From positions 468,042-532,041 of the forward strand of contig NZ_JALHQD010000003.1 in NCBI RefSeq assembly GCF_022842145.1: a stretch of DNA of 64,000 bases, given 5' to 3'. The translations under genes and the position numbers were made by a program. The notes beneath the pieces are model-generated. The model saw nothing but the letters and a program-made list of their open reading frames with translations. It searched no databases and had not been told where the DNA came from. Shown here piece after piece: positions 1 through 64,000 of this stretch; positions within the stretch are counted from its first letter, which is position 1; each line of letters opens with the position of its first letter. This stretch comes from Tabrizicola sp. (GTDB lineage: Bacteria; Pseudomonadota; Alphaproteobacteria; Rhodobacterales; Rhodobacteraceae).

Positions 1-464
1 TCCTGCGGCCCCAAATCGGGATGCTAGACGACCGGCGGGCGCGGTGGCGGGCCTTGTATCAGGGGATGGAGCGGGGGTTGGCCGGTGCGCCGGGCTTGAA
101 GCTGATCCCACGGCCGCAGCACGAGGATTACATGGGGTCCAGTTTCCAGTTCCTGTTGCCCGGGTGGGAGCCTGCACGGGTGGCCGCTTTCGTGGCGGCG
201 GCGGCGGCGCGGGGGGTGGAACTGAAGTGGTTCGGCGCGGCGGAGCCTGCGGGCTTCACCAGCCGCTACGCGCATTGGCAATATGCCCGGCCCGAGGCGC
301 TGCCGCAGACCGACCGGGTGCTGGCGGGGCTGATCGACATGCGGCTGCCGCTGACCTTCCTGCCCGAGGACGTGAACCAGATCGCCCGCATCCTGAGCGA
401 AGAATCGGCCCTTGCGGCCAAGGCAGCGGCGCTTGGGCCGGTTGCGGCCGTGTCGGCGGATTGA
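1..464 (+). CDS. DegT/DnrJ/EryC1/StrS-type aminotransferase, C-terminal part (partial)
   Basis: The reading frame is open to the left edge, so only about the last 154 residues are present. The frame enters as RPQIGMLDDRRARW, like the helix that follows the PLP lysine region in sugar/peptide aminotransferases of the DegT fold. It ends with the family's usual tail, in which a LPLTFLPEDVNQIARIL segment matches the 'PL...L..EDV..I...L' ending. The active-site lysine lies outside the window, so activity cannot be judged. The ATG at 21 is internal, not a start. The stop overlaps the next gene's start (TGATG). A class-V or other fold-type I PLP enzyme is possible; the DegT assignment rests only on this C-terminal pattern. 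Confidence 0.65.
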   Translation, partial: LRPQIGMLDDRRARWRALYQGMERGLAGAPGLKLIPRPQHEDYMGSSFQFLLPGWEPARVAAFVAAAAARGVELKWFGAAEPAGFTSRYAHWQYARPEALPQTDRVLAGLIDMRLPLTFLPEDVNQIARILSEESALAAKAAALGPVAAVSAD

Positions 465-982
465 TGGGCTGGCTCTTTCGCCCCGCACGGCCTGCGGGGC
501 CGATGGTGCGCGGGTTGCGGCGTCTGGCAAGCCCGCGCTTCTACCTTCGCGGCGTGATCGTTGTGGCGCTGGGCGGGCTGGTTCTGGTGCCGACCATCGC
601 CGATCTGGTGAATGCCGGCATGAAGACGGTGGCGAGCGACCAGGGCGATTGCCGGATCATCCGGGTGGTCGACGGCGATACCGTCTCGTTGATCTGCCCC
701 GAGGATGGAATGGTCAGCGCGCGCATTCTGGGCTTCGACACGCCGGAGAAATACGCGCCGCGCTGCCTGGGCGAGTTCGTGGCGGCGGAACAGGCCAGTT
801 GGGCCTTGCGGACGATGATCCAGAAGGCGGACCGGATCAGCCTGGCTCAGGAGGGCACGGACCAGTATGGCCGCTCGCTGGTGAAGCTGGAGATCGACGG
901 AGTGGACGTAGGCCGGCTGATGATCCGGGCGGGCCATGCGCGGCAATATGGTGGCGGGTTGCGGGGGAGTTGGTGCGGATGA
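464..982 (+). CDS. Thermonuclease (SNase-like) family protein with N-terminal membrane anchor
   Basis: A protein of 172 residues starting at the ATG that overlaps the preceding stop. Residues about 25-45 are hydrophobic (LRGVIVVALGGLVLV), giving a signal anchor. The remainder is a compact Staphylococcal-nuclease-like OB fold with VVDGDTVSL, RILGFDTPE and DQYGRSLVKL. These hold the positions of the family's Ca-binding Asp, catalytic Glu and second Arg, so the active site looks intact. Five cysteines lie outside the anchor. The product probably acts in the periplasm as a phosphodiesterase or nuclease, but related proteins in this lineage are uncharacterised. It overlaps the next gene by 4 nt (ATGA). 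Confidence 0.8.
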   Translation: MGWLFRPARPAGPMVRGLRRLASPRFYLRGVIVVALGGLVLVPTIADLVNAGMKTVASDQGDCRIIRVVDGDTVSLICPEDGMVSARILGFDTPEKYAPRCLGEFVAAEQASWALRTMIQKADRISLAQEGTDQYGRSLVKLEIDGVDVGRLMIRAGHARQYGGGLRGSWCG

Positions 983-1776
983 GGGTGGTGCGGGAGACGG
1001 CGCTGTCGCTGAAGGTCGAAGTGTCGGACCTGACGGTGACGATGTTGCTGGACGGCGAGACGATGATGCCGGCGGACTGTCTGCGGGGATCGGACAGGGC
1101 GGGTCTGACCGACTATGCGCCGGGCGATCTGGTGGCGGGCAAGCTGCCATTGCCGGTGCGCGCCTTTCTGGTGCGAGGGCCCTCGGGGTGCCTGCTGATC
1201 GACGCAGGGGCGGCGCGGGCCTGGCACAAGGGGCTGGGGCGTCTGGGCGCGGCGCTGGCCGAGGCGGGGTCGGGGCCGCAGGAAGTGGACGTGGTGGCGC
1301 TGACGCATACCCATATCGATCATCTCTCCGGGCTGGTGGACGAGGACGGCGGGTTGGCATTCCCGAACGCCGAGCGGGTGTTCGTGGCGACCGAAGAGCT
1401 GATGGCCTTCCGGGCAGAGCCTCGGATGATCCCTGTCCTGCCACGCCTGATGCCGCTGGAGCAGGGGGATGGGCCTTTGGTGGGGGTGGTGGCGGTCAAT
1501 GCTCCGGGCCATTCGCCGGGGCATATGGCGTTCCTGGTCGAGGGAAGGTTGTTGATCTGGGGCGATCTGGTGCACCACCCGCTGCAGTTCGCTCGGCCCG
1601 AGGTGACCTGGAAGTTCGATGAGGATGCCGACCAGGCGCGGCAGACTCGGGCCGGGCTGTTCGAAAGGGTGCTGTCAGAGGGCTGGCTGGTCGCTGGCGC
1701 GCATTTGCCGCACCCCGGCATCGGGAGGCTGGAGCGGGACGGGTCGGCTTACAGCTTCCACCCCGTCACACGCTGA
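979..1776 (+). CDS. MBL-fold metallo-hydrolase
   Basis: A protein of 265 residues with the complete metallo-beta-lactamase-fold metal motif: THTHIDHLSG (HxHxDH), a later GHSPGH, the GDLVHH aspartate segment and a C-terminal HLPHPG. This layout resembles quorum-quenching lactonase-like and glyoxalase II-like hydrolases of about 260-300 residues. There is no signal peptide, so it should be cytoplasmic. The start is the ATG overlapping the stop of the nuclease gene, which suggests translational coupling. The substrate cannot be told from sequence; a hydrolysed ester, lactone or thioester is the usual family chemistry. Confidence 0.82.
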   Translation: MRVVRETALSLKVEVSDLTVTMLLDGETMMPADCLRGSDRAGLTDYAPGDLVAGKLPLPVRAFLVRGPSGCLLIDAGAARAWHKGLGRLGAALAEAGSGPQEVDVVALTHTHIDHLSGLVDEDGGLAFPNAERVFVATEELMAFRAEPRMIPVLPRLMPLEQGDGPLVGVVAVNAPGHSPGHMAFLVEGRLLIWGDLVHHPLQFARPEVTWKFDEDADQARQTRAGLFERVLSEGWLVAGAHLPHPGIGRLERDGSAYSFHPVTR

Positions 1777-1802
1777 GGCGGACCGAAGCGTAGCCGTCTG
1801 CA

Positions 1803-1870
1803 GATATCCCGGAGGTTTGAGGGCAACGCCCCCGTCGCCGAGGAGGAGGGCGTCAGCCCGACGAGGAGAC
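1803..1870 (+). repeat. Intergenic repeat, copy A (paired with 30511-30582)
   Basis: This stretch after the MBL-fold gene matches the reverse complement of 30511-30582. Both read: a TATCC(N)CGG(A/G)GGTTTG segment, a G-run/C-run hairpin around AAC or GAAAAC, then GAGGAGGGCG(C/T)(A/C)AGCC and CGACGA(G/C)GAGAC. Copy A has a weaker G/C hairpin. The two lie about 29 kb apart in opposite orientation, each just downstream of a plus-strand gene. Such gene-end repeats could act as terminators or mRNA 3'-end stabilisers. Confidence 0.55.
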
Positions 1871-1911
1871 TAGCGTCTCACGCGTCAGCGCCGGGTTTGA
1901 CAAACCACTTG

Positions 1912-2319
1912 TCACTGCGGGTAGGGCGAGGTGCCGCCGAGGCTGGCGTTGGTGTGCTGGGTCAGGGCGTCGCAGAGGCAGGCCTCGTCGGTGCAGGCGT
2001 CGCGGTGGGCGATGAAATCCTGATCGCGGGGCGGGTCGGTCTCGTCCACGTCCTGCCCCGTCGCGTTCTCGACCGCGTAGATCCAGGCCAGATCGTCCAG
2101 CCGTCCCATGCGCCAGAGGGGGGCGTTCGGCGCTTCGGACGCGGTGCACATCAGGATATGGGCGGGGACCGTGGGGGCATCGCAGCCGATGTCCGACAGG
2201 ACCATGCCGTACGAGGGTTCCAGCTCGGCGATGCGCGCCTCGACGGCGGCGAGGTCGATCTGGCAGGTCTGGGCCGAGGCGGTGCCGGCGGCACAGGCGA
2301 TCAGGAGGGCAAGGCGCAT
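1912..2319 (-). CDS. Small secreted protein of unknown function
   Basis: A protein of 135 residues with a clear cleavable signal peptide (MRLALLIACAAGTASAQ, cut after the A before QTCQ). The mature part is acidic and has seven cysteines, including a terminal ACTDEACLCDA cluster, which suggests disulfides in the periplasm. I recognise no family. It lies alone on the minus strand, divergent from nuoA. A ribosome site (AGGACCCTGCCCC on the minus strand) precedes the ATG. Confidence 0.6.
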   Translation of the reverse strand: MRLALLIACAAGTASAQTCQIDLAAVEARIAELEPSYGMVLSDIGCDAPTVPAHILMCTASEAPNAPLWRMGRLDDLAWIYAVENATGQDVDETDPPRDQDFIAHRDACTDEACLCDALTQHTNASLGGTSPYPQ

Positions 2320-2490
2320 GGGGCAGGGTCCTTTCGTCGTGCGGCAGGAAAGGCCGGTTGGAAGCGCCGGTCAAGGTAAGGGGAACCTCCGCTCTTGAAC
2401 GGCCAATCGGGCGTTCTAGATCCTGAGCGAAACTCTCTGTCATCACGGATTTTCTGCAACCGCAAAGGCCGGAATCCTGCCCGCCTTCGG

Positions 2491-2519
2491 TTGACCCCGG
2501 CATGGGTGCAGAGTAAACG
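2491..2519 (+). promoter_or_regulatory. Candidate sigma-70-type promoter of the nuo operon
   Basis: TTGACC, a 17-nt spacer and TAAACG lie 72 nt before the nuoA start, in the 271-bp gap between the secreted-protein gene and nuoA. The -35 is close to consensus; the -10 is weak. It is the best match I found in the gap, by eye only. Confidence 0.35.
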
Positions 2520-2590
2520 GGCGGGAAGACAAAGCGGGCGCGGTATGCGTTCGCATGCACGCGCGCCGCCAGCATTTGAAGGAGCCCCTC

Positions 2591-3480
<890 letters not shown>

Positions 3481-3484
3481 CCCC

Positions 3485-4108
3485 ATGTCCGAAGCCCTGC
3501 AGGAACTGGCCGCGATCATCGAGATGAAACAGCCCGAGGCGGTGGTGTCCTCGACCATCACGCATGGCGAGCTGACGCTGGTGGCGAACCTGGCGAACCT
3601 GGAAGCCCTGGTCGAGTGCCTTCGCGATGATGCCTCGTGCCGGTTCACCTCGCTGGTCGACATCACGGCGGTGGACTATCCCGAGCGCGCCCAGCGGTTC
3701 GACATGGTCTATCACTTCCTGTCGATGTACCGGAACCAGCGCATCCGCGTGAAGGTCGCGGTCCGCGACGATCAGATGGTGCCATCGATCCACGAGCTGC
3801 ATCCCTCCGCCAACTGGTTCGAGCGCGAGGTGTTCGACATGTTCGGCATCCTGTTCAGTGGCCACCCGGACCTGCGTCGCATCCTGACCGACTACGGTTT
3901 CCGGGGTTACCCCTTGCGCAAGGACTTCCCGACCACGGGTTACACCGAGGTCCGTTATGACGAGGCGCTGAAGCGCGTGGTCTATGAACCCGTGAACCTG
4001 GTGCAGGAGTACCGGCAGTTCGACTTCATGAGCCCGTGGGAGGGTGCCGACTACATCCTGCCCGGCGACGACAAGGCACGCGCAGGCGCGCCGGGAGAGA
4101 AGCCATGA
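3485..4108 (+). CDS. nuoC: NADH-quinone oxidoreductase subunit C
   Basis: The 30-kDa subunit of the complex I peripheral arm; 207 residues, not fused to NuoD. It has the family signature ERExFDMFGI (here [21 protein letters not shown]) followed by [16 protein letters not shown]. The tail after [16 protein letters not shown] is the usual short C-terminus. Its TGA overlaps the ATG of a 20-codon reading frame lying between nuoC and nuoD. Confidence 0.95.
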
Positions 4109-4167
4109 TGGCCCGCGACCGTAGGGAAGCAAAGTGCATGGCCCGCGACCGCAAGGGAGCAAACTGA
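4105..4167 (+). CDS. 20-residue internally repeated mini-ORF between nuoC and nuoD
   Basis: ATG at 4105 overlaps the nuoC stop (ATGA) and the TGA at 4165-4167 overlaps the nuoD ATG (TGATG). The frame is two in-frame 30-nt units, 4108-4137 and 4138-4167, identical at 25 of 30 positions. Each reads MARDR(R/K)(E/G)A, and each contains a purine-rich AGGGA-like stretch, the second of which is the ribosome site of nuoD. It may be a real translated coupling peptide, or simply a duplicated leader whose function is to keep ribosomes loaded on nuoD. No family is recognised. Confidence 0.4.
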
Positions 4168-5402
4168 TGGACGGCGATATCCGCGTGAACACCTATGACG
4201 ACGGCTCGAAGGATTTCGAGACCGGCGAACAGCGCATCCGCAACTTCAACATCAACTTCGGCCCGCAACACCCGGCGGCGCATGGCGTGCTGCGTCTGGT
4301 GCTGGAGCTGGACGGCGAGATCGTCGAACGCTGCGACCCGCATATAGGCCTTTTGCACCGCGGGACCGAAAAGCTGATGGAGAGCAGGACCTACCTGCAG
4401 AACCTGCCCTACTTCGACCGCCTCGACTATGTTGCGCCGATGAACCAGGAACATGCCTGGTGTCTGGCGATCGAGCGGCTGACCGGCACCGAGGTGCCGC
4501 GTCGCGCGTCTCTGATCCGGGTGCTGTTCTGCGAGATTGGCCGGGTGCTGAACCACCTTCTGAACGTCACCACGCAGGCGATGGACGTGGGCGCGCTGAC
4601 GCCGCCGCTCTGGGGCTTCGAGGAACGCGAAAAGCTGATGGTGTTCTATGAACGGGCCAGCGGAGCTCGCCTTCATGCGGCGTACTTCCGGCCCGGTGGC
4701 GTACACGTCGACCTTCCGGATCAGCTGGTCGAAGACATCGACCAATGGGCGGTGGAATTCCCCCGCGTGCTGGACGACATCGACGGCCTTCTGACCGAGA
4801 ACCGCATCTTCAAGCAGCGCAACGCCGATATCGGCATCGTCACCGAGGCGGATATCCAGAAATGGGGCTACTCGGGCGTGATGGTGCGCGGATCGGGCCT
4901 CGCCTGGGACCTGCGGCGCGCGCAGCCCTATGAATGCTACGACGAGTTCGAGTTCCAGATCCCCGTCGGCAAGAATGGCGACTGCTATGACCGCTACCTC
5001 TGCCGGATGGAGGAGATGCGCCAGTCGACGTCGATCATCCGCCAGGCCTGCGCCAAGCTGCGGGTGGAAAAGGGCGACGTGCTGTCGCGCGGCAAGATCA
5101 CGCCGCCGAAGCGGGGCGAGATGAAGACCTCGATGGAGGCGCTCATCCACCACTTCAAGCTTTACACCGAGGGCTTCCACGTCCCCGCGGGCGAGATCTA
5201 CGCCGCGGTCGAGGCGCCCAAGGGCGAGTTCGGGGTCTACCTGGTGTCGGACGGGACCAACAAGCCCTACCGCACCAAGATCCGCGCGCCGGGCTATCTG
5301 CACCTGCAGTCGATGGACTACATCTGCAAGGGGCACCAGTTGGCTGACGTTTCGGCCATCATCGGCACGATGGACATCGTCTTCGGGGAGGTTGACCGTT
5401 GA
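4167..5402 (+). CDS. nuoD: NADH-quinone oxidoreductase subunit D
   Basis: The 49-kDa quinone-site subunit of complex I, 411 residues. It shows [15 protein letters not shown] near the N-terminus, the [11 protein letters not shown] motif, and the [17 protein letters not shown] and [19 protein letters not shown] blocks towards the C-terminus. The start is the ATG at 4167, preceded by AAGGGAGC at 4153-4160 and overlapping the stop of the mini-ORF; the in-frame ATG upstream belongs to the duplicated leader. The stop overlaps the ATG of the next small gene. Confidence 0.96.
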
Positions 5403-5560
5403 TGCCGGACGTCACGATCAACCTGTGGACGCTGATCCTTGGCGCGGCCTCGGGACTTGCCGGGGTCATGGCTGCCAAGTTTGGAAACCGTCTTGTCATG
5501 GGTGCCGTCGCCGGTGCCGCTACCGCCGTAATCCTGACTATCGCCAGGGGATATTTCTAG
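5402..5560 (+). CDS. 52-residue small membrane protein between nuoD and nuoE
   Basis: A short frame starting at the ATG that overlaps the nuoD TGA, and ending TAG three nt before the nuoE ATG. The product has two hydrophobic stretches, LWTLILGAASGLAGVMA and LVMGAVAGAATAVILTIA, separated by KFGNR. Both are rich in small residues (GxxxG-like), as in tightly packed helical hairpins. The perfect packing between nuoD and nuoE and the membrane-protein composition argue for a real gene. An assembly or stabilising role for complex I is inference from context only. It is shorter than usual gene-calling limits and is easily missed. Confidence 0.65.
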   Translation: MPDVTINLWTLILGAASGLAGVMAAKFGNRLVMGAVAGAATAVILTIARGYF

Positions 5561-5563
5561 ACC

Positions 5564-6742
5564 ATGCTGCGCCGCCTTTACAAAGACCAGCCCGCCTCCT
5601 TCTCCTTCACGCCGGCGAACCTGGCTTGGGCCAAGGGCCAGATCTCCAAGTACCCCGAGGGCCGTCAGGCCAGCGCGATCATCCCGCTTCTGTGGCGCGC
5701 GCAGGAGCAGGAGGGGTGGCTCTCCCGTCCCGCCATCGAGCATGTCGCTGACATGCTGGGGCTGGCCTATATCCGGGCGCTGGAAGTGGCGACCTTCTAC
5801 TTCATGTTCCAGTTGCAGCCGGTCGGCAGCGTGGCGCATATCCAGATCTGCGGCACGACGTCCTGCATGATCTGCGGGGCGGAGGATCTGGTGGCGGTGG
5901 CCAAGGAGCTGATCTCCAGGACCCCCCACACGCTGAGCGCGGATGGCAAGTTCTCGTGGGAAGAGGTCGAGTGTCTGGGGGCCTGTGCCAACGCTCCGAT
6001 GGCGCAGATCGGCAAGGACTACTACGAGGACCTGACGGGCGAGAAGCTGCGTGAGCTGATCGAGCGGTTCCGCATGGGCGAAGTTCCGGTGCCGGGGTCG
6101 CAGATCGGGCGCTATGCGGCGGAACCGGTCGGGGGTCTGACCAGCCTCAAGGAGTTCGAGTCGGGCCGCAAGCAGTTCAATGCCAGCGTGCAGGCGGCGG
6201 TGGACCTGAAGGATACGGTCAAGCGGATCGACGGGACGGAAGTCCCGCTGACGACGCCCTGGCTGGGCAAGCCTGCCGCGGTGACGCCGGCGAAGGGCAG
6301 GGAAGTCGAGCCGAAGCCCGGTGCGGGTGCGGTGGCCGATGCGACCGGCGCGACCGTCCAGGAGGCGAAGGCTTCGTCCCCCGGCAAACCCAAGTCGGAC
6401 GGCAATGCGCCCAATGCGACTCCGCTGGCGACACCCGAGGCCCGGGCATCGGGCCAGGCGGGGGGCGTGAAGCCTGCGGGCCTGTCCGCGCCGAAGGACG
6501 ACAAGGCGGATGACCTGAAGCTGATCGTCGGGATCGGTCCGAAGCTGGAAGCCCTGTGCAACCGGCTTGGTTTCTTCCACTTCGACCAGATCGCGAACTG
6601 GACGCCGGGCGAAATCGCCTGGGTGGACGAGAACCTGGAAGGCTTCAAGGGTCGGGTGACCCGTGACAAGTGGGTGGTTCAGGCGAAGATCCTGGCAGCC
6701 GGCGGGAGTGTGGCAGAGGCGGAAGCGGCGGCGAAGGCGTAA
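5564..6742 (+). CDS. nuoE: NADH-quinone oxidoreductase subunit E with C-terminal helix-hairpin-helix-like extension
   Basis: Residues 1 to about 180 are a standard NuoE (24-kDa subunit, thioredoxin-like). It has the N1a cluster ligands C96, C101, C137 and C141 in ICGTTSC and ECLGAC. Unlike the roughly 170-residue E. coli subunit, the protein has 392 residues. An Ala/Pro/Lys-rich linker (about 210-310) leads to a C-terminal domain (about 315-385) with [23 protein letters not shown] and [10 protein letters not shown]. That domain resembles the helix-3-turn-helix fold of flap-endonuclease-like proteins (COG3743 type). The next two genes end in the same domain. Long NuoE proteins of this kind are known in Rhodobacter; the role of the extension is not known to me. 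Confidence 0.93.
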
Positions 6743-6776
6743 AGCTGCCGCAGGGTAGTTGGTGCGGTAAGGGTGG

Positions 6777-7724
6777 ATGATGGACAGCGACGACGATACG
6801 ACGATCGGCATGGGTGGCTGGGCTCTGGTGGTTCTTTCCGGAGTCGTGACCTTTGCCGTGCTGCGTGGCTGGCTGTACTATCATCCGGTCCCGGCGGCGC
6901 TGTTTTCGCTGGCCATTGCGCTGATCGTGGTGCTGGTCCTGTTTCGCCTCGCCGTCGCGGTGAACCGCTATGACGACGCGGAGGAGGAGGCGCACCGGGT
7001 TCGCAAGGTGGTGCCTTCGACCGCGGATGTCGGCATGCGGATCGGCGGGGACAGCGTTGCAACGACGCCCTCCGCGATGGCCGTGCCGGTCCGCGCCGAA
7101 GGTTCGGTCGTGCCGCAGCGACCTTCGTCCGTGATGACGCCGCTGGCCAGTATCGAGGCGGCCCCGGTGATCCTGCCTCCGGTCATGGCCGCGCCTTTGG
7201 TGGCCGATGCCGTGGTGCTGGCACCGGTGGCGAAGGCTGCCGCAAAGCCGAAAGCCGAGGCCAAGGCGAAGGTCGCAAAGCCCAAGGCCGAGAAGCCCGC
7301 GGCCGTGGCCAAGTCGACTGGCGCCGCAGGGGCGAAGCCGAAGGCCGAACCGAAGCCGAAGGTGGAGCCGAAGCCGAAGGCCGAGCCGAAGCCGAAGGCC
7401 GAGAAATCGGCGAAGCCCAAGACCGCCAAGGCGGCCGCGCCGCAGGGTCTGGTCCGTCTGACCGCGCCCCGCCTGGGCCAGCCGGACGATCTGCAAGAGA
7501 TCGAGGGGATCGGTCCGGCGCTGGAAAAGCTGGTCAATTCCCTGGGGTTTTACCATTTCGACCAGATCGCGGGCTGGACCGATGCCGACGCTGCCCTGGT
7601 CGATGCCGAGATGAAGACGTTCAAGGGCCGCATCGCCCGCGACAAATGGGTGGAGCAGGCACGGATCATCGTCAACGACGGGCTTGAGGCGTTCCGCGAA
7701 CACGCCAGGGCCAATGATTACTGA
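6777..7724 (+). CDS. Membrane-anchored protein with Lys/Pro-rich linker and helix-hairpin-helix-like C-terminal domain
   Basis: A protein of 315 residues. Two hydrophobic segments occupy about residues 11-60 (WALVVLSGVVTFAVL and LFSLAIALIVVLVLF). A long Ala/Pro/Val then Lys/Pro/Ala-rich region follows, with repeated KPKAEPKPK units at about 155-220. The C-terminal domain (about 235-305) has IEGIGPALEKLVNSLGF, FDQIAGW and FKGRIARDKW. That domain is clearly homologous to the NuoE extension and to the next gene. The linker is low-complexity and basic, suited to binding nucleic acid or an acidic partner. Starts at ATGATG, 6777 or 6780. Situated inside the nuo operon, which suggests a complex I-related job, though the domain is usually linked to DNA binding. 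Confidence 0.8.
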   Translation: MMDSDDDTTIGMGGWALVVLSGVVTFAVLRGWLYYHPVPAALFSLAIALIVVLVLFRLAVAVNRYDDAEEEAHRVRKVVPSTADVGMRIGGDSVATTPSAMAVPVRAEGSVVPQRPSSVMTPLASIEAAPVILPPVMAAPLVADAVVLAPVAKAAAKPKAEAKAKVAKPKAEKPAAVAKSTGAAGAKPKAEPKPKVEPKPKAEPKPKAEKSAKPKTAKAAAPQGLVRLTAPRLGQPDDLQEIEGIGPALEKLVNSLGFYHFDQIAGWTDADAALVDAEMKTFKGRIARDKWVEQARIIVNDGLEAFREHARANDY

Positions 7725-7771
7725 AGCCATCGGTGGCCCCGCACGGGCTGCTGCAACGGGAGTGACATGGA

Positions 7772-8347
7772 ATGCGTAGAGCAGAGAATGTGAATGCCCC
7801 CTCGATTGGTGGCTGGATCCTGGCGGCGACGGCGGGGCTGGTCGCCTTTGCGCTGCTGACGGTGTTGGGCGACTTTGATCTGACCCCGGCAGTCGCCGTC
7901 GCCGGTGTGCTGACGGTGGTCGTGGGTCTGATCGTCGGCATGCCCTGGGGTGCCAGCATGCCGGCCCCGCGCGCGATGCCCGCTCACGCGCCGCAGGCGG
8001 CTGTATCCCATCCCGCGGCCCCGGCGGCCGTCATGGCGGCGCCTGTGGCTGCTGCTACGGGTTCCGAAGGGCCGGCCCGGCTGGATGCTCCGCGCGCCGG
8101 CAAGGCGGACAACCTGAAGGAAATCGAGGGCATCGGCCCGGCGATGGAAAAGCTGGTGAACGAGATGGGGTTCTTCCATTTCGACCAGATCGCGCAGTGG
8201 AGCGAAGCCGACGTCGCCTGGGTCGACGCGAACATGAAGAATTTCAAGGGCCGCATCACCCGCGATCGCTGGGTGGCGCAGGCCAAGATCATCGTCAAAG
8301 AAGGGCTTGAGGCGTTCCGGGAACGCGCCAAGACCAACAGCTACTGA
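7772..8347 (+). CDS. Second membrane-anchored protein with helix-hairpin-helix-like C-terminal domain
   Basis: A protein of 191 residues: two hydrophobic helices (IGGWILAATAGLVAFALLTVL and AVAGVLTVVVGLIVGM), a short Ala/Pro linker, then the same C-terminal domain as NuoE and the previous gene. It reads IEGIGPAMEKLVNEMGF, FDQIAQW and FKGRITRDRW. It is closer to the previous gene than to NuoE and probably arose by local duplication with loss of the Lys/Pro linker. The distance from the previous stop is 47 nt. The function is unknown to me. Confidence 0.8.
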   Translation: MRRAENVNAPSIGGWILAATAGLVAFALLTVLGDFDLTPAVAVAGVLTVVVGLIVGMPWGASMPAPRAMPAHAPQAAVSHPAAPAAVMAAPVAAATGSEGPARLDAPRAGKADNLKEIEGIGPAMEKLVNEMGFFHFDQIAQWSEADVAWVDANMKNFKGRITRDRWVAQAKIIVKEGLEAFRERAKTNSY

Positions 8348-8353
8348 AGACCC

Positions 8354-8581
8354 ATGGTGCAGACCCGTCCCGATCCAGCCGATGTCCAGCGCGCCCGCCA
8401 GGCGCGGCTGGTGGGCATCGTGCTGGCGGTGACGATCGTTTTGTGGATGGCGGCCCAGTGGTTGGGCGGAAAACTCGGGTTGGAGGTGCGCTTCGTGTTC
8501 CTCTTCGACCTTCTCGCCATCGCGGCCTTTGTCTGGGCCCTGGTGGTGACGTATCAGATCTGGCGCGGACGCCGGGGTTAG
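8354..8581 (+). CDS. 75-residue two-helix membrane protein (DUF5337-like)
   Basis: A small protein with two transmembrane segments ([21 protein letters not shown] and [21 protein letters not shown]) and a basic C-terminus (WRGRRG). It sits 6 nt after the previous gene and 10 nt before nuoF. From memory it matches a family restricted to Rhodobacterales and listed as DUF5337, found at this place in the nuo operon; that name needs a profile search. A complex I accessory or assembly role is inferred from location. Confidence 0.75.
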
Positions 8582-8591
8582 GAAGACCAAG

Positions 8592-9887
8592 ATGCTCAAG
8601 GATCAGGACCGCATTTTCAGCAACCTCTACGGGATGCATGACCGCAGCCTGAAGGGTGCGATGAAGCGCGGGCATTGGAATGGCACCGCCGACATCATCA
8701 AGCGCGGGCGCGACACCATCATCGAGCAGGTGAAGGCTTCGGGCCTGCGGGGCCGGGGTGGCGCGGGCTTCCCGACGGGCCTGAAGTGGTCGTTCATGCC
8801 CAAGCAGTCGGACGGGCGGCCGTCGTATCTGGTCATCAATGCCGACGAATCCGAGCCGGGGACCTGCAAGGACCGCGAAATCATGCGGCACGACCCGCAC
8901 ACGCTGATCGAGGGCGCGCTGATCGCTGCCTTCGCGATGAACGCGAACGCCTGCTACATCTACATCCGCGGCGAATACATCCGCGAGCGTGAGGCGCTGC
9001 AGGCCGCCATCGACGAATGCTATGACGCCGGGATGCTGGGCAAGAACGCGGCCAAGTCGGGCTGGGACTTCGATCTGTACCTGCACCACGGGGCAGGGGC
9101 CTATATCTGCGGTGAAGAGACCGCGCTTCTGGAGTCCTTGGAAGGCAAGAAGGGCATGCCCCGGATGAAGCCGCCGTTCCCGGCGGGCTCGGGTCTGTAT
9201 GGCTGCCCGACGACGGTGAACAACGTCGAATCCATCGCCGTGGTGCCGACGATCCTGCGGCGCGGGTCGGACTGGTTTGCCTCCTTCGGGCGGCCGAACA
9301 ACACCGGGACCAAGCTTTTCGGCATCTCGGGCCACGTGATGCAGCCCTGCGTCGTGGAAGAGGCGATGTCGATTCCGCTCAAGGAGTTGCTGGAGCGTCA
9401 CTGCGGCGGCGTTCGCGGCGGCTGGAAGAACATCAAGGCCGTGATCCCCGGCGGGTCTTCGGTGCCTTTGCTGACCCAGGCGCAATGCGACGACGCGATC
9501 ATGGACTTCGACTGGCTGCGCGAGCAGCGGTCAGGCCTTGGTACCGCGGCGGTGATCGTGATGGATCAGTCCACCGACGTCATCAAGGCGATCTGGCGGC
9601 TGTCGAAGTTCTACAAGCACGAGTCCTGCGGCCAGTGCACCCCCTGCCGCGAGGGCACGGGTTGGATGATGCGCGTGATGGACCGTCTGGTGCGCGGCGA
9701 GGCGGAGGTCGAGGAGATCGACATGCTTCTCAGCGTGACCAAGCAGGTCGAGGGCCACACCATCTGCGCCCTTGGCGACGCCGCCGCCTGGCCGATCCAG
9801 GGCCTGATCCGCGCCTTCCGCGACGAGATCGAGGACCGCATCAAGGCCAAGCGCACCGGCCGTGTCACCGCGGTCGCGGCGGAGTGA
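8592..9887 (+). CDS. nuoF: NADH-quinone oxidoreductase subunit F
   Basis: The 51-kDa NADH- and FMN-binding subunit of complex I, 431 residues. The N-terminal [13 protein letters not shown] (from residue 54) and the [13 protein letters not shown] segment form the NADH/FMN site. [15 protein letters not shown] carries C346, C349 and C352 of cluster N3, with a fourth cysteine in [13 protein letters not shown]. The stop overlaps the start of the next small gene. Confidence 0.96.
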
Positions 9888-10129
9888 TGCGGATGGCGCT
9901 GGCCCTTTCGGTTCTTGCCCAGGCGGCCTGCGTGGCGACGGTTCCGTCCGTCCCCGCAATGCGCGAGCCTGTGCGGGTGACGAATGGGGGCCAGCCGTTC
10001 CAGATGTGGGAGGGCGCACTGGCCCGCAAGGTCGCGGATGCGGCCTGCGGCGGGAAGGTTCGCGTCTCGATCTACGACCGGTTCGACCGGGCGACCGGGG
10101 AATGGGTCTATCGGGAGGGCTGCGCATGA
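9887..10129 (+). CDS. 80-residue exported protein of unknown function within the nuo operon
   Basis: The ATG overlaps the nuoF TGA. The N-terminus [18 protein letters not shown] is a signal-like stretch; the cysteine could be a lipid attachment site, though the residues before it (AQAAC) are a poor lipobox. The mature part has two more cysteines (DAACGGKVRV and REGCA at the end), which could form a disulfide. Residues GGKVRVSIYDRFDRATGEWVY suggest a small beta structure. I know of no named family. The position between nuoF and nuoG is typical of lineage-specific nuo accessory genes. Confidence 0.65.
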   Translation: MRMALALSVLAQAACVATVPSVPAMREPVRVTNGGQPFQMWEGALARKVADAACGGKVRVSIYDRFDRATGEWVYREGCA

Positions 10130-10236
10130 CATCGGCCGTCACCTTCGGTCACAAGGGCCTGATGCGGGCACTTTGTCATGGCATATCAAGGGCGTTTGGC
10201 TCCATCTCGGCCGCACGAGCAGCCATGGAGGCCAAT

Positions 10237-10635
10237 ATGCTTCGCACCGTTATCATTGCCCTGACCCTTACGGCCACGCCCGCGCTGGCGCTGGTGCCGA
10301 TCAACGAAGAACCGGTGATCCGCGAGAAGCTTCTGCAGGGCTTCATCGGCGACGCCATCGCCGACAACTGCCCGACCATCGACGCCCGCAACCTGCGCGC
10401 TCTGGGTGAGCTGAACGCCTTGCGCGACTATGCGCTGAAGCAGGGCTATGAGGCCAAGGTTGTCCGCGAGTTCGTCACCTCGGACACCGAGAAGGCCAAG
10501 TTCAAGGCCGAGGCGGCCGAATGGCTGAAAGCCAAGGGCGCCGAGCGGGGCAATGCCGAGGCCTATTGCGCCGTCGGTGAAGAGGAAATCGCCAAGGAAA
10601 GCCTGGTTGGCTATCTGTTGAGGTCGAAGAAGTGA
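10237..10635 (+). CDS. Exported protein within the nuo operon (DUF5333-like)
   Basis: A protein of 132 residues with a signal peptide (MLRTVIIALTLTATPALA). The mature part is helical and charged, with two cysteines (DNCPTID and AYCAVGEEE). The start at 10237 is chosen because GGAGG at 10227-10231 lies 5 nt upstream and because it begins the signal peptide; the frame runs further upstream but without a signal. From memory this matches a Rhodobacterales family listed as DUF5333 in the nuo locus. The next gene starts inside its stop. Confidence 0.7.
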   Translation: MLRTVIIALTLTATPALALVPINEEPVIREKLLQGFIGDAIADNCPTIDARNLRALGELNALRDYALKQGYEAKVVREFVTSDTEKAKFKAEAAEWLKAKGAERGNAEAYCAVGEEEIAKESLVGYLLRSKK

Positions 10636-11132
10636 CCGACCCCGTCCTGCACCTGGCCGAGTTGAACGTGGGGCGCCTTCTGGCCCCCACCGACGACCCG
10701 CGCGTGGCCGAGTTCATGGCGGCGCTGGACCGGGTGAACGGAATGGGCAAGCGGATGCCCGGGTTCGTCTGGATGATGGAAGGCTCGGGCGAGCCGGGGA
10801 CTGGCAACACCGAAGCAAAGATCGACGGTGACGCGCAGTTCGTGTCGAACCTGACGGTCTGGGAAAGCGTCGAGACGCTGGAGCATTTCGTCTTCAACAC
10901 CGTCCACCGCACGTTCTATGAGCGGCGGGCCGAGTGGTTCGAGGTGCTGGGCCGGATGCATTTCGTCATGTGGTGGGTGCCCGCGGGGCATCGGCCAACT
11001 TTGGACGAGGCGCTGGCGCGGCTGACGCACCTGGAGACGCATGGCGACAGCGACCATGCCTTCGGGTGGAAATATCTGCAGGAAGCGCAGGCGTGGAAGA
11101 CCCGCGGTTGCGCCCAAGTGGCGGCGGAGTAG
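10632..11132 (+). CDS. DUF3291 (dimeric alpha-beta barrel-like) protein
   Basis: A protein of 166 residues starting at a GTG that overlaps the preceding TGA. It opens with HLAELNVGRLLAP and contains PGFVWMMEG, NLTVWESVETLEHFVFNTVHR and MHFVMWWVPAGHRPTLDEA. That is the pattern of DUF3291 proteins, which resemble small heme or quinone monooxygenases. The His and Trp residues of the MHFVMWW segment are conserved in the family. Presumed cytoplasmic. Its reason for being in the nuo operon is not clear. Confidence 0.8.
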   Translation: MTDPVLHLAELNVGRLLAPTDDPRVAEFMAALDRVNGMGKRMPGFVWMMEGSGEPGTGNTEAKIDGDAQFVSNLTVWESVETLEHFVFNTVHRTFYERRAEWFEVLGRMHFVMWWVPAGHRPTLDEALARLTHLETHGDSDHAFGWKYLQEAQAWKTRGCAQVAAE

Positions 11133-11137
11133 GGGCG

Positions 11138-11317
11138 ATGTGCTACGGCGGTACTGACCCGAAATACATGATGCGCGACATCGAGGCGCGTGTGAAACAC
11201 CTGTCGTTTGAACAGGATACGACGAAACAGGCGGCCCCGGTCGCGCAGGGCGGGCTGCTGGCCCGGCTGCGCGATGCAGTGGTGGGGCTGCTGCGGAAGG
11301 ACCGGGCGCATGTCTAA
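11138..11317 (+). CDS. 59-residue conserved small protein upstream of nuoG
   Basis: Starts [20 protein letters not shown] after a GAGTAGGGGCG ribosome-like stretch and ends in a basic, amphipathic segment [18 protein letters not shown]. The stop overlaps the nuoG start by 8 nt, so the two are translated together. I recall similar short proteins in other Rhodobacterales genomes but no function. The C-terminal helix could lie on a membrane surface or bind NuoG. Confidence 0.65.
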
Positions 11318-13319
11318 CTTGAAGAAAATCAGCATCGACGGGATCGAAGTCGAGGTCGATGGCGCGATGACCATCATCCAGGCGGCGGAAGTCGCCGGGG
11401 TGGAGATCCCGCGCTTTTGCTACCATGAGCGGCTGTCGATCGCCGGCAACTGCCGGATGTGCCTGGTCGAGGTCGTCGGTGGCCCGCCGAAGCCTGCCGC
11501 AAGCTGCGCGATGCAGGTGAAAGACCTTCGCCCCGGCCCGGAAGGGCAGGCGCCCGTGGTCAAGACCAAGTCGCCGATGGTGAAGAAGGCCCGCGAGGGG
11601 GTGATGGAGTTCCTGCTCATCAACCACCCGCTGGACTGCCCGATCTGCGACCAGGGCGGCGAGTGCGACCTGCAGGATCAGGCGATGGCATACGGCGTGG
11701 ACTTCAGCCGCTACCGCGAGCCGAAGCGGGCGACCGAGGATCTGAACCTTGGCCCCTTGGTCAAGACCGCGATGACGCGCTGCATCTCCTGCACCCGCTG
11801 CGTCCGCTTCACCACCGAAGTCGCCGGGATCTCCCAGATGGGCCAGACCGGGCGCGGCGAAGACAGCGAGATCACCAGCTATCTGAACGAGACGCTGGCC
11901 TCGAACCTGCAGGGCAACATCATCGACCTGTGCCCGGTGGGCGCGCTGACCTCGAAACCCTATGCCTTCACCGCGCGGCCCTGGGAGCTGACCAAGACCG
12001 AATCCATCGACGTGATGGACGCGCTGGGGTCGAACATCCGCGTCGACACCAAGGGCCGCGAAGTCATGCGCTTCCTGCCGCGCAACCATGACGGCGTGAA
12101 CGAGGAGTGGATTTCCGACAAGACCCGCTTCGTCTGGGACGGTCTGCGTCGGCAACGGCTGGATACGCCCTATGTGCGCGAGAACGGCCGTCTGCGGAAA
12201 GCCACCTGGGGCGAGGCGCTGGAGAAGGCCGCCGCCGCGATGAAGGGCAGACGCGTGGCCGGGCTGGTGGGCGACCTCGTGCCGGTCGAAGCCGCGTATT
12301 CGCTGAAAACGCTGGTGGAATCGCTCGGCGGCCATGTCGAGTGCCGCACCGACAACGCCAAGCTGCCGATCGGCAACCGCTCGGCTTACGTCGGCACGGC
12401 GACGATTGAGGACATCGACAGCGCCAAGGTGATCCTGTTGATCGGGACCAACCCGCGCGTCGAATCTCCGGTCCTGAACGCCCGCATCCGCAAGGCCTGG
12501 ACCAACGGGGCGATGGTCGGTCTCTTCGGCGAACGGGTCGACCTGACTTATGACTACAAGCACATGGGCTCCGACCGGGCGGCGCTGGTCGATCTGGTGG
12601 GCCGGGTGACGCAAAAAGACAACACGCTGGTCATCATCGGCCAGGGTGCCATCAACGAAGCCGACGGCGAGGCGGTGCTGTCCCAGGCGATGGCCTATGC
12701 GACCGGCGCGGGTGCCAAGTTCATGGTCCTGCACACCGCGGCGGCCCGTGTGGGCGCGATGGACGTCGGTGCTGTGACCGAGGGCGGGCTTGCAGCTGCG
12801 ACTGAGGGTGTCGAGGTGATCTACAACCTTGGCGCCGACGAGGTGGAAATCGCCGCCGGCCCCTTCGTGATCTACCAGGGCAGCCACGGCGACCGGGGTG
12901 CCAACCGTGCCGACATCATCCTGCCGGGCGCTGCCTACACCGAGGAGAACGGGCTGTTCGTCAACACCGAGGGGCGGCCCCAGTTGGCCTTCCGCGCTGG
13001 CTTCGCGCCGGGCGAGGCGAAGGAGAACTGGGCGATCCTGCGGGCGCTGTCGGCCGAAGTGGGCCAGCAACTGCCCTGGGATTCGCTGGCAGGTCTGCGG
13101 GCGGCGCTGGTCAAGGCGCATCCGCATCTGGGCCGCATCGACGAGGTGCCGCAGAACGAATGGCAGCCGCTGCCGGTGAAGGCCCCGGCCAAAGCCACGT
13201 TCCGCAACGCGATCGGGGATTTCTACCTGACGAACCCGATTGCCCGCGCTTCGGCGGTGATGGCCGAACTTTCGGCGATGGCCAAGGACCGCGCGGCGGC
13301 CCCGATTGCGGCGGAGTAA
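11310..13319 (+). CDS. nuoG: NADH-quinone oxidoreductase subunit G
   Basis: The 75-kDa iron-sulfur subunit of complex I, 669 residues, the compact alphaproteobacterial/mitochondrial length. The N-terminal 2Fe-2S ligands are C37, C48, C51 and C66. These are followed by the HxxxCxxC-type N5 region around [18 protein letters not shown], and by [10 protein letters not shown] with a later [13 protein letters not shown] for the 4Fe-4S clusters. The C-terminal half is the molybdopterin-oxidoreductase-like domain without cofactor. The start is ATG 11310, overlapping the small gene upstream. Confidence 0.96.
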
Positions 13320-13320
13320 C

Positions 13321-13728
13321 ATGGCGCAGCGCCTCTCCCTTCTGGCGACCCTTGGCACCGCGACAGCGGCGCTTGGGGCTTGCGCGCCCGCCGGAGAGGT
13401 GCCAGAGGAGCGCGGGCAAGCGCCGGTCTATCAGGGGATCTCGACGATCCTGCTCGACAAGGACCTGGTCAGTCTCACGGTCGCGATGACCGGGGCGAAG
13501 GACGGGTCGGACGTCGAGGCCTATGGCCGCTGCGCAGCCGCGCAATATGCGCTGGATCAAGGGTTTGGCTTCGCACGCCAGGTGCGGACCATCGTGAAGA
13601 AGGACGGGCAGACGTGGTACGGGGATGCGGTCTATCTGCTCTCGGCCACCCGGCCCGAAGGCCTTCGCACCATCGTCACCGCCGAAGCGGTGGCAGAGTG
13701 CGAAGCGCTTGGAATACCAAGCCGGTAA
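13321..13728 (+). CDS. Lipoprotein of unknown function within the nuo operon
   Basis: A protein of 135 residues starting one base after the nuoG stop, with a GGCGGAG ribosome site. The N-terminus LATLGTATAALGAC is a good lipobox (LGAC), predicting a lipid-anchored periplasmic protein. The mature part has cysteines in YGRCAAAQYA and VAECEAL that may pair. I do not recognise a family. Together with the two exported proteins between nuoF and nuoG it makes at least three exported products in this operon, which is odd for complex I genes. Confidence 0.7.
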   Translation: MAQRLSLLATLGTATAALGACAPAGEVPEERGQAPVYQGISTILLDKDLVSLTVAMTGAKDGSDVEAYGRCAAAQYALDQGFGFARQVRTIVKKDGQTWYGDAVYLLSATRPEGLRTIVTAEAVAECEALGIPSR

Positions 13729-13757
13729 GACTGGCGGATTGAGGATGAGGGACTGAC

Positions 13758-14795
13758 ATGGACGGGTTTCTTGCCACGGGGTTCGGAACGGCGGTGCTGA
13801 TCGCGGCGCAGTCGCTGCTGATCGTGGCCTTCGTGATGATCAGCCTTCTGTTCCTCGTCTACGGCGACCGGAAGATCTGGGCGGCGGTGCAGATGCGGCG
13901 CGGCCCGAACGTTGTGGGGCCGTTCGGCCTGCTGCAATCGGTGGCCGATGCGTTGAAGTATGTGGTGAAGGAGATCGTGATCCCGGCGGGCGTCGACCGC
14001 CCGGTCTTCTTCCTGGCACCGATGCTGTCCTTCGTGCTGGCGATCCTCGCCTGGGCGGTGATCCCCTTTGATGACGGCTGGGTCCTGGCCAACATCAACG
14101 TGGCGATCCTGTTCGTCTTCGCCGTCTCCTCGCTGGAGGTTTACGGCGTGATCATGGGCGGCTGGGCCTCGAACTCGAAATACGCGTTCCTTGGGTCGTT
14201 GCGGTCCGCCGCACAGATGATTTCCTACGAAGTGTCGCTGGGCCTGATCATCATCGGCGTCATCATCTCGACCGGCGCGATGAACTTCGGCGCCATCGTG
14301 GCGGCGCAGGACGGGGCTTACGGCTTTTTCAACTGGTACTGGCTGCCGCACTTCCCGATGGTCTTCCTGTTCTTCATCTCGGCGCTGGCTGAAACCAACC
14401 GCCCGCCCTTCGACCTGCCGGAAGCGGAATCCGAACTCGTCGCCGGGTTCATGGTGGAATACTCGTCCACCCCCTACCTTCTGTTCATGGCCGGCGAATA
14501 CATCGCGATCTTCCTGATGTGCGCGCTGATTTCGCTGCTGTTCTTCGGCGGCTGGCTCTCGCCCATCCCCGGCCTGGCCGATGGCTGGTGGTGGATGGTT
14601 GCCAAGATGTGGCTCTTCTTCTTCATGTTCGCGATGGTGAAGGCCATCGTCCCCCGCTACCGCTACGACCAGCTGATGCGGATCGGCTGGAAGGTCTTCC
14701 TGCCGATGTCGCTGGGCTGGGTCGTGCTGGTGGCGTTCCTTGCGAAATTCGAAGTGTTCGGTGGCTTCTGGGCCCGCTGGGCGATTGGAGGCTGA
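13758..14795 (+). CDS. nuoH: NADH-quinone oxidoreductase subunit H
   Basis: The membrane subunit that links the quinone chamber to the proton-pumping arm, 345 residues with about eight transmembrane helices. Family motifs include [23 protein letters not shown], the acidic loop [20 protein letters not shown], and [16 protein letters not shown]. It lies 29 nt after the lipoprotein gene and 2 nt before nuoI. Confidence 0.96.
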
Positions 14796-14797
14796 AG

Positions 14798-15292
14798 ATG
14801 TCCAACATCGACTGGACCCGCGCCACGAAGTATTTCCTGCTGATGGACTTCATCAAGGGCTTCGGCCTGGGGATGAAGTACTTCTTCGCGCCGAAATCGA
14901 CGGTGAACTACCCGCACGAGAAGGGGCCTCTCAGCCCCCGCTTCCGCGGCGAACATGCGCTGCGCCGCTATCCTAACGGCGAGGAACGCTGCATCGCCTG
15001 CAAGCTGTGCGAGGCGGTCTGCCCGGCCCAGGCCATCACCATCGACGCCGAACCGCGGGAGGACGGCTCCCGCCGCACCACGCGGTACGACATCGACATG
15101 ACCAAGTGCATCTACTGCGGCTTCTGCCAGGAAGCCTGCCCGGTCGATGCCATCGTCGAAGGCCCGAACTTCGAATTCTCGACCGAGACGCGGGAAGAGC
15201 TTTTCTACAACAAGGACCGCCTCTTGGAGAACGGTGCCCGTTGGGAAGCCGAGATCGCCCGCAACCTTGAAATCGACGCCCCGTACCGGTGA
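14798..15292 (+). CDS. nuoI: NADH-quinone oxidoreductase subunit I
   Basis: The ferredoxin-like subunit carrying two 4Fe-4S clusters (N6a and N6b), 164 residues. The two cluster motifs are [12 protein letters not shown] and [12 protein letters not shown]. The tail [19 protein letters not shown] is typical of alphaproteobacterial and mitochondrial (TYKY) forms. It starts 2 nt after nuoH with GGAGGCTGAAG as the ribosome site. Confidence 0.96.
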
Positions 15293-15296
15293 CCCC

Positions 15297-15710
15297 ATGA
15301 CCGACGATTTCGCCAAGATCTTCGCCTCGATGATGGAGCAGGGCCAGAAGATGGCCCAGTCCTTCATGCCCGGCATGGAGAACGTCGATGCGAAGGCGTT
15401 CGAAAAGTTCTTCCCGGCGATGCCGAAGGAACTCTTGGAGATGTGGTTCGGCAAGACCTTCAACCCCGAGGGTCTGGATGCGCGCACCCGGTTTCTGGTG
15501 ACGATCGCCGCGCTGACGGTGCTTGGTCCGGTCGGTGAGCCGCAACTGCGGATGACGATCAAGAACGGGTTGGCCGCCGGGGCCACGAAACGCGAGGTCG
15601 CGGAAGTGATCTGGCAGATGTCCATGTTCGGCGGCGTTCCCGCCATGCAGAAGGCGCTGGAAATTGCCCAGTCCGTCTTTGCCGAGACCCCTGAGGAGAA
15701 AGACGCATGA
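15297..15710 (+). CDS. Carboxymuconolactone decarboxylase-like protein without cysteines
   Basis: A helical protein of 137 residues between nuoI and nuoJ, overlapping nuoJ by 4 nt. Residues about 60-125 ([40 protein letters not shown]) match the CMD/AhpD fold. No cysteine is present, so the CxxC of AhpD-type peroxidases is missing; a gamma-CMD-like or purely structural role is more likely. The N-terminal 50 residues are Met-rich ([17 protein letters not shown]). Its location suggests a link with complex I, but no reaction can be assigned. Confidence 0.75.
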
Positions 15711-16321
15711 CCGTCTTCAGTTTCGCCTTCTACATGTTCGCCGTGGTCACGGTGCTGTCGGGCCTGATGGTCACGCTGTCGCGGAACCCGGTCCATTCGG
15801 TGCTGTGGCTGATCCTTGCGTTCCTGTCGACCTCGGGCCTGTTCGTGATGCTCGGGGCCGAGTTCGTGGCGATGCTTCTGGTCATCGTCTACGTCGGCGC
15901 GGTGGCGGTGCTGTTCCTGTTCGTCGTCATGATGCTGGACATCGACTTTGCCGCCCTGAAGGGGGAACTGGCACGCTACATGCCACTGGGCCTTCTGATC
16001 GGCGTGGTCCTCTTGATGCAGGTCGCCATCGGCGTCGGCGTCTGGACGGCCGCTGACGGGGCGGATGGCCTGCGTCAGGCCGTGGCACCCGCCCCGACCG
16101 AGATGGAGAACACCCGCGCGCTGGGGATGATCCTTTACGACCGCTATTTCCTGCTGTTCCAGCTGTCGGGCCTGATCCTGCTGGTTGCGATGATCGGGGC
16201 GATCCTTCTGACGCTGCGCCACCGCAAGGACGTCAAGCGGCAGAACGTGCTGCAGCAGATGTGGCGCGACCCGGCGAAGGCGATGGAACTCAAGGACGTG
16301 AAACCGGGGCAGGGGCTGTGA
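15707..16321 (+). CDS. nuoJ: NADH-quinone oxidoreductase subunit J
   Basis: A membrane subunit of the complex I arm (ND6 homologue), 204 residues with five predicted helices. [16 protein letters not shown] and [22 protein letters not shown] (third helix, with the pi-bulge region) are characteristic. The basic C-terminus follows [12 protein letters not shown]. The start overlaps the CMD-like gene by 4 nt. Confidence 0.95.
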
Positions 16322-16407
16322 AGGTGCGCTTTAGCGCCGCCTGACGAAGATAGGCCCAAGGGCCAAGTGAACTAACGGGCCCTAAGAGCCCAAGAGGGAA
16401 CGGACAG

Positions 16408-16713
16408 ATGATCGGACTTGAACATTACCTGACGGTGGCCGCGGCGCTGTTCGTCATCGGGATCTTCGGGATCTTCCTGAACCGGAAGAACGTGATCGTC
16501 ATCCTGATGTCGATCGAACTGATGCTTCTGGCGGTCAACATCAACCTCGTCGCCTTCTCGTCCTTCTCGGGGGACCTCGTGGGGCAGGTCTTCACGATGT
16601 TCGTCCTGACCGTCGCGGCGGCTGAGGCTGCCATCGGCCTTGCCATCCTCGTCGTCTTCTTCCGCAACCGCGGCACCATCGAGGTGGAAGACGTCAACGT
16701 GATGAAGGGCTGA
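16408..16713 (+). CDS. nuoK: NADH-quinone oxidoreductase subunit K
   Basis: The ND4L homologue, 101 residues with three transmembrane helices. It has [18 protein letters not shown] (helix 2, holding the conserved glutamate) and [17 protein letters not shown] (helix 3, second glutamate). It follows an 86-bp gap after nuoJ containing a GGCCCAAGGGCC palindrome but no recognised gene. The ribosome site is GAGGGAACGGAC. Confidence 0.95.
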
Positions 16714-16716
16714 TCC

Positions 16717-16890
16717 ATGCAGGTCGGAGACAAGAACGCCTTCGGGATGCGGATCACCGCCCTCAAGGGCCGCATGGTCGATCTGACGTGCGAGACATGC
16801 CACACCGCCGGGGCCGTCCCAGCGACAGAATTCCCATCGACCCGCTGCGGATCAGACCGCTGCGGCGCGACCCAAGGCAGGACCGAGTAA
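16717..16890 (+). CDS. 57-residue zinc-ribbon-like mini-protein between nuoK and nuoL
   Basis: ATG at 16717, 3 nt after the nuoK stop; TAA at 16888-16890 abuts the nuoL ATG. The product begins MQVGDKNAFGMRITALKG, has TCETC at residues 24-28 and a second cysteine pair at 44 and 49 (RCGSDRCG). A CxxC plus CxxxxC arrangement is what a small zinc ribbon would show. The tight fit between two nuo genes supports it being real. There is no recognised family. A metal-binding accessory or regulatory role is inference. Confidence 0.6.
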   Translation: MQVGDKNAFGMRITALKGRMVDLTCETCHTAGAVPATEFPSTRCGSDRCGATQGRTE

Positions 16891-19212
16891 ATGGCAACGA
16901 TCATCCTCTTCGCTCCCCTGATCGGGGCCTTGATCTGCGGCTTCGGCTGGCGGCTGATCGGCGAGAAGGCCGGGCAGGTGATCTCCACCGCGATGATCTT
17001 CCTGGCCGCGGCGCTGTCCTGGCAGATCTTCCTGACCTTCGACGGCGAGACGCAGCGCATCGTCCTGATGCGCTGGATCGAATCCGGCACGATGGGCAGC
17101 GAATGGGCGATCCGGCTGGACCGGCTGACCGCGATCATGTTGGTCGTGGTGAACTCGGTCTCGGCCTTGGTCCACCTCTACAGCTTCGGCTACATGGCGC
17201 ATGACGAGAACTGGCACGAGGGCGAGCACTACAAGGCGCGCTTCTTCGCCTACCTCTCGTTCTTCACCTTCTCGATGCTGATGCTGGTGACCTCGGACAA
17301 CCTGGTCCAGATGTTCTTCGGCTGGGAAGGCGTGGGCGTCGCATCGTACCTGCTGATCGGCTTCTACTATCGCAAGGCCAGCGCCAACGCGGCGGCGATG
17401 AAGGCCTTCATCGTGAACCGGGTCGGCGACTTCGGCTTTGCGCTTGGGATATTTGCCCTCTTCTACCTGACCGACAGCATCCGCTTCGACGATGTCTTCG
17501 CCGCCGCCCCGGCGCTGGCCGAGACGAACCTGACCTTCCTCTGGGCCGAGTGGAACGCGGCGAACCTGATCGGCGTCCTTCTCTTCATCGGCGCGATGGG
17601 GAAATCTGCGCAGCTTTTTCTGCACACCTGGCTTCCGGACGCGATGGAGGGCCCGACGCCGGTGTCCGCCCTGATCCACGCGGCCACGATGGTGACGGCG
17701 GGCGTGTTCCTCGTCTGCCGGATGTCGCCGGTCTATGAGTATGCCCCGGAAGCGCTGGCCTTCATCACCGTCCTTGGCGCGCTGACGGCCTTTGTCGCCG
17801 CGACCATCGGCCTGGTGCAGAACGACATCAAGCGCGTGATCGCCTATTCGACCATGTCGCAGCTTGGCTACATGTTCGTGGCCGCCGGGGTGGGGGTCTA
17901 TTCGGTGGCGATGTTCCACCTGTTCACCCACGCCTTCTTCAAGGCGATGCTGTTCCTCGGCGCGGGTTCCGTGATCCACGCGACCCACCACGAGCAGGAC
18001 ATGCGCAACTACGGCGGGCTTCGGAAGAAGATCCCCTACACCTTTGCCGCGATGCTGATCGGCACGCTGGCGATCACCGGCGTGGGCATTCCGCTGACGC
18101 ATTACGGCTTTGCCGGCTTCCTGTCGAAGGACGCGGTGATCGAGAGCGCCTGGGTCGACTCGGGCTTCGCCTTCTGGCTTCTGGTCGTCGCGGCCTGCTT
18201 CACCAGCTTCTATTCCTGGCGGCTGATGTTCCTGACCTTCTTCGGCGAAAGCCGCGCGCAGGGGCACGATGCGCATGGTCACGGCCACGCGGCGCACGGG
18301 CATGACGACCACGGGCACGGCCACCACGAGCCGCACGAAAGCCCGATGGTAATGCTGATCCCGCTGGGCGTCCTGGCCCTGGGCGCGATCTTCTCGGGGA
18401 TGCTGTGGTACAAGGTCTTCTTCGGCGAAGAGACCGCCGTGCGGAACTGGTTCGGCATGGAGACCGAGGCCCACGGCGAAGCAGCCGACCACGGGACGGA
18501 GGTCGCTGCCACCGAAACGCACAGCGAGACCGCCACGGCCGAGACCGCGACCACCGAGGCTGCTCCGGCTGCACCCGCCACGATCGAGGCCGCTCCGGCC
18601 GAAGGCACCACCGTCGCCACCACGACCGAACCGGCCGAGCCCGAAGCCAGCCCCGGCGATGCCGAGGGTCATGCCGTGGGCGTGGCCCCCAAGGGTGCGC
18701 TGGTGATGCTGCCCTTCACGCCCGAGGAGCAGGCCGTGGTCGACACCCGCCTGGATGCCGACAAGGCCGCCAAGGCTGAACACGCGCCGACCACAATGAT
18801 CAACGCAGCCCACCTGGTGCCGACCTGGGTCAAGGTCTCGCCCTTCGTCGCCATGCTGATCGGTTTCGCGGTGGCCTGGCTTTTCTACATCAAGGACCCC
18901 AGCCTGCCGCGCCGTCTGGCGACCCAGCAGCGTCCGCTCTACCTGTTCCTGCTGAACAAGTGGTACTTCGACGAGCTTTATGACGTGATCTTCGTCCGTC
19001 CCGCCAAGTGGCTGGGCAACTTCCTGTGGAAGAAGGGCGACGGCAACGTCATCGACGGGTCACTGAACGGGGTGGCTCTGGGGATCATCCCCTACTTCAC
19101 CCGCCTCGCAGGCCGCGCGCAGTCCGGCTACCTGTTCCACTACGCCTTCGCGATGGTGCTGGGGATCGTTGCCCTCGTCACCTGGATGACGCTCTTCGGC
19201 GGCGCGAAGTAA
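16891..19212 (+). CDS. nuoL: NADH-quinone oxidoreductase subunit L, with long His-rich and Thr/Glu/Ala-rich insertion
   Basis: The largest antiporter-like proton-pumping subunit of complex I (ND5), 773 residues against about 610-700 in most bacteria. The antiporter core contains [38 protein letters not shown] and [24 protein letters not shown]. The extra length lies in the C-terminal third. A His-rich stretch occupies residues 458-485 (repeated HGH and HDDHGHGH), and an acidic Thr/Ala/Glu-rich loop about 520-600. Then the last transmembrane helices and lateral helix region follow. The inserts lie in loops and should not break the pump. Confidence 0.95.
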
Positions 19213-19224
19213 GGGGCGCGCATA

Positions 19225-20778
19225 ATGGAAAACCAGCTTCTCTCGATCATCACCTTCCTGCCGCTGGTCGCGGCGCTGATCCTTGCGCTGTTCATGCGCG
19301 GGGACGATGCGGCGGCGCGTCAGGGGGCGAAGTGGCTTGCGCTCTTCACCACCTCGGCGACCTTCGTGATCTCGCTTTTCATCCTGTTCCGCTTCGATCC
19401 GTCGAACACCGGCTTCCAGTTCGTCGAGGAGCGCGAATGGATTCTGGGCCTGAGCTACAAGATGGGCGTCGACGGGATCTCGATCCTCTTCGTCATGCTG
19501 ACCACCTTCCTGATGCCGATCACCATCTGGTCGTGCTGGGGCGTGGAGACGCGGGTGAAGGAATACATGATCGCCTTCCTGGTGCTGGAAACGCTGATGC
19601 TTGGCGTGTTCTGCGCGCTGGACCTTGTCCTTTTCTACCTCTTCTTCGAGGCCGGGCTGATCCCGATGTTCCTGATCATCGGCATCTGGGGCGGGAAAGA
19701 GCGGATCTACGCGGCGTTCAAGTTCTTCCTGTATACCTTCCTCGGTTCCGTCCTGATGCTGGTTGCGATGATCGCGATGTATCTGGACGCGGGCACCACC
19801 GATATCACCAAGCTTCTGGTGCATGACTTCGGGTCCGAGACGTTCAGCGTCCTCGGCATCCAGGTCGTCGGCGGTTTGCAGACGATGCTGTTCCTCGCCT
19901 TCTTCGCGTCGTTTGCCGTGAAGATGCCGATGTGGCCGGTCCACACCTGGTTGCCTGATGCCCACGTGCAGGCGCCCACGGCCGGGTCCGTGGTGCTGGC
20001 GGCGATCCTTCTGAAGATGGGCGGCTACGGCTTCCTGCGCTTCTCGCTGCCGATGTTCCCCGTGGGGTCGGACGTCATGGCGCCCCTGGTCCTGTGGATG
20101 TCGGCCATCGCCATCGTCTACACCTCGCTCGTGGCGCTGGCGCAGACCGACATGAAGAAGCTGATCGCCTATTCGTCCGTCGCCCACATGGGCTTTGTCA
20201 CGATGGGGATCTTTGCCGCGAACCAGCAGGGCGTCGACGGGGCGATCTTCCAGATGATCAGCCACGGCTTCATCTCGGGTGCCTTGTTCCTCTGCGTCGG
20301 CGTGATCTACGACCGGATGCACACCCGCGAGATCGACGCCTATGGTGGCCTCGTGAACCGGATGCCCGCCTATGCGCTGGTCTTCATGTTCTTCACGATG
20401 GCCAACGTCGGCCTGCCGGGCACCAGCGGTTTCGTCGGTGAATTCCTGACGCTGATGGGGGTCTTCCAGGTCAACACCTGGGTCGCCGCCGTCGCCGCCA
20501 CGGGCGTGATCCTCTCCGCCGGTTACGCGCTGTGGCTTTACCGCCGGGTCGTCTTTGGCGACCTGATCAAGGAAGCGCTGCGCTCGATCACCGACATGGA
20601 CCGCCGCGAGAAGGCGATCTTCGCCCCCTTGATCGCGATGACCCTGATCCTTGGCATCTATCCCAGCCTTGTGACCGACATCATCGGGCCCTCTGTCACG
20701 GCCCTTGTCACCGACTACCAGGCCGCGCTGCCCGTTGACGGAGCGGCAGTGGCCCTGAACGAAGGACATTCGGAATGA
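19225..20778 (+). CDS. nuoM: NADH-quinone oxidoreductase subunit M
   Basis: The second antiporter-like subunit (ND4), 517 residues with about 14 helices. Marker segments are [40 protein letters not shown] and [17 protein letters not shown], followed by [32 protein letters not shown] leader separates it from nuoL by 12 nt. It overlaps nuoN by 4 nt (ATGA). Confidence 0.96.
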
Positions 20779-22211
20779 CTTCCGCCGATTTCCAGACCCT
20801 CCTCCCCGAGATCGTGCTGGCGGGCTATGCCATGCTGGCGCTGATGGTGGCGGTCTACACCACCAAGGACAAGCTGGCCGCGACGCTGGTCTGGGCGACG
20901 GCGGGCCTCTTCGTGGCGCTGGCGCTGTACATCGGCGCGGGCGGAGCGGGAGAGCGGCTGGTCTTCAACGGCCTCTTCATCGACGACCCCTTCGCGCGCT
21001 TTGCCAAGGTGACGATCCTGCTGTCCGCCGCCGCCGTGCTGGTGATGAGCCAGGACTACATGACCCGGCGTGACCTTCTGCGGTTCGAATACCCGATCCT
21101 GGTGACCCTGTCGGTGGTCGGCATGATGGTCATGGTCTCGTCTGCCGACCTGATCACGCTTTACATGGGGTTGGAGCTGCAATCCCTGTCGCTTTACGTC
21201 ATCGCCTCGATCCGGCGGGACAGCGCCAAGTCGTCGGAAGCCGGCCTGAAGTACTTTGTCCTTGGTGCGCTGTCGTCGGGCCTGCTGCTCTACGGTGCCT
21301 CGCTGGTCTATGGCTATTCCGGCACCACCCAGTTCGCAGGTATCCTGTCCACCGTGCAGGACGGCGTGCCGCTGGGGTTGCTGTTCGGTCTGGTGTTCAT
21401 GCTGGCGGGCCTTGCCTTCAAGGTCTCCGCCGCGCCCTTCCACATGTGGACGCCCGACGTCTACGAAGGCTCGCCCACCCCGGTCACCGCCTTCTTCGCC
21501 ACGGCCCCCAAGGTCGCCGCGATGGCGCTGATCGCGCGGCTGGTGCAGGACGCGTTCGGCGGCATCCCCGGCCAGTGGGGCCAGGTGCTGGCGGCACTTG
21601 CCGTGGCCTCGATGTTCCTGGGCGCCGTGGCCGCGATCGGCCAGCGCGACATCAAGCGGCTGATGGCTTATTCTTCGATCGCCCACATGGGTTACGCGCT
21701 CATCGGGCTTTGCGTCGGCACGGCTTACGGCGTGCAGGCGACGATGATCTACATGGCGATCTACGTCACCATGAACGTCGGCACCTTCGCCTTCATCCTG
21801 TCGATGGAGCGTGACGGCCGCCCGGTTTCGGACATCGCAGGCCTGAACCAGTTCGCCAAGAAGGAGCCGCTGAAGGCGCTGGCGATGCTGGTCCTTCTCT
21901 TCTCCCTCGCCGGCGTCCCACCGATGGTCGGGTTCTTCGGCAAGTTCTACGTGCTGAAGGCCGCCGTCGACGCGGGCTGGGTCTGGCTGGCTGTGGCCGG
22001 TGCCGTGGCCTCGGTGATCGGTGCCTTCTACTACCTGCGCATCGTCTACTTCATGTACTTCGGCGCCGAACAGGAACCCGTCGAAAGCCGCATGGCCCCG
22101 GTTCAGTGGGGCATGCTGGTCGCCGTGGCAGCGATCATGCTGCTGGGGATCGTGAACCTCTTCGGGATCGAAGCCCCAGCGGCGCTGGCCGCCGAAGCGC
22201 TTGTCCGGTGA
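20775..22211 (+). CDS. nuoN: NADH-quinone oxidoreductase subunit N
   Basis: The third antiporter-like subunit (ND2), 478 residues. It shows [59 protein letters not shown] and [19 protein letters not shown]. It is the last gene of the complex I set; transcription probably continues into birA, which starts within its end. Confidence 0.96.
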
Positions 22212-22947
22212 CGGCGGGGCAGGGCGCATCACCCTGCCCGAAATCGACAGCACCAACGCCGAAGGCTTCCGGCGGGCAGCAAGTCTGCCGGGGCCGACCT
22301 GGATCCTCGCCGGGGTCCAGACCGCAGGCCGGGGCCGCCGTGCCCGGCCCTGGTCCAGCCCGATGGGCAACTTCCACGGCACCCTCGTCCTGAAACCGCA
22401 TGAGCCACCCGAGACGGTGGCCCTGCGCTCCTTCGCCGCCGCCCTGGCACTCCGCGACGCCTTCGTCCATCTCACGGGCCTGCCCGACAGCTTTGCCTTG
22501 AAGTGGCCGAACGACGTTCTCTGCAACGGCGGCAAGATCGCCGGCATCCTGCTGGAGAGCCAGGGTCTGAACGGCCCGGCCCCGATCCTTTGCATCGGTA
22601 TCGGGGTCAACCTGATCGCCGCTCCGGATGCGTCGCAAGTGGAAGCCGGAGCGGTCGCACCCGTGTCGCTGCTGACCGAAACCGGACTGCGTCCCACGCC
22701 CCAGGCCTTTCTCGACGCCCTCGCCCCCGCCTATGCCCGATGGGAAGCAATCTTCACCAGCGAAGGCTTCGCGCCCTTGCGGGCGGCCTGGCTTTCCCAC
22801 GCCGCCCGCCTGGGTCAGCCGATCCGCGCCCGCACCGGGACCGAAACCCGTGAGGGCACCTTTGAGACCATCGACGCCACCGGCAACCTGATCCTCCGCA
22901 CCGCCCACGGCCCGGTTGCCATCCCGGCTGCCGAAGTGTTCTTCTGA
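22201..22947 (+). CDS. birA: Biotin--[acetyl-CoA-carboxylase] ligase, monofunctional
   Basis: Attaches biotin to the biotin carboxyl carrier protein through biotinyl-5'-AMP. The 248-residue form begins directly with the catalytic domain and lacks the N-terminal DNA-binding domain of the E. coli bifunctional repressor, so it should not regulate biotin genes. The ligase motifs are the biotinyl-AMP loop [29 protein letters not shown] and GIGVNL. The only initiation codon before the conserved [10 protein letters not shown] segment is the TTG at 22201, 11 nt inside nuoN, so translation is probably coupled and weak. Same gene order as in other alphaproteobacteria (nuoN-birA-coaX-rnj). Confidence 0.9.
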
Positions 22948-22965
22948 CAGGGAAGGGAAGGCCAT

Positions 22966-23739
22966 ATGCTTCTCGCCATCGACTGCGGCAACACCAACAC
23001 CGTCTTCTCCGTCTGGGACGGCACGCGCTTCCTGGCGACCTGGCGCATCGCCACCGACCACAAGCGGACGGCGGACGAATACTTCGTCTGGCTCTCGTCG
23101 CTGATGACCCTGACCAGCACCGCCGCCACGGTGACCGAAGCGATCATCTCCTCGACCGTCCCCCGCGTCGTCTTCAACCTGCGCGTCCTGTGTGATCGCT
23201 ACTTTGGCTGCCGCCCGCTGGTCGTGGGCAAGCCGGACTGCAAACTGCCCGTCGCCCCCCGTGTCGACCAGGGCACCACGGTCGGGCCGGACCGCCTGGT
23301 CAACACGGTGGCAGGCTTCGCGCGGTATGGCGGTGACCTGATCATCGTCGACTTCGGCACCGCCACCACCTTCGATGTCGTCGACAGTGACGGGGCCTAT
23401 ATCGGCGGTGTGATCGCGCCCGGCGTGAACCTTTCCCTCGAAGCGCTGCACATGGCCGCAGCCGCCCTGCCTCACGTGGATGTGGCCAAACCCCTGAAGG
23501 CCATCGGCACGAATACGGTGGCCTGCATGCAATCTGGCGTGTATTGGGGCTACATCGGGCTGGTCGAGGGCATCGTGCGCGAAGTACGCCGCGAACGTGA
23601 CCGGCCGATGAAAGTGATCGCGACCGGGGGCCTTGCCTCCCTTTTCGCGCAAGGAACCGAACTATTTCATTCGATTGAGGACGACTTGACCATGCACGGC
23701 CTCGTCCTGATCAACGACCTGAACAAGGATACCCCATGA
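22966..23739 (+). CDS. coaX: Type III pantothenate kinase
   Basis: First step of coenzyme A synthesis: ATP-dependent phosphorylation of pantothenate. The 257-residue product has the ASKHA-fold ATP motif DCGNTNTVFSVWDG at residues 5-18. It also has the conserved GPDRLVN segment, DFGTATTFDVVDSDGAYIGGVIAPG, and the C-terminal VIATGGLASLF. The start has GGAAGGGAAGGCC as ribosome site. It overlaps rnj by 4 nt. Confidence 0.95.
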   Translation: MLLAIDCGNTNTVFSVWDGTRFLATWRIATDHKRTADEYFVWLSSLMTLTSTAATVTEAIISSTVPRVVFNLRVLCDRYFGCRPLVVGKPDCKLPVAPRVDQGTTVGPDRLVNTVAGFARYGGDLIIVDFGTATTFDVVDSDGAYIGGVIAPGVNLSLEALHMAAAALPHVDVAKPLKAIGTNTVACMQSGVYWGYIGLVEGIVREVRRERDRPMKVIATGGLASLFAQGTELFHSIEDDLTMHGLVLINDLNKDTP

Positions 23740-25412
23740 GCGCCAACCGCCTCATCTACCTTCCCCTCGGCGGCGCCGGCGAGATCGGCATGAACTCCTA
23801 CGTCTACGGCTATGGGCCGAAAGGCAAGGAACGGCTGATCCTGGTCGACGTGGGCGTGACCTTCCCCGACATGGACGGCTCGCCCGGCGTGGACCTGATC
23901 CTGCCCGATGTCAGCTGGCTGCACGACAAGCTGGACCGGCTTGAGGCGATCTTCATCACCCACGCGCACGAAGACCACATCGGTGCGCTGGCACCCCTGT
24001 GGCCGGAGCTTGGCAAGAAGGTCTATGCCCGCCGCTTCACCGCGACCATTGGTCGGCTCAAGTTCGAAGAGGCGGGTCTGCCCGTCGACCAGATCGTCGT
24101 GGTTGAACCGCGCCCCACCACCATCGAGGTCGGCCCCTTCAAGGTGCAGTTCGTCCCCGTCTCGCATTCGATCCCCGAAAGCTCGGCGCTGGTGATCGAC
24201 ACACCGGCGGGGCGGATCTTCCATTCGGCGGACTTCAAGATCGACCACACCCCGGTGGTGGGCGAAGGCTGGGATGACGCCCGTTTCACCCAGATCGTGG
24301 CCGAACGCCCGGTCAAGGTGATGACCTGCGATTCCACCAACGTCTTTTCGACCCACGAGGGCCGGTCCGAGGCGACACTGGCCGAGCCTTTGACCGAGCT
24401 GATCCGCAGCCGGACCGGCATGGTCGTCGCCACCACCTTCGGCTCGAACGTCGCCCGCCTGAAGACCCTGGCCGAGGCGGCCCGCGCCGCCAACCGGACG
24501 ATCTGCGTCCTTGGCCGGTCGATGAAGCGGATGCTTTCGGTCGCAGATGAAGCGGCGGTCATGACCGGTTTCCCAAAGACCGTGTCTCCGGAAGAGGCGC
24601 TGGACGTGCCGCGCCGCAACCTGATGCTGCTGGTCACCGGCAGCCAGGGTGAACGCCGCGCCGCCTCGGCGCAGCTAAGCCGTGGCAAATACCTTGGTCT
24701 GGAAATGAAAGAGGGCGACACCTTCCTCTTTTCCTCGAAGACGATCCCCGGCAACGAACGCGACGTTCTGCGCGTCTGGAACGCGTTTTCCGAACAGGGC
24801 GTGCAGGTGATCGATGACCAGGGCGGCAAGTACCACGTCTCGGGCCATGCGAACCGACCGGACCTGGAGCACGTCCACAGGCTGATCCTGCCCGACATGC
24901 TGATCCCGATGCACGGCGAACACCGGCACCTGGCGGAACACGTCCGCATCGCCACCGAAAGCGGCATCGCGTCCGCCGTGGTGGTGAACGGCACGATGGT
25001 GGACCTGACCGGCGACGTGCCCGTGGTGGCGGAATATGTCGAGACTGGCCGCATCTACCTGGACGGCACCGCGATGGTCGGGGCGATGGACGGCGTGATC
25101 CGCGACCGCATCCGGATGGCGCTGAACGGCCATGTCACCGTCACGGTGATCCTGGACGAGACCAACACCCCGATGGGCGAGCCCTGGGTCGAACTGATGG
25201 GCCTTGCCACCACCGGCCGGGGCGACCGGCCGCTGGCCGAAACGATGGAGACCGACCTTGACGAGGTCATGGGTCGCCTTGGCCGCAAGGTCCTGGCCGA
25301 TGACGTGAAGCTTGAGGAAGAAATCCGCCGCGTGGTCCGTCAGGTGTCGATGGAAGAGATCGGCAAGAAGCCCGAGGTCAACGTGGTGATCAGCCGCCTC
25401 GTCGCCGAATAA
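23736..25412 (+). CDS. rnj: Ribonuclease J
   Basis: A beta-CASP metallo-beta-lactamase nuclease with endo- and 5'-exonuclease activity in RNA decay and rRNA maturation. The 558-residue product shows GGAGEIGMNSYVYG, the zinc motif THAHEDHIGAL, the SADFKIDHTP segment, the beta-CASP ATTFGSNVARLKTL and TGSQGERRAAS motifs, and MLIPMHGEHRHLAEHV near the metal site. Alphaproteobacteria often keep RNase J alongside RNase E. It is the last gene before a strong terminator. Confidence 0.95.
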   Translation: MSANRLIYLPLGGAGEIGMNSYVYGYGPKGKERLILVDVGVTFPDMDGSPGVDLILPDVSWLHDKLDRLEAIFITHAHEDHIGALAPLWPELGKKVYARRFTATIGRLKFEEAGLPVDQIVVVEPRPTTIEVGPFKVQFVPVSHSIPESSALVIDTPAGRIFHSADFKIDHTPVVGEGWDDARFTQIVAERPVKVMTCDSTNVFSTHEGRSEATLAEPLTELIRSRTGMVVATTFGSNVARLKTLAEAARAANRTICVLGRSMKRMLSVADEAAVMTGFPKTVSPEEALDVPRRNLMLLVTGSQGERRAASAQLSRGKYLGLEMKEGDTFLFSSKTIPGNERDVLRVWNAFSEQGVQVIDDQGGKYHVSGHANRPDLEHVHRLILPDMLIPMHGEHRHLAEHVRIATESGIASAVVVNGTMVDLTGDVPVVAEYVETGRIYLDGTAMVGAMDGVIRDRIRMALNGHVTVTVILDETNTPMGEPWVELMGLATTGRGDRPLAETMETDLDEVMGRLGRKVLADDVKLEEEIRRVVRQVSMEEIGKKPEVNVVISRLVAE

Positions 25413-25429
25413 GCGAACCGCAACCAAAG

Positions 25430-25459
25430 AAAAAGGCCCCGTCCTGGACGGGGCCTTTT
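25430..25459 (+). terminator. Bidirectional rho-independent terminator after rnj
   Basis: A perfect 9-bp GC-rich stem, GGCCCCGTC / GACGGGGCC with a CTG loop (25435-25455), is flanked by AAAAA on the left and TTTT on the right. It can therefore end both the nuo...rnj transcript on the plus strand and the DEAD-box helicase transcript, whose stop is at 25478, on the minus strand. Confidence 0.92.
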
Positions 25460-25477
25460 GCATGTCTGGGGGAGGGA

Positions 25478-27172
25478 TCAGCCCTCGGTGCCGGTGGCGT
25501 CTTCCAGCTCTTCGGTCTTCGACGGCTTCAGCGCGAAGCTGCGCAGGATGAAGTCCGGCACATGGTCGCCCATGCCGATCACCGACGGCCCAAGGTCGCG
25601 GTCGCGGCGATAATCGCGCCGGTCGTCCCGACGTTCCTCGCGCGGCTCGCGGCGTTCACCCCTGTCTGCCCGTTCAACCCGATCAGTCCGCTCAACGCGG
25701 TCCGTCCGTTCAACGCGGTCCGTCCGCTCGACCCGGTCGCCCCGATCTTCACGGCGACGCTCGCCGCTGCGCTCGGTGCGTTCCGGGCTGCGCGGTTCGC
25801 GGCGGTCATCCCGGCGCTCTTCGCGGGGGGCCTCGCGTGGGGTTTCGCGCACGGCCTCTGCGACAAGCTCGGGCTTCGGCGCTGCGACCAGCGGCTCCAT
25901 CGGTGCGCTTTCGTCATGCGCCTTGACCGGACGGTCACGCTCACGGCTGCGGCCGCCACGTTCGCGGCCCTTGCGCTCTTCGCGCGGGCGGTCGGGCTTG
26001 CCTTCCCGGGTGTCGGGCTCAAACCCCTCGGGCAGCGCGCCGCGCGGGATTTCCGTCTTGATCAGGCTTTCGATCGCCTTGAGGTACTTTTCATCCGACG
26101 GAACCGAGATCGTGTAGGCCTTGCCCAGACGCCCCGCGCGGCCGGTGCGGCCGATGCGGTGGATGTAATCCTCGGGGTGCGAGGGCACGTCGAAGTTGAA
26201 CACGTGGCTCACGGCCGGGATGTCCAGCCCGCGTGCCGCCACGTCCGAAGCGACCAGAAGGTGCAACGAGCCGTCGCGGAAGGCGTCCAGCGTCTTCATC
26301 CGCATCGACTGTTCCAGGTCGCCGTGGATGGGTGCCGCGTTGAAACCATGCGATTTCAGCGACTTGGCCACCACGTCCACGTCCATCTTCCGGTTGCAGA
26401 AGATGATCGCGTTGGTGCAAGACTCACCCTCGGCGCGGATCAGCCCGCGCAGGACGGCGCGCTTGTCGCCAAAGCTGCGGTCCTTGCGAACGGGCTTCAC
26501 CTCGATCAGGCTTTGCGTGATGGTCAGCGAGGCCGTGGCCTGCCGCGCAACTTCGATCTTGGCGGGGTCCTTCAGGAAGGTCTTGGTGATCCGCTCGATC
26601 TCGGGCGCCATCGTGGCGCTGTAGAACATCGTCTGGCGGGTCGCCGGGGTCAGTTGGAAGATCCGCTCGATATCCGGGATGAACCCCATGTCGAGCATCC
26701 GGTCAGCCTCGTCGACGACCATGATCTGAACACCGGTCAGAAGCAGCTTGCCGCGTTCGAAATGGTCCAGGAGACGGCCAGGCGTCGCTATCAGCACATC
26801 GACGCCACGGTCGATCAGCTTGTCCTGTTCGCCAAACGCGACGCCACCGATGAGAAGCGCCTTCGTCAGCTTGGTGTGCTTGGCGTAGATCTCGAAGTTC
26901 TCGGCCACCTGGGCGGCGAGTTCGCGCGTCGGCGCCAGCACCAGGCTGCGCGGCATCCGGGCGCGGGCACGGCCCTGACCCAGAAGCGTGATCATCGGCA
27001 GCGTGAAGCTCGCGGTCTTGCCGGTGCCGGTCTGGGCGATCCCCAGCACGTCGCGGCCTTGCAGCGCGTGCGGAATGGCCTCGGCCTGGATCGGGGTGGG
27101 AGTTTCGTAGCCGGCTTCAGTTACGGCTTGCAGCACGCGCGGGTCCAGCGCGAGGTCGGAAAATTTGGTCAT
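25478..27172 (-). CDS. DEAD-box ATP-dependent RNA helicase (RhlE-like) with repetitive charged tail
   Basis: An RNA helicase of 564 residues. The two RecA-like domains (about 1-375) contain the Q motif region PTPIQAEAIP, AQTGTGKT (I), PTREL (Ia), VVDEADRM (II), SAT (III), ARGLDIP (V) and HRIGRTGRAG (VI). The C-terminal 190 residues are Arg/Glu/Asp-rich, with four tandem RVERTD-type units, and probably bind RNA non-specifically. The start is ATG 27172; an upstream frame to 27220 is open but unsupported. RhlE-type helicases act in ribosome assembly, RNA decay and growth in the cold. A 7-bp inverted repeat lies 14 nt upstream of the start. Confidence 0.93.
   Translation of the reverse strand: MTKFSDLALDPRVLQAVTEAGYETPTPIQAEAIPHALQGRDVLGIAQTGTGKTASFTLPMITLLGQGRARARMPRSLVLAPTRELAAQVAENFEIYAKHTKLTKALLIGGVAFGEQDKLIDRGVDVLIATPGRLLDHFERGKLLLTGVQIMVVDEADRMLDMGFIPDIERIFQLTPATRQTMFYSATMAPEIERITKTFLKDPAKIEVARQATASLTITQSLIEVKPVRKDRSFGDKRAVLRGLIRAEGESCTNAIIFCNRKMDVDVVAKSLKSHGFNAAPIHGDLEQSMRMKTLDAFRDGSLHLLVASDVAARGLDIPAVSHVFNFDVPSHPEDYIHRIGRTGRAGRLGKAYTISVPSDEKYLKAIESLIKTEIPRGALPEGFEPDTREGKPDRPREERKGRERGGRSRERDRPVKAHDESAPMEPLVAAPKPELVAEAVRETPREAPREERRDDRREPRSPERTERSGERRREDRGDRVERTDRVERTDRVERTDRVERADRGERREPREERRDDRRDYRRDRDLGPSVIGMGDHVPDFILRSFALKPSKTEELEDATGTEG
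25671..25742 (-). repeat. Four tandem 18-bp units inside the helicase gene
   Basis: Units at 25671-25688, 25689-25706, 25707-25724 and 25725-25742 each encode RVE/ERTD-like hexapeptides of the helicase tail. The two central units differ at one base. In-frame 18-bp units allow the tail to lengthen or shorten by slippage without breaking the reading frame. Confidence 0.8.
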
Positions 27173-27185
27173 TAGCGTCCTATGA

Positions 27186-27204
27186 ATGCGGTATCGGACC
27201 GCAT
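27186..27204 (-). promoter_or_regulatory. Inverted repeat in the leader of the helicase gene
   Basis: ATGCGGT, 5 nt, ACCGCAT forms a perfect 7-bp inverted repeat ending 14 nt before the helicase ATG. It may be an operator or a 5'-leader hairpin. The rest of the 266-bp gap (27173-27438) holds no recognised gene. Confidence 0.35.
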
Positions 27205-27438
27205 GAATGGTGGGACGCATGTTTCCGGGCGCCCCGGCGTCTCGGCCACGTTGGCCGCCGGAGGCGCATAGCTGAAATCCCGGCGATGGTCAAGTCGGCC
27301 CCGGAAAAGGGGAACTGGCAGCACGTTAAAGGGTAGATTTCGGCGGCTCAAACCCGTTGCCAGACACCCTTTCACTGAGGCTGGTTGCGTTGCGGCGGGC
27401 GGCACTTGCACACGGCTGTGGGGAATCCCGGCTCCGGG

Positions 27439-28317
27439 CTAGGTCGCCTCATCGGGGGCTGTTGGTGTTTCTGCTTCCCAGCCCGTCGCCTCCATGGCCG
27501 CTTCTTCAGCCCGAGCGCCTGCCTCCAGCCGCTCAAGATAGGCCTGACGCCCCGCGCGCATTCCTTGCAGACGACGGAAAAGCGTTCCCGGATCGGAATT
27601 CAACCGCTCCAGGAGGCAACAGGCCAACGGCCCGACCACAGGTTCTGCCAGCGCCGCCTGCCAGATCGGGGCCAAAAGATTGTAGTCCAATCCGCCCCGG
27701 TCCAGCCCGAAATCCAGCATGCCCATCGGCAGATGTGCACCCTTCTTGCGTTTCCGGCGAAAAAGCTCGTCCGGACCAAGGCCAGAGGTCATACGCTCGA
27801 ATTCATACAGTTTCATTAGCGAAAACAAGACGTTCATCGAAAGGCCTAGCCTGCGCTGCGCCTCGGTCTCGCCAAAGTCGCCAAAGGTGATAACCGACGA
27901 GATCAGCCAGCGGGTCGGAAGTTCGTCCCTGAGCGATCGACCATGTTCGATCCAGATGCGGCGGAACAGGGCCGGAGCATGGTCCGGAAAGGTTGCTCGC
28001 CGCAGATGGACGATCAGGTCGGCATTCAGAACGGCGAGTTCGGACTTGCCGCGCAGTTCCATTCGCAATTGCCACAGCTTGCGCTTGTAGTCGGACAGGC
28101 GGTGGGCGGGCGGCGTATCGCCCTCCGGCACCATGTGTTCGGCAAGCATCGCCAGGTCGATGTCCAGAGGTGGCAACCCTTCACCTTGGCCATAGTTCAC
28201 CGGACCCCGGCGCTTGCTCCAGCGCTCGATCAAACCGTCGGGTGCATCCTGATAGGTCAGATTGACCTCGGCTGCAGCCGAATCCGGCGGGTCGGCAGGG
28301 CTGTCGGCCATCGTCAT
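27439..28317 (-). CDS. Conserved-looking protein of unknown function
   Basis: A soluble protein of 292 residues. I recognise no domain or catalytic motif. The N-terminal 30 residues are acidic and probably disordered; the middle is helical and rich in Arg, Leu and Trp (YKRKLWQLRMELRG, FRRIWIEHGRSLRDELPTRWLISSVITFGDFGET). A later basic patch reads FRRKRKKGAHLPMG. The start is ATG 28317, with AGGAG 8 nt upstream; the open frame to 28338 and the ATG at 28311 are alternatives. It lies between the helicase and prfC on the same strand. Codon use is like its neighbours, so it is probably a real chromosomal gene. Confidence 0.75.
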   Translation of the reverse strand: MTMADSPADPPDSAAAEVNLTYQDAPDGLIERWSKRRGPVNYGQGEGLPPLDIDLAMLAEHMVPEGDTPPAHRLSDYKRKLWQLRMELRGKSELAVLNADLIVHLRRATFPDHAPALFRRIWIEHGRSLRDELPTRWLISSVITFGDFGETEAQRRLGLSMNVLFSLMKLYEFERMTSGLGPDELFRRKRKKGAHLPMGMLDFGLDRGGLDYNLLAPIWQAALAEPVVGPLACCLLERLNSDPGTLFRRLQGMRAGRQAYLERLEAGARAEEAAMEATGWEAETPTAPDEAT

Positions 28318-28392
28318 AGTCGCATCTCCTGGCCCCATCCCGTCCAGCCTTCGTGAAGGCTAGGATGCGGGGTAGACCCGGTCAAGCGCGGC

Positions 28393-29988
28393 TCAGACCA
28401 TCATTTCCTTGGTCGCAGTCAGCTTGACGCCGGGATAATCGCGGACGACTCGGTCGATGTCCCATTGCAGGCGGGTCAGGAACACAAGGTCCCCGTCACT
28501 GTCATGCGCGATGTGGCCCTTGTTGACGTTGACCAGCTTTTCCATGTCGGCCTTGTCGCCGGAAATCCAGCGAGCGCTGGTGAAGTTCGATCCTTCAAAG
28601 CGGACGGGCAGTGAGTATTCCTGCTCGATCCGGCTGGCCAGCACGTCAAATTGCAGCGCGCCGACGACGCCGACGATGTAGCCCGAACCGATCATCGGCT
28701 TGAAGACCTTGGCGGCCCCTTCCTCGGCGAACTGGGTCAGGGCCTTTTCCAGATGCTTGGCCTTCATCGGGTCCATCGCCCGGATGGACTGTAGAAGTTC
28801 CGGCGCGAAGGAGGGGATGCCGGTGAAGCGCAGGGATTCCCCTTCGGTCAGCGCGTCGCCGATGCGCAGTTGTCCGTGGTTCGGGATACCGATGATGTCA
28901 CCGGCCCAGGCTTCCTCGGCCAGCTCGCGGTCGGCGGCCAGGAAGAGGACGGGGTTGGTGATCGACATCGGCTTTTTGGTGCGGACATGGTGCAGCTTCA
29001 TGCCGCGTTCGAAATGGCCCGAGGCCAGGCGCACAAAGGCCACCCGGTCGCGGTGCTTGGGGTCCATATTGGCCTGGACCTTGAAGACAAAGCCGGTGAC
29101 CGGGCTTTCGCTGGGATCGACCTGGCGTTCGGCGGCTTTCTGGGGCTCGGGCTCGGGCCCGTATTCGCCGATGCCGTCCATCAATTCCTTCACGCCGAAC
29201 GAGTTGATCGCCGAGCCGAACCAGATCGGCGTCATCGAGCCGTTGAGGAAAGCCGTGCGGTCGAAGGCGGGGAGCAGTTCGCGCGCCATCTCCAGCTCGT
29301 CATGGAACTTCTGCAAAAGCTCGGCCGGGATGTGCTCGGCCAGCTTCGGGTCGTCCACGCCGCTGATCTTGATCGATTCCGCCACCTTGTTGCGGTCGGC
29401 GCGGTCCATGATCTCCAGCTTGTCGTGCAGAAGGTCATAGGCGCCCACGAAATCGCGCCCGACGCCGATGGGCCAGGAGGCCGGGGTCACGTCGATCGCC
29501 AGGTTTTCCTGGATCTCGTCGATGATTTCGAACACGTCGCGGGATTCGCGGTCCATCTTGTTGCAGAAGGTCAGGATCGGCAGGTCGCGCAGACGGCAGA
29601 CCTCGAACAGCTTGCGGGTCTGGGATTCGACGCCCTTCGCCCCGTCGATCACCATGATCGCGGCGTCGACGGCCGTGAGGGTGCGGTAGGTGTCTTCCGA
29701 GAAATCGCTGTGGCCGGGCGTGTCCACCAGGTTGAAGCGGTACTGCCGGAAATCGAAGGACATCGCCGAGGCGCTGACGGAAATGCCCCGCTCCTGCTCC
29801 AGCTTCATGAAGTCCGACCGCGTGCGCCGCGCGTCGCCCTTGGCACGGACCTGACCGGCCATCTGGATCGCGCCCCCGAACAGCAGGAACTTTTCGGTCA
29901 GCGTCGTTTTCCCGGCGTCGGGGTGCGAGATGATCGCAAAAGTCCGGCGGCGGGCGATTTCGGGCGGAAGGGGGGCACGGTTCGACAT
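28393..29988 (-). CDS. prfC: Peptide chain release factor 3
   Basis: A GTPase that recycles RF1/RF2 from the ribosome after termination; 531 residues. The G-domain motifs are SHPDAGKTTLTEK (G1), ERGISVSASAM (switch I), DTPGHSDF (G3) and FCNKMDRE (G4). The rest matches domains II and III of RF3, ending LTATKEMMV. The gene stands alone, with a short imperfect hairpin region (28349-28364, AGCCTTC/GAAGGCT) between it and the next gene. Confidence 0.96.
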   Translation of the reverse strand: MSNRAPLPPEIARRRTFAIISHPDAGKTTLTEKFLLFGGAIQMAGQVRAKGDARRTRSDFMKLEQERGISVSASAMSFDFRQYRFNLVDTPGHSDFSEDTYRTLTAVDAAIMVIDGAKGVESQTRKLFEVCRLRDLPILTFCNKMDRESRDVFEIIDEIQENLAIDVTPASWPIGVGRDFVGAYDLLHDKLEIMDRADRNKVAESIKISGVDDPKLAEHIPAELLQKFHDELEMARELLPAFDRTAFLNGSMTPIWFGSAINSFGVKELMDGIGEYGPEPEPQKAAERQVDPSESPVTGFVFKVQANMDPKHRDRVAFVRLASGHFERGMKLHHVRTKKPMSITNPVLFLAADRELAEEAWAGDIIGIPNHGQLRIGDALTEGESLRFTGIPSFAPELLQSIRAMDPMKAKHLEKALTQFAEEGAAKVFKPMIGSGYIVGVVGALQFDVLASRIEQEYSLPVRFEGSNFTSARWISGDKADMEKLVNVNKGHIAHDSDGDLVFLTRLQWDIDRVVRDYPGVKLTATKEMMV

Positions 29989-30096
29989 GGCACCCCCTTA
30001 GCTTGCGCAGGCTTTGGCCGCAACGGGCACGGGGGGTTGCGCGACTCGGATCTGGCGCGCAGGATGAGAACATTGGTGGAACATCAGGAGGATGCC

Positions 30097-30462
30097 ATGA
30101 CCCTGAAAGAGATTGCCGACGAATTGGTCGCCGGTTGCCGCGAAGAGCGCACGCGAGAGAACCTGGACAAGCTTTACGCCCCCGACGCCGTCTCGGTCGA
30201 GGCGATGGACATGGGCGGCGGCCGCGAGACGGTGGGTCTGGCGGGCATCCACGGCAAGCACGACTGGTGGGACGGGGCCTTCGTGACCCACGGGCTGACG
30301 GTCGAGGGGCCGTTCCTCCACGGCGACGACAGATTCGCGGTGATCTTCGGGATGGACACCACGGAAAAAGCGACCGGCCGAAGGAGCCAGGGCCGCGAGG
30401 TGGCGGTCTACCACGTGAAGGACGGCCGGATCGTGCGGGAAGAGTTCTTTTACGGCGGTTGA
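30097..30462 (+). CDS. SnoaL/NTF2-like small protein
   Basis: A protein of 121 residues, starting at ATG 30097 with AGGAGG 5 nt upstream; the in-frame ATG at 30064 has no ribosome site. It shows the cone-shaped NTF2-like pattern: an N-terminal helix (LVAGCREERTRENLDKLYAPDAVSVEA), LAGIHGKHDWWDGAF, and beta strands ending in GREVAVYHVKDGRIVREEFFYG. Such proteins are often small isomerases or ligand-binding proteins; the substrate is unknown. Divergent from prfC. Confidence 0.8.
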   Translation: MTLKEIADELVAGCREERTRENLDKLYAPDAVSVEAMDMGGGRETVGLAGIHGKHDWWDGAFVTHGLTVEGPFLHGDDRFAVIFGMDTTEKATGRRSQGREVAVYHVKDGRIVREEFFYGG

Positions 30463-30510
30463 TCCGGCATCGGCCGGGTTCCTGAAGGAGCGCTGGCGCG
30501 CAAGTCATTT

Positions 30511-30582
30511 GTCTCGTCGTCGGGGCTTGCGCCCTCCTCCTTGAAGTTGGGGGTTTTCCACCCCCAAACCCCCGGAGGATAC
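30511..30582 (-). repeat. Intergenic repeat, copy B (paired with 1803-1870)
   Basis: Reverse-complement match to 1803-1870. In this copy the hairpin is strong: TTGGGGG, TTTTCC, ACCCCCAA on the plus strand. It lies between the SnoaL-like gene and the SDR gene and is likely to fold in the transcript of the former. Its CCCCCGGAGGATACTT end is a string I recall at gene ends across Rhodobacterales. Confidence 0.6.
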
Positions 30583-30611
30583 TTGGGCAAATGTGAAAGA
30601 GCGCAGGGTGC

Positions 30612-30639
30612 TTGTCCTTGTTCCGTCGCCTGCTAGGCT
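30612..30639 (+). promoter_or_regulatory. Candidate promoter of the SDR gene
   Basis: TTGTCC, a 16-nt spacer and TAGGCT, ending 25 nt before the SDR start. TAGGCT-type -10 boxes are frequent in this group. Found by eye, modest support. Confidence 0.3.
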
Positions 30640-30663
30640 TTGGCCAAAGCAGGAGGGTTGCGG

Positions 30664-31440
30664 ATGGATTTGGGGATTGCGGGAAAGCGGGCGCTGGTCT
30701 GCGCGTCGTCCAAGGGCTTGGGCCGGGGCTGCGCCGAGGCGCTGGCGGATGCGGGCGTGGATCTCGTGATGAACGCCCGCGGTGCCGAGGCGCTGGAAGC
30801 GGCGGCGCACGACCTGCGCGCGCGCTATCAGGTGAACGTGACCGCCGTGGCCGCCGACATCACGACCGAGGCGGGTCGCGCGGCGGTACTGGCACATGGC
30901 CCCTTCGACATTCTGGTCACCAACGCCGGAGGCCCGCCGCCGGGGCTATGGTCCGACTGGGCTCGCGAGGATTTCATCAAGGCGCTGGACGCCAACATGC
31001 TGACCCCCATCGCGCTGATGCAGTCCGTTCTGCCCGGCATGATGGCCAAGGGCTGGGGCCGGGTCGTGAACATCACCAGTGTTTCGGTCAAGGCGCCGGT
31101 GCCGGTCCTGGGCCTGTCGAACGCGGCCCGCGCGGGGCTGACGGGGTTCGTGGGCGGGACCTCGCGGCAGGTGGCGGGCAAGGGTGTGACGATCAACAAC
31201 CTCTTGCCCGGCATCCATGCCACCGACCGGGCGATTGCGCTGGATGCAGCCGTGGTCAGGACACGGGGGATCAGCATGGAAGAGGCGATCAGCGAACGCT
31301 CCGCCACGATCCCGGCGGGGCGCTACGGCACCCCGGCCGAATTCGGCGCCGCCTGCGCGTTTCTCTGCTCGCAGCACGCGGGCTTCATCGTCGGGCAGAA
31401 CATCCTCTTGGACGGCGGGGCTACCAACGCGACGCTCTAG
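30664..31440 (+). CDS. Atypical short-chain dehydrogenase/reductase lacking Tyr and Lys of the active site
   Basis: A Rossmann-fold SDR of 258 residues, start at ATG 30664 with AGGAGG 7 nt upstream. The cofactor segment is CASSKGLGRG (13-22) with NAGG at 87-90. The catalytic serine is present (S139 in VNITSV). At the positions of the YxxxK pair the protein reads SNAAR, giving S152 and R156 in place of Tyr and Lys. The C-terminal GQNILLDGGATNATL is typical. The missing Tyr makes classical hydride transfer unlikely, so it may be a non-canonical or binding-only member. Annotation pipelines would call it 3-oxoacyl-ACP reductase-like; I do not support that activity. It overlaps the convergent membrane gene by 4 nt. 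Confidence 0.85.
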   Translation: MDLGIAGKRALVCASSKGLGRGCAEALADAGVDLVMNARGAEALEAAAHDLRARYQVNVTAVAADITTEAGRAAVLAHGPFDILVTNAGGPPPGLWSDWAREDFIKALDANMLTPIALMQSVLPGMMAKGWGRVVNITSVSVKAPVPVLGLSNAARAGLTGFVGGTSRQVAGKGVTINNLLPGIHATDRAIALDAAVVRTRGISMEEAISERSATIPAGRYGTPAEFGAACAFLCSQHAGFIVGQNILLDGGATNATL

Positions 31441-31907
31441 CGCGCCTTCGCCCGTCCCGGATCGACGATGCCAAGCAGGAACAGCGCCGCACCGCCGCCG
31501 ATCCAGGCCCAGCCACCGGTTCCCAGAACCTCGGAGGCCAGCACGAAGAGGCGATTGGCCTCTTCCATCGTCCACTGCGGCTCGAGGATGCCCAGCGTTT
31601 CTCGCACGCGCCAGACCAGCGTTCCGGCAAGGCCGACGATGCTGAGGCCGGTGAGGAAGGCCAGCCAGCGCCGTTCCAGTCCCACCAGGGACAGCACGGT
31701 GAACAGCGCGGCCAGAAGGAACGAGAAGAGGAAGAGCCGCACTTCGTTCGGTGCCTGGGCCAGGTAGGTCTCAATCGAGGCGCGGTCGAAAGCGGGCAGG
31801 GCGTTCCAGGGTGCCAGATTGCTGCCGACCGGAGTGGCGATCCAGGGCAGGAACAGGCCGGCAAGCACGGAAATGGCGCACAAAAGCGCAAGCGCACGAA
31901 ACAGCAT
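31437..31907 (-). CDS. Four-helix membrane protein of unknown function
   Basis: A protein of 156 residues with four hydrophobic segments: ALALLCAISVLAGLFLPW, LFLFSFLLAALFTVLSLVGL, WLAFLTGLSIVGLAGTL and WAWIGGGAALFLLGIV. The start is ATG 31907; an upstream GGAAGG on the minus strand serves as ribosome site. No family is recognised. Its end overlaps the stop of the convergent SDR gene. Confidence 0.7.
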   Translation of the reverse strand: MLFRALALLCAISVLAGLFLPWIATPVGSNLAPWNALPAFDRASIETYLAQAPNEVRLFLFSFLLAALFTVLSLVGLERRWLAFLTGLSIVGLAGTLVWRVRETLGILEPQWTMEEANRLFVLASEVLGTGGWAWIGGGAALFLLGIVDPGRAKAR

Positions 31908-32072
31908 GACCGGACCTTCCTGTCCAGGAATGAAAACAGTTTCCCCATATCGCCGCATTCTGTGCAAATCGTGGACAGTTTGCGCCATTTTTGCGGTGCT
32001 GCAGGCCGGACGCGGCGGTTGTAGCGGCGGAAGGGCGCTGGTAGACAAATCCGAGAAATACTCCAGGACAGC

Positions 32073-33155
32073 ATGCCCGACAGCACTCCCCTTCGGCTTG
32101 AGGTCCGCCATCTGGTGCGTGCGTTCGGCGGGCGGCGGGTGGTGGACGATGTGTCGCTTACGGTGGCGGCCGGGCAGGTGACCTGTCTCCTGGGCCCGTC
32201 GGGCTGCGGGAAGTCCACCACGCTGCGGATCATCGCGGGGGTCGAGCGGGCCGATGCGGGCGAGATCCTGCTGGACGGCAATGTGGTCGCGGGACCCCGC
32301 GTGCATGTCCCGCCCGAGGCGCGTTCGGTCGGGCTGATGTTTCAGGATTTCGCCCTGTTCCCGCATCTGACCGTGGCCGAGAATGTCGCGTTCGGCTTGC
32401 GCGTCGACCGGACCGAAAAAGCGCGGCGCGTGGGCGAGCTGCTGGAAAAGGTCGATCTTGCCGGCTTTGGGTCGAAACACCCGCATGAGCTTTCGGGGGG
32501 CGAGCAGCAGCGGGTTGCGCTGGCCCGGGCGCTTGCGCCAAAGCCGCGGGTCATGCTGATGGACGAGCCGTTCTCAGGCCTGGACAACCGGCTCCGCGAC
32601 GGCATCCGCGACCGCACGCTGGAGCTTTTGAAGGAAGAAGGTGCTGCCGTCCTTCTGGTCACGCATGAGCCTGACGAAGCGATGCGCATGGCCGACGAGA
32701 TCGCGCTGATGCGGGCCGGCCGGATCGTCCAGAAGGGCGCGCCCTACAACGTCTACAACGCCCCGGTCGACAAGGTCGCGGCGGCGTTCTTCAGCGATAT
32801 CAACGTGATCCGGGGCACGTCCCGGGGAGCCCTGACCGAAACCCCGTTCGGGGCCTTTCTCACGCCCGGTCATGCCGACGGCGGCGCGGTCGAGATCGTG
32901 ATCCGCCCGCAGCATCTGCGGATCGACTTCGATCGCGGCGGTCGCGGCCCGAACCCGACGCCCGAGGACGGGGTTCCGGCCCGCGGCACGGTCCTGCGCA
33001 GCCGCTATCTTGGCCGCGAAAGCCTGGTCGACTTCGCGATGGACTTCGAAGGCGCAAAACTGACCGCATCCGTGCCCGGGGTGTTCCTGCCGAAGCCGGG
33101 CACCGTGCTTTGGCTGATGATCCGGCGGGAACGTTGCTTCGTCTTCGGGGTCTAG
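32073..33155 (+). CDS. ABC transporter ATP-binding protein, Fe3+/spermidine-type, with TOBE domain
   Basis: A cytoplasmic ATPase of 360 residues. It has Walker A GPSGCGKST, Q-loop FQDFALFPHLTVAENVAFGL, signature LSGGEQQRVALARA, Walker B VMLMDEPFSGLD and the switch His in LLVTHEPDEAMRMADE. Residues about 235-360 form the C-terminal TOBE-like region (VIRPQHLRIDF, SRYLGRESLVDF). This is the FbpC/PotA/AfuC architecture. No permease or binding protein is adjacent, so its partners must be encoded elsewhere. Its end overlaps the convergent regulator gene by 4 nt. Confidence 0.9.
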   Translation: MPDSTPLRLEVRHLVRAFGGRRVVDDVSLTVAAGQVTCLLGPSGCGKSTTLRIIAGVERADAGEILLDGNVVAGPRVHVPPEARSVGLMFQDFALFPHLTVAENVAFGLRVDRTEKARRVGELLEKVDLAGFGSKHPHELSGGEQQRVALARALAPKPRVMLMDEPFSGLDNRLRDGIRDRTLELLKEEGAAVLLVTHEPDEAMRMADEIALMRAGRIVQKGAPYNVYNAPVDKVAAAFFSDINVIRGTSRGALTETPFGAFLTPGHADGGAVEIVIRPQHLRIDFDRGGRGPNPTPEDGVPARGTVLRSRYLGRESLVDFAMDFEGAKLTASVPGVFLPKPGTVLWLMIRRERCFVFGV

Positions 33156-33826
33156 CCTGCGTGCAACCGCCGCCAGTCGGCAAGCGTCCTGCCGGGATCG
33201 TCCGGGAAGGTATCGCCTGCCAGAACGAGGGTCTCGATCCGGTCAACGCGGAAGCTCCGGAAATCGCCCCGCACTTCGCACCAGGTCGCCTGCGTCCAGA
33301 CCCGACCCCAGAACTCCAGCACCAGCGGCCGCACCGGGCGGACCGATGCAGTGCCTTCACCATCGACATAGCCGATCAGGATCCGCTGCCTCAGCCGGAT
33401 CGCGCGGCGGAGGACGGGCAGGTGGCGGGCAGCGGCCAGGGCCTCGGCACCGGGGAAAACCCAGCTCTCCTCGCCCATCCCGTCCAGAAGGCGGGCGGGC
33501 AGGACGGCGGTGACCTTGCCGAGCAGGCTTTCCGCCGCCCGGGTCAGCGAAGGGTCCGCGCCGCGTGACACCAGTTGCAGGCCCAGCGTCAGGGCCTGCA
33601 CTTCGTCGGGTGTCAGCGTCAGAGGTGGCAAGGTCACCGGCTCCCGCAGGATATAGCCCACCCCGCGTTCGCCCTCGACCGGCAGGCCCGAGGCGATCAG
33701 CGTCGCCATGTCGCGCCAAAGGGTGCGGGTCGACACCTCCAGCCGTTCGGCCATGTCGCGGGCGGTATGAAGCCGCCCGTCGCGCAGGATCTGGATCAGT
33801 TCGAACAGACGGTCGGTGCGGCGCAT
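33152..33826 (-). CDS. YafY-type transcriptional regulator with HTH and WYL-like domain
   Basis: A protein of 224 residues. The N-terminal DeoR-like winged helix (about 1-60) reads LHTARDMAERLEVSTRTLWRDMATL, followed by [15 protein letters not shown]. The C-terminal half (about 135-215) is WYL-like (LRRAIRLRQRILIGYVDGEG, VRPLVLEFWGRVWTQATWCEVRGDFRSFRVDRI), a ligand-sensing module. It is the second gene of a two-gene unit behind the small monooxygenase-like gene. The palindrome CTGACA-N6-TGTCAG lies upstream of that unit, so autoregulation is likely. A shorter paralogue lies at 34285-34638. Confidence 0.88.
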   Translation of the reverse strand: MRRTDRLFELIQILRDGRLHTARDMAERLEVSTRTLWRDMATLIASGLPVEGERGVGYILREPVTLPPLTLTPDEVQALTLGLQLVSRGADPSLTRAAESLLGKVTAVLPARLLDGMGEESWVFPGAEALAAARHLPVLRRAIRLRQRILIGYVDGEGTASVRPVRPLVLEFWGRVWTQATWCEVRGDFRSFRVDRIETLVLAGDTFPDDPGRTLADWRRLHAG

Positions 33827-33846
33827 GGGGCAGGGTGGGCCGGGGA

Positions 33847-34146
33847 TCAGTCCAGCGTCAAGGCCAGCTCTTCGTGGCGCATCCGGGCAGAGGGCCCGTC
33901 GATCAGCGCCATGAAGGGGGCGAAGTCGGGGTCAGCCATGACGGCCTGGGCCGCAGCCTCGGCCTGGGTCAGGGTCTCCCAGGTCACGGCATCGGTCCAG
34001 TGGCCGTCCGGCCCCCGCGACAGGCGGCGGAAGAGGAAACCGGGCTGGCGGCGGATCAGGGCCTCGGTGCCACGGGCGGCGGCCAGAAAGGCGACGTCAG
34101 TTGTGCCGGGGACAAGAGCGAAGGTGACATATTCGATCACGCGCAT
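33847..34146 (-). CDS. Small ABM/EthD-like protein (dimeric alpha-beta barrel)
   Basis: A protein of 99 residues. It begins MRVIEYVTFALVPGTTDVAFLAAARGTEALI and continues QPGFLFRRLSRGPDGHWTDAVTWETL, the pattern of antibiotic-biosynthesis-monooxygenase-like barrels. The start is ATG 34146 with AAGGAG upstream on the minus strand; the open frame to 34266 is rejected because it would cross the hairpins and the operator. It lies 20 nt before the YafY-type regulator gene and is probably its regulated partner. Confidence 0.75.
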   Translation of the reverse strand: MRVIEYVTFALVPGTTDVAFLAAARGTEALIRRQPGFLFRRLSRGPDGHWTDAVTWETLTQAEAAAQAVMADPDFAPFMALIDGPSARMRHEELALTLD

Positions 34147-34190
34147 CGGGAACTCCTTGGTTGCGATGCGGTGGGTATGGCAGGGGGCAA

Positions 34191-34208
34191 CTGACAAGGG
34201 TCTGTCAG
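34191..34208. promoter_or_regulatory. Operator-like palindrome 1: CTGACA-N6-TGTCAG
   Basis: A perfect 6-bp inverted repeat with a 6-nt spacer, 45 nt upstream of the monooxygenase-like gene and hence of the regulator operon. The same arms with the same spacing recur at 34678-34697, upstream of the paralogous regulator. Two matching sites in front of two related regulators strongly suggest the binding site of this regulator family. Confidence 0.7.
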
Positions 34209-34226
34209 CAACGTTGGCGCCGGGCC

Positions 34227-34273
34227 AAATTTCTTGAGGAAGAAATTTTTCAAAATCCTTCCTCAAGGATTTT
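34227..34273 (-). terminator. Double hairpin with complementary loops behind the short regulator gene
   Basis: Two perfect 9-bp stems stand side by side on the plus strand: AAATTTCTT-GAGG-AAGAAATTT (34227-34248) and AAAATCCTT-CCTC-AAGGATTTT (34252-34273). The tetraloops GAGG and CCTC are complementary, and CTTGAGGAAG / CTTCCTCAAG can pair across the two, giving an alternative larger hairpin. On the minus strand it follows the stop of the short regulator (34285) and could serve as terminator or attenuator ahead of the next minus-strand operon. Confidence 0.65.
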
Positions 34274-34284
34274 GGGCTCCCGGC

Positions 34285-34638
34285 TTAGCTCTCCGCCTCG
34301 ATCCCCGATTGCGGCAGCAGCGTTGCGACCTTGTACAGCAGGCTCCGCGCCGCCTTCGCCCGCGGGTTACCCTCTTGCCCCACGTGCCGAAGCCCCTCGA
34401 CCAGCGCCTCCAGCTCCTCCGGCGTCAGCATCGTCGGCGGCAGCATCAAGGGCGAGCGCAGGATGTAGCCCAACCCCCGTTCGCCCTCGACCGGCAGTCC
34501 GGTCGCCGCCAGCATCTCCATGTCGCGCCAGATCGTCCGGGTCGACACCCCGAGTCGCGCGGCCAGTTCCGAGGCCGTGTGCAGCCGCCCGTCGCGCAGG
34601 GATTGGACGATGTCGTACAGGCGCGCGTCGCGTTTCAT
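34285..34638 (-). CDS. Short YafY-type regulator lacking the WYL domain
   Basis: A protein of 117 residues. Residues 1-62 closely resemble the start of the 224-residue regulator: [22 protein letters not shown] and [15 protein letters not shown] are shared. A helical part follows ([20 protein letters not shown]), and the protein stops where the paralogue enters its WYL region. The downstream gap does not contain the missing half. It may be a natural short form acting as a constitutive or competing DNA-binding protein. The start is ATG 34638; the frame to 34674 has no ribosome site. The matching palindrome lies 40 nt upstream. Confidence 0.8.
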
Positions 34639-34677
34639 CGGGTTTCCAGCCGTAGCAAGGGCAATATTGCCCATCTT

Positions 34678-34697
34678 ACTGACAAAATACTGTCAGT
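34678..34697. promoter_or_regulatory. Operator-like palindrome 2: ACTGACA-N6-TGTCAGT
   Basis: A perfect 7-bp inverted repeat with a 6-nt A/T-rich spacer. It lies in the 169-bp gap between the short regulator (minus) and tatA (plus). It has the same core as the site at 34191-34208. It most simply controls the short regulator; an effect on tatABC is possible but less likely, 110 nt upstream. Confidence 0.7.
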
Positions 34698-34807
34698 TGT
34701 CTGCCCCGCGCAAGCCGCTTGGGTCTTGGAACCGACCCGGTGAGGGGCGTAATCAGACACCAGAGACGGGACATGGCCCCACGCCGGGGCCGCATACGGA
34801 GGTTAAC

Positions 34808-35020
34808 ATGTTCAACAACATCGGTCTGCCGGGACTTCTGCTTATCGCGGTCGTGGTCCTTGTACTGTTCGGCAAGGGCAAGGTGTCCAGCCTGATGGGC
34901 GAGGTCGGCAAGGGCATCACCGCCTTCAAGAAGGGCGTCGGGGACGGCAATGCCGAGATCGAGGCCCAGAAGGCCGCCGAGGCCAAGGACGTCACGCCGT
35001 CCGAGAAGGAAAAGGTCTGA
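34808..35020 (+). CDS. tatA: Sec-independent protein translocase subunit TatA
   Basis: A 70-residue pore-forming component of the twin-arginine translocase. It has a short N-terminal transmembrane helix ([18 protein letters not shown]), the FGKGK hinge and an amphipathic helix ([19 protein letters not shown]). The tail is charged. The start has ACGGAGGTTAAC as ribosome site. First gene of tatABC; Tat substrates in this window include the BMP-type binding protein at 59432. Confidence 0.95.
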
Positions 35021-35045
35021 CCCGGACCGGCCAAGGTAACGCAAT

Positions 35046-35642
35046 ATGGAACTCAGCTGGTCCGAGCTACTCATCGTGGGCCTCGTCGCGCTGATCGTGA
35101 TCGGCCCGAAGGACCTGCCCGGCATGTTCCGCGAGCTGGGTCGCTTTACCGCGAAGATCCGCTCGATGGGGCGCGAATTCAGCCGCGCGATGGAGCAGGC
35201 CGCGAAGGAATCCGGCGTCAAGGACGTGGCGGACGATTTGCGGAAGGTGACTTCGCCCAAGGCGATGGGGCTTGAAGCGGTGAAATCCGCCGCCGACAAG
35301 TTCGAGAAATGGGACCCGATGAAGAACCCCGCGGTGCCCACGAAGCCCCTGACCCCGCCGCCAATGCCAGCCGCAACGACGCCAGCCGCAACGACGCCCG
35401 CCGCAATGACGCCCGCTCCTGCTGCCGCCGTGGTAGCCGAGGCGGTCCCTGCCGCGGCTCCGGTCGGGCCCGCGACGGCGGCGCTTTACGAACAGAAGGC
35501 GGCGCGCAAGGCGGTGCTGGATGAAGCCGCCGCAAAGCTGAAGGCGATCTCGCCTGCCGATGCGACCGCATCGGCACCGGCACCCAACACGCCGGGACGC
35601 CGCCGCAAGAAGCCGGAAAGCCCGGCCGGGGACGCAGAATGA
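35046..35642 (+). CDS. tatB: Sec-independent protein translocase subunit TatB
   Basis: The receptor partner of TatC; 198 residues. The N-terminus MELSWSELLIVGLVALIVIGPKDLPGMFRELGRF is typical, with the conserved glutamate in the helix and the GPKDLP hinge. A long amphipathic helix follows. The C-terminal half is an Ala/Pro/Thr-rich tail with repeated ATTPAA units, as often seen in alphaproteobacteria. It overlaps tatC by 4 nt. Confidence 0.95.
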   Translation: MELSWSELLIVGLVALIVIGPKDLPGMFRELGRFTAKIRSMGREFSRAMEQAAKESGVKDVADDLRKVTSPKAMGLEAVKSAADKFEKWDPMKNPAVPTKPLTPPPMPAATTPAATTPAAMTPAPAAAVVAEAVPAAAPVGPATAALYEQKAARKAVLDEAAAKLKAISPADATASAPAPNTPGRRRKKPESPAGDAE

Positions 35643-36559
35643 CCACCAAGGATGACATCGAGGACAGCTCGGCCCCCCTGGTCGAGCACCTGATAGAGCT
35701 GCGCAACCGGGTGATCTGGGCGGTCGGGGCCTTCCTCGTCGGCATGATCCTGTGCTTCGTGGTGGCCGAGCCGATCCTGGACTTCATGCTGGAGCCCATC
35801 GAACGGGCGATGCGCGAACTGGGCGATCCGAACCCGGTGATGCAGTACACCGCGCCGCAGGAATACTTCTTTACCCTCGTCCATATCTCGGTCGTGGCCG
35901 GGTTGATGGTCAGCTTCCCGGTGATCGCCTACCAGCTGTGGCGCTTTGTGGCCCCCGGTCTTTACAAGACGGAAAAGCAGGCGTTCCTGCCCTTCCTAAT
36001 CGCGTCCCCGGTGCTGTTCTTCGTCGGCGCAGCTTTCGCGCATTACGTGGTCACGCCCATCGCAATGACCTTCTTCCTGGGCTTCGCCGATGCCTTTTCC
36101 GTGGTGACAGCACTCCTGCCGGGGCTTTCCGACAATGTCGCCGAGGTCGTGGTGGACACCGCCGCGCCGGTGGCGGACACGGGCATCGACATCGTCTTCC
36201 AGGGCAAGGTCAACGAGACCTTGGACATCAGCCTCAAGCTGATCATGGCCTTCGGGCTTTGCTTCCAGCTGCCGGTCCTTCTGACGCTGATGGGCAAGGC
36301 GGGACTTGCGACTTCTGCCGGTCTGGCCAACATGCGGCGCTATGCGATCGTCATCATCCTGCTGGTCGCGGCCGTGGTCACGCCGCCCGACGTGATGAGC
36401 CAGCTTATCCTCTTCTTCGCGGTCTACCCGCTTTACGAACTGTCGATCTTCCTGATCCGCCGGATAGAGAAGCGGCGCGAGGCGGAACTGCGGGCAGAGG
36501 GGCTTTGGGACGACGAAACCGACGACAAGCCCGAGGATCTGCCGGAGACCAAGGCGTGA
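35639..36559 (+). CDS. tatC: Sec-independent protein translocase subunit TatC
   Basis: The polytopic core of the twin-arginine receptor, 306 residues with six helices. Conserved parts are LVEHLIELRNRVIWA, QEYFFTLVHISVVAG, and the FPVIAYQLWRFVAPGLYKTEK region, with a later QLPVLLTLM. It carries a somewhat extended periplasmic loop (about residues 150-195). The stop overlaps the GTG of the following ATPase gene. Confidence 0.95.
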   Translation: MTTKDDIEDSSAPLVEHLIELRNRVIWAVGAFLVGMILCFVVAEPILDFMLEPIERAMRELGDPNPVMQYTAPQEYFFTLVHISVVAGLMVSFPVIAYQLWRFVAPGLYKTEKQAFLPFLIASPVLFFVGAAFAHYVVTPIAMTFFLGFADAFSVVTALLPGLSDNVAEVVVDTAAPVADTGIDIVFQGKVNETLDISLKLIMAFGLCFQLPVLLTLMGKAGLATSAGLANMRRYAIVIILLVAAVVTPPDVMSQLILFFAVYPLYELSIFLIRRIEKRREAELRAEGLWDDETDDKPEDLPETKA

Positions 36560-37395
36560 CCGACCCGCTTGACCGGATTGCCGCGGCGCTGGAGCGGCTT
36601 GCCCCGGCGCCGATGCCCGCCCCGGACTTCACCGCCGAGGCTTTCGTCTGGCACACAAGCCCTGACCGGCTGGAGCCGGTAGCCCATGTCAGCCGCGTGG
36701 ATCTGGCGCTGCTGGTCGGCGTGAACCGCTCGCGCGATACGCTGATGGAGAACACCCGGCACTTTGCCGCCGGTCTGCCCGCCAACAACGCGCTTCTCTG
36801 GGGCGCGCGGGGGATGGGAAAATCCAGCCTGGTGAAGGCGGTCCACGCCCAGGTCCGGGCCGAAGGTCACGACCTGAAGATCGTGGAACTCAGCCGCGAG
36901 GACCTGCCGTCGGTCCAGCGCCTGCTGTCGCACCTGCGCACAGCCCCCCACCAGTTCCTCCTCTTCTGCGACGACCTGTCGTTCAGCCACGACGACCAGC
37001 ATTACAAGTCGCTGAAGGCCGTTCTGGATGGCGGGATCGAGGGGCGACCCGAGAATGTCCTGTTCTACGCCACTTCGAACCGTCGCCACCTGATGCCGCG
37101 CGACATGATCGAGAACGAACGCTCGACCGCGATCAATCCCGGCGAGGCGGTGGAAGAGAAAGTCTCGCTCTCCGACCGTTTCGGGCTGTGGCTGGGCTTC
37201 CATCCCTGCAGCCAGGACGACTATCTGGAGATGATCCGCGGCTATTGCGCGGCGCATGGCGTACAGGTGCCGGACGAACGCCTCCACGCCGAAGCGATCG
37301 AGTGGCAGGCGACGCGCGGCGGCCGGTCGGGCCGGGTGGCGTGGCAGTTCTTCTGCGATCTCGCGGCCCGCGAAGGGGTGCGGCTTCGCCTGTGA
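36556..37395 (+). CDS. DUF815-type P-loop ATPase
   Basis: A protein of 279 residues starting at a GTG overlapping the tatC stop. The central region has a Walker A, LLWGARGMGKSSLVKA, and a Walker B, FLLFCDDLSFSHDD. It also shows YKSLKAVLDGGIEGRPENVLFYATSNRRHLMPR and DRFGLWLGFHPCSQDDYLEMIRGYC. That order is the DUF815 AAA-like family, found in many proteobacteria without a known function. Position after tatC is often seen in Rhodobacterales. Confidence 0.88.
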   Translation: MTDPLDRIAAALERLAPAPMPAPDFTAEAFVWHTSPDRLEPVAHVSRVDLALLVGVNRSRDTLMENTRHFAAGLPANNALLWGARGMGKSSLVKAVHAQVRAEGHDLKIVELSREDLPSVQRLLSHLRTAPHQFLLFCDDLSFSHDDQHYKSLKAVLDGGIEGRPENVLFYATSNRRHLMPRDMIENERSTAINPGEAVEEKVSLSDRFGLWLGFHPCSQDDYLEMIRGYCAAHGVQVPDERLHAEAIEWQATRGGRSGRVAWQFFCDLAAREGVRLRL

Positions 37396-37446
37396 GCTGC
37401 CTTCCCGCTTGCCTAAGGCGGCTTCCGGGCTTACCCCGGTAGGGCC

Positions 37447-38721
37447 ATGCTCACAGAACTTCTGGTCATTCTGGCCCTCATTATTCTGAACGGCGTCCTC
37501 GCGATGTCGGAACTTGCCATCGTCAGCGCGCGGCCGGGTCGGCTGAAGTCGCTGGAGGCGAAAAGCCGCGGCGCGCGGATGGCCCTTCGCCTTGCCGAAC
37601 ATCCCGGGCGGTTCCTGTCCACGGTGCAGATCGGAATCACCGCCGTCGGCGTCCTGTCGGGCGCGCTATCCGGGGCGACGCTGGGCCTCCGGCTGCAGCT
37701 TTGGCTGGTTGAGCAGGGCGTTGCCGCCGACTGGGCCGCGACGCTGGGTGTGGGTGGCGTGGTCGTCGCGATCACCTATGTCAGCCTGATCGTCGGCGAA
37801 CTGGTGCCAAAGCAGATCGCGCTCCGCGACCCCGAGGCGGTCGCCATCCGCATGGCCCCGGCGATGACCTTCCTGTCGGTGATCGGCGCGCCGCTGGTCT
37901 GGTTTCTGGACAAGTCGGGCAAGCTTCTGCTCTGGCTCCTGGGCCAGCGCGGGACCAGCGAAAACCGGGTGACCGAAGAGGAAGTCCACGTCCTTCTGGC
38001 CGAAGCCCATGAGGGCGGCGTGCTGGAAACCGAAGAACGCGAGATGATCACCGGCGTCATGCGCCTGTCGGACCGCACCGCCAGCGCGCTGATGACCCCG
38101 CGGCACGAAGTCGAGATGCTGCCCCTTGACGCCACCGGCTCCGAAGCCGTGGCCGCGATCCGCAAGATCGCCCGCCCCCGGATGCCCGTCGCCAACGCCG
38201 AGGGCGAGGTCGTGGGCATCGTCCTTCTGACCGAGGCGTTCCAGGTCGTCTCGCGCCGCGAAACCCTGTCGATCAAGGCGCTGGTGCACGAGGTGCCGGT
38301 GGTGTCCGACCGGTCCGAGGCGCTGGATGTCCTGGAAATCCTGCAACGGTCCGAGCATCGCTTTGCGCTGGTCTATGACGAATACGGCCACTTCGAAGGC
38401 ATCCTGACCACCGGCGACGTGCTCGAGGCCATCACCGGCGCTGTTGCCGCGTCCGAAGCCGACGAGCCCGCCATGGTCGAACGCGCGGACGGCAGTTTTC
38501 TCGTCGCGGGCTGGATGCCGGTTGACGAATTCTGCGACCGGCTGTCACTCCCCCGCGAACTGGCAGGGGAATACGACACGGTGGCCGGACTGGTCCTGCA
38601 CCAGATGGGCCAGATCCCCGACCTGGGTGCCTCGGTCAAAGCCGAAGGCTACTGCTTCGAGGTGATCGACCTGGACGGCCGCCGCATCGACAAGGTCCTG
38701 GTGTCGCGGCTCGCCGACTGA
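37447..38721 (+). CDS. CNNM (DUF21) / CBS-pair / CorC-HlyC domain protein, 'hemolysin family'
   Basis: A membrane protein of 424 residues. The N-terminal CNNM domain (about 1-185) has helices LLVILALIILNGVLAMSELAIVSAR and GGVVVAITYVSLIVGELVPKQIA. A CBS pair (about 200-330) follows, with VMRLSDRTASALMTPRHEVEML and LVYDEYGHFEGILTTGDVLEAI. The C-terminus is the CorC/HlyC FAD-like fold (residues about 345-420). Family members transport or regulate Mg2+ and Co2+; the hemolysin name is historical. The gene has its own 51-bp upstream gap. Confidence 0.9.
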   Translation: MLTELLVILALIILNGVLAMSELAIVSARPGRLKSLEAKSRGARMALRLAEHPGRFLSTVQIGITAVGVLSGALSGATLGLRLQLWLVEQGVAADWAATLGVGGVVVAITYVSLIVGELVPKQIALRDPEAVAIRMAPAMTFLSVIGAPLVWFLDKSGKLLLWLLGQRGTSENRVTEEEVHVLLAEAHEGGVLETEEREMITGVMRLSDRTASALMTPRHEVEMLPLDATGSEAVAAIRKIARPRMPVANAEGEVVGIVLLTEAFQVVSRRETLSIKALVHEVPVVSDRSEALDVLEILQRSEHRFALVYDEYGHFEGILTTGDVLEAITGAVAASEADEPAMVERADGSFLVAGWMPVDEFCDRLSLPRELAGEYDTVAGLVLHQMGQIPDLGASVKAEGYCFEVIDLDGRRIDKVLVSRLAD

Positions 38722-38781
38722 CGGCTGCCCCCCGTCGCTCCCCCCGCGCGCGCGGAGGGCTCGACATGCAACGCCGGGCGC

Positions 38782-39948
38782 TTACTGCAGATAGCCCACC
38801 GGGTCGAAGCTTTGCTTGGAGGTGTTGCGCACCTCGAAGTGCACGAAGGCCGGATCGCCCGGTGCCACCTTGCCGATCTCCTGCCCGCGCTTCACCTTGT
38901 CGCCCTTCTTCACCACCATGCCGGACACCCCGACATAGACCGTCAGAAGGTCGCCCGCATGGCGGATGATGACGATCCCCTTGCCGTTGGTGTCGGCCGA
39001 AAGCACCGTCACCGTCCCGGCATCGGCGGCTTTCACCGAACTTCCCGCAGCGGCGGCGATGTCGATGCCCTGGTTCTTCTTCGCGTCGTAGCCGCGAATG
39101 ATCTTGCCCGACACCGGCATCACCATCTTCGTCGACGTGGTCTTTTCAGCCCCAAGATCGGGCGAGGGCGGCGTTGCCTTCGGTTTGGCCGCCGCAGGCT
39201 CGACCGCCTCGTCCGGCAAGGGCTTCTTGGCCGAGGGCGGCTCGGGCGTGGGCGAGCCTGCGCCGGGCGCGGTCGGGACCGGCTCCGGATCGGGCGCGGC
39301 AGCCGTGGCGATCGGGATGATCAGCGTCTGGCCCTCGCGCACGGCCATGTCCGAGCCAAGCTGGTTCCAGTCCGCGAGCGCCTTGGCCGAGACGTTGTAG
39401 GTCCGCGCGATGGTGAACGCCGTCTCGCCCCGTGCGACACGGTGGGTCAGGGGCTGGCCCGACACCGGCTTCGACGCGACCGGAGAGCTTGCCACCGGCG
39501 TCGGTCCCGCCTCGTCCAGCGCCGTGGTCGCGATCGAGGTGATGTCCACGCCCCCGCCCGACGGCAGGGCCGCACCACCGATGACCGCAGGCTGCGGCGC
39601 GGCCGCGACGCGCTTCGGCAAAAGCAGCATCTCGCCCTCGCGCAGCGTATCGGTCGGGCGCAGCGCATTGGTGCGCGCCAGGTCTTCGGGGTTCATGCCC
39701 AGGCGGCCCGCCATGCTGGCGACGCTCTCGCCGCGCTGGGCCGTGGCCATCTGGTAATCCGGGTAGGAGATGATCCCGTTGCCATCCGGCAGCGGCGCCG
39801 CAGCCGTCGCCTGTCGCGCGGCCTCGGACGTGTCGCCCCGACCGGACCGCAGGTCCCAGTCAAGGTTGCCGGTGTCCATGCAGCCTGCCAGTGCCAGCGC
39901 GCTTGCGCCCATGACCAGGGTTGCGCGAAGTCTGCCCGATGTTGCCAT
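38782..39948 (-). CDS. nlpD: NlpD-like LysM lipoprotein with degenerate LytM (M23) domain
   Basis: An envelope lipoprotein of 388 residues: lipobox ALAGC at residues 19-23, LysM repeats near 75-120 and 170-215, a Pro-rich linker, and a C-terminal LytM domain (about 275-388). The zinc and catalytic positions of active M23 peptidases are changed. HxGID reads NQGID, the YxH segment reads YVGVS, and HLHFE reads FVHFE. This is the pattern of NlpD/EnvC, which activate amidases in cell division rather than cutting peptidoglycan. It lies next to pcm and surE, the same group as surE-pcm-nlpD in gammaproteobacteria. Confidence 0.88.
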   Translation of the reverse strand: MATSGRLRATLVMGASALALAGCMDTGNLDWDLRSGRGDTSEAARQATAAAPLPDGNGIISYPDYQMATAQRGESVASMAGRLGMNPEDLARTNALRPTDTLREGEMLLLPKRVAAAPQPAVIGGAALPSGGGVDITSIATTALDEAGPTPVASSPVASKPVSGQPLTHRVARGETAFTIARTYNVSAKALADWNQLGSDMAVREGQTLIIPIATAAAPDPEPVPTAPGAGSPTPEPPSAKKPLPDEAVEPAAAKPKATPPSPDLGAEKTTSTKMVMPVSGKIIRGYDAKKNQGIDIAAAAGSSVKAADAGTVTVLSADTNGKGIVIIRHAGDLLTVYVGVSGMVVKKGDKVKRGQEIGKVAPGDPAFVHFEVRNTSKQSFDPVGYLQ

Positions 39949-40002
39949 GTCGTCCCGCCTGATGATCGCCTGTCCGGGTTGGCCCGGTTTCTGACGCGCA
40001 GT

Positions 40003-40671
40003 CTACTCGGAGCCGATCCCTTCGACCAGTGGGACAAATCGCACTGGGCGAAGTTCTTCGTAATCAAAACCGCTTTGGGTGCGCGTGACCTTGATCAAGG
40101 CCTGCACCGCGTCGGACTGACCCACCGGGACGACCATGATCCCGCCCGGCTTCAGCTGCTCCAGAAGCGGGCCGGGAGGGTCCTCTGCCGCCGCCGTCAC
40201 CAGGATCCGGTCGAAGGGGGCCTGGTCCGGCAACCCGTGCGAGCCGTCGGCGGTGATCGTGGTGATGTTCACCAGGTTGAGCTGGCGGAACAACTCCCCC
40301 GCCTCCCGCGTCAGGCGGCGGTAGCGGTCCACCGTGTAGACCCGCCGCGCCAGCTGCGACAGGATCGCGGCCTGGTAGCCCGATCCGGTGCCCACCTCCA
40401 GCACCGTGTCGCGCGGGTTCACCTTCAGTGCCTGGGTCATCAGCCCCACCACCGAGGGCTGGCTGATCGTCTGGCCGCAGGCGATGGGCAGCGGCATGTC
40501 CTCATAGGCGCGGTCGGCAAAGGTGCCGCGCACGAAAAGACCCCGGTCGATCTTTTCCATCGCGGTCAGGACCCGAGTGTCGGTCACGCCGCGGGAACGG
40601 AGGGCAAAGAGAAAGCGCATCTTGCGTTCGGCAAGCTCGGAGGTCGGTTGATCCTCCGGCCCTTCGGTCAT
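40003..40671 (-). CDS. pcm: Protein-L-isoaspartate O-methyltransferase
   Basis: Repairs isoaspartyl residues in aged proteins using S-adenosylmethionine. The 222-residue product has the AdoMet motif [15 protein letters not shown], the family hallmark [14 protein letters not shown], a C-terminal [13 protein letters not shown], and GGIMVVPVG. It overlaps surE by 4 nt, which shows the two are translated together. Confidence 0.95.
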
Positions 40672-41453
40672 GCCAGGCTCGCCTGCAGATCGGCGAGGAG
40701 GTCATGCGCCGTCAGGTCGGCGCGCATCGGCGTGATCGAGATATAGCCGTCCAGGTTCACCGCCGCATCGCTGCCGGGCAGGGTGGGCGTGTGCTGGTGT
40801 CCGCCCTTGATCCACAGGAACCGCTTGCCCGAGGGCGACATATGCGGCTCGACGCTGAAGGCCGTGTCGCGGCGGAAGCCCTGGGCCGCGACCATCATCC
40901 CCTTGGTGGCCGAAGCGGGCAGCGGGGGGAAGTTGACGTTGTAGAAGCTGCGGTAATCGCCCGTGGTCCAGATGCCCTTGTCCAGCAGCGCGCGGACAAC
41001 TGCGGCACCGTGGACGCGGGCGCTTTCGAACGGATCGGCCAGCTTGGCATTGTCCGGCCCGAAGAACTGCGACATCGCGATTGCGGGCACGCCTTGCAAC
41101 GCCGCCTCCATCGCCCCGCCGATGGTGCCAGAGTAAAGCACGTTCTCGGCGGCGTTGTTGCCCCGGTTGACGCCCGACAGCACCAGGTCCGGCTTGGCGC
41201 CGTCCAGCACGTCGTAGATCGCCGCCAGCACGCAGTCGGCGGGCGAGCCTTCGGCGGCAAAGCGGCGCGGCCCCAGCTCGGCGATCATCATCGGATGGGT
41301 GTAGCTGATGCAGTGCCCGACGCCCGATTGCTCGAAGGCGGGGGCAACGGTCCAGACCTCGCCCTCGGGACCGGCGATCTCGGTCGCGATCTCGGTCAGA
41401 ACCTCAAGCCCCGGCGCGTTGATGCCGTCGTCATTGGTGATCAGGATGCGCAT
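40668..41453 (-). CDS. surE: 5'/3'-nucleotidase SurE
   Basis: A metal-dependent nucleoside monophosphate phosphatase with survival-related roles; 261 residues. The signature [19 protein letters not shown] holds the metal-binding Asp pair, followed by [27 protein letters not shown]. The start is ATG 41453, where this conserved N-terminus begins; the open frame to 41645 runs into the repeated spacer and is not coding. Confidence 0.95.
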
Positions 41454-41527
41454 GTCTTGGGGGTTCCTTCGGGCTTGCCCTTGATTAGACGAGCTGGGGG
41501 GGCGCTTCAAGGCAAAGGCGCGGCCCG

Positions 41528-41662
41528 TCGTTCGACTTCGTCTCCTCCTCGCACGCGCACCGGTTCGCGCGCGCGCCCCGCGAGGAGAAACCACAGGGGC
41601 ACGACGAGCAGCCCACCAGTCCACGAGGAGAAGCCGCAGGCGCACGACGAGCAGTCCCCGGG
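41528..41662. repeat. Repeat-rich spacer with direct and inverted repeats (REP-like)
   Basis: Two 31-bp direct repeats, 41581-41611 and 41624-41654, with the core CGAGGAGAARCC...CGACGAGCAG, differ at few positions. They are preceded by TCGTTCGAC-T-TCGTCTCCTCCT (41528-41549). The last string recurs at 63586-63607 with two changes, again followed by CGCGAGGAG. Located between surE and the YiiX-like gene; probably a repetitive extragenic element rather than a gene. Confidence 0.55.
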
Positions 41663-41678
41663 TGGGCCAAGCCGAAGG

Positions 41679-42347
41679 TCAGCCGTCGAAACTGGAAAAG
41701 ACCAGCCGCAGCCGCCCATCCTCGGCCACAGCCTGGGGCGTGACCAGGGGCTCGTCCCGGATCAGCGCCAGACAGCTTTCCGCATCCTGCGCCTGTCCGT
41801 CGCTGCAGGCCGGGTGCGATTGCCAGCGTTCGGCGATCAAGGCCCGGACTGCGGCGCTGTCCAGGTTCAGATCACCCAGGGCCTGCACCTGGCCAAGCGC
41901 AACCCCCGCGCCGTCGCGGAAGGCGATATGGACCAGTTCGCTGCAATAGATCGTGTCCTCGGACTGGAAGAAATAGGGGTCATAACCCTTGCCCAGATGG
42001 CTGCGGGCGGCCTCGGTCACGGCCAGAGCGGTGTCGCTGCCCAATTCCTCCATCCGGTAGACCGCCACCGCGCCGTCCTTGCCCTGCGCCACCCAATCCT
42101 GCAGCGGCGTGGCGCGGGTGGTTCGCACCGCCTCCAGCACGACCGGGTTTCCCGCCGCGTCGAAGTCCAGGATGCCGACATGGGTAAAGGGGCTGTCGGT
42201 GGCCAGCAGGATCGCCAGCGACTGCGCGGACTGCGAGTTCTGGAAGATCACATCGCCACGCTTCAGGTCCGGCAGGTCCTGGGCTCGGGCGGGCAGGGTG
42301 ATGAGAAGTGCCAGCGCAAGGCTGGGCAAAAGACGTCGTCCGACCAT
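41679..42347 (-). CDS. YiiX-like permuted papain/NlpC-type hydrolase, exported
   Basis: A protein of 222 residues with a signal peptide (LLPSLALALLITLPARAQ). The mature part has LKRGDVIFQNS, DSPFTHVGILDFDAAGNPVVLEAV with the catalytic His, and YCSELVHIAFRDG with the catalytic Cys. This is the circularly permuted order of YiiX/YebB-type NlpC/P60 hydrolases, which cut amide bonds, often in peptidoglycan peptides or lipids. The start is ATG 42347; the TTG 6 nt earlier is an alternative. A candidate promoter lies just upstream. Confidence 0.85.
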   Translation of the reverse strand: MVGRRLLPSLALALLITLPARAQDLPDLKRGDVIFQNSQSAQSLAILLATDSPFTHVGILDFDAAGNPVVLEAVRTTRATPLQDWVAQGKDGAVAVYRMEELGSDTALAVTEAARSHLGKGYDPYFFQSEDTIYCSELVHIAFRDGAGVALGQVQALGDLNLDSAAVRALIAERWQSHPACSDGQAQDAESCLALIRDEPLVTPQAVAEDGRLRLVFSSFDG

Positions 42348-42374
42348 AGGCAACCCCCGAAAGCGACTTCGGGC

Positions 42375-42404
42375 AGCCTAGCCCCCCTGCAGGCCGGGTG
42401 CCAA
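42375..42404 (-). promoter_or_regulatory. Candidate promoter of the YiiX-like gene
   Basis: On the minus strand TTGGCA, an 18-nt spacer and TAGGCT precede the ATG by 27 nt. Both boxes fit the sigma-70-like promoters common in this group. By eye only. Confidence 0.35.
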
Positions 42405-42799
42405 GGTTCGAGGGGACGGAATGCAAGCCGGTTCCAAAGATCGCGTCCTGGTCCTGCTACCTGCCTACCATTCGAGGTGGGGGAATTGGGGCGGCCGCAG
42501 GTACCGCGCCTCCCTTTGGAAAGCGTCCTCATCCCCGCTCGCACCGAGAGGAAGCCGCTATGGAACATACCTCCCGTCCCTCACCGACCGAGAGAAGCGA
42601 GGCCAGAATTACAGTGCCGTGGTCCACTGGTGGCTGAGTGCGCTATTTCAATCAGTGCCCACGCGCCCGCGCCATCGGCAAGCCCGCCGTCCACGCCTAA
42701 CCGTCGACCCCGCTTCTGCCAACACAGTTAAGCCAACGTAAACGCCCGCGGCTAACCCCTTGAAAAGGTTTACCCCTCCGAGGCCACCACGCGTGGGCG
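42405..42799. other. Gap of about 395 bp without a recognisable gene
   Basis: I looked for short frames and structured RNAs. A 106-codon plus-strand frame (42421-42741) has an arginine/serine/tryptophan-rich, unnatural composition. A 25-codon frame from 42559 with a GAGGAAG ribosome-like site is too short to support. No 4.5S RNA, 6S RNA, tmRNA or tRNA pattern is seen. The right part (42720-42780) has several TTAA/TAAC strings and is less GC-rich. Confidence 0.5.
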
Positions 42800-43606
42800 T
42801 CAAGCGTCGCGCTGGGCGATCCAGTCGTGATCCGGATCATTCTTGAACCGCCACTTCCGGATCGGCCCGGCCATCACGTTCAGATAGTACATCTCATACC
42901 CGTACGGGGCCCCGCAGGGATGGTGTCCCTTCGGGACCAGCGTGACGTCGTGGCTTTTTACCGCCATCGTCTCGTCCAGCGACCCGTCCTCGGTATAGAC
43001 CCGCTGGATCCCGAAGCCCTGACCGGGGTTCAGCCGCATATAATAGGTTTCTTCCAGGTAGGTCATGTTCGGGAAGTCGTCCTCGTCATGCCGGTGGCTT
43101 GGATAGGACGACCAATGCCCCGCCGGAGTGAATACCTCGGTCACGAGAAGGCTGTCGGCCACATCCCGCAACTCCATCGCGATGTTGTTGACGTAGCGGG
43201 TGTTGGTCCCCTTGCCGCGCGGGGTCAGTTCGATCCCCTCCGGCCCCAGCTTTTGCGCGGCATGGTTCCCCTTTCCCGGCGCGGTGCAGACCGCCAGCGT
43301 GCAAGGCGTGGTCGCCACGGCCTTCCAGGCGCTGCCGTTCGGGACGTACAGGCAATGCGGCGGGGTCTTTTCGAAGACGTCCATCCGCGCGCCCATCTCG
43401 CCCCAGTCTTTGCCGGCTGCCTGAACCGTGGCCTTGCCCTCCACCAGAACCAGGATCACCTCGCGGTCGCCGGTCACCTCCTCAGCCACATCGCCCGGTT
43501 CCAGCCGGTAAAGACTGAAGCCGACATAACCCCAGCCCGCGCTTTCGGCGGTGATGTCATGCACCTTGCCGCGGGTGCCGGTCGGGTGGCGGAGGAGGTC
43601 GGGCAT
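42800..43606 (-). CDS. iolB: 5-deoxy-glucuronate isomerase
   Basis: Converts 5-deoxy-D-glucuronate to 2-deoxy-5-keto-D-gluconate in myo-inositol breakdown. The 268-residue product is a double-cupin protein. Family features are the N-terminal GWGYVGFSLYRL, GHWSSYPSHRHDEDDFPNMTYLEETYYMRLNP with the metal-binding histidines and glutamate, and HHPCGAPYGYEMYYLNVM near the end. It is the last gene of the iolC-D-E-B operon. Confidence 0.95.
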   Translation of the reverse strand: MPDLLRHPTGTRGKVHDITAESAGWGYVGFSLYRLEPGDVAEEVTGDREVILVLVEGKATVQAAGKDWGEMGARMDVFEKTPPHCLYVPNGSAWKAVATTPCTLAVCTAPGKGNHAAQKLGPEGIELTPRGKGTNTRYVNNIAMELRDVADSLLVTEVFTPAGHWSSYPSHRHDEDDFPNMTYLEETYYMRLNPGQGFGIQRVYTEDGSLDETMAVKSHDVTLVPKGHHPCGAPYGYEMYYLNVMAGPIRKWRFKNDPDHDWIAQRDA

Positions 43607-43616
43607 GGGCTTGTCC

Positions 43617-44528
43617 TCAGGAGGGGCGGGAGTGATCGATGGTCAGGCCCGCTTGGGCGCAGACCTTCAGGATATGCTCGTAGCCAAGCTTGGAATACTC
43701 ATAGGGAGGGGCCTTGGCGGGGTCTTGCTCCGCCTCGACCACGATCCAACCCGCGTAGTCCATGGCCCTCAGCTTGTCGGCGACCGCCTGGAAGTCGATG
43801 CAGCCGTCGCCGGGCACAGTGAAGGCCCCGGCGATCACGGCATCCAGGAAGCTGCGGTTGTTCGCGCGGACATCTGCGACGACCTCGGGACGGATGTCCT
43901 TGAAGTGGACGTGGTGCACCCGGTCGGCCCAGGTGTTCAGGACGCGCATCACGTCAGCCCCGCCGAAGAGAAGGTGGCCGGTGTCGAAGAGGAGCTTCAC
44001 GTCGGCAGTGGAGCCTTCCATCACCGCATTCACGTCGTCTTCGCTTTCGATGAACGACCCCATGTGGTGGTGGTAGGCCAAAGTCACGCCCTGATCGGCC
44101 ATCCACTTCGCCAGTTCCGACAGCTTCGCCCCATAGGCCCGCACGTCGGCAGCCGAGAATTTCGGCCGGTTGTTCACCGGCACCACGATGTTACCCTGCA
44201 CGGTGTTGGAGCATTCCGCGTAGACGATGCAGGGGGCCTTCAGGGCCGCGAACTGTTCGACTTGCTGGCGCACGGCTTCGATCTCGGTCTTCACGTCGTT
44301 GACGAGAAGATTGCCCGAGCACCAGCCGCCACACAGCGACAGGCCGTTGGCCGTCAGGTAGGTCCGCAGACCTTCGGTGTCCGAGGGCATCCGCCGCCCG
44401 CGCTCGACGCCGGTATAGCCGATCTCTCGCGCCTCGCGCAGGGCCTGCTCCATCGTGTAGGCGGCAGTCAGGTCCGGCAGGTCGTCGTTTTGCCAGGAAA
44501 TGGGAGAGATCCCGATCTTCACGCTCAT
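43617..44528 (-). CDS. iolE: Myo-inosose-2 dehydratase
   Basis: Dehydrates 2-keto-myo-inositol to 3D-(3,5/4)-trihydroxycyclohexane-1,2-dione. The 303-residue product is an AP-endonuclease-2-like TIM barrel starting KIGISPISWQNDDLP. It includes YTGVERGRRMP, LAYHHHMGSFIES and LLFDTGHLLFGGAD, with the metal-site His, Asp and Glu residues. The start is ATG 44528 with GAGGAC upstream; the open frame to 44576 overlaps iolD and is rejected. Confidence 0.94.
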   Translation of the reverse strand: MSVKIGISPISWQNDDLPDLTAAYTMEQALREAREIGYTGVERGRRMPSDTEGLRTYLTANGLSLCGGWCSGNLLVNDVKTEIEAVRQQVEQFAALKAPCIVYAECSNTVQGNIVVPVNNRPKFSAADVRAYGAKLSELAKWMADQGVTLAYHHHMGSFIESEDDVNAVMEGSTADVKLLFDTGHLLFGGADVMRVLNTWADRVHHVHFKDIRPEVVADVRANNRSFLDAVIAGAFTVPGDGCIDFQAVADKLRAMDYAGWIVVEAEQDPAKAPPYEYSKLGYEHILKVCAQAGLTIDHSRPS

Positions 44529-44538
44529 GTCTTCGTCC

Positions 44539-46365
44539 TCAGTTGAGAAGCCACTGGGCACGGATGCCCGCTTCATATGCCTTGCGCGCCTCGTTCACTT
44601 CGGCCCGGTCCGAGACCTCGGGGACGGCTACGTCCCACCAGGTGCCGCCTGCGCCGGTGCCGGGCATCGGGTCGGTGTCGATAACGATCACCGTGGGGAT
44701 CGTCGCCGTCCTGGCCTTCTGCATCTCGGCTTCCAGTTCCGCAATGTTCGCAACCTTGACAGCGTTTGCTCCCATGCTGCCTGCATGCGCGACGAAGTCG
44801 AGGTTGGCTTCGTTCACATGATAGCTGTCGCGCAAGAGGTTGTTGAAAGGCGCGCCGCCGGTGGCGGCCTGCAGGCGGTTGATGCACCCATAGCCGCGGT
44901 TGTCGGTGAGGACGACGGTGAAGGGGATGCCCATCATCACCGCGGTCGCAAGCTCGGAGTTCGCCATCATGTAGCTGCCGTCGCCGATCATGCAGATCAC
45001 GTCGCGCTCGGGCAGGGCCAGCTTGATGCCCATCGCGCCCGCAATCTCGTAGCCCATGCAGGAAAAGCCGTATTCCATGTGGTACCCGCCCTGTGCTGCC
45101 CGCCACAACACATGCAGCGCGCCGGGCATGGTGCCAGCCGCGCACATGATGAGGGATTGCTTGCCGGCGTTCCGGTCGACCGCGCCGATCACCTGCGCGT
45201 CGGTCGGAAGCTCGTTGGTCTTGGGGGCGGCGAACAGGGTATCCGTGGTTTGGAACCACGTCGTGCGGGCGGCGAAGTCGGGGTCGGCGAAGCGATGCTG
45301 GCCGAGGGCGGCGCTGATCTTCTCCAGCGCGACTTTTGCATCCGAAACAAGCGGTTGTGCCGCGCGTTTGTGGGCGTCGAAGCCGTGGATGTTGATCGAG
45401 AGAAGCGTCCGGTCGGGGTTGGAGAAGACAGTCCAGGAACCCGTGGTGAAGTCCTGGAACCGCGTGCCGACGCCAATCACGAGGTCGGCCTTCGCGGCCA
45501 GCGCATTGCCGCAACCCGTGCCGGTGACGCCGGGGGAGCCGAAGTGCAACGGTTCCTCCCAGTCGACGGCGCCCTTCCCGGCCTGGGTTTCCACCAGCGG
45601 GATGTTGTGGGTCCGGGCGAAGTTCAGAAGCGTCTGTTCCGCGCCGGAATAAAGCACCCCACCACCGGCCACGATCAGCGGGGTCTTCGCAGCCTTGATC
45701 GCGGCAACGGCGGCCTCCAGCTCGCGCTGGTCGGGCTCGGGGCGGCGAATGAACCAGGTGCGGGGGGTGAAGAATTCGACGGGGTAGTCGTAGGCCTCGG
45801 CCTGGGTGTCCTGACAGAAGGCGAGGCAGACCGGGCCGCAGTTCGCTGGGTCTGTCATCACGCGCAGCGCTCGGGGCAGGGCGGTGAGGATGTGCTCGGG
45901 GCGGCTGATGCGGTCGAAGTAGCGCACGACGGGGCGGAAGCAGTCGTTGGCGGAGACGGTGGCGTCGTCGAAATCCTCGATCTGCTGCAACACCGGGTCG
46001 GGGGCGCGGTTGGCGAAGACGTCGCCGGGGATGAACAGGACCGGTAGGCGGTTGACATGCGCCAGCGCCGCCGCCGTCACCATGTTGGTCGCGCCCGGCC
46101 CGATCGAGGACGTGACAGCCATTGCGTTGCGACGCTGCCTGGACTTGGCATAGGCAATCGCCGCATGGGCCATCGTCTGCTCGTTCTGACCCCGGTAGGT
46201 GGGCAGCACGTCCTTGTGGGCATGCAGCGCCTCACCCAGACCGGCAACGTTGCCGTGGCCGAAGATCGCCCAGACGCCTTCGATGAAACGGGAACCATCC
46301 TCGGCCTTCTGGACAGAGAGCCAGCGGACAAGGGCTTGGGCGGCGGTCAGGCGGATCGTGGTCAT
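44539..46365 (-). CDS. iolD: 3D-(3,5/4)-trihydroxycyclohexane-1,2-dione hydrolase
   Basis: A thiamine-diphosphate enzyme that opens the ring of the inositol intermediate; 608 residues. It has the three-domain fold of the acetolactate synthase family. The N-terminal glutamate region is ENEQTMAHAAIAYAK-like (here GQNEQTMAHAAIAYAK), SSIGPGATNMVTAAALAH follows, and the ThDP/Mg motif is IGDGSYMMANSELATAVMMGIPFTVVLTDNRGYGCIN. The start ATG 46365 overlaps the iolC stop by 4 nt. Confidence 0.95.
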   Translation of the reverse strand: MTTIRLTAAQALVRWLSVQKAEDGSRFIEGVWAIFGHGNVAGLGEALHAHKDVLPTYRGQNEQTMAHAAIAYAKSRQRRNAMAVTSSIGPGATNMVTAAALAHVNRLPVLFIPGDVFANRAPDPVLQQIEDFDDATVSANDCFRPVVRYFDRISRPEHILTALPRALRVMTDPANCGPVCLAFCQDTQAEAYDYPVEFFTPRTWFIRRPEPDQRELEAAVAAIKAAKTPLIVAGGGVLYSGAEQTLLNFARTHNIPLVETQAGKGAVDWEEPLHFGSPGVTGTGCGNALAAKADLVIGVGTRFQDFTTGSWTVFSNPDRTLLSINIHGFDAHKRAAQPLVSDAKVALEKISAALGQHRFADPDFAARTTWFQTTDTLFAAPKTNELPTDAQVIGAVDRNAGKQSLIMCAAGTMPGALHVLWRAAQGGYHMEYGFSCMGYEIAGAMGIKLALPERDVICMIGDGSYMMANSELATAVMMGIPFTVVLTDNRGYGCINRLQAATGGAPFNNLLRDSYHVNEANLDFVAHAGSMGANAVKVANIAELEAEMQKARTATIPTVIVIDTDPMPGTGAGGTWWDVAVPEVSDRAEVNEARKAYEAGIRAQWLLN

Positions 46366-48272
46366 TGTGTTGCTCCTTCGCGCACCTTGTCCCAAAGCTG
46401 GCCAAGGCGGGCGTAACGGTCGGACATCATCTGGACGGCGGCGTCATCGGTCGTCTCGCCCTTCAGCCAGGCGCGGGCCGCGTCGCCAAAGATCGTGCGG
46501 CCGATGGCGAAGCCTTTCACCAGCGGATGCTTCGCCGCAAGGGCCAGCGACGCCGAAAGGTCGGCCTCGGAAGCGTCGAGGCCCAGCACCACGATGCCGC
46601 GCACATGCGGGTCGTTTCGCGTGATCGCGGCGCAGGCGGCGTGCCATGCGGCATCGGTGGTGAAGGGTTCCAGCTTCCACCAGTCGGGGTAGACGCCAAG
46701 GTCATAGAAGCGCTGGATGATCTGGGCCGAGGTCTGGTCATTGGTCGGACCGACCTTGGACGGGATGACCTCCAGCAGCATCTCCAGCCGGTTGCGGCGG
46801 CAGGCGTGGAAGAGGCGCAGGACAGTTTCCTCTTGCGCGGCTTTCGTCGCGGCGTCGTCGTCGGGGTGGTAGAAGCACAGGACCTTGACCACGTGTTCCA
46901 GCGGCCATTCCTGCAAGCCACCGAAGTCCGGACCAATTTCCGGTTCCAGCGTCAGGGGGCGCGAGCCGGGCCATTCCACGGGTCGCCCGATCCAGAGACC
47001 GGAGCCGGCCGCCTGGAAAAGCGCGTCGCGGCCAAGGCGGCTGTCGCAAAGGACGCCGTAGCCGGGCTGGCCATTCGCCACCTGCAACGCGGCCTTCAGG
47101 CAAAGCTCCTTGAACGCGCCGATCCTTGCGGGGGTTGCACCCTCCATCTGCTCCAACTGCATCCGGTGGTCGAAGGCGAAGACCCGCATGGTGCTGAGGT
47201 CGCGGTGGCGGTTGGTGGCCCAGTGGACCTGTTCCAGCGCGGCGTCCTTGCGCAGGGCCTTTTCCACGACGCCGCGCTTCAGGAAGAACTGCAGCTCCTC
47301 CCAGGACGGGTAGGCCGGGGTGCAGCCGTGGCGGGAAACAGCGAAGGCCCCGCAGGCGTTGGCGTATTTCAGCGCGGTGGGCCAAGGTTCCCCGTCGAGC
47401 CAGCCTTTGAGGAGGCCCGACATGAAGCCGTCGCCTGCACCAAGGACGTTGAAGACCTCGATCGGGAAACCGGGGCCGGATTCGCCGTCGTCCAGGCTGT
47501 CAGGGACCGCGCCGGTGAAGGCGACGGCACCCATCGGGCCGCGTTTGCAGACAAGGGTGGCGTTCGACACGGCCCGCACGGCGCGCAGCGCGGCGATGGT
47601 GTCGGTCGTGCCGCCGGCGATGTGGAATTCTTCCTCGGTGCCCACGATCAGGTCGAAGTAATGCAGCGTCGATTGCAGCTTGGCCGTGACCTTGGCGGAC
47701 TCGATGAACCGGCTTTCGCCGTCGCCGTGCCCCGCCAGCCCCCAAAGGTTCGGGCGGTAGTCGATGTCGAGCGCGGTCTGCAGCCCGTGCTTGCGCGCGA
47801 GGGTGAGGGCCTTCAGGACGGCGGCCTCGGTGCGCGTGTTGGACAGGTGCGTACCGGTGGCGACCACCGACCGGGCCTCGGCGATGAAACCCTCGTCGAT
47901 GTCGTCTTCACACAACGCCATGTCGGCGCAGTTTTCCCGGTAGAAGATCAGGGGGAACTGCTTGTCGTCGCGGATGCCCAGAAGGACCAGCGCGGTCAGC
48001 CGCTCGGGGTCGGTTTTCACGCCGCGGACATCGACGCCTTCCCTGGCGAGTTCCTCGCAGATGAAACGGCCCATGTGTTCATTGCCGACCCGGGTGATCA
48101 GCGCCGAGCGCAGCCCCAGCCGCGCGGTGCCAGCGGCCATGTTGGTGGGCGAGCCGCCGATGTATTTCTGGAACGAGCCCATGTCCTCCAGCCGGCCGCC
48201 GACCTGGGCGCCGTAGAGGTCGACCGAGGATCGGCCGATGGTTATGACGTCAAGTGGTTTGGGTGCGGACAT
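46362..48272 (-). CDS. iolC: 5-dehydro-2-deoxygluconokinase fused to a DUF2090 (aldolase-like) domain
   Basis: A fusion of 636 residues. The first half (about 1-325) is a PfkB-type sugar kinase, with DVITIGRSSVDLYG, the YIGGSPTNMAAGTARLG ribokinase signature, and NVLGAGDGFMSGLLKGWL with the catalytic Asp. It phosphorylates 2-deoxy-5-keto-D-gluconate. The second half (about 330-636) is DUF2090-like and resembles TIM-barrel aldolases; in alphaproteobacteria this arrangement is common and may supply the next aldolase step. First gene of the operon; a palindrome lies 35 nt upstream. Confidence 0.94.
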   Translation of the reverse strand: MSAPKPLDVITIGRSSVDLYGAQVGGRLEDMGSFQKYIGGSPTNMAAGTARLGLRSALITRVGNEHMGRFICEELAREGVDVRGVKTDPERLTALVLLGIRDDKQFPLIFYRENCADMALCEDDIDEGFIAEARSVVATGTHLSNTRTEAAVLKALTLARKHGLQTALDIDYRPNLWGLAGHGDGESRFIESAKVTAKLQSTLHYFDLIVGTEEEFHIAGGTTDTIAALRAVRAVSNATLVCKRGPMGAVAFTGAVPDSLDDGESGPGFPIEVFNVLGAGDGFMSGLLKGWLDGEPWPTALKYANACGAFAVSRHGCTPAYPSWEELQFFLKRGVVEKALRKDAALEQVHWATNRHRDLSTMRVFAFDHRMQLEQMEGATPARIGAFKELCLKAALQVANGQPGYGVLCDSRLGRDALFQAAGSGLWIGRPVEWPGSRPLTLEPEIGPDFGGLQEWPLEHVVKVLCFYHPDDDAATKAAQEETVLRLFHACRRNRLEMLLEVIPSKVGPTNDQTSAQIIQRFYDLGVYPDWWKLEPFTTDAAWHAACAAITRNDPHVRGIVVLGLDASEADLSASLALAAKHPLVKGFAIGRTIFGDAARAWLKGETTDDAAVQMMSDRYARLGQLWDKVREGATQ

Positions 48273-48306
48273 GGCTGTGCTCCGGATCGCCGACTCGGTC
48301 AGGCGT

Positions 48307-48324
48307 ATGGAACGTTTATTCCAT
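48307..48324. promoter_or_regulatory. Operator-like palindrome upstream of iolC: ATGGAA-N6-TTCCAT
   Basis: A perfect inverted repeat with spacer CGTTTA. On the complementary strand it reads GGAATAAACGTTCC, one base away from GGAATAAATGTTCC at 49221-49234, which precedes the RpiR-type regulator. The shared 14-bp core is the likely binding site of the regulator and would control the iolC-D-E-B operon. Confidence 0.75.
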
Positions 48325-48344
48325 TTGGTCCGGTCGGGAAAGGG

Positions 48345-49181
48345 CTAACTTTCCCGCCGCGCGGCCACTGCGACTGCCAGAGAGAGCGCCAGGGCAATCA
48401 CCGCGGACAGTGACCGGAAGGCTCCGAAGTCGATTTCGGTCACCGTCAGGATGGTGTCGGCGAGCCCGGAAATCTGGCTGGCCGGCGGGTCGGTCAGGGC
48501 CACGACAGGAATGCCGCGGTCTCGGGCCTGCGCGGCCAAGGCCAGGGTTTCTTCGGAGTAGGGGGCGAAGGTGATCGCCAGCAAGGCATCCCCCGGCTGC
48601 AGCGTCGAGCGATGGCCAAGACCTGCAACCCCGTCGTGCAACACGGCAGGGACCCCCAGCTTGTCAAAGACATAGGCCAGGTAGGAGGCAACGGGAAAGG
48701 ACCGACGAAAGCCCGCAAGATGGATCGTCCGCGCTTGGGCAAGTGTGGTAACCGCCTGATTCAAGGCTGTTTCGTTCAGATCGCGCGCCAGGGCTTCCAT
48801 CGATTGACGACCGGCTTCCACGAACTCGGCCACCAGTGTCGCGGGCTGTCCGGCGCCACCGGCTTTCAGATTGGCAAGACGTGTCGCGTAGTCCGGCGCG
48901 GCGCGGGACAGGGCGTCGCGGAACAGGCGCTGCATCTCGGCAAAGCCGGAAAAGCCCATGATCTGGCAAAACCGCATCACGGCAGACGGCGGTACGCCAG
49001 CCCCTTCGGCCACCTGCGCCACGGTCGACAGTGCAATCCGGTCCAGATGTGTTGCGACATGGTCGGCACATTGCTGCAGGCGGCGGGGAAGCTGGCCGTT
49101 CACGGCCATAAGACGCTCACGGAACGCCTCGACCGTCGGCGGAGGTTCGTGCGACTCGAAACGGGGCTCGCCCTTGGGCAT
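48345..49181 (-). CDS. MurR/RpiR-family transcriptional regulator, probable inositol regulator
   Basis: A protein of 278 residues. The N-terminal RpiR-type HTH (about 20-90) includes LSTVAQVAEGAGVPPSAVMRFCQIMGFSGFAEMQ. A SIS sugar-binding domain (about 125-265) follows, with TIHLAGFRRSFPVASYLAYVFDKL and DALLAITFAPYSEETLALA. RpiR regulators control iol genes in several alphaproteobacteria. The position and the paired palindromes (48307-48324, 49221-49234) support that here. The start is ATG 49181, or the GTG one codon earlier. Its stop lies 72 nt before iolC on the same strand. Confidence 0.9.
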   Translation of the reverse strand: MPKGEPRFESHEPPPTVEAFRERLMAVNGQLPRRLQQCADHVATHLDRIALSTVAQVAEGAGVPPSAVMRFCQIMGFSGFAEMQRLFRDALSRAAPDYATRLANLKAGGAGQPATLVAEFVEAGRQSMEALARDLNETALNQAVTTLAQARTIHLAGFRRSFPVASYLAYVFDKLGVPAVLHDGVAGLGHRSTLQPGDALLAITFAPYSEETLALAAQARDRGIPVVALTDPPASQISGLADTILTVTEIDFGAFRSLSAVIALALSLAVAVAARRES

Positions 49182-49220
49182 CACGTGCCTTTAATGCTGC
49201 TCGGGGTCACCATAGCACAC

Positions 49221-49234
49221 GGAATAAATGTTCC
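49221..49234. promoter_or_regulatory. Operator-like palindrome upstream of the RpiR-type regulator
   Basis: GGAA-TAAATG-TTCC, 39 nt before the regulator's start. Same arms, same 6-nt spacing and nearly the same spacer as the site before iolC, suggesting autoregulation. Confidence 0.72.
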
Positions 49235-49269
49235 AAGTGGCTAATCAGCGGACCAAGAAGCCAAAGCGA

Positions 49270-49299
49270 AAGCCCCGCGCCGGGGGCGGCGTGGGGCTT
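49270..49299 (-). terminator. Rho-independent-like terminator behind the second LysM/solute-binding gene
   Basis: On the minus strand, AAGCCCCACGCC, GCCCCC, GGCGCGGGGCTT forms a 12-bp stem with one mismatch and is followed by TCGCTTT. It sits 25 nt after the stop at 49324 and marks the end of the kinase/LysM operon. Confidence 0.7.
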
Positions 49300-49323
49300 C
49301 CTGCAAGCTGACGACAGTGGGGG

Positions 49324-50421
49324 CTACTGCTGCTTCAGCTTGTTGTGTTCATCAAGGCCGGTGGCCACGATGTCGTACCATTCGCCGGATTCCCGCATCT
49401 CGGTGATGCCGCGGTTCAGCATGGCGATGTAGACCCGGCCACGCGGATTGCTCTTCGAGGTCAGGAAGTGGTACGAGATGAACGTCGCCAGCGCCGGGTT
49501 GGTGGAGACCTTGTCGACCACGTCCAGTTCGGTGAAGTTCGCCACCGAGGTTTCGGTTTCGATCGAGTAGACGTCGACCTCGCCCGCCATCAGCTTTTCG
49601 GCGCATTCCAGCGGGCTCTTCGGCTGGACGAATTCCACGACCGGCGGCACCAGACCCTGAACCTCAAGGTCGCCCAGCGGCCAGGCTTCGGGACGGCAGA
49701 TCTTTGCGCCGGAATAGTCTTCGAAGGACCGCGCGTTGGCGTACTTGCTGTCCGGCAGCGTGTTGAAGGTATAGGCCGCCTCGTAGATCGGCAGCGAGAA
49801 GTCGAATTCGGTGCACATGCGGGCCGAGAACTCGCCCAGCATGTCCAGCTTGGAACAATCGGGGGCTTCCCAGGCGATCGAGACGTCGAAGGCGCCCGAG
49901 GGCAGCAGCGTGTCGATATGGGCCATCCAGTCGTCGACGTAGGACACTTCGTATCCGCGGTCATTCCCGCCACGCTGCATCGCGGTGGTGGCCATGCGGG
50001 TGAAGATGCCGCCGCCGGTCAGCGATTCATCGGTGAACGGCATCCAGTTGTTCGAGGTGACGAACTTCAGCGGCGGTTCATAGACGTTGGACTTGGTGCG
50101 GGTGGCTTCCTGCTCTTGCGTCTCGGTCTCGATGATCGTGCTGAGCTCCTGATCAGGGGTCAGGCGGCCGTCTTCGCAAGGCAGGATAAGCTGCAGACCT
50201 GCGGGCAGGCTGGCCGGGTTCGCCGCCAGCGCGTCGCGGTTGGCGTTGAAGATCATCTGGTAGTCGAAAGTGCCGTAAGCGGCCTGGGCGATCGAGCCCA
50301 GTGTGTCGCCGTCCTTGACAGTATAGGTGGTGCAAGCTTCCTGGGCCGAGGCGATCACGGGCAGCGCGATCAGGGTCGCCGCCACGACGGTCAGCCTCTG
50401 TACTTTCTTTGCGGTTCTCAT
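49324..50421 (-). CDS. Exported LysM plus solute-binding (SBP_bac_3-like) protein 2
   Basis: A protein of 365 residues with a signal peptide ending near ALPVIASAQ. A LysM repeat (about 30-80) starts YTVKDGDTLGSIAQAAYG and is bracketed by cysteines (EACTTYTV and ILPCED). A short acidic linker leads to a periplasmic-binding-protein fold (about 115-350), with WMPFTDESLTGGGIFTRM, the GAFDVSIAWEAPDC strand and ISYHFLTSKSNPRGRVYIAMLNRGI. The pairing of a peptidoglycan-binding module with a ligand-binding module suggests an envelope sensor anchored to the cell wall rather than a transport receptor; no ABC permease is nearby. A paralogue is encoded upstream. Confidence 0.85.
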   Translation of the reverse strand: MRTAKKVQRLTVVAATLIALPVIASAQEACTTYTVKDGDTLGSIAQAAYGTFDYQMIFNANRDALAANPASLPAGLQLILPCEDGRLTPDQELSTIIETETQEQEATRTKSNVYEPPLKFVTSNNWMPFTDESLTGGGIFTRMATTAMQRGGNDRGYEVSYVDDWMAHIDTLLPSGAFDVSIAWEAPDCSKLDMLGEFSARMCTEFDFSLPIYEAAYTFNTLPDSKYANARSFEDYSGAKICRPEAWPLGDLEVQGLVPPVVEFVQPKSPLECAEKLMAGEVDVYSIETETSVANFTELDVVDKVSTNPALATFISYHFLTSKSNPRGRVYIAMLNRGITEMRESGEWYDIVATGLDEHNKLKQQ

Positions 50422-50688
50422 GGGTGAGTATCCTTCTGAAGGCTGTATAGGCTGCAAGAAACCAGCAGATACCGAAACAATACGAGCTTTGGCGCACCAT
50501 ATGGTTGTAGTGATGGCACGAATGTGGCGAAGCGGTGGTCAATCCGGTTCCCGTGCCGCTGGGCTGTGGCACCCCGGAACAGCGCGGCCGATCCCTCGGT
50601 CAGACGTCCTAAACAGCAGGACATCAGCGCCGAAAGCACGTGGGAAACCGGGGCGGACTGACGCAGGTTTGTTGCCAGCATGGAAACG

Positions 50689-51846
50689 CTACTCCTGCGG
50701 CTCATCGTCCTCGGCCAGGGCCGTCGACACGATCTCGTACCATTCGCCGGACTGGTACATCTCGATCAGCCCGGCATCGAGCTGACCGATCATGTCCACG
50801 GCGCGGGGGTTCGACTTGTGGGCGATGACATGCAGGCTGAGCAGGGTTGCCAGATGTGGGTTCTGCTCGACGCGGGCGGTCAGACCCAGTTTGGCGACAG
50901 CGGCATCGCCGGCTTCGGCGTCGATGGCGACCAGGTCGACTTCGCCTGCGGCCAATGCCTTGAAGCAGTCCGTCGCCATCGCGGCACGAACCAGGGTCAC
51001 GGTCGAGGCGGTCAGCCCCGCCGCCTCCAGGACGCCGGTGGTATAGCCCTCGGGACGGCAGATGCGCTTGCCGCCGAACTCGGCATAATCTGTGACGACG
51101 CCCAGCCCGCTGTCGCGGAGCGCAAAGAAGCCGTCGACGATTTCGTAGAACGGCCCCGAGAAGACAAAATCGTTGCAGCGCGTCTGGTCGCCCGGAGACA
51201 GGGTTTCCGGCGCTTCGCAGTCGGGACGGATCCAGGGAAAGCTCAGGTCATAGGCGCCCGACGGCAGCAGCGCGTCGATGTGCGCCTGCCAGTCGTTGAT
51301 GAAGGTCAGCGTGTAGGGAATCGCCGGATCGGCTCGGAAGACCGCCATCTCGGCAAGCTGCGTCATCATCCCGCCGCCGGGGAGCATCTCGTCGGCGAAG
51401 GGGGCGTAACCGTTGCCGGTGACGAAGGAGATCGGCTTGGCCGGGGCCGCGACAGGATCCGGTGTGGCGGCGACTGGGGTCACCACTTCCGGCTCGGGCG
51501 TTGCGGCGGCCGCGGTCTCGGATGCAACGGGCTCGGAGGGCTCGGCCTCGGGGGCTTCGGCCGCTGCTGGCGCTGGGTCAAGCGGCGCGGTCGGATCGTT
51601 CGGGTCGCAGGGGATGACCAGAGCGGTGCCGATCTCGATCAGGTCCGCTTTCGCACCGATGGTCGCGGCATTCGCCTCGTAGATCACGCGGTAAAGGTCG
51701 GCGTCGCCATAGGCAGACCGGGCGATGAAGCGCAGGTTGTCCCCGACGGCAACCGTGTAGGTCGAGCAGGCGTCCTGCGCCATTGCCGCGGCGCTGGTCA
51801 GAAGAACCGCGGTGCAGCCGAAGGTGAAGGTCCGCGCAAATGCCAT
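50689..51846 (-). CDS. Exported LysM plus solute-binding (SBP_bac_3-like) protein 1
   Basis: A protein of 385 residues with the same layout as its neighbour: signal peptide (LLTSAAAMAQ), then LysM (YTVAVGDNLRFIARSAYG) with flanking cysteines (DACSTYTV, VIPCDP). A longer Ala/Pro/Glu linker (about 95-155) precedes the binding domain, which has YAPFADEMLPGGGMMTQLAEMA, GAYDLSFPWIRPDC and LSLHVIAHKSNPRAVDMIGQLDAGLIEM. The start is ATG 51846 with AAAGGAG upstream. The two binding domains share order and cysteine pattern but differ widely, so they probably bind different ligands. A 267-bp gap separates the two genes. Confidence 0.85.
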   Translation of the reverse strand: MAFARTFTFGCTAVLLTSAAAMAQDACSTYTVAVGDNLRFIARSAYGDADLYRVIYEANAATIGAKADLIEIGTALVIPCDPNDPTAPLDPAPAAAEAPEAEPSEPVASETAAAATPEPEVVTPVAATPDPVAAPAKPISFVTGNGYAPFADEMLPGGGMMTQLAEMAVFRADPAIPYTLTFINDWQAHIDALLPSGAYDLSFPWIRPDCEAPETLSPGDQTRCNDFVFSGPFYEIVDGFFALRDSGLGVVTDYAEFGGKRICRPEGYTTGVLEAAGLTASTVTLVRAAMATDCFKALAAGEVDLVAIDAEAGDAAVAKLGLTARVEQNPHLATLLSLHVIAHKSNPRAVDMIGQLDAGLIEMYQSGEWYEIVSTALAEDDEPQE

Positions 51847-51939
51847 CTCTCTGCTCCTTTGTCCGGTAGGTGGGGGCTGGCGGTGCCGCCCTCCCCGCAA
51901 GCCGGGGGTCGATTGCTGTTCGGTGTCCGGGCGGAACGC

Positions 51940-52125
51940 TCAGCCCGATGCGGTCTGGTGCGGGTCAGGTGGCTGCGCCGGGCCGGACCGTTCTGCCGCG
52001 CGGGCCAGGACGGCTATCAGCGGGTCAAGAGGCGTTGCCGTCGCCGCCCGGACCGACGCATCGGAGATGACCAAAGCCGGATCGGTTCCGGGACGCTTTT
52101 TCCGGACGGCTTGCGACGCCATCAT
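51940..52125 (-). CDS. 61-residue ORF coupled to the kinase gene
   Basis: The ATG at 52125 overlaps the kinase TGA as ATGA, and a second ATG follows directly. The product starts MMASQAVRKKRPGTDPALVISDASVRAATATPLDPLIAVLARAAER. The basic start followed by a likely helix and a Pro-rich tail has a protein-like composition. No family is recognised. Coupling to the kinase gives moderate support. It may be a kinase substrate or an unrelated small protein. Confidence 0.5.
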   Translation of the reverse strand: MMASQAVRKKRPGTDPALVISDASVRAATATPLDPLIAVLARAAERSGPAQPPDPHQTASG

Positions 52126-54326
52126 TGGCCGTCCTTCGCAAGCTGAAGCGTCGCCGCGGCGACCTTGGTGTCGCGGATGATCGAGAATTCGGTTGTGGCC
52201 ACGCCCTGTTCGACCAGTGCGGCAAGGATCTTCTCCAGCGAAGTGGCCGCATCCAGCGGCGTCGCTGTGGTCTTGTCGCGGAACAGCGTGTCCCCCGGCT
52301 GAAGCGTGGTCGTCTCGGGTCGCGCCACGGCGGTCACCTCGGTCTTCCAGGCCCCGTCGACCACCAGCACCCGGACCGTCAGGCCGTTCTGCAGGGTGAT
52401 CAGCCGGACTGCATCGACCGTCAGAAGGCCGGTCTTCACTTGCCGCGCGGTGTCGCTGAACTCGACGACGACGCGGGCCCGACCGTCGGGATCGACCGCC
52501 ATCGCGTTCATCACCGCGACCGTCAGCGAGCCGGCGGATTCGACCGTCATGCCGTTGACCGAATGGATCGCCACGCCGGGTGCCAGCCAGTCGCCTGCGG
52601 CCTGGACATCCACTCCGGCCTGGAACCGCGTCACCACGGCAACGCGGCGGCCATCGATCATGCGGTCGTCGTAGCTGAAGGGCATCGCGACGTCCCAGAC
52701 CGCGAAGGCGACCTGGTTCGCGGCAGGTTTGGGTCCTGCGGCAGCTGCTTCGGCAACAGGATCGGCGACCGCCGTTTCGGTGACGGCAGTTTCCACCTCG
52801 GGTGCTGCGACGGTTTCGGGCGCCGCGCTGGCCTCGACCACAGGTTCGACGGCGACAGCGGCTTCTGTCTCAGATTCGACGACGGCGGGCACAGCGGCCG
52901 CGACGTCGACGGTTTCGGCGGGAACTTCTGCCTGCGCGTCATCAGCGACTGGGGCGGCTGCGGCGACCTCGACGGTTTCGGCGACTGGTTCCGGTGTGGC
53001 TGTGGTTGGCAGGGCAGCCGTCTCGGGCTCTGCCGGTTCCGGCTGGGATGCCGCGGCGACCGAAGCCGCCGAAACCGGTTCCGGGGCAATCAGTCCGGCG
53101 TTGACCGTAACGGGTTCTGTCGCCCGCGCATCGGTTCCGGCAGTCGCGCCGGACGCCGTGTCGGCGGCCTTGGGTTGACCCAGCATCAGGTAGCCGCCAG
53201 CCACCACGATCAGGGCCACCGCAACACCGGCCACCAACTGCACCGGGCTGCGACCGCGTGATGCGGGGGAGGCAGCCTCCGGTTCGGGCTGCCGCGATGC
53301 CGCCTTCGCCAATGGAGCCGCGGCGGGTGCATCCGCTTCGCTGCGGAACTCGTTCACCAGACGGTGCACCGCGTCGTCGACCGACCCGGCGGCTCCGGGG
53401 GCCTTGTGATACATCGCGAGCCAGTCCGCAGCGGTCTGCAACCGCTGTTTCGGCAAGGCGCTCATCGCGCAGTCGATCGCTTCCAGATAGCCCGGCGGAT
53501 ATCCCGCAAAGCGGCCGGTCAGCGGCAGATAGGGATCGGGCCGCTCTTCGGCGAGGGCGGCAAGCCTGGCCTGTCCGTTGACCGGCGCCTCGCCCGAGAT
53601 CAGGTGGTAAAGGGTCGCCCCCAGCGCATAAAGGTCGCTCCACGGACCCTGTTCCGACCCGGCGATGTAGAATTCCTGCGGCGAATAGCCGTCCTTCACC
53701 ACGCGCAAGGCGGACATCGCGCGCGTCGTCTTCGAGGCATGTTCCCGCGCCGCGCCGAAGTCGATCAGGATCGGCTCACCGGCCTTGTTGACCAGGATGT
53801 TGTCCGGCGAGATGTCGCGGTGCAGCATATCGTGGTCATGGATGAAACCGACCGCCGTCAAAAGCTTGTCGGTGATCCGCACGATGTGATCCGGCTTCAG
53901 CATTTCGCCTTCGCCGTCGATGATCTGCTGAAGATCAAGGCCGTCGATGAAGTCGATCGCCATATAGGCGGTGCCATTGTCTTCGAAGACCTGGTGGACT
54001 GCCACGATGTTCGGATGCACGATCTTTGCCAGGTTCCGCGCCTCGCGCACGAAAAGCTGGACGATCGACCGCAGTTCGGCGGTATGCGCCCGCGATCGGG
54101 CGGCGACGACCACCTTCGACCGGCGGCAGACGGACGAGGGGAAACATTCCTTGATCACCACGTCGCGGTCGAGGCTGTCCTTGGCCAGATAGGTGATGCC
54201 GAAGCCGCCGCTGTTGATGTAGCGGGTGATGGTGTACTGGCCCTTGAGCAGCTTCGCGCCCGGCTGCAGTTCGTCGATGAGGTCGTCGGCCTCTTCCACG
54301 GGTTCGGCCACCTTCTGCTGCGCCAT
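52122..54326 (-). CDS. Transmembrane Ser/Thr protein kinase with periplasmic Ala/Glu-rich stalk and PDZ-like C-terminal region
   Basis: A eukaryotic-like kinase of 734 residues. All catalytic elements are present: Gly-loop NSGGFGITYLAKD (38-50), Lys59 in VVIKE, HRDISPDN (169-176) and DFG at 189-191. A single transmembrane helix (about 363-383) follows. The outside part begins with a 170-residue Ala/Val/Glu/Pro stalk and ends in a folded region (about 575-734). That region has WLAPGVAIHSVNGMTVESAGSLTVAVMNAM, which looks PDZ-like. The start is ATG 54326 with GGAAGG upstream. The kinase leads an operon with a small ORF and two exported LysM/binding proteins, so envelope sensing is likely. No phosphatase is seen in the window. 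Confidence 0.88.
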   Translation of the reverse strand: MAQQKVAEPVEEADDLIDELQPGAKLLKGQYTITRYINSGGFGITYLAKDSLDRDVVIKECFPSSVCRRSKVVVAARSRAHTAELRSIVQLFVREARNLAKIVHPNIVAVHQVFEDNGTAYMAIDFIDGLDLQQIIDGEGEMLKPDHIVRITDKLLTAVGFIHDHDMLHRDISPDNILVNKAGEPILIDFGAAREHASKTTRAMSALRVVKDGYSPQEFYIAGSEQGPWSDLYALGATLYHLISGEAPVNGQARLAALAEERPDPYLPLTGRFAGYPPGYLEAIDCAMSALPKQRLQTAADWLAMYHKAPGAAGSVDDAVHRLVNEFRSEADAPAAAPLAKAASRQPEPEAASPASRGRSPVQLVAGVAVALIVVAGGYLMLGQPKAADTASGATAGTDARATEPVTVNAGLIAPEPVSAASVAAASQPEPAEPETAALPTTATPEPVAETVEVAAAAPVADDAQAEVPAETVDVAAAVPAVVESETEAAVAVEPVVEASAAPETVAAPEVETAVTETAVADPVAEAAAAGPKPAANQVAFAVWDVAMPFSYDDRMIDGRRVAVVTRFQAGVDVQAAGDWLAPGVAIHSVNGMTVESAGSLTVAVMNAMAVDPDGRARVVVEFSDTARQVKTGLLTVDAVRLITLQNGLTVRVLVVDGAWKTEVTAVARPETTTLQPGDTLFRDKTTATPLDAATSLEKILAALVEQGVATTEFSIIRDTKVAAATLQLAKDGQ

Positions 54327-54643
54327 GTCGTTCACCCTTCCAGCCCTGGTGCGACGTCCAATCGGCTTTTGCCAATGCCTGACGGCACGCTCGGCGGACT
54401 GCCCTGCACCGCAAGGACTATCGTCCACACAAACGCACCAATCCTCAGCTTCCGTGATGGTTGTGGATGAGGGCGAAAATGGGGCGATCAAGAGGAGATT
54501 TGAAGGTCGGGCCGCCACAACCACTGCGAGAGCGGCGTCAGACCGCATTGCAGCGGGGCTGTGCCCGATTTCAGGGCGCGGCGGAAAACTTCCAGCGAAA
54601 CCGGGTGCCTGCGGGAAGGCAGCGCCGCCGAATCGCCTGGAGG
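54327..54643. other. 317-bp gap upstream of the kinase operon
   Basis: The gap holds the promoter region of the kinase and the end of the amidohydrolase transcript. A few short frames cross it, but none has a ribosome site or protein-like composition. No clear terminator or operator is seen. Confidence 0.5.
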
Positions 54644-55921
54644 TCAGCCGGGGCCGGGGAGTCGTCGGCGCACGCTTTGCGGGCGTCCGGCCAAGGAAAG
54701 TCGGGCGTCATTGCGGCGGCGCTCCGCGACAAGCTTGCCTTTGGACACAACCGCAAGACGATCCGGCCGCAGGCGCAAAGCCTCGGTCGGCGAACCCGCG
54801 TCCAGGACCACAAGGCTGGCAAGGCACCCTGGGCGCAAGCCGTAGTCCGGCAGGTTCATGATCCTGGCATTGGTTTCAGTGACCATCGTGAAACAGCGAG
54901 CCATTTCCGCGGGATGGGTCATCTGCGCGACGTGCAGCCCCATGAAGGCCACGTCCAGCATGTCCGCGGTGCCCAGGCTGTACCAGGGGTCCAGCACGCA
55001 GTCCTGCCCCCAGCCGACCGAGATGCCCATCGCCTGCATTTCCTTGACCCGCGTCAGGCCGCGACGCTTGGGGTAAGTGTCGTGGCGGCCCTGAAGCGTG
55101 ATGTTGATCAAGGGGTTGGGAATTGCGGTCATGCCCGCTTCCGCGATCAGCGGCAGCAGTTTCGAGACATAGTAGTTGTCCATCGAATGCATGCTGGTGA
55201 GGTGGCTGCCCGCAGCCCTGCCACCCAGACCATGACGCGTCACCTCACGCGCCATTGTTTCCACATGGCGGCTCATCGGGTCGTCGGTCTCGTCGCAATG
55301 GACGTCCCACATCAGACCGCGTTCAGCCGCCATGCGGCCAAGGTCGCGCAGCGACTCGGCGCCTTCCTCCATCGTGCGTTCGAAATGCGGGATGCCGCCC
55401 ACGACGTCGACGCCCATGTCCAGTGCGCGCAGGACGTTCTGGCGCCCGGTCTTCGTGCGGTAAAGTCCGTCCTGCGGGAAGGCCACCAGTTGCAGGTCTA
55501 GGTAGGGGGCCACGCGCCGCTTGACCTCCAGCATCGCCTCGACCCCGCGGAGGTGGTCGGGGGTGGTGTCCACGTGCGTCCGGATCGCCAGAAGGCCCAT
55601 GCTGACCGCCCAGTCGCAATAGGTGACAGCCCGGTCGACGAGTTCCTCCACCGTGGCGATGTCGCGCAGCTCGCCCCAGAGGCTGATTCCTTCCAGAAGC
55701 GTGCCGGACGCATTAACGCGCGGCAAACCGAAGCTCAGCGTCGCATCCATATGAAAATGCGGGTCGACGAAGGGCGGCGACACCAGATCCCCGGTCGCGT
55801 CGATCACCTTGGCCGCTTCGGCGTCCAGCCTGCCCACGGCGGCGATCCGGTCGCCGGTGATGCCGATGTCGGCCACCGCCCCGTCCGGGAGGGTGCCGCC
55901 CTTGACCAGAAGATCGAACAT
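54644..55921 (-). CDS. Amidohydrolase-family deaminase, cytosine-deaminase-like
   Basis: A metal-dependent hydrolase of 425 residues. Motifs of the CodA group are present: VDPHFHMDATLSFG (HxHxD), TTPDHLRGVEAM, WDVHCDETDDP (HxDE), SHLTSMHSM and GWGQDCVLDPWYSLGTADML. These fit cytosine deaminase or a related isoguanine/creatinine-type deaminase. The last 20 residues are basic and probably disordered. It ends the operon of a BMP-type importer (1 nt behind the permease gene), so its substrate is probably a base released from an imported nucleoside. Confidence 0.88.
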   Translation of the reverse strand: MFDLLVKGGTLPDGAVADIGITGDRIAAVGRLDAEAAKVIDATGDLVSPPFVDPHFHMDATLSFGLPRVNASGTLLEGISLWGELRDIATVEELVDRAVTYCDWAVSMGLLAIRTHVDTTPDHLRGVEAMLEVKRRVAPYLDLQLVAFPQDGLYRTKTGRQNVLRALDMGVDVVGGIPHFERTMEEGAESLRDLGRMAAERGLMWDVHCDETDDPMSRHVETMAREVTRHGLGGRAAGSHLTSMHSMDNYYVSKLLPLIAEAGMTAIPNPLINITLQGRHDTYPKRRGLTRVKEMQAMGISVGWGQDCVLDPWYSLGTADMLDVAFMGLHVAQMTHPAEMARCFTMVTETNARIMNLPDYGLRPGCLASLVVLDAGSPTEALRLRPDRLAVVSKGKLVAERRRNDARLSLAGRPQSVRRRLPGPG

Positions 55922-55922
55922 G

Positions 55923-56870
55923 TCAGCGTTCCCCCTTGTTGTAAGGCACCATCAGCGAGGCAGGCACCTCGGCCCGGCGCGACATCAGGATCAGCGCCAG
56001 GATGGACAGGATGAAGGGCAGGGCGAGGAACAACTGGTAGGGCAGGACAGCCCCCAGTTCCGTCTGCTGCAACCGGATCTGCAGCGCGTCGAAGGCTGCA
56101 AACAGGATCGCCCCCAGCACCGCCTTGCCCGGTTTCCAGGCTCCGAAGACGACGAGGGCAATGCAGATCCAGCCGCGGCCGTTGACCATCTCGAAAAAGA
56201 AGCTGGAAAACGCCGACAGCGTCAGGAACGCGCCCCCGACGGCCATCAGCCCCGAGCCCATGATCACCGCACCCATCCGCAGGCCGGTCACCGAAAGCCC
56301 CTGCGCCTCCACCGCCGCCGGGTTTTCCCCCACCGCCCGCACCGCAAGGCCAAGCGGGGTGCGGTAAAGCGTGAAGGCGACGATCCCGGCCACGGCAAAG
56401 GCCGCCCATGTCAGCGCCGTCTGCGAGAAGATCGCCTCGCCCAGCCAGGGAAGGTCGCTGAGCAGCGGAATGTCCAGCGGCTGAAATGGCTCGATCTTCG
56501 GCGGGCTGGTCACTTCGGGGAGCATCAGCCGATAGGCGAAGGAGGCCGAGGCGGTGGCAAACAGCGTGACGCCCAGTCCGACGACGTGCTGAGACAGCCC
56601 GAACGGCACCGTCAGGGTGGAATGGAGCAGCCCGAACAGCATTCCCGCGCCCATCGCCACCGCGACCCCACCCCACAAGGGCATCCCCTGGTAGACCGCC
56701 ATCCAGCCGGTGAAGGCCCCGATGACCATGATCCCCTCGATCCCCAGGTTGAGCACCCCGGCCCGTTCGCAGATAAGCTCCCCCATCGTCGCCAGGATCA
56801 GGGGCGAGGCGATGCGGATCACCGCCGCCCAGAAGCTGGCCGATATGAGGATGTCGATGATCTCGTTCAT
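55923..56870 (-). CDS. BMP-type (nucleoside-like) ABC transporter permease 2
   Basis: An inner-membrane permease of 315 residues with about nine helices. The start region FWAAVIRIASPLILATMGELICERAGVLNLGIEGIMVIGAF is the hallmark of the YufQ/NupC-like permeases of the branched-chain amino acid/sugar superfamily. The EAA-like loop reads AVGENPAAVEAQGLSV. It overlaps the first permease gene by 4 nt. The ATG at 56870 is chosen because it begins this conserved block; the frame is open further upstream. Confidence 0.92.
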   Translation of the reverse strand: MNEIIDILISASFWAAVIRIASPLILATMGELICERAGVLNLGIEGIMVIGAFTGWMAVYQGMPLWGGVAVAMGAGMLFGLLHSTLTVPFGLSQHVVGLGVTLFATASASFAYRLMLPEVTSPPKIEPFQPLDIPLLSDLPWLGEAIFSQTALTWAAFAVAGIVAFTLYRTPLGLAVRAVGENPAAVEAQGLSVTGLRMGAVIMGSGLMAVGGAFLTLSAFSSFFFEMVNGRGWICIALVVFGAWKPGKAVLGAILFAAFDALQIRLQQTELGAVLPYQLFLALPFILSILALILMSRRAEVPASLMVPYNKGER

Positions 56871-57910
56871 CCCCGCACCACCCGGACCTTTGACAGAAGG
56901 ATCGCCAGCACCATGAAGAGAAGCGCCGTCGCCATCAGCATGTCGGCGATATAGGTCGGCACCCCCGCCGCCCGGCTCATCGCGTCGGACCCCACGAAGA
57001 TCCCCGCCACGAAGATCGCGGTGACGACCACTCCCAAAGGATGGAGAAGCGCCAGCATCGCGACGATGATCCCGGTATAGCCGAACCCCGGCGACAGGTC
57101 GGATGACAGATGACCCTTCAGCCCGGCGACTTCGGACCACCCCGCCAGCGCCGCAAGGCCCCCCGACAGAAGCGCCGTCTTCACCAGCACCGCATTAACC
57201 GGCATCCCCGCGAACCGCGCCGCCTCGGGGTTCTGCCCCACGGCCCGGATTTCGAAACCCAGGGTCGTGCGGGTCTGGATCACCCAGACGATGATTGCTG
57301 CAAGGATGGCCAGGGCAAAGCCCCAGTGCAGCCGCAACCCCTCGACAAGGCGGGGCAGGCGGGCCTCGGGGATCAGCGGCGTCGACTTCGGCCAGCCCAT
57401 CCCCATCGGGTCCTTCATCGGACCTTCCAGCAGATAGCTGACGAACAGGATCATGATGAAGTTGAGCAGGAGGGTGGTGACGACCTCGTCCACCCCCAGC
57501 CGCGTCTTCAGAAGGACGGGGCCCAGCAGCAGCGCCGCCCCCGCCAGCATTGCGGCCAGCGCGGAGAGCGGCAGGACCCAGGGGCTTCCCAGTGCTCCGG
57601 TCCCCAGCACGACCGCCATGATCGCCCCGGCATAAAGCTGCGCCTCGGCCCCGATGTTCCAAAGCTTTGCGCGGAAGGCCACAGCCACGGCCAGCCCCGT
57701 GAAGATCAGCGGCGTGGCCCGGTTCAGCGTCTCCAGCACCGCCAGTTTCGACCCCAGCGCGCCCGTCGCGATCTGGCCCAGCACCGCAAGGGGGTTTGCC
57801 CCCGCGATCAGCGCCAGTAGCATGGCGACCCCCAGCGTGGCCACCAACGCCAGCGCCGGCAGGCCCAACTGCCGCGCGGCCGAGGGATTGGCGATCGGTT
57901 CAAGCCGCAT
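56867..57910 (-). CDS. BMP-type (nucleoside-like) ABC transporter permease 1
   Basis: A protein of 347 residues, polytopic, of the YufP-like permease type. It has NRATPLIFTGLAVAVAFRAKLWNIGAEAQLYAGA, LGVDEVVTTLLLNFIMILFVSYLLEGPMKDP, and the loop AVGQNPEAARFAGMPVNAV. It pairs with the next permease to form the channel. It overlaps the ATPase gene by 11 nt. Confidence 0.92.
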   Translation of the reverse strand: MRLEPIANPSAARQLGLPALALVATLGVAMLLALIAGANPLAVLGQIATGALGSKLAVLETLNRATPLIFTGLAVAVAFRAKLWNIGAEAQLYAGAIMAVVLGTGALGSPWVLPLSALAAMLAGAALLLGPVLLKTRLGVDEVVTTLLLNFIMILFVSYLLEGPMKDPMGMGWPKSTPLIPEARLPRLVEGLRLHWGFALAILAAIIVWVIQTRTTLGFEIRAVGQNPEAARFAGMPVNAVLVKTALLSGGLAALAGWSEVAGLKGHLSSDLSPGFGYTGIIVAMLALLHPLGVVVTAIFVAGIFVGSDAMSRAAGVPTYIADMLMATALLFMVLAILLSKVRVVRG

Positions 57911-59435
57911 CTGCTTCCCCGAACCTTTGCCCGGCCATCCACAACCCCAATTCCGCCGCCGTCATCGTCCCGCGCGCGAACGCGGGCGATAGGCGACCTT
58001 GAGACATCACATGAATGACATCCGACAACCCCATGATTTCGTCCAGATCTTCCGAGATCAGAAGCACCGTCGCCCCCCGGTCCCGCGCCGCGATAAGCTG
58101 GCTTTGCACATAGGCGATCGCGCCCACGTCCAGGCCCCGGACCGGCTGGTTCGCCAGGATAACCCGAGGGCCGGGGGCCATCGCCCGCCCCAGGATCAGC
58201 TTTTGCATGTTTCCGCCGGACAGAAGCCGTATCCGTGTCTCCGGCCCCGGACACCGCACGTCGTAACCCTTGATGATGCCTTCGGCAAACTCCCGCGCCG
58301 CGCGCCAGTTCATCCAGCCCCGGTGGGAAAAGCGCGTCCGGTAGCCCTCCAGCACCGCGTTCTCGGTCAGGTCGAAATCGGCGATGCTGCCCTGGTGGTG
58401 CCGGTCTTCGGGGATCCGAGCGACCCCCCGCGCCAAGGCCTCGCCCGGCGACCAGCCGGCCACCGGGTGATCGCCCAGCACGATCTGCCCCGACGACGGC
58501 ACCGACAACCCGCCCAGGATTTCTGCCAGCGCGGCCTGCCCGTTGCCCGACACGCCCGCAAGGCCCGTGATCTGCCCGGCCCGCAGGTCCAGCGTGACCG
58601 CCTTCAGCCCCGGGGCCGCACCGCGGTCCGGCGTCGACACCCGGTCCAGCTTCATCAGCACCGCGCCGGGGGCCCGCGCTTCGGCCCGGGGCAGCGACAG
58701 CTCTCCGCCGACCATCAGCGCCGCCAGCGCGCCCCGATCAGTTGCATGGGTGTCGACCTCGCCCACGACGCGGCCATGCCGCAGCACGACGCAACGGTCG
58801 GCAATCGCCATCACCTCATGCAGCTTGTGGCTGATGAAGATTACCGAAAGCCCTAGTGCCGTGGCTTTGCGCAGGGTGGCAAACAGCGCCTCGGCCTCTT
58901 GCGGGGTCAGGACCGCTGTTGGTTCGTCCAGGATCAGGATGCGGGCGTTGCGGTAAAGCGCCTTTAGGATCTCGACCCGCTGGCGTTCCCCGACCGACAG
59001 GCGACCGACCTTCGCATCGGGATGCACCGCCAGGCCGAAGTCGCGTGAAAGCTGCTCCACCTTCGCCCGTGCGCCCGAGACGCTGGGAGACCACAGCCCC
59101 TCGGTCCCCAGACGTATGTTGTCCAGCACCGTGAGATTGCCCGCCAGGGTGAAATGCTGGTGCACCATGCCCACCCCGGCCGACAGCGCCGCACGCGGGT
59201 TGCCGGGGGGCAAGGGCTGGCCGAACACCTCGACCACACCCTCGTCGGCCACATAATGGCCGAACAGGATGTTCATCAGCGTGGTCTTGCCAGCCCCGTT
59301 TTCCCCGAGCAGAGCCACGACTTCGCCGCGCCGCAATGTCAAGGACACCGCATTGTTGGCCTTCAGCGCGCCGAACCGCTTGGAAATGCGGTCGAGGCGG
59401 AGGACAACCTCCGCCTCCTCCTTCCCAAGGGTCAC
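57900..59435 (-). CDS. BMP-type (nucleoside-like) ABC transporter ATP-binding protein, duplicated ATPase
   Basis: A protein of 511 residues with two ABC domains. The first has GENGAGKTTLMNILFG, LSVGERQRVEILKALYRNARILILDEPTAVL and a switch His in FISHKLHEV. The second is weaker: a degenerate Walker A (AGVSGNGQAALAEILGG), the signature LSGGNMQKLILGRAM, and NQPVRGLDVGAI in place of the usual DEP. That asymmetry is normal for this transporter class (YufO, RbsA type). The ATG overlaps the end of the binding protein gene. Confidence 0.93.
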   Translation of the reverse strand: MTLGKEEAEVVLRLDRISKRFGALKANNAVSLTLRRGEVVALLGENGAGKTTLMNILFGHYVADEGVVEVFGQPLPPGNPRAALSAGVGMVHQHFTLAGNLTVLDNIRLGTEGLWSPSVSGARAKVEQLSRDFGLAVHPDAKVGRLSVGERQRVEILKALYRNARILILDEPTAVLTPQEAEALFATLRKATALGLSVIFISHKLHEVMAIADRCVVLRHGRVVGEVDTHATDRGALAALMVGGELSLPRAEARAPGAVLMKLDRVSTPDRGAAPGLKAVTLDLRAGQITGLAGVSGNGQAALAEILGGLSVPSSGQIVLGDHPVAGWSPGEALARGVARIPEDRHHQGSIADFDLTENAVLEGYRTRFSHRGWMNWRAAREFAEGIIKGYDVRCPGPETRIRLLSGGNMQKLILGRAMAPGPRVILANQPVRGLDVGAIAYVQSQLIAARDRGATVLLISEDLDEIMGLSDVIHVMSQGRLSPAFARGTMTAAELGLWMAGQRFGEADAA

Positions 59436-60445
59436 GACGACGCAGGTTCGCTGTCGTCGATGGCCACGGTAAAGCTGCCGTCCTTGATCGCGGCTTCCTT
59501 CTCGGCGACCAGCGCCATGACCTCGGCCGGGACCTTGCCCTCGAACGTGCCCAAAGGCGCCAGCGAGCAGCCCCCGACGTTCATGTAGGAATAGACCCCG
59601 TAGTTGTCGGCCTTGAAAGTCCCGCCCTGAATGGCCGCGACCGCTGCGTTCAGCGTCGGCTCAAAGTGCCACAGCGCGGACGTGACCACCGTGTCGGGAT
59701 AATCGGCTTGCGTGTCGATCACGTTGCCGATCGCGAGCCCTCCGCGTTCCTTGGCCGCATCGCTGACGCCGAAGCGTTCGGCGTAAAGGAGGTCCGCCCC
59801 ACCGTCGATCATCGCGAATGCCGTCTCCTTGGCCTTCGGCGGATCGAACCACGACCCGATGAAGCTGACCTGGAACTTCGCATCCGGTTTCACCTCGCGC
59901 ACGCCGGCCATGAAGGCATGCATCAGACGGTTTACCTCGGGGATCGGGAAGCCGCCGACCATGCCGATGTTGCCTGCCGTCATGCCGCCCGCGACGATGC
60001 CGGACAGGTAGGCCGCGTCCTGGATGTAGTTGTCGAAGACCGCAAGGTTCGGGTTCGCCGCCGCGTCGGGCATGAAGGAGGACCCCATCAGGAAGGCCAC
60101 GTCCGGGTATTCCGCTGCAACTTCGCGCGCCTCGGCCTCGGCTCCGAAGATCTCGCCCACGATCAGCTTGACGCCCGCCTCGCAGTATTCTCGCATCACG
60201 CGGGGGTAGTCGGTGTTGGCGACGTTCTCGGTGTAGGTGTAGTCCACCGTGCCCGCAGCCTTCAGCGCCTCGGCGGCGATGTGGATGCGGCTGACCCACT
60301 GCTGTTCGACCGGCACCGTATAGATGCCCGCCATCTTGATCGGCTCTTGCGCCCATGCCGCCAAAGGCAGGTTCGCCGCCGCCGTCGCGGCCACACCGCC
60401 CAGAAGCAGCCCGCGCCGCGATACCGTGAAGGTTCCCGTGGTCAT
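59432..60445 (-). CDS. BMP-family ABC transporter substrate-binding protein (Tat-exported)
   Basis: A protein of 337 residues with a twin-arginine signal (TVSRRGLLLGG, cut after LAAWAQ), so it should travel by the TatABC system encoded at 34808-36559. The mature part has the Bmp/PnrA fold with ENVANTDYPRVMREYCEAG, VAFLMGSSFMP, GMVGGFPIPEVNRLMHAFMAG and FIGSWFDPPKAKETAFAMIDGGAD. Characterised members bind purine or other nucleosides; the deaminase in the same operon fits this. ATG 60445 is preferred; ATG 60463 would add MGMGKT. A strong palindrome lies 32 nt upstream. Confidence 0.92.
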   Translation of the reverse strand: MTTGTFTVSRRGLLLGGVAATAAANLPLAAWAQEPIKMAGIYTVPVEQQWVSRIHIAAEALKAAGTVDYTYTENVANTDYPRVMREYCEAGVKLIVGEIFGAEAEAREVAAEYPDVAFLMGSSFMPDAAANPNLAVFDNYIQDAAYLSGIVAGGMTAGNIGMVGGFPIPEVNRLMHAFMAGVREVKPDAKFQVSFIGSWFDPPKAKETAFAMIDGGADLLYAERFGVSDAAKERGGLAIGNVIDTQADYPDTVVTSALWHFEPTLNAAVAAIQGGTFKADNYGVYSYMNVGGCSLAPLGTFEGKVPAEVMALVAEKEAAIKDGSFTVAIDDSEPASS

Positions 60446-60476
60446 TGTCTTTCCCATCCCCATGTTGCTGTCCGAT

Positions 60477-60494
60477 TTTTACCAAGAGGTAAAA
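60477..60494. promoter_or_regulatory. Operator-like palindrome upstream of the BMP operon: TTTTACC-N4-GGTAAAA
   Basis: A perfect 7-bp inverted repeat with spacer AAGA, an A/T-rich island in the 278-bp divergent gap between the importer operon and the IMPase-family gene. The form fits GntR- or TetR-like regulators, none of which is encoded nearby. It is the clearest regulatory candidate for the importer operon. Confidence 0.6.
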
Positions 60495-60723
60495 CTCTTT
60501 CCCGATTCGGCACAAGCGGCACGCGCAGCCATCGGGCCAGTCGGTCTGCCGGATGCCCGGCAATAGGGCAGGGCGGACCCCGGATGCCTGCATTGCGGCA
60601 CTTTATATGCCGTTGGCGCAAAGCCACCGCCCCTCCCGGCGCATCGCCACATGGCCGGAGGGCGGCCGCCAACGGTCAGCATTTCGACTATCCGGCGCGC
60701 GACGCCCTGCCTATGGTCGGGCG

Positions 60724-61479
60724 ATGCTTGATACCCTCTCGCACATCCTGACCGAGGCTGGCGCTCAGGCGCTGGGCCTTTACGACACTCTTGATCAGCG
60801 GGTCGTATCCGCGAAGTCGCCGGGTGATTTCGTCTCGGATGCAGACCGGGCTGTCGAGATGACCCTCCGGCGGCTTCTGACCCGACATTTCCCTGGCGAC
60901 GGTATCCTCGGCGAGGAAATGGGGGGCGCCGCCGATGGCCGGTTCTGGGCGGTCGATCCGATTGACGGCACCGCGAACTTTCTGTCGGGCCTGCCATTCT
61001 GGACCATTTCGCTTGGGCTGATGGATCAGGGGCGACCCGTCGCGGGCGGCGTCTTCGCGCCTGCTCTGGGTTTGATGGCCGTGGGAGAGGTGGCTGGCCC
61101 GATCGTAGAAACCGGCCTTGCCTTGGGTTCCCGCACCGCGGATCACCCCTGCATCGGCATCGGTCGCAACCCGCGCTGGCCCGCCGCTGACCGCCACGCC
61201 GTCGAGACCGCCATCGAAGCCGCCGGGCATGCTCCCCGGCTATTCGGCTCCTGCGCGCTTTCGCTGATGCTGGTCGCGACCGGGCGGCTTGGGGGCTATA
61301 TCGAGCCGCGCGTCGGCGGCCTGTGGGACTGCGCCGGGGGGCTGGCGCTTTGCCGTGCGGCGGGCAAGCCTGCTTCCTTCCTGGTCCACCCGGATGGCAC
61401 GGCAGACGTTCTGGCCGGCGCGGTCTTCGGCATTGCCAGGGCCGCGGGGTGGTGCGGGGAAATTCTTAAGGAATCCTGA
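60724..61479 (+). CDS. Inositol monophosphatase-family phosphatase
   Basis: A protein of 251 residues with the complete Mg2+ site of the family: DGILGEEMGG (Glu), AVDPIDGTANFLSGLPFWTISLGL (DPIDGT) and PRVGGLWDCAGGLALCRAAG (WDxA). Family members act on inositol phosphates, histidinol phosphate or PAP; histidinol-phosphatase (HisN) is a common assignment for short alphaproteobacterial forms. Nearby iol genes do not prove inositol as substrate, since iol catabolism does not need this enzyme. The start is ATG 60724. Confidence 0.88.
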   Translation: MLDTLSHILTEAGAQALGLYDTLDQRVVSAKSPGDFVSDADRAVEMTLRRLLTRHFPGDGILGEEMGGAADGRFWAVDPIDGTANFLSGLPFWTISLGLMDQGRPVAGGVFAPALGLMAVGEVAGPIVETGLALGSRTADHPCIGIGRNPRWPAADRHAVETAIEAAGHAPRLFGSCALSLMLVATGRLGGYIEPRVGGLWDCAGGLALCRAAGKPASFLVHPDGTADVLAGAVFGIARAAGWCGEILKES

Positions 61480-61607
61480 ACACCCGCGGCTAAACTATTG
61501 ATAACTAGAAGGCTACCCGATTTGTCCACCGTGGGCAGTTCGCCCTCTTGCAGTGCCCGCCCCCCGCTGGCACTCTCGCGCCGGAAGGCCGGGGAGGGCC
61601 GCATCAG

Positions 61608-63578
61608 ATGACGCGCAACACGACCGAAGGGGGCTACTTCCTCTACCATTCCATCGGGATCTATCCCGGCAAGGAGGAGGACCTTGCCCTGGCAATGGCC
61701 GAGTTCAGCCAAGTCTGGGCCGCCCCGAACGACAAGCAGTGGGGCTACGTCCTGCGCAAGCGACAGGACTTCATCGACCGCTGGCGGCGGCTGATCAATG
61801 TCCCGAAAGGGAGCCTGACCACGGTCGACAACGTGACCGAGGGGCTGCAGAAGATCCTGCGCGCGCTTCCCGAAGGGATGTTGCGCGGCAAGCGGGTCCT
61901 GGTGGCCGCCGACTGCTTTCCCTCGCTCCACTTCCTTCTCCAGGGTCTTGGTCCGAAAATGGGGTTCACCCTCACGACGGTCCCGCTCAGCGAGGGTCGT
62001 GCCTGGGTCGAGACCGAGGATTACCTGCGCCACTGGGGTCCGGATGTGGGCCTTGCCCTCTTGACCTGGGTCACTTCGATCGGATCGTCGAAGATGGACT
62101 ACCCGGCTCTTGTCGCCCACGGGCGCGCGATGGGCAGCCTGATGGTGGCAGACATCACCCAAGGCGCGGGCCTGATGCCCTTTGACGCGCTGAACCCGAA
62201 GGTCGATTTCGTCGTCTCCACCAGCCTCAAATGGTTGTGCGGGACGCCCGGCGCCGGGATCCTTTATGCCGACAAGGACCTGATCCCGACCCTGACGCCG
62301 GAAGGCCGGGGCTGGTTCAGCCAGAACAACCCCTTCTCCTGGGACCTCGACAAGTTCGAATACGCGCCGGATGTCCGTCGCTTCGACACGGGCACGCCGG
62401 GGTCGGTCGCTGCCATCGCCTCGCTGCCCGCGATGGAGTGGTTCTCGAAACAGGATCTCCGCGATGTGGCCGCCCACAACCGCCGTCTGGTGGATCGGGT
62501 GATCGAGCGGGCGGACCGTCTGGACCTGCCGCTCCATTCTCCCCGGGACGCCGACAAACGCGGCGGCGCGGTCATGATCCGGATGCCGGACAGGGCCGAA
62601 GCCGCCGCCTGCGTCGGCGCGCTTGGGGTCGAGGGCTACTCGGTAGACGCCCGTGGCCCGATCCTGCGGATGTCGCCGGGTTTCGTGACCGAAGAACGCG
62701 CAGTCGATGCCGTCTTCGATATGGTCGCCGAGGTGATGGCCCGCCGCCGGCGGCGCTTTGCGGGGCAGGGAGAGCCGGCCAAAGGCGCGGCGGACGTGAT
62801 GGCCGCTCTGGGCTCTGGCCTTGCCACCGGCGGTGTCAGGGTGGTCGACTTGACCGCGCAGTTGGGGCCGGACACACCGATCCTGCGCCTGCCCGAGGAT
62901 ATGGCGCGGAACACACCCAAGGTCGCCATCCACCGGATCAGCGAATACGACACTGACGGGCCGTTCTGGGCCTGGAACTGGCTGGAACTGGGCGAACACT
63001 CGGGCACCCATTTCGATGCGCCGCATCACTGGCTGTCGGGCAAGGATCACCCGGACGGTTTTACCGATACCCTGTCGGTCCAGCGGCTGATCGCGCCGGT
63101 GAATGTCATCGACTGTTCTGCGGAAGCCGCGGCCGACCCGGACTTCCTTCTGACCGCGGCTCATGTGAAGGCCTGGGAGGCGAAGCACGGCCAGATCGGA
63201 CCCGGCGAATGGGTGCTGATGCGGACCGACTGGGACAAGCGGTCCGACGACGAAGAACTGTTCCTGAACGAGGACCCCGACCCCTATGAAGACGGCTCGC
63301 ATTCCCCGGGTCCGTCGACGGATTGCATCGACTACCTTCTGGGCAAGGGGATCGTCGGCTGGGGCACCCAGTGCATCGGCACCGACGCAGGGATGGCGGC
63401 CAAGTTCAGCCCGCCGTTCCCGGCGCACAATTTCCTGCACCGGGACAACTGCTTTGGGCTGGCCAGCCTGTGCAACCTGGACCAGCTGCCGGCCAAGGGG
63501 GCAATCCTGATCGCGACGCCGCTCAAGATCAAGGACGGGACGGGATCGCCGGTCCGGGCGCTGGCCTTGGTGGGCTGA
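61608..63578 (+). CDS. Fusion of a kynureninase-like PLP enzyme and a kynurenine-formamidase-like cyclase
   Basis: A protein of 656 residues with two complete domains. Residues about 1-395 are a class V (kynureninase-like) PLP fold. DNVTEGLQKIL, DCFPSLHFLLQGL (kynureninase FPSxH), DITQGAGLMPFDALNPKVDFVVSTSLKWLCG with the Schiff-base lysine, and RRFDTGTPGSVAAIASLPAMEWF line up with kynureninase blocks. So do SPRDADKRGG and DARGPILRMSPGF. Residues about 400-656 are a cyclase/formamidase domain (PF04199 type), with VDLTAQLGPDTPI and the metal motif HSGTHFDAPHHW. Together they could turn N-formylkynurenine into anthranilate and alanine in one chain, but DxxQ replaces the DxAH of true kynureninases, so another substrate is possible. 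The start ATG 61608 follows GGGGAGGG. Confidence 0.82.
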   Translation: MTRNTTEGGYFLYHSIGIYPGKEEDLALAMAEFSQVWAAPNDKQWGYVLRKRQDFIDRWRRLINVPKGSLTTVDNVTEGLQKILRALPEGMLRGKRVLVAADCFPSLHFLLQGLGPKMGFTLTTVPLSEGRAWVETEDYLRHWGPDVGLALLTWVTSIGSSKMDYPALVAHGRAMGSLMVADITQGAGLMPFDALNPKVDFVVSTSLKWLCGTPGAGILYADKDLIPTLTPEGRGWFSQNNPFSWDLDKFEYAPDVRRFDTGTPGSVAAIASLPAMEWFSKQDLRDVAAHNRRLVDRVIERADRLDLPLHSPRDADKRGGAVMIRMPDRAEAAACVGALGVEGYSVDARGPILRMSPGFVTEERAVDAVFDMVAEVMARRRRRFAGQGEPAKGAADVMAALGSGLATGGVRVVDLTAQLGPDTPILRLPEDMARNTPKVAIHRISEYDTDGPFWAWNWLELGEHSGTHFDAPHHWLSGKDHPDGFTDTLSVQRLIAPVNVIDCSAEAAADPDFLLTAAHVKAWEAKHGQIGPGEWVLMRTDWDKRSDDEELFLNEDPDPYEDGSHSPGPSTDCIDYLLGKGIVGWGTQCIGTDAGMAAKFSPPFPAHNFLHRDNCFGLASLCNLDQLPAKGAILIATPLKIKDGTGSPVRALALVG

Positions 63579-63585
63579 AGGAGCT

Positions 63586-63640
63586 TCGTTCGACGTCGTC
63601 TTCTCCTTGGGGTGGCCCGCGAGGAGTGACGAAGTCATCG
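63586..63640. repeat. Imperfect inverted repeat between convergent genes (REP-like, related to 41528-41587)
   Basis: TCGTTCGACGTCGTCTTCTCC and GGAGTGACGAAGTCATCGACGA form an imperfect long hairpin around CCCGCGAG. The left half matches 41528-41549 at 20 of 22 positions. Located between the stops of the fusion gene and the minus-strand aldolase gene, so it may act as a bidirectional terminator. Confidence 0.5.
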
Positions 63641-63647
63641 ACGAGCC

Positions 63648-64000
63648 TTACCCCGGATTGAACTTTCGCGCCCGCGCCCGCAATGCGCCGACAAAGGCGA
63701 GGACATCGATCCCCACGCCCACGAACCGGGCACCTGCCTGCACGCAATCGGCGATGAACGGGTCCACGGTGGACAGCACCCCGGCCGCCTTGCCCGAGGC
63801 AGAGATAAGGCGGATCGCATCCAGTACGGCGGCCTGGACCTCCGGGTGGCCGGGATTGCCGAGGTGGCCCATGTCGGCGGCCAGATCAGATGGCCCGATG
63901 AAGACGCAGTCGATGCCCGGAATCGCAAGGATCTCGGCCAGCTCCGCCAGACCCGCCCGGCTTTCGACCTGCAGGATCAGGCAGATCTGGTCATTGGCCG
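63648..64000 (-). CDS. HpcH/HpaI-type class II aldolase, C-terminal part (partial)
   Basis: About 117 residues are visible; the N-terminus lies beyond the right edge. The frame enters as NDQICLILQVESRAGLAELAEILA, with QVES at the metal-binding glutamate position. It continues with IPGIDCVFIGPSDLAADMGHLGN (the GPxDL block) and HPEVQAAVLDAIRLISASG. These are the landmarks of HpcH/HpaI (2-keto-3-deoxy acid) aldolases, which cut 4-hydroxy-2-oxo acids to pyruvate and an aldehyde. The substrate cannot be told. The ATG near 63872 is internal. Confidence 0.88.
   Translation of the reverse strand, partial: ANDQICLILQVESRAGLAELAEILAIPGIDCVFIGPSDLAADMGHLGNPGHPEVQAAVLDAIRLISASGKAAGVLSTVDPFIADCVQAGARFVGVGIDVLAFVGALRARARKFNPG

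Follow-up and report, generated by a model that had tools for sequence, protein, structure and literature searches.

PknB and Stk1, which bear PASTA domains, are transmembrane Hanks-type Ser/Thr kinases with a possible connection to the cell wall. The Tabrizicola kinase described here resembles them in both respects but has a PDZ-like ectodomain, and its wall contact would come via partner proteins. The activation of bacterial Ser/Thr kinases is named as an outstanding question in an excerpt of PMC6069109, which also gives the model proposed for the actinobacterial GlnH-GlnX-PknG system, with an amino-acid-binding protein reporting ligand to a Ser/Thr kinase. According to that excerpt, the signal passes through a separate membrane protein, GlnX, the kinase carries a TPR domain and GlnH is a putative lipoprotein. 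The Tabrizicola cluster is alike in that an amino-acid-binding-type protein is encoded with a Ser/Thr kinase to which it may report ligand, but this kinase crosses the membrane by a helix within its own chain and bears a tandem PDZ-like ectodomain, and the solute-binding proteins (SBPs) come as a pair with LysM domains; no separate transmembrane gene of the GlnX type lies in the cluster, and a Pfam scan found no TPR family in its proteins.

Coupling of a Ser/Thr kinase to a solute-binding fold is also seen in single-chain fusions, namely MSMEG_1200 (PMC6069109) and a Streptomyces coelicolor kinase (PMC1262709; both as given in excerpts of these papers), where the binding fold lies within the kinase chain, whereas here the binding proteins are separate, secreted and LysM-bearing. 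In the PpkA-Fha-PppA system (T6SS), PpkA is activated by periplasmic RtkS, and TagR lies upstream of PpkA, as stated in an excerpt of PMC10482370. Relatives of the Tabrizicola cluster share with this system a membrane kinase, an FHA protein, a PP2C phosphatase and a periplasmic protein that would act on or upstream of the kinase; they differ in having LysM/SBP proteins as periplasmic partners, FHA and PP2C genes are absent from the Tabrizicola cluster itself, and no T6SS genes were found among the 14 annotated features of a Ruegeria region (L229) or the ten scanned neighbours of the cluster. No published description of the cluster was found in the open PMC literature (titles and abstract openings, with subscription papers outside the scope), nor, in the same literature, of a general design combining tandem-PDZ kinases with wall-anchored sensors; excerpts of PMC7901474 and PMC5839243, papers that contain LysM and Rhodobacterales terms, dealt with other LysM proteins only.

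Results

The stretch analysed, hereafter the window, comprises 64,000 nucleotides of Tabrizicola sp. (Rhodobacteraceae), assembly GCF_022842145.1, contig NZ_JALHQD010000003.1, positions 468,042 to 532,041 of the forward strand. The four ORFs of the original prediction were recovered at 49324-54326 on the minus strand, in the order kinase, 61-codon ORF, SBP1 and SBP2, with the following features (basis in brackets):

52122..54326, minus strand: transmembrane Hanks-type Ser/Thr kinase, 734 aa (ORF and Pfam)
53403..54254, minus strand: kinase catalytic domain, residues about 25-308 (Pfam PF00069, NCBIfam and PADLOC kinase models)
53178..53237, minus strand: single predicted membrane helix, residues about 364-383 (hydropathy window)
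52125..52715, minus strand: tandem PDZ-like ectodomain of the kinase (AlphaFold and Foldseek)
51940..52125, minus strand: 61-codon predicted microprotein, overlapping the kinase stop (motif, and profile in relatives)
50689..51846, minus strand: SBP1, with signal peptide, cysteine-bracketed LysM, linker and SBP_bac_3-like binding fold (sequence, profiles and relatives)
49324..50421, minus strand: SBP2, paralogue of SBP1 (sequence, profiles and fold model)
49262..49287, minus strand: terminator-like stem-loop after SBP2 (terminator scan and sequence)
54644..60463, minus strand: Bmp-type ABC transporter genes and an amidohydrolase gene, neighbours outside the system (neighbour-gene scan)

The terminator expected at the cluster end is matched by the stem-loop behind SBP2, placed by the scan at 49287-49272; terminator-like sites in the region numbered 7, where shuffled sequence gave 3.7 on average (sd 2.2), so that the place of this one is more telling than the count. 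Within the proposed single operon, co-transcription of SBP2 is not certain because 267 bp separate it from SBP1. A promoter scan found no sigma-70-like promoter in the region, and an RNA control element in the 267-bp gap was rejected, the folding being at chance level (z -0.40). The cluster itself contains no permease or ATPase genes of an importer, so the original statement that transporter genes are missing holds for the cluster but not for its surroundings: the Bmp-type ABC genes and, after them, the amidohydrolase gene occupy the same strand and stop 317 bp short of the cluster on its upstream side, and the transporter genes include their own Bmp-type binding protein. Within the neighbourhood maps compared, these nearest upstream genes recur solely in L037, a locus of the same genus, and they were rejected as partners together with the downstream iol-like genes, whose recurrence in those maps has the same limit.

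For the kinase, the start codon chosen is the one that agrees with the L037 relative, whose sequence opens MAQQ. PF00069 matches residues 39-253 (E 4.7e-29; 102 bits against a cut-off of 31.7), and the G-loop, HRD and DFG patterns occur in all 51 kinase ORFs of relatives longer than 550 aa, the strict pattern around the VAIK lysine in 35 of them. By the Pfam cut-off and its catalytic motifs, the protein classifies as a Hanks-type Ser/Thr kinase, with the single membrane helix that had been foreseen and, behind it, an Ala-, Pro-, Glu- and Val-rich linker some 150 residues long. No PASTA family was found in the Pfam scan, and the NCBIfam PASTA-kinase model scored 141.2 against a cut-off of 450. 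The PADLOC kinase models PD-T4-6 and mad6 match over the kinase domain; a role in anti-phage defence was rejected from the cluster's own proteins, since these models match kinases generally and neither SBP is hit by any PADLOC family.

No Pfam family was found in the outer region of the kinase. Its AlphaFold model (pLDDT 91.4, pTM 0.80) contains two PDZ-like domains rather than a single one; a PDZ-like outer region had been noted in the original prediction. The best Foldseek match was 3mh6 (DegP/HtrA; E 7.9e-6), and the PDZ pair of an RseP homologue was also retrieved (3wkl; E 8e-5), with TM-scores by query between 0.29 and 0.55. The SBP C-termini, considered as PDZ ligands, end in N or Q in 52 of 71 linked tandem SBP2 and 31 of 49 linked SBP1; this candidate was rejected because such an end is non-canonical for PDZ domains and is also found in unlinked SBP2 copies (7/16 solo, 6/8 tandem).

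SBP1 and SBP2 are 37% identical and have six cysteines in common; their signal peptides were read off the sequence by eye. The assignment of both to a LysM plus SBP fold is supported by profiles, fold and a divergent relative, although the window copies themselves fall below the Pfam cut-offs: their LysM scores are 12.8 and 18.8 bits (cut-off 20.9), and neither has an SBP_bac_3 match. The family profile matches the LysM of the potassium-binding protein Kbp (E 7.4e-12), the nearest LysM of known structure, and AncQR (E 8.3e-9); the model of the binding fold resembles amino-acid SBPs (best E 8e-13). The divergent relative, in L057, reaches 24.0 bits for LysM, above the cut-off, and narrowly passes that for SBP_bac_3 (27.2 against 26.4 bits). 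LysM is a peptidoglycan-binding family, and the same property is assumed from the family for the window proteins. At the AncQR-equivalent positions, taken from the alignment, which we take to be those contacting the ligand carboxylate and amino group, the linked copies keep Arg at the carboxylate position in 46 of 72 cases for SBP2 and 44 of 49 for SBP1, and an acidic residue at the amino-group position in 70 and in all 49, respectively (SBP1 and SBP2 in relatives being best-match labels). The window SBP2 has Met where most linked relatives have Arg.

The 61-codon ORF, originally described as coupled to the kinase, does overlap the kinase stop with its start (ATGA); its gene lies between kinase and SBP1, and the product has no visible signal peptide. 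Besides the window, 23 of the 57 named kinase loci have its C-terminal motif, LDxLIxALxxAVxR, and a profile built from 24 small ORFs matches exclusively ORFs at kinase/SBP loci. The motif had a pN/pS of 0.52 in its own frame, compared with 1.46 and 1.25 in the shifted frames, values biased by the choice of loci through the motif pattern; small ORFs at kinase/SBP loci were also seen without such selection. We classify the small ORF, from its sequence pattern, as a conserved predicted microprotein. An origin as the N-terminal remnant of a lost FHA protein was rejected, the profile matching no FHA protein in the loci examined.

Co-inheritance was surveyed in 78 named loci, those with the closest matches to SBP2, and the kinase or its ectodomain was sought on the SBP strand up to 3.5 kb upstream. 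Either was present in 50 of the 51 tandem SBP loci with at least 2.5 kb of upstream sequence, and in 1 of 17 solo SBP2 loci; L189 has SBP2 with FHA, PP2C and GTPase genes and lacks the kinase. The original prediction had made the functional link depend on the LysM/SBP genes and the kinase being found together in most genomes, which is the case for the orthologous subfamily but not for the broad LysM/SBP family, where 32 of 40 sampled stretches, some of them short contigs, were without kinase or ectodomain. In a quick kinase tree, a clade of 15 (SH-aLRT 95) holds 12 of the 13 LysM-linked kinases; of the remaining three, two run into contig ends and L112 is a genuine exception. The LysM label still changes 5 times on this tree against a shuffled mean of 10.7, a value as low being reached in 2 of 500 shuffles.

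Among 38 stretches with a tandem-PDZ kinase, 23 have no LysM/SBP gene, a second count that, read literally, runs against the link as originally framed. In 14 of the 38, where LysM/SBP was not seen, the ectodomain has a PBP-OmpA gene 0.07-8.6 kb away (domains confirmed by Pfam in two of the 14), and nine have neither gene, three of these being cut by contig ends. In 29 of the 38, a binding fold joined to a wall-type anchor is thus encoded, by one or other of two unrelated fusions. The near-constant presence of the kinase at tandem loci, the placing of most LysM-linked kinases in one clade and the same kinase type near another fusion thus support, at the level of conservation, a functional link between the kinase and the LysM/SBP pair, although gene neighbourhood is silent on the direction of the signal. 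As to further partners, FHA, PP2C and GTPase genes lie on the same strand, within the stretch, in 25, 26 and 18 of the 57 kinase loci, respectively; the RefSeq order on the Ruegeria plasmid is dynamin, dynamin, protein kinase, FHA, PP2C and two substrate-binding proteins. These partner genes in relatives, like the PDZ pair and the conservation of the small ORF, go beyond what the original prediction had in view.

Discussion

Building on the observed gene set, predicted folds, conserved co-inheritance and partner genes, we infer, with a probability of roughly 0.55, that the cluster encodes a transmembrane signalling system in which wall-anchored binding proteins contact the kinase and signal to it. 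SBP1 and SBP2 would be exported and held near the peptidoglycan by their disulfide-bracketed LysM domains, where they would close on a small ligand, for SBP1 most likely an amino-acid-like one. The tandem PDZ-like ectodomain, on its long flexible linker, would read the ligand state or wall attachment of the SBPs, and this reading would alter kinase activity on the cytoplasmic side. By analogy with the described systems, it is plausible that the binding proteins report either ligand or wall state. In many relatives, phosphothreonine marks would be recognized by the FHA protein and removed by the PP2C phosphatase, with dynamin-like GTPases as the output. Weighing against this reading are the 32 broad-family stretches and L189, which lack the kinase, the nine tandem-PDZ stretches with neither fusion, the five label changes on the kinase tree, the non-canonical SBP C-termini, the Met of the window SBP2, and Kbp, a potassium-binding protein, as source of the nearest LysM structure.

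The same genes can be read differently. The PDZ pair might itself be the sensor, responding, like DegS or RseP, to envelope damage or to C-termini left exposed on proteins, with the LysM/SBP proteins as co-expressed effectors or wall-bound scavengers. DegP and RseP are envelope quality-control proteins, and the ectodomain's best structural matches are the PDZ pairs of DegP and of RseP homologues; this reading would also accommodate the 23 stretches that have such a kinase and lack a LysM/SBP gene. We nevertheless consider it rather unlikely, as the recurrence of a wall-anchored binding-fold protein in 29 of 38 stretches, through two unrelated fusions, is hard to square with mere effectors. Orphan SBPs can serve distant transporters, and the direction might then be reversed, the kinase controlling export, wall attachment or expression of SBPs that feed an importer encoded elsewhere. 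The 16 of 17 solo SBP2 loci without kinase and the 267-bp leader region of SBP2's own would agree with this, but LysM and six conserved cysteines would seem more in place on a protein fixed to the wall than on an SBP that diffuses and serves transport, and the neighbouring transporter has a binding protein of its own and genes confined to L037 in the maps compared, which makes such a reversal distinctly improbable. That the genes are conserved neighbours, co-regulated yet functionally separate, would fit the loss, relocation or exchange of the FHA, PP2C, GTPase and microprotein genes; given that the kinase accompanies the orthologous SBP pair almost one-to-one and that the LysM label clusters on the kinase tree, we regard this as very unlikely.

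Signalling from wall-anchored binding proteins to the kinase might, more tentatively and in our view less likely than not, extend to a general Rhodobacterales design, in which tandem-PDZ Hanks kinases would be fed by separate wall-anchored binding-fold proteins with interchangeable anchor/fold fusions (LysM/SBP_bac_3 or PBP_like_2/OmpA) and would act via FHA and PP2C proteins on dynamin-like GTPases remodelling the membrane or envelope. The Tabrizicola locus is a small, self-contained example from a Gram-negative bacterium: its candidate input proteins (the LysM/SBP pair) and candidate receiving domain (the PDZ pair, modelled with high confidence) are co-located and co-inherited, and relatives add putative reader, eraser and output genes at the same locus, so that the question of kinase input becomes addressable by binding and deletion. 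If the general design is true, it would be a Gram-negative counterpart to wall sensing by PASTA kinases, with the sensor placed on a detachable protein.

Organization of the cluster and related genes in the same genome

The cluster was identified in a 4.33 Mb assembly of 18 contigs, and its nearest named relatives, ranked on SBP2 identity, are Rhodobacteraceae, Tabrizicola and Rhodobacter records. The original prediction of a minus-strand cluster running from a kinase to a terminator was confirmed, with the elements in the following order:

52122-54326, minus strand: transmembrane Ser/Thr kinase, first in the cluster, its start at 54326 matching a relative (L037)
51940-52125, minus strand: 61-codon ORF overlapping the kinase stop
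50689-51846, minus strand: SBP1, exported LysM/binding-fold protein
49324-50421, minus strand: SBP2, paralogue of SBP1, followed by a terminator-like hairpin

No third SBP2 match was found in this genome (E <= 0.001). The kinase has four further matches there, one of which, on contig C1, is adjoined by an FHA-like gene and a PP2C gene and carries a weak match (E 1e-7) to the second PDZ-like domain. The C1 FHA-like gene was seen by phmmer and missed by a PF00498 search of the genome, whose sole FHA match lies on contig C5. There, at about 48-73 kb, kinase-like, FHA and PP2C matches lie inside 25 kb, possibly forming another signalling or secretion cluster.

Domain structure of the kinase and the binding proteins

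The kinase combines a typical Hanks domain (PF00069, E 4.7e-29), one hydrophobic helix (about residues 364-383), a roughly 150-residue linker and a C-terminal region of 197 residues, the ectodomain, which matched no family in a Pfam search. The model of this region, built from an alignment with eight relatives, was confident (pLDDT 91.4, pTM 0.80) and had 16 matches in the PDB at E <= 0.001 (E 7.9e-6 to 7.3e-4), comprising chains of HtrA/DegP/DegQ and of RseP together with a PDZ pair from an RseP homologue. As modelled, both halves match PDZ folds; the TM-scores by query were low (0.29-0.55), so the mutual arrangement of the two domains follows no one template.

SBP1 and SBP2 share 37% identity. 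Six cysteines, two bracketing the LysM domain and four in the binding domain, are invariant in 30 aligned relatives, and every one is conserved in 147 or more of 149 aligned rows. Structures matched by the SBP2 model (pLDDT 89.4) include amino-acid binding proteins as well as sensor domains with a binding fold, from BvgS and from a histidine kinase. The closest relatives of known structure are Kbp for LysM (E 7.4e-12) and, for the binding domain, AncQR (E 8.3e-9), an ancestral Arg/Gln binder. Two AncQR positions, an Arg and an acidic residue, are those we take to hold the amino acid backbone in this family. With labels assigned by best match, so that a few spacer-bearing SBP1 proteins count as SBP2, the former is Arg in 44/49 kinase-linked SBP1 and 46/72 linked SBP2 proteins and Met in 23/72 linked SBP2, as in SBP2 of the window, while the acidic position is kept in 49/49 and 70/72, respectively. 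In certain genera, LysM and the binding domain of SBP1 are separated by an Ala-rich spacer that is probably helical; it spans well over 150 residues in L043 (8430-10010) and about 80 in L044 (8567-9766).

Linkage of LysM/SBP genes to the kinase

Of 248 genomes belonging to the window's GTDB family, 75 contained SBP2 matches, many through LysM alone. Among 40 stretches taken around the longer matches (G053 and G206, also long-matching, were left out), seven contained kinase and ectodomain, an eighth, lying at the start of a contig (L046), just the ectodomain, and 32 neither. Some of these 32 are short contigs; one, L040, comes from a genome in which another contig (L116) ends with a tandem-PDZ kinase. 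The 32 also include divergent tandem pairs of about 24-33% identity, some among metabolic genes. The LysM/SBP family is therefore wider than the kinase link. Divergent pairs lacking the kinase were seen in L057, L061, L066, L072, L074 and L075, and SnoaL-like, LacI-type, Meth_synt_2 or alpha/beta-hydrolase genes are recurrent neighbours of some such pairs.

A closer survey of species-representative genomes covered the best 80 of 156 SBP2 relatives, corresponding to 78 distinct loci, which were scored as linked when the first SBP gene was preceded within 3.5 kb, on its own strand, by a kinase or ectodomain. Among these best 80, 57/78 loci were linked, including 56/61 tandem loci (two or more SBP genes) and one of 17 solo loci (L214); of the tandem loci with at least 2.5 kb upstream, 50/51 were linked, the exception being L185. 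Thirteen of the 16 kinase-less solo loci (not L189, L192 and L219) share an accession prefix with a tandem locus, so most are extra copies in pair-bearing genomes. In L189 (Gemmobacter aquaticus, 5282-15179), SBP2 is followed by FHA, PP2C and GTPase genes, with no kinase upstream; the upstream ORF, judged by eye, presumably encodes a catalase-peroxidase-like protein. The proposed link between kinase and binding proteins is supported for the orthologous subfamily, better than the original prediction could show, and is not supported for LysM/SBP genes at large.

Distribution and partners of tandem-PDZ kinases

The ectodomain profile matched 38/394 family genomes (E <= 0.001) and, at class level, 2/372 genomes (E <= 1e-6), both of the same family. 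The LysM/SBP profile matched 14/385 class genomes (E <= 1e-15): three, all of the same family, had full-length fusions and the other 11 the binding domain only.

We examined 38 kinase stretches, namely the window and 37 with ectodomain matches of at least 57 bits, weaker rows being excluded. LysM/SBP genes were present in 15/38. A PBP_like_2-OmpA fusion (PBP-OmpA), assigned by tblastn with the L118 protein and Pfam-confirmed for L118 and L120, occurred without LysM/SBP in 14/38, 0.07-8.6 kb from the ectodomain (on the opposite strand in L127). Both types occurred together in two stretches (L046, L118) and neither in 9/38, three of them truncated by a contig end (L111, L116, L123). A DctP-type protein accompanies PBP-OmpA in L046, L118, L120 and L126. 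Such fusion genes are not uncommon, with 49 matches across 16 genomes, most of which had been chosen for the observed linkage. The fusion was seen near tandem-PDZ kinases in L118, L120, L121, L126-L129, L131, L132 and L134-L139, the stretches L129, L135 and L139 also encoding exported PilJ-like proteins (Pfam-confirmed in L139 only).

A quick tree of 34 kinases showed clustering of all three partner labels (9 changes versus a shuffled mean of 15.4; 0/200 as low) and of the LysM label alone (5 versus 10.7; 2/500 as low). A clade of 15 kinases (SH-aLRT 95) contained 12/13 LysM-linked rows and three unlinked members, two cut by contig ends (L111, L116) and one a true exception (L112).

Partner genes and a microprotein

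In the 57 kinase loci among the best 80 of 156 SBP2 relatives, same-strand partners included FHA (25), PP2C (26) and GTPases (18), the latter of two Pfam types, Dynamin_N and a smaller GTPase (MMR_HSR1). Gene order is variable: kinase-FHA-PP2C-SBP-SBP in Ruegeria, where RefSeq annotates a plasmid in agreement with this order, and in Aliiroseovarius, Frigidibacter and some Defluviimonas; kinase-SBP-SBP, then FHA-PP2C-GTPase, in Leisingera and other Defluviimonas; and kinase-ORF-SBP-SBP in the Tabrizicola/Rhodobacter branch. Kinase-FHA-PP2C clusters with a Dynamin_N protein and smaller GTPases were seen in L130, L131, L134, L137-L139, L196-L203 and L229; no described system matching them was found in open PMC papers.

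The small ORF of the window (51940-52125) had no Pfam or NCBIfam match. Its C-terminal motif, LDxLIxALxxAVxR, recurs in 23/57 kinase loci, where the ORF at the kinase stop encodes a microprotein of 50-79 codons (L151-L190). SBP1 is always the next recognised gene downstream of motif-bearing copies, which never share a stretch with FHA and account for 23/31 kinase loci without an FHA match. Small ORFs are also visible at kinase loci without motif-based selection, and their profile matched no other protein in the studied loci.

A possible route from wall to kinase

In the simplest reading, binding proteins held at the wall would signal to the kinase through its PDZ pair. This is favoured by three features: the orthologous SBP pair and the kinase are inherited almost one to one, the cluster has no importer genes, and a different fusion of wall anchor and binding fold occurs close to further kinases of this type. 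The kinase loci without a binding partner speak against it. So does the resemblance of the PDZ pair to envelope quality-control proteins, which suggests instead that the pair may itself sense exposed protein ends directly.

Signalling from binding protein to kinase is possible in view of precedents: GlnH has been proposed to act via GlnX on PknG, and the same authors name further linked or fused cases (PMC6069109); in Serratia, periplasmic RtkS activates PpkA, upstream of which TagR acts in Pseudomonas (PMC10482370). Stimulation of receptors by SBPs is reported to be a widespread phenomenon whose targets include Ser/Thr kinases (PMC9602780). A 2005 survey reported Ser/Thr kinases that carry binding-protein domains in the same polypeptide; neither PDZ nor LysM occurs in its main text (PMC1262709). 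SBP-controlled Ser/Thr kinases are already known; what sets this case apart are the separate, paired, LysM-bearing candidate sensors, the candidate tandem-PDZ receiver and the exchangeable anchor modules.
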